The notes under the pieces were generated by a model that saw only the letters and a program-made list of their open reading frames with translations, did not search any database and was not told the origin of the DNA. This document shows positions 1 to 21,000 of a DNA stretch of 21,000 bases, piece by piece. This DNA is from a virus. The translations under genes were made by a program, and so were the position numbers. The stretch spans positions 1 through 21,000 of the IMG/VR virus record IMGVR_UViG_3300042445_001071; one strand, written 5' to 3'. Numbering within the stretch: the stretch's first letter is position 1; each line of letters opens with the position of its first letter.

Positions 1-499
1 CAGTAAATTCTTCAATTGTGTCTGTTGAATCGTAAGACAAGTCAATAGTGCTGATATCGCTTGGCCAGCAATTCTTTAATGAGTACACATAAGTTGCATT
101 CTGTCCAGCATTGTCTAGTTGCTCAATTGTGATTGTATTAAAATCTTCTTCTGAAGTACCAGAACGTGTTTTGCCTTCACTACTATTGTAGTTAGTTGGT
201 GCATAAAGTCTTTGCAAGTCTTCTAACGCTTCTCTGATTTTTTGATTTTGGTCATTCAATACAGTAGTCGTCCAGTCTGCAAATGTTCTATCTCCAGCAA
301 TCTTGTAACGGCGCCCTGCCATAAACGGCACTTCAATCAGACCCACAGTTGAGCCTGGAAGTTGTGCCGCTTTACATAGATAGCTGAAGTTTTCTTCTTC
401 TCCACCCAAAGCCGCTGTAGGTAATGTTACTCTAAAAAGATTTGAACGGGCACCCGTCTTGAGTGCCGCTGTCAAATTAGAGAGTGTTGTAATTGCCAT
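1..499 (-). CDS. 19: Tail tube protein gp19 (partial, C-terminus beyond window)
   Basis: This protein would polymerise into the inner tube of the contractile tail, through which DNA passes. The frame is open from the ATG at 499 to the left edge, giving about 166 residues with no stop. T4 gp19 is 163 residues, so only a short C-terminal part should be missing. The translation contains PGSTVGLIEVPFMAGRRYKI followed by AGDRTFADWTTTVLND, which closely resembles the T4 gp19 stretch AGDRTFDDWTVTVMND. The start MAITTLSNL is supported by AGGAG just upstream (rc of 505-509). A late-type promoter CATAAATA lies at the end of the sheath gene. The position directly after gp18 matches the T4 order. Function is known from the family; the assignment rests on the motif match and synteny. 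Confidence 0.93.
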   Translation of the reverse strand, partial: MAITTLSNLTAALKTGARSNLFRVTLPTAALGGEEENFSYLCKAAQLPGSTVGLIEVPFMAGRRYKIAGDRTFADWTTTVLNDQNQKIREALEDLQRLYAPTNYNSSEGKTRSGTSEEDFNTITIEQLDNAGQNATYVYSLKNCWPSDISTIDLSYDSTDTIEEFT

Positions 500-525
500 A
501 TAATTCTCCTTTATCTATTCTGTAT

Positions 526-533
526 TATTTATG
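526..533 (-). promoter_or_regulatory. T4-type late promoter for gp19 (CATAAATA)
   Basis: On the minus strand CATAAATA lies 27 bases upstream of the gp19 ATG and matches T4 late consensus TATAAATA in 7 of 8 positions. It overlaps the TAA stop of the sheath gene (GCA TAA ATA). A transcript would start near 516. Promoter use is inferred from position and consensus. Confidence 0.65.
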
Positions 534-2430
534 CGGCAATTTCAGAGAATGTAGCGTTACCTCTTACAGAAACAAAGTTGAGTTGGATGAAGTTTACAGA
601 GCGAATTGGTTGTACGAAAATATCGCAAACAAATTCGTTAGCATTTACAACATCTTCTGGATTGTTACGCTCATCGCAAACAACTCTGAATGCTGTGATA
701 CCACGGCGTGCTTGAACACTACGTAAGTATGGAACGATCAAGTTAACAAAACCTGCTCTTGTTGTAGCATCATTCTGGTCGAACAATACATTGTCGGCAG
801 CCGCACCAATTGTATTTTGCAATTCAATAAACAACTTACGAACGTTAACACGATTCATTGAAGTGTTCTTCAATGTGAATGTCTTGTCGCCAAACAATAC
901 TGTGCCACGACCAACTTGTGTGAACACTGGATTGATAGCATACTTGTACAATGTGTCTCTTTCAGCTTGATTTGGATTGAAAGCAAGTCTGACTAAATTC
1001 TGAATACGACCATTCGTGAATCCTGCTGGAGACAACCATGGCTCACGTTGAGTATCGTTACGTGCAATGCAACCTGCTGTGTCAGCATTCAATGGAACAT
1101 AAACATATGTGTCATTGTATTTGTCGTACTGATACTTCCAACCGCTGTCTGCAATTGCGTATGTAGAACGTGTAACTGTATCAGCCCATGTACTAATAGA
1201 ACTTGTTTCAGATCCTGCATTGTTAACAACCGAAGCACGTGTTGGAGAAATCGTTACAACAACGTCTTTTCTGACTTCAGCAACGTCACCGATAATTCTG
1301 TTGATTACAGTTGCAGTAGCTTGACCAGCAACAATGATAGAAACTGGAACTTCTTGCTTGTTAGCTAGTAAGCCGTAAGCTGTAGAACGATCACCATCAG
1401 TAATTGCATTACCATCAGCACCACCAGCTAAAGAATAATTTCTTGGGCGTGTTACTGCTGTGTAAGTTACTGCTGAACCGGCAGTAATGAATTCATTACC
1501 CCAATTTGTTCCTAATGTATCGTGATCTGTCCACCAAATGTAGTTAGAACGATCATTGATAGTATTCTTGTAGTAAGTTGAACCACCAGATTCGCCTTTA
1601 GCATTAGATGCTTTAGACAAGTAACCATATTTCTCAAGAACTGTACCTGCAACGCCTGTAATGTCACCATCTTGGTCAACGACAACAAGGTGCAATTCGT
1701 CATTTGATGCGCCTGCTCCGGCAGCGGCAGTAGATGTTCCTGGTGCAGAATCAAACTCGCTGAAAAATTCCCAACGGCGTGTGAATCCTGTGTTTGCAGA
1801 ACCAGTCAAGTGTGCTTCAGCAAGTGTTAATGCTGTGTTACTTGCAATAGATGCAACTTTGATAGAACGACCACCGATAACTAATACGTCACCAACTGAC
1901 ACTTCTGTTTGGAATGTTGTATTTGTACCAGTAACTGAAGTAGAACCAGCAGTAACTGCTACACCACCTGCTGGTGTAGACTGCCATGCGGCACTAGATG
2001 GGCAGATAGAAACTTTTAGTGAGTTACCCAAAGCGCCAGCGTAACGAGCCGCCCATGGTCCATTGTCAAAAGATGCGGCATTTAAATATGCATCATCGTT
2101 TGCAATTAATAGACCAGTACCAGATGTTCCAGAACCTGTTGTTGCTTCTGCTGTAGCGTTCAATGCTGTGTTAGCGGCACGAACAACAAACAATGGGCTT
2201 GAGTAGCCCAAATAGTTTGCGGCAGAAAGAAAGTCAACAACGTTCGTTGAATTTGGTTTACCGAATTGAATTGCCAATTCTGTTTCTGATGTAATTAGCG
2301 TTGGATCGTTGATTGGTCCCCAACGGAACTGACCAGCAATGGCACCTGCTGTTGTAGAAACTGCTTGAGAAGAAGATACCAAATCTTGTTCGGTGATCTT
2401 AACTCCTGGTGAAATTAGACTTATAGCCAT
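529..2430 (-). CDS. 18: Contractile tail sheath protein gp18
   Basis: This is the sheath subunit that assembles around the gp19 tube and contracts to drive the tube through the host envelope. It has 633 residues (T4 gp18 has 659). The N-terminus MAISLISPGVKITEQDL and the following GQFRWGPINDPTLITSETEL (about 33-52) are the classic sheath start. The C-terminus has the conserved sheath core, with NTIGAAADNVLFDQNDATTR and IFVQPIRSVNFIQLNF near the end. Residues 155-220 form a Gly/Thr/Val-rich insert resembling two segments of the large structural protein at the right edge of the window. AAGGAG lies 8 bases before the ATG (rc), and a perfect late promoter lies at 2481-2488. Its place between gp17 and gp19 follows T4. 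Confidence 0.95.
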   Translation of the reverse strand: MAISLISPGVKITEQDLVSSSQAVSTTAGAIAGQFRWGPINDPTLITSETELAIQFGKPNSTNVVDFLSAANYLGYSSPLFVVRAANTALNATAEATTGSGTSGTGLLIANDDAYLNAASFDNGPWAARYAGALGNSLKVSICPSSAAWQSTPAGGVAVTAGSTSVTGTNTTFQTEVSVGDVLVIGGRSIKVASIASNTALTLAEAHLTGSANTGFTRRWEFFSEFDSAPGTSTAAAGAGASNDELHLVVVDQDGDITGVAGTVLEKYGYLSKASNAKGESGGSTYYKNTINDRSNYIWWTDHDTLGTNWGNEFITAGSAVTYTAVTRPRNYSLAGGADGNAITDGDRSTAYGLLANKQEVPVSIIVAGQATATVINRIIGDVAEVRKDVVVTISPTRASVVNNAGSETSSISTWADTVTRSTYAIADSGWKYQYDKYNDTYVYVPLNADTAGCIARNDTQREPWLSPAGFTNGRIQNLVRLAFNPNQAERDTLYKYAINPVFTQVGRGTVLFGDKTFTLKNTSMNRVNVRKLFIELQNTIGAAADNVLFDQNDATTRAGFVNLIVPYLRSVQARRGITAFRVVCDERNNPEDVVNANEFVCDIFVQPIRSVNFIQLNFVSVRGNATFSEIAA

Positions 2431-2480
2431 TGAATTCTCCTTGTTATAATGATGTGTTTTTTGTTAGGTTTGCTTTAATT

Positions 2481-2488
2481 TATTTATA
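2481..2488 (-). promoter_or_regulatory. T4-type late promoter for gp18 (TATAAATA)
   Basis: The minus strand reads TATAAATA, an exact match to the T4 late promoter, 50 bases upstream of the sheath ATG. It overlaps the end of the terminase gene: the TAA stop at 2484-2486 lies inside the octamer. Strong sheath expression from here fits the high copy number of this protein. Confidence 0.8.
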
Positions 2489-4109
2489 AAAAATCTGTTT
2501 TATGACTTTCATTGTACCAAACCTGTCCGGACGAATCAACGAATTTTTCGTCTTCTTCGCCATTATTTATGAAACCAAATGGAGTCACCTCATCTTCAAT
2601 CATTTTAATTCTAGCTTCATACAATTCTTTTCTGATATTAACGTTTGTTAACTCTTTGAAATATGGATTTGTAGTGAGCCAAGAGAACAATACTAAAGGC
2701 ATTACTAAGTCATCGTGATAACCCTCATCGGCACCATAACTATTTCTTCTTTGAATGAACGTTGATATCTCAGAGATAGTGTCTGCATCACGAATCAGTA
2801 GCTTTTTCTCTTCAACCATAGACTTGAAGTTAGAACAACCAATTCGCTTGACTTTTTTGTCTGTGACAACACCAAGCTGAGACTTACCTCCACCAAAGCC
2901 TCCAGAAACCACCTGTCCTTGCGTGGTTCTATTGACAAATATGATGTTCTCATACTCATATTCGCCATACAAAATGTCTGCAACTTGTTCAGAAGTGTTT
3001 ACTTCAACAAGCACATACGCTTCATTGTATTCTTTTCCTACTTTGTAGATGATAGAAGGATATAAAAGTGGACTAATCATATTGTCACGATATTTACCCA
3101 CTTGTTTGTAAGGCATTGACGTAACGTCAACGATTGTAAAAGCAGAATAGTCTTCACCAACGCCCTTTGCAGTATCTGCAACAATAACGTATGTATGATC
3201 CTTTTCTGCTTTCTCGAAAATATCTAGTCCATCTTTTTTGTAGATAGTCGGGCTTGGCGATAATTGTGCGATAGCATCTGAAGCAATCAAAGTCAAACTA
3301 GAACCCAAGAAATTGCACAAAATCTCTTGATTGTATTTCAATTCACCAAGCAATTTGCGCTGTGTTTCAGCCCATGCTTCGTCACGTCCAGGAATTTCCC
3401 AGTATGGAATGAACAAAGGAACGAATCCATTGCGCCCATTCTCGGCATCATTCCAGAATTTCCAGAAATGATTGTATCCGAGTGGTGTAGAAGACAATAA
3501 AATCTTTGTTGTTTCACCAGCAGAGATAGTTGGATAGACAGAGGCAAAGAATTGATCTGCAATATTGTTTGGAATGATAGCTGTTTCGTCAACGTACAAC
3601 AAGTTAACAGACTTACCACGAATACCTGATGCGCTTGTTGCGGCTGTGAACACAATTGACCCGTTTTCTAGTGCAATGTCACCTTTGTTCCATGTTGTCA
3701 CGCCTTGTTGAAGCCATGATGGAAGATTTTCAAACATGACTTGATATCTATACAAAACTTCACGTGCCGCAGGTGCTTTGTTTGCTAGAATTGCTACTGT
3801 TTTGCTCTCTTGGAACAATGTGTACCATAGAATATATGCGGCTGAGGTTGTAGTTTTACCTTGTTGACGCCCTTCCATGAGAATAACTTTACGATTCTCG
3901 TGGATAATTTTAACTTTATTTTTTTGACAGTCGTACAACTTGAAAGGCTGAAGCCCGTGATCCAATGTGACAATTTTACAATATGACTCAATGAAATAAA
4001 CTGGATCTTCAGCACATTTTAAGTACTCTTCAACTTGCTCTTTAGTAAAGTTAAGAGGTACATTGGCTGCCTTTAGGTTTGCATTACCTAGATATGATTT
4101 TACACTCAT
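2484..4109 (-). CDS. 17: Terminase large subunit gp17 (DNA packaging ATPase-nuclease)
   Basis: This is the motor protein that cuts concatemeric DNA and pumps it into the prohead using ATP. It has 541 residues (T4 gp17 has 610). The N-terminal ATPase has a T4-like deviant Walker A, GRQQGKTT (80-87), a Walker B with catalytic acid LLYVDE (170-175), and a coupling motif SSTP (206-209). The C-terminal RNase H-fold nuclease shows Asp312 (VIVADTAKG), Glu369 (VLVEVN) and Asp466/467 (GYHDDLVMP) as the expected acidic cluster. No Shine-Dalgarno sequence is obvious. The ATG overlaps the gp16 stop by four bases (ATGA), so translational coupling is likely. It lies downstream of the small subunit, as in T4. 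Confidence 0.96.
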   Translation of the reverse strand: MSVKSYLGNANLKAANVPLNFTKEQVEEYLKCAEDPVYFIESYCKIVTLDHGLQPFKLYDCQKNKVKIIHENRKVILMEGRQQGKTTTSAAYILWYTLFQESKTVAILANKAPAAREVLYRYQVMFENLPSWLQQGVTTWNKGDIALENGSIVFTAATSASGIRGKSVNLLYVDETAIIPNNIADQFFASVYPTISAGETTKILLSSTPLGYNHFWKFWNDAENGRNGFVPLFIPYWEIPGRDEAWAETQRKLLGELKYNQEILCNFLGSSLTLIASDAIAQLSPSPTIYKKDGLDIFEKAEKDHTYVIVADTAKGVGEDYSAFTIVDVTSMPYKQVGKYRDNMISPLLYPSIIYKVGKEYNEAYVLVEVNTSEQVADILYGEYEYENIIFVNRTTQGQVVSGGFGGGKSQLGVVTDKKVKRIGCSNFKSMVEEKKLLIRDADTISEISTFIQRRNSYGADEGYHDDLVMPLVLFSWLTTNPYFKELTNVNIRKELYEARIKMIEDEVTPFGFINNGEEDEKFVDSSGQVWYNESHKTDFL

Positions 4110-4522
4110 TTTTTGCTGATTAGTTTTTGCAACTCTGCTGTGCTTCCGACAAATAACGCATTAGTCACATGTGTTGGACTTTGCGTGTCTTCTTTTTCTT
4201 TCTGAATGTCTTTCTTTGCCTTTGCGAGTGCTAACAAATCTTTGTTTGTTTCTGCTAACGTCTTTATTAATTGTCCAACAACTTCATATGCTCTTGGAGA
4301 TTCACCTTCTTTTGCTAGAAATATGATGTTCTCCATAGCAGTCTTACCATTTTCGATAAGCCCTTTTAAATTGTCTCTAGCGTACTCATAATCGTCTTCT
4401 ACATTTTGTCGCACTTCAGGTTCTGCTGGTTGCGTTACTGCAATAGCATGATTGACTGTAGGAATCACAGTCGCTTGAACGTCTAAAATATCATTTAATT
4501 TATCATCAACAGTCTTCTTCAT
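4106..4522 (-). CDS. 16: Terminase small subunit gp16
   Basis: This is the DNA-recognition and regulatory partner of gp17, forming rings and stimulating the motor. It has 138 residues (T4 gp16 has 164). The central part, DYEYARDNLKGLIENGKTA followed by SPRAYEVVGQLIKTLAETN, matches the helical oligomerisation core of T4-type small terminases, including the conserved PRAYEV. A lysine- and glutamate-rich helix follows (about 100-112). It overlaps gp15 at its start and gp17 at its end by four bases each (ATGA), indicating a coupled gp15-gp16-gp17 unit. No strong ribosome-binding site is visible before its ATG. Confidence 0.9.
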   Translation of the reverse strand: MKKTVDDKLNDILDVQATVIPTVNHAIAVTQPAEPEVRQNVEDDYEYARDNLKGLIENGKTAMENIIFLAKEGESPRAYEVVGQLIKTLAETNKDLLALAKAKKDIQKEKEDTQSPTHVTNALFVGSTAELQKLISKK

Positions 4523-5268
4523 GTTATAATGTGTCCATTGCTAGTTATAGTTTCAGTTACCTTAAATTCAGAATTGCCTGTATACGTTTGAGTCGTAATG
4601 ATAGCTTTTTCGATTGGACTTTCAATCGTATTGATATCTGCTCTAGCAATGTATTTGAATTTCTTAACAGGACCAAATAGATATCCTTTGATGACAAAAT
4701 CTAATTGCCATGTTTGAACTCTACGTGATTCGAAATCTCCCTCATAAGAATCGTCTGAAGTAACAGACAACAACTCAATCGGTACGTCCATGTTTAAGTT
4801 TATCTCAGGAACCATTTTCATAGTTACTGTGAAATCGGGTGTGAAGAATGGTACAATTTGTTCTACAATTTGTGTGCCATCTTCAGTATTTTTAACTAAA
4901 ACGTGCAATGAAAAATTAAAATCATATGGTACTGGAGAGTACATATAATCAAAATCTAATCCACCAGTGTTCATGCCACGTGATATCTTATGTGCTGTAT
5001 TAAGTTTTCTTTGTGGTGCATATGTCATGCTAGTGAATTCAAATCCAAGGCGTGGCAATGTAGCAGAAACCTCACGATTCAGCGTTGGATCAGAAAGAAC
5101 TCTCTGAATAAATTTTTGTTTTGGTCCGTATTCAATAGGCACATTAAGAGTTTGAATCTTTGTGCCTGCGCTATTAAATCTTTCGATTTGAATTTCGTTG
5201 AATAGATTACCAAACATAACCACGTAGCGTCTTAACGTTCCGTGATAAAAGTCGTGTCCGAACATCAT
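4519..5268 (-). CDS. 15: Tail terminator / proximal sheath stabiliser gp15
   Basis: The gp15 family caps the finished tail tube and sheath as a hexamer and provides the surface that joins the neck of the head. The protein has 249 residues (T4 gp15 has 272). The N-terminus FYHGTLRRYVVMFGNLFNEI parallels T4 gp15, which has FYNSSFRRYATLMGDLFSNI. QIVEQIVPFFTPDFTVTMK (about 133-151) matches the T4 segment QIVEQILPYFQPHFNTTM. Two adjacent ATG codons are possible (5268 or 5265). Family members start MFG, which favours the second, while spacing to AAGGA in the end of gp14 favours the first. The gene follows gp14 after one base and overlaps gp16 by four. Confidence 0.93.
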   Translation of the reverse strand: MMFGHDFYHGTLRRYVVMFGNLFNEIQIERFNSAGTKIQTLNVPIEYGPKQKFIQRVLSDPTLNREVSATLPRLGFEFTSMTYAPQRKLNTAHKISRGMNTGGLDFDYMYSPVPYDFNFSLHVLVKNTEDGTQIVEQIVPFFTPDFTVTMKMVPEINLNMDVPIELLSVTSDDSYEGDFESRRVQTWQLDFVIKGYLFGPVKKFKYIARADINTIESPIEKAIITTQTYTGNSEFKVTETITSNGHIIT

Positions 5269-5269
5269 A

Positions 5270-6082
5270 TTAGAAAGTCCTTGTCAATGAGAATGGGTTT
5301 TGTTCAGAGAAATCTAGAATATCATCATCGATAATTTCTTTTCCGATGTATTCGTTATCTGCGGCAACTTCGGCAGCAACAACAACATCAGCTTCGTTGA
5401 TAATGAGTGTGCCGTCTTCAAGCAATAGGAAGAATCCTTCTTCTTCGAGCATCTTTTCATTATTAGCAGTTGACATACTGTACTGAGTTTCAATGTCATC
5501 GATTGCACTAACGCCAGTATCAAGTCTTTCGCTAGAGTATTCTAATCTATCACATCTCATTTCGAATGTGTATAGTTTACCTAACTGGAAGAAGTTTTCA
5601 ATGTTTTCTGTGAACTTGATTTCATATATGTATCCAAGCATTGGTATCCAAATTAAATCGCCCTCTCTTGGTCTTAGAATCGCATCATAGTCGTATGATT
5701 GTTCATCTAATAATTCATTACCATCTTCTAACTTGTATGTGTATCCATACTCTGTCATTAGAAGAGGCTTGAGTGATTGTAAGAATCTTTTTTGTGCTAC
5801 AACGAATGTAATCGATTCGTCAATTTGCAATCCAAACTTAGATAGAAAATCTTCTTGTCCTTGAAAGCCATCAAAACTTTTAATGAACATTTCCATCTCT
5901 AATGCATCATCAAATAATACAGATGCATCTTCACCAAGAAGTCTGTCTAAATTTACGTGCGTTCTTGGAAGATAGTATCCATCAACACCATAAATCTTAA
6001 TTGATTCGATGATGAGGTCTTCGACAAGATTTTGCTCCTGTTTTACAGGAGTGTATTGATTGAAGAATCTATTACGTGCCAT
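5270..6082 (-). CDS. 14: Neck protein gp14
   Basis: The gp14 family forms, with gp13, the neck that seals the filled head and receives the tail. The protein has 270 residues (T4 gp14 has 256). The N-terminal part [20 protein letters not shown] (about 22-41) corresponds to T4 [40 protein letters not shown] (about 68-87) corresponds to T4 [20 protein letters not shown], and [10 protein letters not shown] to T4 KEGDLIYFPM. The C-terminal region (about 205-260) is rich in Glu and Asp and less conserved. It starts two bases after the gp13 stop and ends one base before gp15. Its ribosome-binding site is weak (TAGG), so coupling to gp13 is likely. Confidence 0.93.
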   Translation of the reverse strand: [270 protein letters not shown]

Positions 6083-6084
6083 TA

Positions 6085-6834
6085 TTAGCCTAACATATCG
6101 GTAACTGGTAGAGAGTAAGAACTAATCATTTCCTCTTCCATTGCGTCAATTTCTTCCTTTGCTTCGTCCCAAATCTTTTGTCCGTTAAACGATACTCCGC
6201 CTGGCATAGACATACCTTCAAACTTCTTCAGATTTTCGCCCCATTGTTTTTTAATGAGTGCTGTGCAATATCTTTGCAACCATCTGTCATTGTACATGTC
6301 AGTATAAACATCTGGATCAATTTTCTGATATGCTTCAATAATCATGTATTCGCCTAGCACAATCTTTTCGCCCCAAGCAATGTCAACATAGAGTTTGTTT
6401 GAGTGTCGCTGAAATCTAATGCCTTGTTTACCAACAAATAATTCTTCTGCTAGTGCAACGTTCTGAAGTGCCATGTAGTATGGCGCAAAAGGACCTGTAT
6501 TGAAAGCGAACAAATCGTTCAACGCAATCTGATATCTCAAATTGAATAAATTGTTTGTTGAATAGCTGTTTCCAATTGGTAGAATGTTGACAATGCCAAT
6601 CACAGAATCGCTTATGGAAAGATATTTATTGTCAATGTCCGTCTGAGTTACTTGATGTGCTAGGTAAACTTTTTCTGTTGCGTCAAAATGATAATCGTAG
6701 TAATATGAGAATGCCATCTCAATGCAATCTTGAACCTGATCTTCATCTACGTTTATCTCTAAGAGAGGCGCACCTAGTCTTCTAAGACAGAAATCTTTGA
6801 ATTCATCTCTTGTTGCTGGTTTGCTTGTACTCAT
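6085..6834 (-). CDS. 13: Neck protein gp13
   Basis: This is a head-completion/neck protein that works with gp14 after DNA packaging. It has 249 residues, shorter than T4 gp13 (309). The N-terminal region has the family's RDEFKDFCLRRLGAPLLEIN (about 9-28), followed by DQVQDCIEMAFSYYYDYHFD (about 32-51), an adaptor-like helical segment also found in T4-type gp13. The rest reads as a typical neck protein with SDSVIGIVNILPIG and an acidic C-terminal helix (EAKEEIDAMEEEM). AAGGGG precedes the ATG at a good distance. It is the first minus-strand gene left of the sugar island, and gp14, gp15 and gp16 follow with almost no gaps, so it heads the gp13-gp17 unit. Confidence 0.92.
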   Translation of the reverse strand: MSTSKPATRDEFKDFCLRRLGAPLLEINVDEDQVQDCIEMAFSYYYDYHFDATEKVYLAHQVTQTDIDNKYLSISDSVIGIVNILPIGNSYSTNNLFNLRYQIALNDLFAFNTGPFAPYYMALQNVALAEELFVGKQGIRFQRHSNKLYVDIAWGEKIVLGEYMIIEAYQKIDPDVYTDMYNDRWLQRYCTALIKKQWGENLKKFEGMSMPGGVSFNGQKIWDEAKEEIDAMEEEMISSYSLPVTDMLG

Positions 6835-6860
6835 TTATGCCCCTTAATATGTCTTTACTC

Positions 6861-6868
6861 TATTTATC
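6861..6868 (-). promoter_or_regulatory. Probable late promoter for gp13-gp17 (GATAAATA)
   Basis: The minus strand reads GATAAATA, seven of eight matches to the T4 late octamer, 26 bases upstream of the gp13 ATG. The leader contains AAGGGG. It is the only late-like octamer in the gap and would serve the whole coupled neck-terminase unit. One mismatch and AT-rich surroundings lower certainty. Confidence 0.55.
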
Positions 6869-6895
6869 ATTATCAAAAATTGCATTCCGATGCGC

Positions 6896-6924
6896 TTGAT
6901 TTGTTGCACTAAATAAAGTATAAT
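6896..6924 (+). promoter_or_regulatory. Sigma70-type promoter for the sugar operon
   Basis: TTGATT (6896-6901), a 17-base spacer and a perfect TATAAT (6919-6924) lie upstream of the cupin gene. Transcription would begin near 6931, leaving a short leader with GAGG (6935-6938) before the ATG at 6946. This is host-type (early or middle) architecture, unlike the late octamers of the structural genes. Confidence 0.65.
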
Positions 6925-6945
6925 GAAACAAAGTGAGGTGAATAT

Positions 6946-7314
6946 ATGGAAAGACTTGAAGGTTTTGTGAAAAAAGGTTGGGGACACGAATTGATTTGGT
7001 GTACCAACGATAAATATTGTGGCAAGATGTTGTCATTTGATGCTGGTGCTAAATTCAGTATGCACTTCCACGCAGTCAAAGATGAGACTTGGTATGTGTT
7101 AAGTGGTCGATTTGTCGTGCAATACATCGACACAAAAGATGCATCAGTCAAAGACAGATACTTAGAAGTTGGAGACACATGGCACAATCCTCCTTTGTTG
7201 CCACATAGAATCATTTGTGTTGATGCGGGAACTATCATTGAAGTATCTACACCAGATAGCGTAGAAGATAATTATCGTGTTCTTCCGGGAGATAGTCAGG
7301 CTAAGGTGCTATAA
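6946..7314 (+). CDS. Small cupin protein (mannose-6-phosphate isomerase type II-like)
   Basis: This is a single-domain cupin of 122 residues, first gene of a plus-strand sugar operon. The N-terminus VKKGWGHELIW resembles the start of the cupin domain in type II mannose-6-phosphate isomerases and other sugar-processing cupins. The metal-binding pattern is visible: His40-x-His42, Glu47 and Gly54 form motif 1, and GDTWHNPPLLPHRI supplies His87 of motif 2. A metal-dependent isomerase or epimerase acting on a phosphosugar or nucleotide sugar is plausible, but the substrate cannot be read from the sequence. GAGG precedes the start. Its TAA shares a base with the ATG of the next gene (TAATG), so the two are translationally coupled. 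Confidence 0.8.
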   Translation: MERLEGFVKKGWGHELIWCTNDKYCGKMLSFDAGAKFSMHFHAVKDETWYVLSGRFVVQYIDTKDASVKDRYLEVGDTWHNPPLLPHRIICVDAGTIIEVSTPDSVEDNYRVLPGDSQAKVL

Positions 7315-8231
7315 TGATTTTAGTCACCGGCGGGTTTGGCTTCATTGGTTCGAATTTAATCAGAGCATTAAACGCAAGAGGCGTAACAGAAATTGTAGTC
7401 GTTGATGATTTGACTGACGGCAGTAAGATGATGAATTTGAATGAAACTACATTTAGTCAATATTATGATGTAGATGCATTCTTTGAGTCATTCACAGAAT
7501 GGAATGAAGTAAAATTTATTTTCCATGAAGGTGCAATTTCATCTACTAGAGAGATGAATGGCACTTTGATTATGAAACGTAACTATGACTTCTCAGAAAA
7601 ACTTTTAAAGAAAGCGTTTGAACATAAGATACCATTTCAATATGCTTCTAGCGCAAGTGTATATGGAAACATGCCACACAACTATCGTGTTCCAGAAACG
7701 TCTCCTATGTTTCCACAAACGCCTTATGCGTTTTCTAAATACTTGTTCGACAAAAAGATTAGTAAGCTAATGGAGTCTGAGTACTTCAGCAAATTTGAAT
7801 TTAATATTCAAGGCTTGAGATATTTTAATGTGTATGGACACAATGAAGATCATAAAGGCGATCAAGCAAGTCCAGTCACTAAGTTTACTAAGCAAGCAAG
7901 AGAAACTAAAAAAATAAAATTATTTGCTGGTTCTGAAGGTATGTTCAGAGATTTTGTTTTTGTTGAAGATGTTGTTCAAGCCAAATTAGAATTAGCATTC
8001 AGCAAAATGAGTAGTGGAATATTTAATCTAGGCACAGGTAATCCAGAATCTTTTGCTAGAGTTGCTGAAATCATTTCACAAAAAGAAAATGCTCAGATAG
8101 ATATTGTTCCGTTTCCAAAAGAATATGCAAACAAGTATCAGCATTGGACTTGTGCAGATTTGACTAAATTAAGAGAAGCTGGAATTAAAACACATTTCAG
8201 AAGTATAAACGAATATTTTAATATTGTATAG
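7314..8231 (+). CDS. hldD: ADP-L-glycero-D-manno-heptose-6-epimerase-like protein (HldD/RfaD type)
   Basis: This is an extended short-chain dehydrogenase of 305 residues (E. coli HldD has 310). The family converts ADP-D-glycero- to ADP-L-glycero-D-manno-heptose, the donor for the LPS inner core. The NAD(P)-binding TGGFGFIGSN (5-14) opens the Rossmann fold. IFHEGAISST (69-78) and YASSASVYGN (110-119) match HldD. The catalytic Tyr138-x-x-x-Lys142 is in PYAFSK. HKGDQAS (180-186) corresponds to the HldD segment with its second catalytic Lys. LRYFNVYG (168-175), RDFVFVEDV and GIFNLGTGNPESF are also HldD-like. All key residues seem present, so activity is likely. AAGGTG lies before the overlapping start. 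Exact sugar specificity is inferred from similarity; another nucleotide-sugar epimerase is the alternative. Confidence 0.85.
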   Translation: MILVTGGFGFIGSNLIRALNARGVTEIVVVDDLTDGSKMMNLNETTFSQYYDVDAFFESFTEWNEVKFIFHEGAISSTREMNGTLIMKRNYDFSEKLLKKAFEHKIPFQYASSASVYGNMPHNYRVPETSPMFPQTPYAFSKYLFDKKISKLMESEYFSKFEFNIQGLRYFNVYGHNEDHKGDQASPVTKFTKQARETKKIKLFAGSEGMFRDFVFVEDVVQAKLELAFSKMSSGIFNLGTGNPESFARVAEIISQKENAQIDIVPFPKEYANKYQHWTCADLTKLREAGIKTHFRSINEYFNIV

Positions 8232-8240
8232 GAGTTGATA

Positions 8241-8951
8241 ATGGGAAGATTTTCTGTAGATAGAAGCATGAATGTTGATGGACAGTTTCCATCGCCTACT
8301 ATGCCACAAACGCCACAGTATGGTACGCCATATGGACAACAAAACTATGGTGCGCCACCGCAACAAGGCATGATGCAACAGCAACCAAACTGGCCAACAT
8401 TCTTTCCCAAAGAAACAATTGGCATTGACAGAGGTGCAATTTTAAATGACACCAAACCGATTCTTAATACATCTGACATTGAAATACTTCCTGGTGCGTT
8501 AGATGCAATTCGCACGATTAGATTGAAGGGATATAAACTTGTAATCTTCTTCAACGAACCATTGATTAGTCAAGGCAAGTTATCTACACAAGCAGTAGAT
8601 GCTAATGTTCAGCAGTTAATGAATTATTTCGGGCAAGCTGGCATCTTTACAATTGATGGATTGTTGTATTCAACATCTAACATGAAAGAAGACTTATTTG
8701 CTATGCCAAACAATGGTATGATGAAACGTGCTGAGAATGAAATGAAAGTTGCATTCAAAGGCGGATACTTTGCAGGCAACAAGTTATACAATTTGAAAGC
8801 TGGTGACTCTGTACACGCAAAACCTATTCTAATTAAATCTCCAGGTTATGAAGACGCAGAAACTAAACTAGATACATTTGCAAATAAAGAGTTAAAAAAC
8901 AAAACAAAGACGTTTAACTCTCTACTAGATTTTGCAAATTCTCTCTCATAA
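8241..8951 (+). CDS. GmhB-like HAD protein, probably catalytically inactive, with Pro/Gln/Gly/Met-rich N-terminus
   Basis: The start is the ATG at 8241 (236 residues), six bases after AGGAG (8230-8234). An upstream TTG at 8235 in the same frame is too close to that site. Residues 1-52 are low-complexity, rich in Pro, Gln, Gly and Met. Residues 53-235 align without large gaps to heptose-1,7-bisphosphate phosphatase GmhB, with DRGAIL for DRDGVI, LVIFFNEPLISQGK for LVVVTNQSGIARGK, and YFAGNKL for YMVGDKL. The nucleophile Asp63 remains. The acid/base Asp is Gly65, motif II Thr is Phe104, motif III Lys is Met155, and motif IV Asp residues are Asn180 and Asn184. The zinc-binding Cys loop is absent. 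It is therefore unlikely to be a working phosphatase; a regulatory, binding or structural role is possible. Its location after hldD supports a heptose-pathway origin. Confidence 0.72.
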   Translation: MGRFSVDRSMNVDGQFPSPTMPQTPQYGTPYGQQNYGAPPQQGMMQQQPNWPTFFPKETIGIDRGAILNDTKPILNTSDIEILPGALDAIRTIRLKGYKLVIFFNEPLISQGKLSTQAVDANVQQLMNYFGQAGIFTIDGLLYSTSNMKEDLFAMPNNGMMKRAENEMKVAFKGGYFAGNKLYNLKAGDSVHAKPILIKSPGYEDAETKLDTFANKELKNKTKTFNSLLDFANSLS

Positions 8952-8978
8952 AAAAAGCACCTTTCGGTGCTTTTTTTT
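8950..8978. terminator. Bidirectional rho-independent terminator between convergent genes
   Basis: GCACC (8957-8961), loop TTTC and GGTGC (8966-8970) form a GC-rich stem, flanked by an A-run (8950-8956) and a T-run (8971-8978). It acts on both strands: it ends the cupin-hldD-HAD operon and the carbamoyltransferase transcript. Stop codons of both genes (8949-8951 and 8977-8979) touch it. Confidence 0.9.
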
Positions 8979-10749
8979 ACTCTTCAGTTGCTGTTTCTGT
9001 TTCAACTTCTTCAGCTTCAACTTTCTCAGTTGGATCGTCAATTGTTTTTTCAACAAGAACACCCAACTCAGGCAAGTAGATATACTTCAGTTTAGAACTG
9101 TAGATTGTAGTCAATGCATCTTGTAGCGTTTCAACTAAAGGATGACCAGCAAGATTGAATGAAGTGTTAAAGATAACTGGAACACCAGTAATGTCTTTGT
9201 ATGCTTTAATCAACTCATAGAAATGCTTGTTGTTCTCTTCAGAAACAGTTTGCACACGACAAGTATCATCAACGTGCGTAACACAAGGAATCTCACTCAC
9301 TTTGTCTGCGGCAACGTTAACTGCATACATCATAAATGGAGACTCTTCAAGTCCTGCCATGTCAAACCAATCATTAGCGTCCTCTAACAAACAAGAACCT
9401 GCAAATGGTCTAAACCATTCACGCCCTTTGACAATATTAACTTTGTCTTTACCATCAGGGTCTCTTGCATCATAAAGAATAGAACGATTGCCCAATGCAC
9501 GAGGACCAGCTTCAGAACGTCCTTGGAAGATTGTAACGATATTTCTATCAGCAATCAATTGTGCAACTTCTTCTTTAGTAGTAGGAGTTACTTTAATTGC
9601 TTCTTTGTTTGCATCTAAAACAAATTGAAGAAATTCTTTTGAATACTCTGGTCCATAATAGATGCTCTTCTGTGGACGAATAGTACTATCATTTTGTGAA
9701 GTGTGCCACGAAAGTTTTGCAACACCAATTGATGTTCCAGCATCATTTGCAACAGGCTCAACATAAATGTTTAGATGTGGAAAACGTTTTTTCAAGTAAT
9801 AATTCGTAACACAATTTAAACCATAGCCGCCAGCGATAACAACGTTTTCTGTTTCCGTAACTTGAACTGCATATTCGATATAATTGCCAAGCAATTCTTG
9901 AGTATCGTTTTGAATAGCCCACGCAAGATTCTTTTCTACGTCAGTCAATTTGCTTGGATCAGTATGCCACTCTTTAGGATCAGCATATTGTCTTAGATAT
10001 GGGAATCTTCCTTGATCGATGTATGCGCCTGCTGGATATGCAGGAATGAAAACATCTTTAGATCCTCTATTACCATTAAACAATTTAGGAATATTGTCAT
10101 CATACTTACCATATGGTGCAAGTCCCATTGTCTTGCCAGCTTCAATGAAACCAAATCCCAAATACTGAGATACTGCTTCATATGTTTTTGTGAGAGTTGT
10201 TGCTCCACCATCAAAGTCAAACACAGGCGTTTGAACTTTTGGTCCTGCATTGCTACCATATACTTTTTGCACTAAAGCAAATTTACCTGGATATTCACAA
10301 TGCCAAATAGATTCTGTTTCATAACCTTCTGCTACAAGTGTTTCATCTTTTTCATCAACTCTTTCTTTCTTGAGTGATCCAGCACCGTCTACGATAACAG
10401 CTATAGCTTTTTCAAAACCAGAATTATAAAATGCAGATGCCGCATGACCTAAGTGGTGCTGATCTCCGATTTTTTGAACTTTTACATTAGGATAAAATTT
10501 GCGAACAAGTGCAGAGTATGCATCTTCACCAGTCCAAGGAAGTTTATGCTCTTCTTGTCCAGTACCAGCAATGACAAGTTCATCAACGTGCCATTTGCTA
10601 ATAATGTCTAACATGCCTCTGAATGGATTACCATCATACTTAGCACGACTCAATCTTTCTTCTTCAACATAGTATACGACTTCACCATCAACTAGTAATG
10701 CCGCAGAACCATTGTGACCAGGATTGATACCTAAAATATTATAACTCAT
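8977..10749 (-). CDS. Carbamoyltransferase, NodU/CmcH family
   Basis: Members of this family transfer a carbamoyl group from carbamoyl phosphate, through a carbamoyl-adenylate intermediate, to a hydroxyl of a sugar or antibiotic. The 590-residue length is normal. The N-terminal Kae1-like domain shows LGINPGHNGSAALL (6-19), metal-binding HHLGHAASAFY (98-108), DGAG (121-124), MGLAPYG (208-214) and AGGYGLNC (306-313). The C-terminal domain has GRSEAGPRALGNRSIL (410-425), REWFRPFAGSCL (443-454) and VPVIFNTSFNLAGHPLVET (523-541). The last 20 or so residues are a Glu-rich acidic tail of unknown use. It starts one base after the upstream glycosyltransferase-like gene, with TAGGA as ribosome-binding site. 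Such genes occur in several T4-like aquatic phages. The acceptor cannot be read from the sequence; a surface sugar is the likeliest guess. Confidence 0.92.
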   Translation of the reverse strand: MSYNILGINPGHNGSAALLVDGEVVYYVEEERLSRAKYDGNPFRGMLDIISKWHVDELVIAGTGQEEHKLPWTGEDAYSALVRKFYPNVKVQKIGDQHHLGHAASAFYNSGFEKAIAVIVDGAGSLKKERVDEKDETLVAEGYETESIWHCEYPGKFALVQKVYGSNAGPKVQTPVFDFDGGATTLTKTYEAVSQYLGFGFIEAGKTMGLAPYGKYDDNIPKLFNGNRGSKDVFIPAYPAGAYIDQGRFPYLRQYADPKEWHTDPSKLTDVEKNLAWAIQNDTQELLGNYIEYAVQVTETENVVIAGGYGLNCVTNYYLKKRFPHLNIYVEPVANDAGTSIGVAKLSWHTSQNDSTIRPQKSIYYGPEYSKEFLQFVLDANKEAIKVTPTTKEEVAQLIADRNIVTIFQGRSEAGPRALGNRSILYDARDPDGKDKVNIVKGREWFRPFAGSCLLEDANDWFDMAGLEESPFMMYAVNVAADKVSEIPCVTHVDDTCRVQTVSEENNKHFYELIKAYKDITGVPVIFNTSFNLAGHPLVETLQDALTTIYSSKLKYIYLPELGVLVEKTIDDPTEKVEAEEVETETATEE

Positions 10750-10750
10750 A

Positions 10751-11689
10751 TTATTTTCCTACCTTTTTTTCTATATCTTTAACAATTGACATAAACAAAT
10801 CATCTACATCTTTATCAGACAAGTCCATGCACTTGTCATTATATCTATCCGCTAAGTGAGAGTCTAATCCTGAAATGCGAATTGGAGAATATTTCTTTTC
10901 AACTCCAGGCTTTTCGTAAATATTAAACCATTCTGGATATGATACATTCTTTGCGAATGTTGACCCGATAAAAACAGTTCCTGGTTTATCAAATGCTCTT
11001 GCCATGTGCTGACCAACAGAATCACAACCAACAAAATAATCGGCAGCCTCAATGACAGCAGACCATGATCTTAAGTCCATCTCAGGTTTAAATGTGAAAG
11101 CATCATCTGGCTGATGGAATGGTTTCTCTGCAAACAAAATAAGATTGTACTTTGTTGAAAGTTTTCTGACTAAACGCAAGTATGCATGTGAATCAAGACC
11201 TCTAGAAGAGTCATCAATAATGTCAGCACGATCAACTCTAGCACTTCTACCATAAGGCTGAATGATAAGTGTCTTGTCTTTTTTCTGTTGCATCTTTACA
11301 TCTGCAATCAAATTAGCCGCACTCTTTTCTTCTGCTTTGCTAGTGTACAACTTAAGTGGAGGTAAATCAGAATGGTCGTGTGTGCCATTGATTTCAATGT
11401 CGAACGCTTCCGACAGAGATACTTTTTGATTATAGTACTCTGGAACTTTGTATGGTTCTGGACTGATGTATTTGTCTGCGCCTTTAATGACTAGATCAAA
11501 GATACCTTTTGTATCTGCACTAAATGTAATGTCTTGAAGCAGTTGATTGCCCCAATATAGATTGTCCCAACCCATGACAATAATTTTTATGTCATCTTCT
11601 GGTTTTTTGTTTCTAACTAATTTTTCAAGTGCTGGTAGTGCCGCAATTGCTCTGCCGGCACCGCCATCAATATAAATGATTTTTTTCAT
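10751..11689 (-). CDS. Glycosyltransferase family 9-like protein (heptosyltransferase-like)
   Basis: The protein has 312 residues. The N-terminus MKKIIYIDGGAGRAIAALPA followed by LEKL resembles the GT9 opening, where a glycine-rich loop precedes a Pro-Ala-Leu helix. In the C-terminal half, LIIQPYGRSA (141-150) begins the second Rossmann domain. AADYFVGCDSVGQHMARAFD (215-234) then TVFIGST matches the GT9 nucleotide-sugar site, usually written D-[ST]-G-x-x-H-x-A. WaaC/WaaF members of this family add heptose from ADP-heptose to LPS, which fits the nearby HldD and GmhB-like genes. Overall similarity is modest and the substrate is inferred. It is the first gene of a two-gene transcript with the carbamoyltransferase, behind a strong sigma70-like promoter. 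Confidence 0.7.
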   Translation of the reverse strand: MKKIIYIDGGAGRAIAALPALEKLVRNKKPEDDIKIIVMGWDNLYWGNQLLQDITFSADTKGIFDLVIKGADKYISPEPYKVPEYYNQKVSLSEAFDIEINGTHDHSDLPPLKLYTSKAEEKSAANLIADVKMQQKKDKTLIIQPYGRSARVDRADIIDDSSRGLDSHAYLRLVRKLSTKYNLILFAEKPFHQPDDAFTFKPEMDLRSWSAVIEAADYFVGCDSVGQHMARAFDKPGTVFIGSTFAKNVSYPEWFNIYEKPGVEKKYSPIRISGLDSHLADRYNDKCMDLSDKDVDDLFMSIVKDIEKKVGK

Positions 11690-11716
11690 ATTCTCTCATA
11701 ATCCTTTCACAGATGA

Positions 11717-11737
11717 ATAGTGTTTATATCACACTAT
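11717..11737. promoter_or_regulatory. Palindrome overlapping a -10 box (possible operator)
   Basis: ATAGTGT (11717-11723) and ACACTAT (11731-11737) are perfect inverted copies separated by seven bases. The right arm covers most of the -10 hexamer and the centre covers the expected start of transcription. A repressor site is more likely than a terminator, because there is no T-run and much of the stem lies at or before the start point. Confidence 0.45.
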
Positions 11738-11761
11738 ACTATATATGCGTCAAAATGTCAA
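11733..11761 (-). promoter_or_regulatory. Strong sigma70-type promoter for glycosyltransferase-carbamoyltransferase pair
   Basis: On the minus strand TTGACA (rc of 11756-11761), a 17-base spacer and TATAGT (rc of 11733-11738) give a near-consensus host promoter. A second TATAGT occurs five bases closer but at a poor spacing of 12. Transcription would start near 11726, 37 bases before the glycosyltransferase ATG, with GAGAG as the ribosome-binding site. Confidence 0.75.
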
Positions 11762-11773
11762 GTTTTTAGCGTT

Positions 11774-12190
11774 TTATGTTGGCCAGTCAAGTTCCGGTAA
11801 TTCAGATTCAATTTCGGAGAACAATCTGATTTTTTCTCTGTTACCATCATTCACATCATCGATGATTTGGTACAATGCAGACCAAGTGCTATCTCTAGCA
11901 GTAGCGGCATATGTACCCTCATTCTTATACTTATCAACTGACGAATTTATATATGTCGTTGCAGAATTGATATTTTCATATCCTTTTGTTTGTGCAAATG
12001 CATCCAATCTTCTTTGTGTTTCTATTTCAAGATATGGAAGCATAGGCAAATCAAGTACACCATCAATATAGGTGTACTCGAATGCTCTACTTTCAACAAA
12101 ATCTGATGGAGAAGGAACCCATTGCTGAGGTCCTTCATATCCATCAAACGCTGTTGCTATGACACGATTATTTTCTACAATAAGTTTCAT
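11774..12190 (-). CDS. Putative tail-fibre assembly chaperone-like protein
   Basis: The protein has 138 residues. I do not recognise it with certainty. The N-terminal part (1-50) is short and strand-rich. The rest is helical, with TYINSSVDKYKNEGTYAATA (79-98) and RDSTWSALYQIID, and ends with LPELDWP. A helical segment with Y-x-N-S-x-x-x-K-x-K, then R-D-x-x-W, then a Pro-rich WP end, is common in small proteins encoded directly after phage tail fibres and annotated as fibre assembly chaperones. Its position immediately downstream of the 1389-residue adhesin, six bases after the stop, supports that role. No clear Shine-Dalgarno sequence is seen, so it may be translated by coupling. It is the last gene before the sugar island. 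Confidence 0.55.
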   Translation of the reverse strand: MKLIVENNRVIATAFDGYEGPQQWVPSPSDFVESRAFEYTYIDGVLDLPMLPYLEIETQRRLDAFAQTKGYENINSATTYINSSVDKYKNEGTYAATARDSTWSALYQIIDDVNDGNREKIRLFSEIESELPELDWPT

Positions 12191-12195
12191 ATTAG

Positions 12196-15100
12196 TTACA
12201 GGTTATAGAATGTGTCAACTTTACTAAACATCAAGCAACATGTTGTGCCTGATGGTCCAGGACATGCATTGCCGTTTGCGTAAAATCCAAATGAACCGGC
12301 CGCTACTACACATCTAAATGGAATCAAGTCGAAATACGCAATGTGTATACTGTTTTGAGTGTTTAATGTTCCTCCAGAACCTCTTGTTTGTGTTGCATAT
12401 AAAATTGGATAACAAACATCGTTCACAACAAAGATACAGCATTGGCAAGACGAGTTGAGTTGGTAGCCACCTCTTTTAGTGTCATCAAGTGCCATATACG
12501 CAAGGCCAAGACTGCACAATGTGCTGACACCAGAAGATAAACAATGTCCGAGAAGATGGTTAGCATTCCAGAAAGTTTTGCATGGCAAATGACAAAATGC
12601 ATCGCCAGGACCGAAACCAGGAACGTAAGAAGTGAAAAAGTCATACCACAGACAATTCGAACCAGACTGATTACACGTTCTCGTAAGTCTATCATATGGT
12701 CTTATGTAACAACATGTGTTTTGGCTGTTACAGCAACATCCTGATATCTCAGGGTAACATGCACACATAGAGTGAAAATACGTTGCCGTTGCACATTGAA
12801 ACACGTTGTTAGACACCGCTGTTGGTCGCATGTGATTGCCAAAACATCTACATCCACTAAACGCCGAACAGCAATATCTGTTTGGTGTTTGAGCATTAGG
12901 GAAGCAATTATCATAGAAATTAATACAAAGTGCCTGTTGGCGTGTGAATGTTGGTCGAACAACATCACAAATTGGCATACAACTGATGATACTGCTACAG
13001 TAAGCGCCACACACACAGCATAACACAAGATTACATTGCGGACAGCAAGGTGAGCATGGAACAGACAAACAACAGTTTGGTCCAAAACATTCACATGCTT
13101 GATTCCAGCAATATGGTCCTTCCAAACACAAATCTCGGTGAGGTGTTATAATATAACAGAAGTTAGACGTGCCATCAAATGTTGACATGTCTTGACTTGT
13201 CGTTGGTGGAGTATAAACTCCATAAAAATAACATGGCGTCCAACCAGAGTACGAAAAGTAATGCGTCTGATAAGTTATACCCACAGCATTTGCAACACCA
13301 GGATTGCATCTGCAATCAAATCCGTTCATGTTTGGTCTAAGTGGTCCACAGCAGTCACCGAACTGGCATTGACGATAATCACCAAAATCTCCTGCACACC
13401 ATGCACTCTTGTCGGATTTAAATACATTTGTTCCGCCAGGAGAAGTATAACAACTTAAGTAAGACGAACTGACGCATTGATGGCCAGTGCCGATTTGACA
13501 TCCGAAGGTCGGCACCACATTAGGAAATACTGGTATAGAATATACTGAATTTGACGAACCATAAAAATTAAGCGTCTTCAATCCAGCTTGATCGGAAGTT
13601 TGAGGAGTGCTGAACGGCAATGGAATACCAATTCCATAGCAACCGCAAGCCACCTGACAGCAGAAACAACGGCCGCTACAATAATTACAATAGTGTACTA
13701 ACGTGCAGATGGGCCCGTTTAGGCCAGTTGAAAATGGTGTTTGATGAAACATAGAATCAAAACAACACACAGTTGTACCAACAACACCATCTGTATTAAA
13801 TACCGTTGCGTGACCTTGCTGACCCATAGCATTTTGACATCCGTAGTATCCTTCTACTGATTGTCTAGAGAATCCAGTTGCGGACGCACCAGTTGCGTAG
13901 TCAGAACAAGAATAACACGCACACATAGGCATGATTGGTGGGTGGGCACCAGCTAACACAAGTCTACATCCAATGATTTTAGCATTGGCAAAACTAAAGT
14001 TTGTCCAGCTACTTGATGAACCACCTAATGCATCACATAAAATTTCAGAACCTTGCATTGTGTTATTTGCCTGAGAGCCATAGCACCAAACATTCACACC
14101 AGCAGAACTTGAGAAGTATCCGCAACCATATGGAAGACCTTCTGCTCTCATGTTACAGCAGTTGTAGTAATAGCAGTTAAGTGGAGCCAAAACAGCGCAA
14201 GAACTCTGACAGAATCCACCCGCAGTACCACCATACAACATCGCAAATGATCTCCATCCAACAAGGAATGCTTTGGAGTCAGCAGTATTTGCTGAATTTT
14301 TGTAGATCAATGTGTGAGATGTGCCAGCTGGTGCCTGCATAAGTCTACCACATGTGCCTTGGTTGTCTGTGCAAGCGCCATATGGAGAGAAACAATAACA
14401 ATATGGAACAACTATGCCTCCGTGTCCTTGGAAGTAATCCTCGTAACATGTACCAAAAATACAAGATGTGATTCCTGGTAATGATTTACATGCGACACAG
14501 CATGTTTGTGGCGTGAAACATATTACATTTGCTGGCTGACATGTAACAAAGTTGTCACAGCTAACTCTGACGCAATCACCAACTCTACCAAATGAGAACA
14601 TCATAGCATACTGACCAGGAACCTGGCAACATGCTTGATTACATACTCCTAATGTATTTTGATATCCATCAGTTCTCATTGGACTTACGCCGGCAAAGTA
14701 CTCATCGCAGAATGCAATCGTGTAGAATGGTAATGGAACGTCTGGGAAGTGAGACCATGTGTCGTAATTTGGTTGGCTGTTTGCAGTATGAATGCATACT
14801 CTTGAGTGACCAGTTTTGAAATAAGCTGGAGCGCAGACACCACTAGCACCAAAACCAGTAGCACAATCAGAAATAATCCAACCAGTATAGATGTAGTTGC
14901 AACATGCAAAACTACTTAAACCATATCTAATTGTGAATTGACAGCAACAGTTTCCACAAAGTTGTTGGAAAATACATGCAGGAATTGGAACACACAAACG
15001 ATTGAAACTAGCCGCATTATCTGTTGTATAATACAATGAGCAGTTCAATGTCACACCAGAAGTGTTTGCTGTAGTTCTATCGATAGAACAGCAATAGCAA

Positions 15101-16365
15101 CTTCTGAAACACGCAATCATACTACTCTGATTCCAGAAGCCTGGAGAGATTAGGGTGAATCTACAGTCTGCATGAGTAATAACATTATAGTTACACTTGA
15201 TGAATCGTCCTAGATATTCAATTTCAGTATTTGAAAGTTGGCACCCATTTGCAATTGTCATTGGACAAATTCTTTGACCATTACAATCTGGTCTGTGCAT
15301 CATAGGTAAATTGGTGTTGTTTGCCTGAATTACGCCGCCACGGGCAATAATATCAGCTTTTACCAAGCGTTGGGATGTGCATGTTCCCGCACATGCAGGC
15401 GCACCGTGGCCACAATAAGCGTAGCAATTGTCACGACATTCACATAAAAAGAAAAGACATGATCTTTGTCTAAAAGAACCTAATGAATTAACTTGATCCA
15501 TGAAATATGTGTTTCCAGATATCAAAAATGTAGTCATACATGGAACACCATAGCAGGAACCATACCAGCAAACAAAATTACAACTTGTTAGGCCAACACC
15601 ACATGCACCTTTGTTAATAACTTCATTGGTCGCACAAGGATTTTGAGTGTATGAACATGCGGCAGCCGCAGTATTCCATGCAACACAATTTAGTGCTGGA
15701 GTACACATTACACATGCAACATCTCTATTAAGAGTTTCTAAGAATACTGAATTTGCAAATGCAGTAGCAATTGGAGCACCACTCAAAAGACAACTTCCGC
15801 CACAAGTTAGACAAGAAAATGCGGTCGCATCTCCTAACCAGTATGCTGGACGACCTGGCGTTCCAACAGCTTGTGTGACTGCACATGCAGAACCTCTGAA
15901 ACATGCAGACACGGTGGCATTACACGTTAACAACTTTGCAATTTCTGTGTTTGATTGAACAGCAGTATTCAAAAATGCTGTGCAAGAACCAAAAGCACAA
16001 TTTATCATTGTTGGTGAATTACCAAAATGCGTGAACGCACATGTTGCTTCTGGTGTCGAAAAACTCATCATGTAATTGTAATAGCAACTAGAACCCAACA
16101 TATCATCTCTACTGTTAGGTGTTTGATAGAATATGCATGATCCAACTGGATTTGCAAACAATGCAGTCATCGCATTGTTAGATCGAACTAGAGTATGCGC
16201 CGCATTGTTTGATTGCGCCAACGCACATGAATATTGTGGAGAACTTAGCACCTGTGTAACATCGGCTAATCGTCCACCATCTGTTAGCAAAGTATCGAGG
16301 CAGGAAGGCGTTGTATTTCCTGTCGATATTGCATTTAAAACTCGTATACCTCTTACCACTGGCAT
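12196..16365 (-). CDS. Giant cysteine-rich putative tail fibre / adhesin (1389 aa)
   Basis: I do not recognise this as a named protein. My hand count gives about 146 cysteines in 1389 residues (about 10.5%), spread through nearly the whole length, often as CC or CCC or as C-x-C (for example CYCC and NCCCQ). Elsewhere the window's proteins have few cysteines. Residues 42-81 and 117-168 show 10-11-residue repeats of the form S-x-x-A-x-x-x-L/V, the pattern known from many long phage tail fibres. The rest is rich in Gly, Ser, Asn, Tyr and Phe, as in beta-structured adhesins. No signal peptide or membrane segment is apparent. Two tandem perfect late promoters and GGGGAG precede the ATG. A 221-residue fibre lies upstream and a chaperone-like gene downstream. 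Host attachment is inferred; the cysteines could form disulfides or bind metal. Confidence 0.7.
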   Translation of the reverse strand: MPVVRGIRVLNAISTGNTTPSCLDTLLTDGGRLADVTQVLSSPQYSCALAQSNNAAHTLVRSNNAMTALFANPVGSCIFYQTPNSRDDMLGSSCYYNYMMSFSTPEATCAFTHFGNSPTMINCAFGSCTAFLNTAVQSNTEIAKLLTCNATVSACFRGSACAVTQAVGTPGRPAYWLGDATAFSCLTCGGSCLLSGAPIATAFANSVFLETLNRDVACVMCTPALNCVAWNTAAAACSYTQNPCATNEVINKGACGVGLTSCNFVCWYGSCYGVPCMTTFLISGNTYFMDQVNSLGSFRQRSCLFFLCECRDNCYAYCGHGAPACAGTCTSQRLVKADIIARGGVIQANNTNLPMMHRPDCNGQRICPMTIANGCQLSNTEIEYLGRFIKCNYNVITHADCRFTLISPGFWNQSSMIACFRSCYCCSIDRTTANTSGVTLNCSLYYTTDNAASFNRLCVPIPACIFQQLCGNCCCQFTIRYGLSSFACCNYIYTGWIISDCATGFGASGVCAPAYFKTGHSRVCIHTANSQPNYDTWSHFPDVPLPFYTIAFCDEYFAGVSPMRTDGYQNTLGVCNQACCQVPGQYAMMFSFGRVGDCVRVSCDNFVTCQPANVICFTPQTCCVACKSLPGITSCIFGTCYEDYFQGHGGIVVPYCYCFSPYGACTDNQGTCGRLMQAPAGTSHTLIYKNSANTADSKAFLVGWRSFAMLYGGTAGGFCQSSCAVLAPLNCYYYNCCNMRAEGLPYGCGYFSSSAGVNVWCYGSQANNTMQGSEILCDALGGSSSSWTNFSFANAKIIGCRLVLAGAHPPIMPMCACYSCSDYATGASATGFSRQSVEGYYGCQNAMGQQGHATVFNTDGVVGTTVCCFDSMFHQTPFSTGLNGPICTLVHYCNYCSGRCFCCQVACGCYGIGIPLPFSTPQTSDQAGLKTLNFYGSSNSVYSIPVFPNVVPTFGCQIGTGHQCVSSSYLSCYTSPGGTNVFKSDKSAWCAGDFGDYRQCQFGDCCGPLRPNMNGFDCRCNPGVANAVGITYQTHYFSYSGWTPCYFYGVYTPPTTSQDMSTFDGTSNFCYIITPHRDLCLEGPYCWNQACECFGPNCCLSVPCSPCCPQCNLVLCCVCGAYCSSIISCMPICDVVRPTFTRQQALCINFYDNCFPNAQTPNRYCCSAFSGCRCFGNHMRPTAVSNNVFQCATATYFHSMCACYPEISGCCCNSQNTCCYIRPYDRLTRTCNQSGSNCLWYDFFTSYVPGFGPGDAFCHLPCKTFWNANHLLGHCLSSGVSTLCSLGLAYMALDDTKRGGYQLNSSCQCCIFVVNDVCYPILYATQTRGSGGTLNTQNSIHIAYFDLIPFRCVVAAGSFGFYANGNACPGPSGTTCCLMFSKVDTFYNL
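15616..16245 (-). repeat. Short 10-11-residue repeats in the N-terminal part of the giant adhesin
   Basis: This covers residues about 41-250 of the cysteine-rich protein. Clear units begin at Ser42, Ser52, Ser62 and Asn72 with exact ten-residue spacing (SPQYSCALAQ, SNNAAHTLVR, SNNAMTALFA, NPVGSCIFYQ). Further units begin at Ser117, Ser127, Ser138, Cys148 and Ser159. Later units (after about 195) are degenerate. They resemble fibre repeats of the SSTAMxAVAA kind. Confidence 0.6.
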
Positions 16366-16396
16366 GGTGTTCTCCCCTTGATTATTTCTAGTATTC

Positions 16397-16404
16397 TATT
16401 TATA
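16397..16404 (-). promoter_or_regulatory. T4-type late promoter, proximal, for the giant adhesin
   Basis: Minus strand TATAAATA, an exact late octamer, 31 bases before the adhesin ATG. GGGGAG in the leader serves as ribosome-binding site. Confidence 0.75.
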
Positions 16405-16410
16405 GTCATC

Positions 16411-16418
16411 TATTTATA
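16411..16418 (-). promoter_or_regulatory. T4-type late promoter, distal, for the giant adhesin
   Basis: A second exact TATAAATA lies 14 bases upstream of the first. It overlaps the end of the preceding gene, whose TAA stop (16414-16416) is inside the octamer. Tandem late octamers suggest strong or redundant expression. Confidence 0.7.
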
Positions 16419-17079
16419 CCTTCTGAACATGAATTTTCCACTTGCAAACACTTCCGTAGCAGTATCCGCATATGCATGGAGAACATTGACCACACACAGA
16501 TGGTCCACCCCAAGCCTGAATGCACCATGCCGGATTCGTATATTTCATATACACAGTTCCGGCATAATCTCCGCCACATATTGGATATATTTCTACAACA
16601 TCGCTTTGAGTTGCACCAGGAAGATTAACACATTGATATGCATAAGTGTTTATCGAAACACCAGCAAGTTGATTTACAACTTCAAGGCTATAGTTGCCTC
16701 CATTTGGTTCAAATGCATTGAACGCTTCAATCGTGTCCCATGTTGGTGCAGTAAGAAGCCAAGCACCTGTTGCTGTTCTGAACGATGTTTCATCGTCATC
16801 TGGTTCATCTGAACCCAAGATAAATGAAAAGTATCCTAAATCTTGTACAAATGCTTGTGATCCGTTTGTTGGTGTTGTGCTTCTAAGATCATTTCTGCTA
16901 TCATACGCATAATTGGTAATAGCATCAACCGCACCCCAAACAGACGGCTGTCCTGTGCCCTGAGACTTTAAAACTTGTCCTACTGTGCCTTGCCCACCAG
17001 TAGCTAATGAAATAGAGCAAACATTTGCTAGATTTCTACTGTCATCAACGACTACGCAACTTCCGACTTTAATTGCCAT
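16414..17079 (-). CDS. Tail-fibre-like protein with cysteine-rich C-terminus (221 aa)
   Basis: The N-terminus MAIKVGSCVVVDDSRNLANV resembles the common aquatic-phage fibre start MAIKVGGTTVIDDSRNL, and GTVGQVLKSQGTGQPSVWG (31-49) is the recurring G-x-x-G-Q-V-L-x-S-x-G-x-G module of fibres. The middle (about 50-180) is a Gly/Asn/Thr-rich globular segment I cannot assign. About 35 residues near the end carry seven cysteines in NPAWCIQAWGGP, SVCGQCSPCICG and YCYGSVCKWK. The protein has about eleven cysteines in all. AAGGAAT precedes the start, and a perfect late promoter overlaps the end of the previous gene. Lying between an S74 fibre and the cysteine-rich giant, it is probably a fibre or fibre-tip component. 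The shared cysteine theme suggests the two work or assemble together, but this is inference. Confidence 0.65.
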   Translation of the reverse strand: MAIKVGSCVVVDDSRNLANVCSISLATGGQGTVGQVLKSQGTGQPSVWGAVDAITNYAYDSRNDLRSTTPTNGSQAFVQDLGYFSFILGSDEPDDDETSFRTATGAWLLTAPTWDTIEAFNAFEPNGGNYSLEVVNQLAGVSINTYAYQCVNLPGATQSDVVEIYPICGGDYAGTVYMKYTNPAWCIQAWGGPSVCGQCSPCICGYCYGSVCKWKIHVQKV

Positions 17080-17097
17080 GTTTTATTCCTTATTGCC

Positions 17098-18360
17098 TTA
17101 TTTATAAGACTTGAGTTGACGAATCTCTTCTTTCAAGTCTTTAATTCCTTCTACTAAGAAGGCAATCAAATTTAAATAATTAATACCCTTTGTTCCGTCG
17201 GGACGAACTCTGACAACTTCAGGAAGAACTGATTCGACTTGTTGTGCTGACAGTCCATACGATTTTTCTTTTGTGTCTATCCAATTGAATCCGAAACCTT
17301 CTAGTTGTGAAATGATATCTAATGGATTTACAATTGGTGTGAAGTTTTCTTTTAGTGTAACGTCTGAAGAAGAGTTATAATCAGTTGACGTTAACAATCC
17401 AGAACTTGGATTGAAAGTTAGTTTTGACGATGATGTGTTTGCACCAACAATCGAACCACTTGTCACACTAGTGAATACTGGATAGAATGTTGCATCTGTC
17501 GTAGTATTGTTTGTGATTGAAACTGCGGCCGATGCCCATGTAGAATCGCCACGCAAGAATGTCGTAGCGTCTGCTGTGCCTGAACTTGCGAGTCTATCTG
17601 TTGCTACAAGTCCGCTAGATAAGTTGCTTGCATTTAGTGTAGTTAAACTTGCACCAGAACCAGAGAACAATGTTGCAGTAACCGTTCCGGTTGATGTGAT
17701 AGCACCGGAGTTTAATGTGCCGATTTGAAGGTTTGCGAATTCAAATCCATTCCCATTAATGTCAATCGTGGTTGTCGGCTCAACATTATAGTTTTGAAAT
17801 AATTTCCATTTGCCATCTGTTGCATCTCTGAAGATACCAGAGTGTACATTTGCGCCATTATTGTATCCACCGATAAAACCAATATCAACAAGGTCAGATG
17901 GATTTAAGTGCGCCAACTGTAAAATGTTGTCTTCAATATTAACTACGGTTGTGCTAATTACTGTGTTCGAACCTAAAAATGTAACGTTTCCATTAAAAAC
18001 TGAATCGCCGACAACGTTTAAGTCTGTTCCAACATATAGTTTTTTAGCAATGCCAACGCCACCAGCAACAGTAAGTGTGCCAGTAGTAGTAGAACTTGCG
18101 TCTGTTGTTCCTCCAAGTGCTAATATGTCAGTACTTGTATTATATGTAAATGCGGAATCGTCTGTTAATTGTCCAGCAGTACCACCAAGTACAACTCGAC
18201 CAGAAGTTAAGTTATTTGCAGTTACTGTTCCACCAATTATAGTGGTTGCGTTTATGACGCCCGAACCACCGGATATCCCATTGACTGCGGTGATAACTTC
18301 GTTAACGGTTGTTCTAAACTCATTAAACGTATTCGCTAAGACTACTGTGTTAATTGTCAT
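17098..18360 (-). CDS. Tail fibre with C-terminal S74 intramolecular chaperone
   Basis: The protein has 420 residues. The N-terminus MTINTVVLANTFNEFRTTVN begins a short helix. Residues 30-320 are repetitive Gly/Thr/Asn/Val sequence with S-T-T-T-G-x-L-x-V-x-G-G-V-G-I (89-103), typical of trimeric beta-fibres. Residues about 330-420 are an S74-type chaperone domain: SDVTLKENFTPI (332-343), GFGFNWIDTKEKSYGLSAQQ (355-374), and a C-terminal coiled coil (FLVEGIKDLKEEIRQLK). In this family the chaperone folds the trimer then cuts itself off. Ser332 and Lys337 stand in the S-D-x-x-x-K spacing of the known catalytic pair, so cleavage just before Ser332 is predicted. The gene follows the small coiled-coil gene after two bases, and only a weak AGAAG ribosome-binding site is seen. 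Confidence 0.88.
   Translation of the reverse strand: MTINTVVLANTFNEFRTTVNEVITAVNGISGGSGVINATTIIGGTVTANNLTSGRVVLGGTAGQLTDDSAFTYNTSTDILALGGTTDASSTTTGTLTVAGGVGIAKKLYVGTDLNVVGDSVFNGNVTFLGSNTVISTTVVNIEDNILQLAHLNPSDLVDIGFIGGYNNGANVHSGIFRDATDGKWKLFQNYNVEPTTTIDINGNGFEFANLQIGTLNSGAITSTGTVTATLFSGSGASLTTLNASNLSSGLVATDRLASSGTADATTFLRGDSTWASAAVSITNNTTTDATFYPVFTSVTSGSIVGANTSSSKLTFNPSSGLLTSTDYNSSSDVTLKENFTPIVNPLDIISQLEGFGFNWIDTKEKSYGLSAQQVESVLPEVVRVRPDGTKGINYLNLIAFLVEGIKDLKEEIRQLKSYK
17099..17106 (-). promoter_or_regulatory. T4-type late promoter for the 221-aa fibre gene (TATAAATA)
   Basis: Exact late octamer on the minus strand, 20 bases upstream of the ATG at 17079. It encodes the last Tyr and Lys and the start of the TAA stop of the S74 fibre gene, so promoter and coding end are superimposed. 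The small distance to the ATG predicts a very short leader containing AAGGAAT. Confidence 0.7.
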
Positions 18361-18362
18361 GT

Positions 18363-18611
18363 TTATCTTCTATTATTAGTTATTTGCAACAACATGCTTT
18401 TGATTTCAGTCAAATCTGACTTAATTTGGACCACTTCAGCCCTTAGAATATTTATATCGTTGGCATTCTTATTTAGTTCGGAGAACTTACGTTTCTGAAT
18501 TTTATATTTCAGTAACGAATTGTTATCCGTATTTAGTACTGCCTTCGAGTTGATATCTCTTTCAGTAAAGCCTGCGATAGGCTCTAGCAATTCAATTTTT
18601 TGTTGTATCAT
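18363..18611 (-). CDS. Small coiled-coil protein (82 aa), probable virion component
   Basis: I do not recognise a family. The N-terminal part MIQQKIELLEPIAGFTERDI is followed by a lysine-rich stretch. Residues 53-78 (INILRAEVVQIKSDLTEIKS then MLLQI) have hydrophobic residues in heptad spacing, predicting a coiled coil. There is no signal peptide or membrane segment. It overlaps the large upstream structural gene by four bases (ATGA) and is followed after two bases by the S74 fibre. That tight packing suggests a co-translated set whose products meet in the baseplate or fibre. It could be a trimerisation or attachment helix for a fibre; this is inference. Confidence 0.65.
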   Translation of the reverse strand: MIQQKIELLEPIAGFTERDINSKAVLNTDNNSLLKYKIQKRKFSELNKNANDINILRAEVVQIKSDLTEIKSMLLQITNNRR

Positions 18612-21000
18612 GCTAGTGCCATCACTCTCAAATCTTTGACTTTCGGTGCTGTTGCATTATTGCTAGACAAGAACACAATCTTAACAGCAAAGTATTTGAA
18701 GCCTTCAAATGTTCTGCCATCAGGTGTCGTATATGCAACGGTGTCGTTTAGTACTTTAAATACGTCTTGTTCAACTGCGTTTCCAGCCCATACGCTATCT
18801 ACTGTCAAGAATGTATTGTTTGCAATTGTTGCAACCACACGTTCTGCTCTGTTTGTACCAACGGCAATTGTATCACCAATTCTCAAGTCTTCTGTGAATC
18901 TTGTTGATGTACCTTCGACATTCGTATTTGCGCTGTAGATGTTAACAGTACCAGAAAGCAATGTTGCACCACCACTCTTTCTAGCTGTAGGAACAACATA
19001 TTTTTCTTCTTTGTAAATGTCAGGGTCTTGTGTGAACGTTTCTGTTCCGACAAGCGACATTTCAGTATAGAATTTATCGTTGAATATGTCAGTATCGTTT
19101 TCGTTCAAAATCTTGTAGTAGACTTTGATACTTGTACCAGCTGGACGATTAACATTCAAGTATGTAACTAAATCTGTAGCTTCAAAACCATCATTCAATG
19201 TGACTTGACGAGTAATGTAACGTGAAGTCGATGCGTACGGTCCAGATGGATGTTCTTCGTTTCTAACTGTGACTGTTTGTGCAACGGCATTGGATGTACT
19301 GAAAGCAGTCGCAACTGTCAAATGCGTGTTATTTGTAACAGCATTAACTAATCTGTAGTCATCTCCAAACTTAGCATATTCACCAACTGTAACTTGACTT
19401 GTAAATGCAGTACCAGAACCAACAACAACTGTTCCACTTGAAGAGTACGTTACAGTACCAGTCAAAGTGTTACTTGTGATGTTATTGATTTCAGTTTCTT
19501 CAAATACAATTCGAGTTCTTTCGTCATCAACGTATGGAGAAATATATTCGTCTGTTGTACTCAGCGTTGCCTTTAATGTAACAGATTTGAAATTGTTTGA
19601 CGTTTCGGCAGAAGATGTAGAAACTTGTTGCATTGATGCCAATACAATTCGTTCAAAATTCTTAATTGTAATGTAATCACTAACGGCATATGTGCTATCT
19701 GCATAACGCAATTCATACACGATGTTAGTGTCGGCAAGAATTTGATCTTCAATCATTGGCGTCAATACATTGTATGGAATTGCAGTAGATGCGTTGACGT
19801 TGTTCCAATAAGCAACTTTTGTTGCAGTAGTATTGAATTTTGCAACTTTCAACTTGTACTTAACATCCAAGTTTTGTCTCGCAGACCATGTGTAGTCGTT
19901 AGAAGATGTGAACAAAACACCAGATGCTGGCGCTTTGTCAATTCTAGTTTCAACGTCAGAGTTTGTGATATCGATACCACCCAACTCAGCAACCCAAATT
20001 GTATATTCTAAGTCGTTATTGTCTGGCTTGATAGTGAAACAGTATTCATTACCAGGAGTCAAATATACTGGACTTGGGAATGTGAATGTTGTTGCAGTAC
20101 TTGCGCTTGCGCTAACATTGATTTGAGAATTCTCAAGTCGTGCAACTTCACCACCAATAATCTTTCTTGTTGGATATCCATTGAACATCTCACGAATTTC
20201 AACTGTGACACCACGTGTGGTATCAGAAGATTTAGTCTTGAAAAACAAATCGATAGAACTAACGTAACATCCGTTTCTATACTTAGCCGAGTCAATAGTG
20301 AAACTCTGTGAAACAGGATCCCAATTTTGAGGACGTGGCGGTTCAGGAATAACAAGTGTTCTAGAAACCTCTTGGAATAAAACGTCACGAACTTGTCTAC
20401 CAACAGATTCTCTTAATGTAGTATCATTAAACGAAATGCTTGTTGGGCGAGTGTTAATTGTTAACGTACTCTTAACTTGCGTAATGCCTTGTGCATAGAT
20501 TGAAGTTTTAGCGTATGTTGTAGTTGTTCCGTCAGAATTAGTAGAACTATCTGTCAAAACAAATTCACGTTGTCCTGTGTAGAATGTGTTAGCAGGAACT
20601 CTAAACTTCACATATGCTTTACCATTGTTCACACGTAAAGAACCAGCAGATACTGTTCTCCACTTAGATGAATCAGTCGGTAACAAATCATCTTTATCTA
20701 ACGAATCAAACAAATCTTGAATTGTTGTATTTCCAACTAATTCGAATTGTGTACAGTTTGCAGTAACGTCAATGCCGTCAAAGAACGCATACAATGGAGA
20801 ATTTGTTTTAAGCCCGTTTGCAACAATGATGAAGTCTCTTGTACGCATTCTCTTAGAGATTGATACGTCAACGACTCTATCACCCGTAAGTTTTTGTTCT
20901 GCACCAGGAGTTACTTTAACAAGTTGCTTATATGCTTCTTGTGTGGTTTGCGTAATCGCTCTAGTAACATCAAACTGCTGTCCGTTAATTGTTTGTCTAG
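18608..21000 (-). CDS. Large virion structural protein, probable baseplate/fibre-associated (partial, N-terminus beyond window)
   Basis: The frame is open from the right edge to the TGA at 18608-18610. An ATG at 20848 is internal, because about 50 codons without a stop lie before it (including KVTPGAEQKLTGDRVVDVSI). At least 796 residues are present. The segment GDRVVDVSISKRMRTRDFII then NGLKTNSPLYAFFDGIDVT is like a repeated motif of large structural proteins in aquatic T4-like phages, where a conserved MR-x-R is followed by L-x-P-N-x-x-x-Y-x-F-F-D. Later, NGYPTRKIIGGEVARLENSQ and YLTPGNEYCFTIKPDNNDLE suggest beta-sandwich, carbohydrate-binding-like folds. Two copies of a 65-70-residue Gly/Thr/Val module (counted from 20848: residues 463-532 and 632-702) resemble the sheath insert. 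It overlaps the small coiled-coil gene by four bases. The exact baseplate role is unknown. Confidence 0.65.
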   Translation of the reverse strand, partial: RQTINGQQFDVTRAITQTTQEAYKQLVKVTPGAEQKLTGDRVVDVSISKRMRTRDFIIVANGLKTNSPLYAFFDGIDVTANCTQFELVGNTTIQDLFDSLDKDDLLPTDSSKWRTVSAGSLRVNNGKAYVKFRVPANTFYTGQREFVLTDSSTNSDGTTTTYAKTSIYAQGITQVKSTLTINTRPTSISFNDTTLRESVGRQVRDVLFQEVSRTLVIPEPPRPQNWDPVSQSFTIDSAKYRNGCYVSSIDLFFKTKSSDTTRGVTVEIREMFNGYPTRKIIGGEVARLENSQINVSASASTATTFTFPSPVYLTPGNEYCFTIKPDNNDLEYTIWVAELGGIDITNSDVETRIDKAPASGVLFTSSNDYTWSARQNLDVKYKLKVAKFNTTATKVAYWNNVNASTAIPYNVLTPMIEDQILADTNIVYELRYADSTYAVSDYITIKNFERIVLASMQQVSTSSAETSNNFKSVTLKATLSTTDEYISPYVDDERTRIVFEETEINNITSNTLTGTVTYSSSGTVVVGSGTAFTSQVTVGEYAKFGDDYRLVNAVTNNTHLTVATAFSTSNAVAQTVTVRNEEHPSGPYASTSRYITRQVTLNDGFEATDLVTYLNVNRPAGTSIKVYYKILNENDTDIFNDKFYTEMSLVGTETFTQDPDIYKEEKYVVPTARKSGGATLLSGTVNIYSANTNVEGTSTRFTEDLRIGDTIAVGTNRAERVVATIANNTFLTVDSVWAGNAVEQDVFKVLNDTVAYTTPDGRTFEGFKYFAVKIVFLSSNNATAPKVKDLRVMALA
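18743..18955 (-). repeat. Gly/Thr/Val module, copy 2, in the large structural protein
   Basis: Encodes SGTVNIYSANTNVEGTSTRF, then a segment with RIGDTIAVG, VVATIANNTFLTV and AVEQDVFKV. It shares with copy 1 and the sheath insert the order G-T-x-T-x-F, V/I-G-D/E, V-x-x-I/V-x-x-N-T-x-L-T. A domain duplication is inferred from the ordered motifs. Confidence 0.55.
19253..19462 (-). repeat. Gly/Thr/Val module, copy 1, in the large structural protein
   Basis: Encodes TGTVTYSSSGTVVVGSGTAF, then VTVGEYAKFG, VNAVTNNTHLTV and AVAQTVTVRNEE. The motif order is the same as in copy 2 and in the sheath insert at 1771-1968. Confidence 0.55.

Follow-up and report, generated by a model that had tools for sequence, protein, structure and literature searches.

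Cysteine-dense tail-fibre proteins encoded beside a GT9-like glycosyltransferase in aquatic T4-like phages

Sullivan et al. (2010; PMC3037559) proposed that gene clusters of the cyanophages P-SSM2, S-SM2 and S-SSM7 serve LPS biosynthesis, but left their function open and asked whether the clusters work at all or amount to 'stuffer DNA'; the main text of that report does not mention cysteine. Heptose modification of adhesins is known from TibC, which transfers heptose from ADP-heptose onto many serines (PMC4358343). Among phage fibres, the receptor-binding protein of the Clostridioides difficile phage CDHS-1 (PDB 7qlr) is of the ASSTAMxAV-type repeat kind, and a known three-gene cassette (EPNGGN protein, MP.VRA.R.LNA fibre and MKLI..NR protein) encloses a fibre gene. 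Fibres of the control-set phages are nearly cysteine-free, whereas we find that many unrelated fibres of aquatic T4-like phages reach 8–13% cysteine. One of these is encoded within the window analysed here, positions 1 to 21,000 of IMG/VR virus record IMGVR_UViG_3300042445_001071, by a minus-strand ORF (12196..16365, ATG start) whose 1389-residue product contains 146 cysteines (10.5%).

A preliminary description of this protein had counted about 146 cysteines, roughly 10%, across nearly its whole length, and the recount agrees, with 5.0% in residues 1–139 and 8.6–15.8% elsewhere. The other proteins of the window are cysteine-poor, as had been stated; the long ones hold 0–1.2%, with the exception of one neighbour at 5.0%. 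Of the many CC, CCC and CxC pairs pointed out earlier, the CC pairs are present, yet their number (19) is about what composition predicts (15.3, sd 3.5, in shuffles) and CxC is close to random expectation. Among the spacings CC, CxC and CxxC, the first alone tends above random, and the CC excess is clearer in some relatives (e.g. 26 vs 14). Aromatic residues are abundant (F+Y+W about 12%).

The frame, read earlier as intact, is present on six more contigs, and its third codon positions are the most variable (0.36–0.49 vs 0.19–0.35). The concern that low-cysteine homologues might be alignable only through a frameshift did not materialise: 11 low-cysteine fibres align with the N-terminus while the annotated frame is kept. 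A frameshift, an alternative code and misassembly were rejected, the other genes of the window having normal cysteine content, and the chance that the ORF is an artefact is negligible. The survey of related phages that had been proposed yielded five full-length relatives (59–64% identity) with 136–148 cysteines each. In alignment with these, 71 of the 146 cysteines occupy invariant columns, and cysteine is among the better-conserved residues of the protein (mean identity 0.74).

Cassette position and divergence together indicate, from sequence, that the product is the receptor-binding fibre protein of a T4-like aquatic phage, homologues of TerL and of the contractile tail sheath having been found. 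Between near-identical phages the fibre gene is the most diverged (62% against 92–99.6% for most neighbours). Flanking it in cassette order on the minus strand are a putative fibre-associated partner (16414..17079, 221 aa), with 11 mostly C-terminal cysteines and relatives of 5–6% cysteine at loci L001, L002, L025 and L064, and a small protein of 138 aa (11774..12190; MKLI.NNR..ATA.D.Y.GP) that many phages carry after their fibre gene. Beyond the partner lies a tail-fibre or baseplate-wedge-like protein with a C-terminal Peptidase_S74 chaperone domain (17098..18360, minus). An HMM built from the low-cysteine fibres matches residues 1–55 (E ~1e-11, against shuffled controls), and the conserved cassette domain together with the degenerate ASSTAM-type repeats after it, a predicted alpha-solenoid, covers approximately residues 1–345 (15331..16365, minus). 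The earlier fibre or adhesin reading is supported by a homologous N-terminal domain, the cassette and the fastest-diverging gene.

AlphaFold2 was run on both halves of the protein. Helices of the N-terminal part alone are usable (pLDDT ~70 for residues 1–90, lower beyond), and the best Foldseek match of the model is 7qlr (E 7e-3, low TM-score), which a low-cysteine relative also matches by sequence (E 3e-7). The window protein resembles the ASSTAMxAV-repeat fibres in the N-terminal domain shared with low-cysteine repeat fibres and in its putative helical repeats, but differs from its low-cysteine cassette relatives in being about 2–5 times as long and in holding 10.5% rather than 0–1% cysteine. 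Beyond about residue 150 no homology to those relatives was detectable. Searches of PHROGs, Pfam and NCBIfam gave no family, PF21722 (Gly_rich_2 fibre-tip proteins) included; an Asp-box propeller-blade HMM from the low-cysteine fibres of L054 and L056 matched neither the window protein nor L043, and a profile search against the PDB likewise returned nothing. A tblastn search of 50,697 phage records with the protein, with residues 1–220 of it, or with L043 or L064 as the query gave no match.

Next to the cassette, and also on the minus strand, are a glycosyltransferase (10751..11689) matching phrog_8954 (E 2.7e-87) and a NodU/Nol-like carbamoyltransferase (8977..10749; phrog_1601, E 2.6e-161; PF16861 and PF02543 above cut-off). 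The glycosyltransferase is termed only GT9-like (heptosyltransferase-like), as its matches to PF01075 (E 1.2e-3, 18.6 bits vs a gathering score of 22) and TIGR02201 (E 1.8e-4) lie below curated cut-offs; of 8 members of the glycosyltransferase's family, 6 match PF01075 at E<=0.1, and a PDB profile search with the enzyme found no solved relative. The plus strand carries a GmhB-like heptose-bisphosphate phosphatase with a Pro/Gln-rich N-terminal extension (8241..8951; NF006506, E 2e-15, below the equivalog cut-off), an ADP-glyceromanno-heptose 6-epimerase, HldD (7314..8231; TIGR02197, 302.5 bits, cut-off 274.6), and a small cupin (6946..7314) that also accompanies heptose genes in cyanophages. 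The cyanophage counterparts of this cupin are annotated as cysteine dioxygenase.

The protein is no isolated case. Cysteine-dense fibres recur as a class among aquatic T4-like phages and comprise several unrelated sequence types; 107 such proteins (8–13% cysteine) fall into 33 mutually unrelated BLAST clusters. The gene order is a cysteine-dense ORF, then on the same strand the GT9-like glycosyltransferase, then the NodU-type carbamoyltransferase, and the loci that were read completely have ADP-heptose genes as well. Of the 33 loci whose GT9 is a close homologue, at least 56% identical to that of the window, 32 have an ORF of at least 6% cysteine no more than 5 kb upstream, against 0 of 74 GT9-negative loci, although the compared genomes are related and these counts are not independent events. 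On the GT9 tree, cysteine-richness changes at least six times. Over all 67 GT9 loci a cysteine-rich ORF occurs at 43, or at 56 by a local-density criterion, and the cysteine-rich ORFs of this set lie upstream on the same strand in 64 of 64 cases. At 40–56% identity the proportion is 11 of 34, and the weak homologues of Aeromonas HJ05 and Vibrio SBP1 have neither a cysteine-rich ORF nor heptose genes. The 589 ORFs of at least 150 aa at control loci from marine T4-like phages average 0.66% cysteine (maximum 4.1%); in complete control genomes none of ~1,200 ORFs reaches 6%, and none of 11 complete GT9-negative T4-like genomes, S-SM2 among them, has a cysteine-dense ORF. Within the cassette family itself, low-cysteine fibres have no GT9 in view, while cysteine-dense ones have it except on a short fragment (L043) and a cut-short one (L006). 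We infer that the GT9-like enzyme and the fibre cysteines are functionally coupled.

Long-cultured model cyanophages belong to the class as well. P-SSM2, S-SSM7, S-CAM1, S-CAM3 and Sf-FS3 encode previously unremarked cysteine-dense fibre proteins (PSSM2_304, PSSM2_306, SSSM7_114-116 and counterparts, listed as hypothetical proteins; ~8–12% cysteine) whose genes, like that of the window protein, immediately precede those for a GT9-like enzyme and NodU. They are shorter (260–356 aa) and share no sequence similarity with it; those of P-SSM2 and S-SSM7 lie downstream of a tail-fibre gene and are of a Gly-rich WTVPSGV...WGAGGG type, S-SSM7_114 being a Gly_rich_2 domain protein (PF21722). The LPS clusters of the cyanophages share the heptose genes of the window (T4-GC 304, 305, 307 and 308; PMC3037559), but the predictor of cysteine-dense fibres is GT9/NodU and not the heptose genes alone. 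S-SM2 makes this distinction, having kept HldE, GmhA, cupin and epimerase while lacking GT9, NodU and any cysteine-rich ORF (maximum 3.5%). A word-matching literature search, outside which most subscription papers fall, covered such fibres, heptose clusters of cyanophages, heptosyltransferases that S-glycosylate and the glycosylation of virions by phage enzymes; it found no published description of the class. These cysteine-packed attachment proteins are widespread and apparently undescribed. The link to GT9 gives the LPS clusters of open function (PMC3037559) a testable role.

Linkage to a glycosyltransferase module points in the first place to modification of the cysteines. As the best explanation, though one held tentatively and short of probable, we propose that the GT9-like/NodU module S-glycosylates the fibre. 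The fibre would attach through its conserved N-terminal domain and helical repeats and carry a long, fast-diverging, cysteine-dense distal part; the GT9/NodU/heptose module would act on the phage's own fibre, the GT9-like enzyme placing a sugar, probably heptose, on many cysteines and NodU perhaps carbamoylating it. The decorated tip might then serve host recognition or be protected. The linkage to close GT9 homologues, the GT9-negative controls, the S-SM2 dissociation, the low-cysteine cassette fibres, the independence of fold over 33 clusters and the fibre identity of the protein argue for this, and TibC provides a precedent (PMC4358343). Like TibC/AAH, the enzyme would be an ADP-heptose-using GT-B heptosyltransferase acting on a repetitive surface adhesin; TibC/AAH, however, modifies Ser on an autotransporter and has a four-Cys iron finger (PMC4358343), which the window enzyme, with 2 cysteines in all, lacks. 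With no detectable sequence homology either, it was rejected as a proven TibC homologue. Against S-glycosylation stand the 71 invariant cysteines, a better fit to disulfides or metal sites than to exchangeable acceptors, CCC runs that would be crowded for sugars, the many distant GT9 homologues without a cysteine-rich neighbour, the sub-threshold GT9 assignment, and a cysteine-rich part with no usable predicted structure (pLDDT 20–45). Two loci, L295 and L309, moreover have low-cysteine, Ser/Thr-rich fibres directly upstream of GT9. A phage-encoded S-glycosylation system with ADP-heptose-derived, carbamoylated sugars on scores of fibre cysteines, cysteine density selected independently of fold and unrelated adhesins converging on ~10%, is somewhat less likely.

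Disulfide, metal and thiol chemistry had been offered as explanations in the preliminary description. The main rival, a real possibility if not a probable one, is that the host cytoplasm keeps the cysteines reduced until lysis, after which a dense network of disulfides makes the tip rigid and resistant to proteases. In that case the GT9/NodU/heptose genes would alter host LPS, for instance against re-adsorption, receptor-modifying and receptor-binding genes merely travelling together. Invariance of so many cysteines fits this, as does the earlier LPS proposal for the cyanophage clusters (PMC3037559), yet it leaves unexplained why cysteine density tracks GT9 across unrelated clusters and is missing from GT9-negative phages, even S-SM2 with its heptose cluster; odd cysteine counts are common (145, 137, 29, 25, 31, 35) and half of the positions turn over. 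Thiolate clusters binding iron, zinc or copper, whether to stabilise the fold or to contact metal-bearing receptors, would suit the CC-, CCC- and CxC-containing density and its invariant subsets, but are unlikely given the absence of a recurrent metal-binding spacing and the same unexplained GT9 link. The composition given above is also unlike that of metallothionein-like proteins, which combine very high cysteine with few aromatics and CxC spacing. Glycosylation of fibre Ser/Thr, with structural cysteines, draws on L295 and L309 and on the serine specificity of TibC (PMC4358343); what is constant among close GT9 homologues is cysteine density, however, and we regard it as quite unlikely. A fast-evolving protein in a receptor-binding-like position could also use free cysteines to bind proteins of the host surface through mixed disulfides, attaching the phage covalently. 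No specific observation speaks against this scheme, but it does not account for GT9, and virions with ~140 free thiols should clump together in oxic water; we regard it as very improbable. S-glycosylation would be a new post-translational modification of virions and disulfides a new use of them in fibres, either with consequences for host recognition by these abundant phages; the GT9 linkage suggests that they chemically decorate or lock their own tail-fibre tips.

The expression signals named in the preliminary description were recovered. Ahead of the ATG lies a ribosome-binding site, GGGGAG, and the two late promoters correspond to T4-type boxes (TATAAATA) at 16397-16404 and 16411-16418 on the minus strand, a motif found five times in the whole window against 1.2 expected.

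The Cys-dense ORF (12196-16365, minus strand) encodes 1389 aa, of which 146 (10.5%) are Cys, the same number on recount as in the preliminary description; the ribosome-binding site claimed there was found, as were two TATAAATA boxes at the proposed pair of late promoters. Comparable ORFs of marine T4-like phages are Cys-poor, with a mean of 0.66% and a maximum of 4.1% Cys among 589. Relatives of the protein lie on six IMG/VR contigs, five full-length (59-64% identity to the window protein over aligned positions, 136-148 Cys) and one truncated at the contig end. Within the alignment of all six full-length sequences 71 Cys columns are invariant; the remainder are variable, exchanging mostly with Ser, Ala, Thr, Asn and Gly, and third codon positions hold most of the differences among these relatives. 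Low-Cys homologues alignable only via a frameshift had been named as a refuting outcome. Instead, eleven low-Cys fibres match the N-terminus in the annotated frame, which excludes a frameshift origin.

Residues 1-55 match the low-Cys-fibre profile with an E-value of about 1e-11 (shuffled controls). The low-Cys fibres sit in a three-gene cassette (EPNGGN protein, MP.VRA.R.LNA fibre, MKLI..NR protein) of unrelated phages, with flanking genes identical in kind to those of the window. The receptor-binding protein of Clostridioides difficile phage CDHS-1 (PDB 7qlr) matches the ASSTAMTAV repeats of one low-Cys cassette fibre at the sequence level (E 3e-7). It is also the top Foldseek match (E 7e-3) of the N-terminal part of the window protein as modelled by AlphaFold2, a run of short helices with pLDDT about 70 over residues 1-90. 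This structural likeness is suggestive only, and no usable model was obtained past residue 345. Compared with its counterpart on contig L010 the protein is 62% identical (51% in the C-terminal half), against 91-99.6% for the flanking genes; such divergence amid near-identical neighbours is typical of receptor-binding proteins. Among phage fibre adhesins the window protein counts as a new variant, and we infer that it is present in the virion.

Downstream of the fibre gene come a small cassette gene, a heptosyltransferase-like glycosyltransferase (10751-11689, minus strand) and a NodU-type carbamoyltransferase (8977-10749, minus strand), past which a GmhB-like phosphatase, HldD (above the TIGR02197 cut-off) and a cupin lie on the opposite strand. 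The glycosyltransferase is called GT9-like only, because its PF01075 score of 18.6 bits is under the curated threshold of 22; 6 of the 8 members of its family match PF01075 at E<=0.1. Its N-terminal motif GGAGR stands at what we take to be the place of the catalytic Asp of heptosyltransferases. The gene is 95-97% identical among phages whose Cys-dense fibres share only 28-62% identity. At its N-terminus the phosphatase (8235-8951) is extended by about 55 residues rich in Met, Pro and Gln, a feature seen in relatives too.

From the GT9-alignment scan the best 80 loci were taken; upstream sequence of 3 kb or more was available for 67. An ORF of at least 6% Cys lies within 5 kb upstream of GT9 at 43 of the 67, a threshold chosen after the first cases had been seen. 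The margin is broad all the same, since no ORF exceeds 5.7% in the complete genomes that lack GT9; some GT9 loci hold intermediate proteins of 4.7-5.8%. A 120-residue stretch of at least 7.5% Cys was found upstream at 56 of the 67, and every Cys-rich ORF (64/64) lies on the upstream side of GT9 and on its strand. Where GT9 is at least 56% identical to that of the window, 32 of 33 loci are Cys-positive, against 11 of 34 at 40-56% identity. The Cys-dense proteins split into 33 BLAST clusters, including Gly_rich_2-type tips (S-SSM7_114 is above the PF21722 cut-off), and the trait switches at least 6-8 times on the GT9 tree.

A neck-gene control scan gave Cys-positive loci in 0 of 74 GT9-negative and 3 of 6 GT9-positive cases; the fibre genes were not always within reach of these loci, and complete genomes therefore matter. 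Named phages were reached by tracing homologues of the GT9-like gene. P-SSM2, S-SSM7, S-CAM1, S-CAM3, Sf-FS3 and three single-cell marine viruses each encode 1-3 proteins with 7.6-11.6% Cys within 4 kb of that gene. Nine T4-like marine phages without GT9 have no Cys-dense protein anywhere in their complete genomes, and neither do GT9-negative S-CRM01 and S-SM2. S-SM2 retains HldE, GmhA, cupin and epimerase genes (NC_015279, 151438-159348), lacks GT9 and NodU, and reaches 3.5% Cys at most; it is a natural dissociation of the heptose genes from GT9, NodU and Cys-rich proteins. S-CAM3 has an additional minus-strand ORF at 55005 (7.7% Cys), distant from GT9, which is probably not a gene. Sullivan et al. 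2010 listed LPS genes, with cysteine unmentioned in the main text (PMC3037559), and we found no description of the Cys-dense class or its GT9/NodU coupling in the literature.

Proteins of unrelated sequence share this linkage to a single enzyme, which argues for a fold-independent purpose of the cysteines, one tied to the GT9-like enzyme. On the simplest reading the cysteines would be acceptors to which this enzyme adds an S-linked sugar from ADP-heptose, and NodU might carbamoylate that sugar; we propose S-glycosylation tentatively. Genes for HldE, GmhA, the cupin and the epimerase are likewise present in the GT9-positive cyanophages, whereas in the window-type records L002 and L064, both fragments, no homologue of either HldE or GmhA turned up. 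Heptose is made by proteobacterial hosts and is not known from marine cyanobacterial LPS, which would fit a need for a heptose donor apart from host LPS. A GT-B enzyme that heptosylates adhesins is known in the bacterial TibC, whose acceptor is serine rather than the cysteine proposed here (PMC4358343). The fibre cysteines may instead form disulfides, an explanation about as likely as S-glycosylation; disulfides or metal would better account for the strong conservation of half of the cysteines. A mixture of structural core cysteines and modified surface cysteines is possible.

The linkage has exceptions. The fibres directly upstream of GT9 are Cys-poor at loci L295 and L309, and no Cys-dense stretch was found within 5 kb upstream in L275, L286, L289, L291, L307, L315, L317, L319 and L322. 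In L275, L286, L291, L315 and L322, where GT9 is more distant, the upstream genes resemble glycan-cluster enzymes, not fibres; read by eye, sulfotransferase-like LPRSGS proteins are among the upstream genes of distant GT9 loci. A 92-aa protein with 8.7% Cys is found near GT9 in L286 (930-1205) and L289 (2584-2859), where the large Cys-rich fibre is absent. L299 carries an ORF from 12767 (991 aa, 5.8% Cys) downstream of GT9, the usual position being upstream. On the 8.2-kb fragment L043, with GT9 not in view, a 607-aa cassette fibre (3696-5516) has 11% Cys; its Asp-box-like motifs take the form.NCG.[ST]W, which gives it the look of a beta-propeller fibre packed with Cys.

Elsewhere in the window, the tail sheath (529-2430) contains at residues 149-217 a small domain (PHROG 1980/17834) that otherwise occurs in tail fibres, and is thus predicted to carry a fibre-type insertion. 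The same domain is present at residues 631-691 of a 746-residue structural protein (18608-20848).
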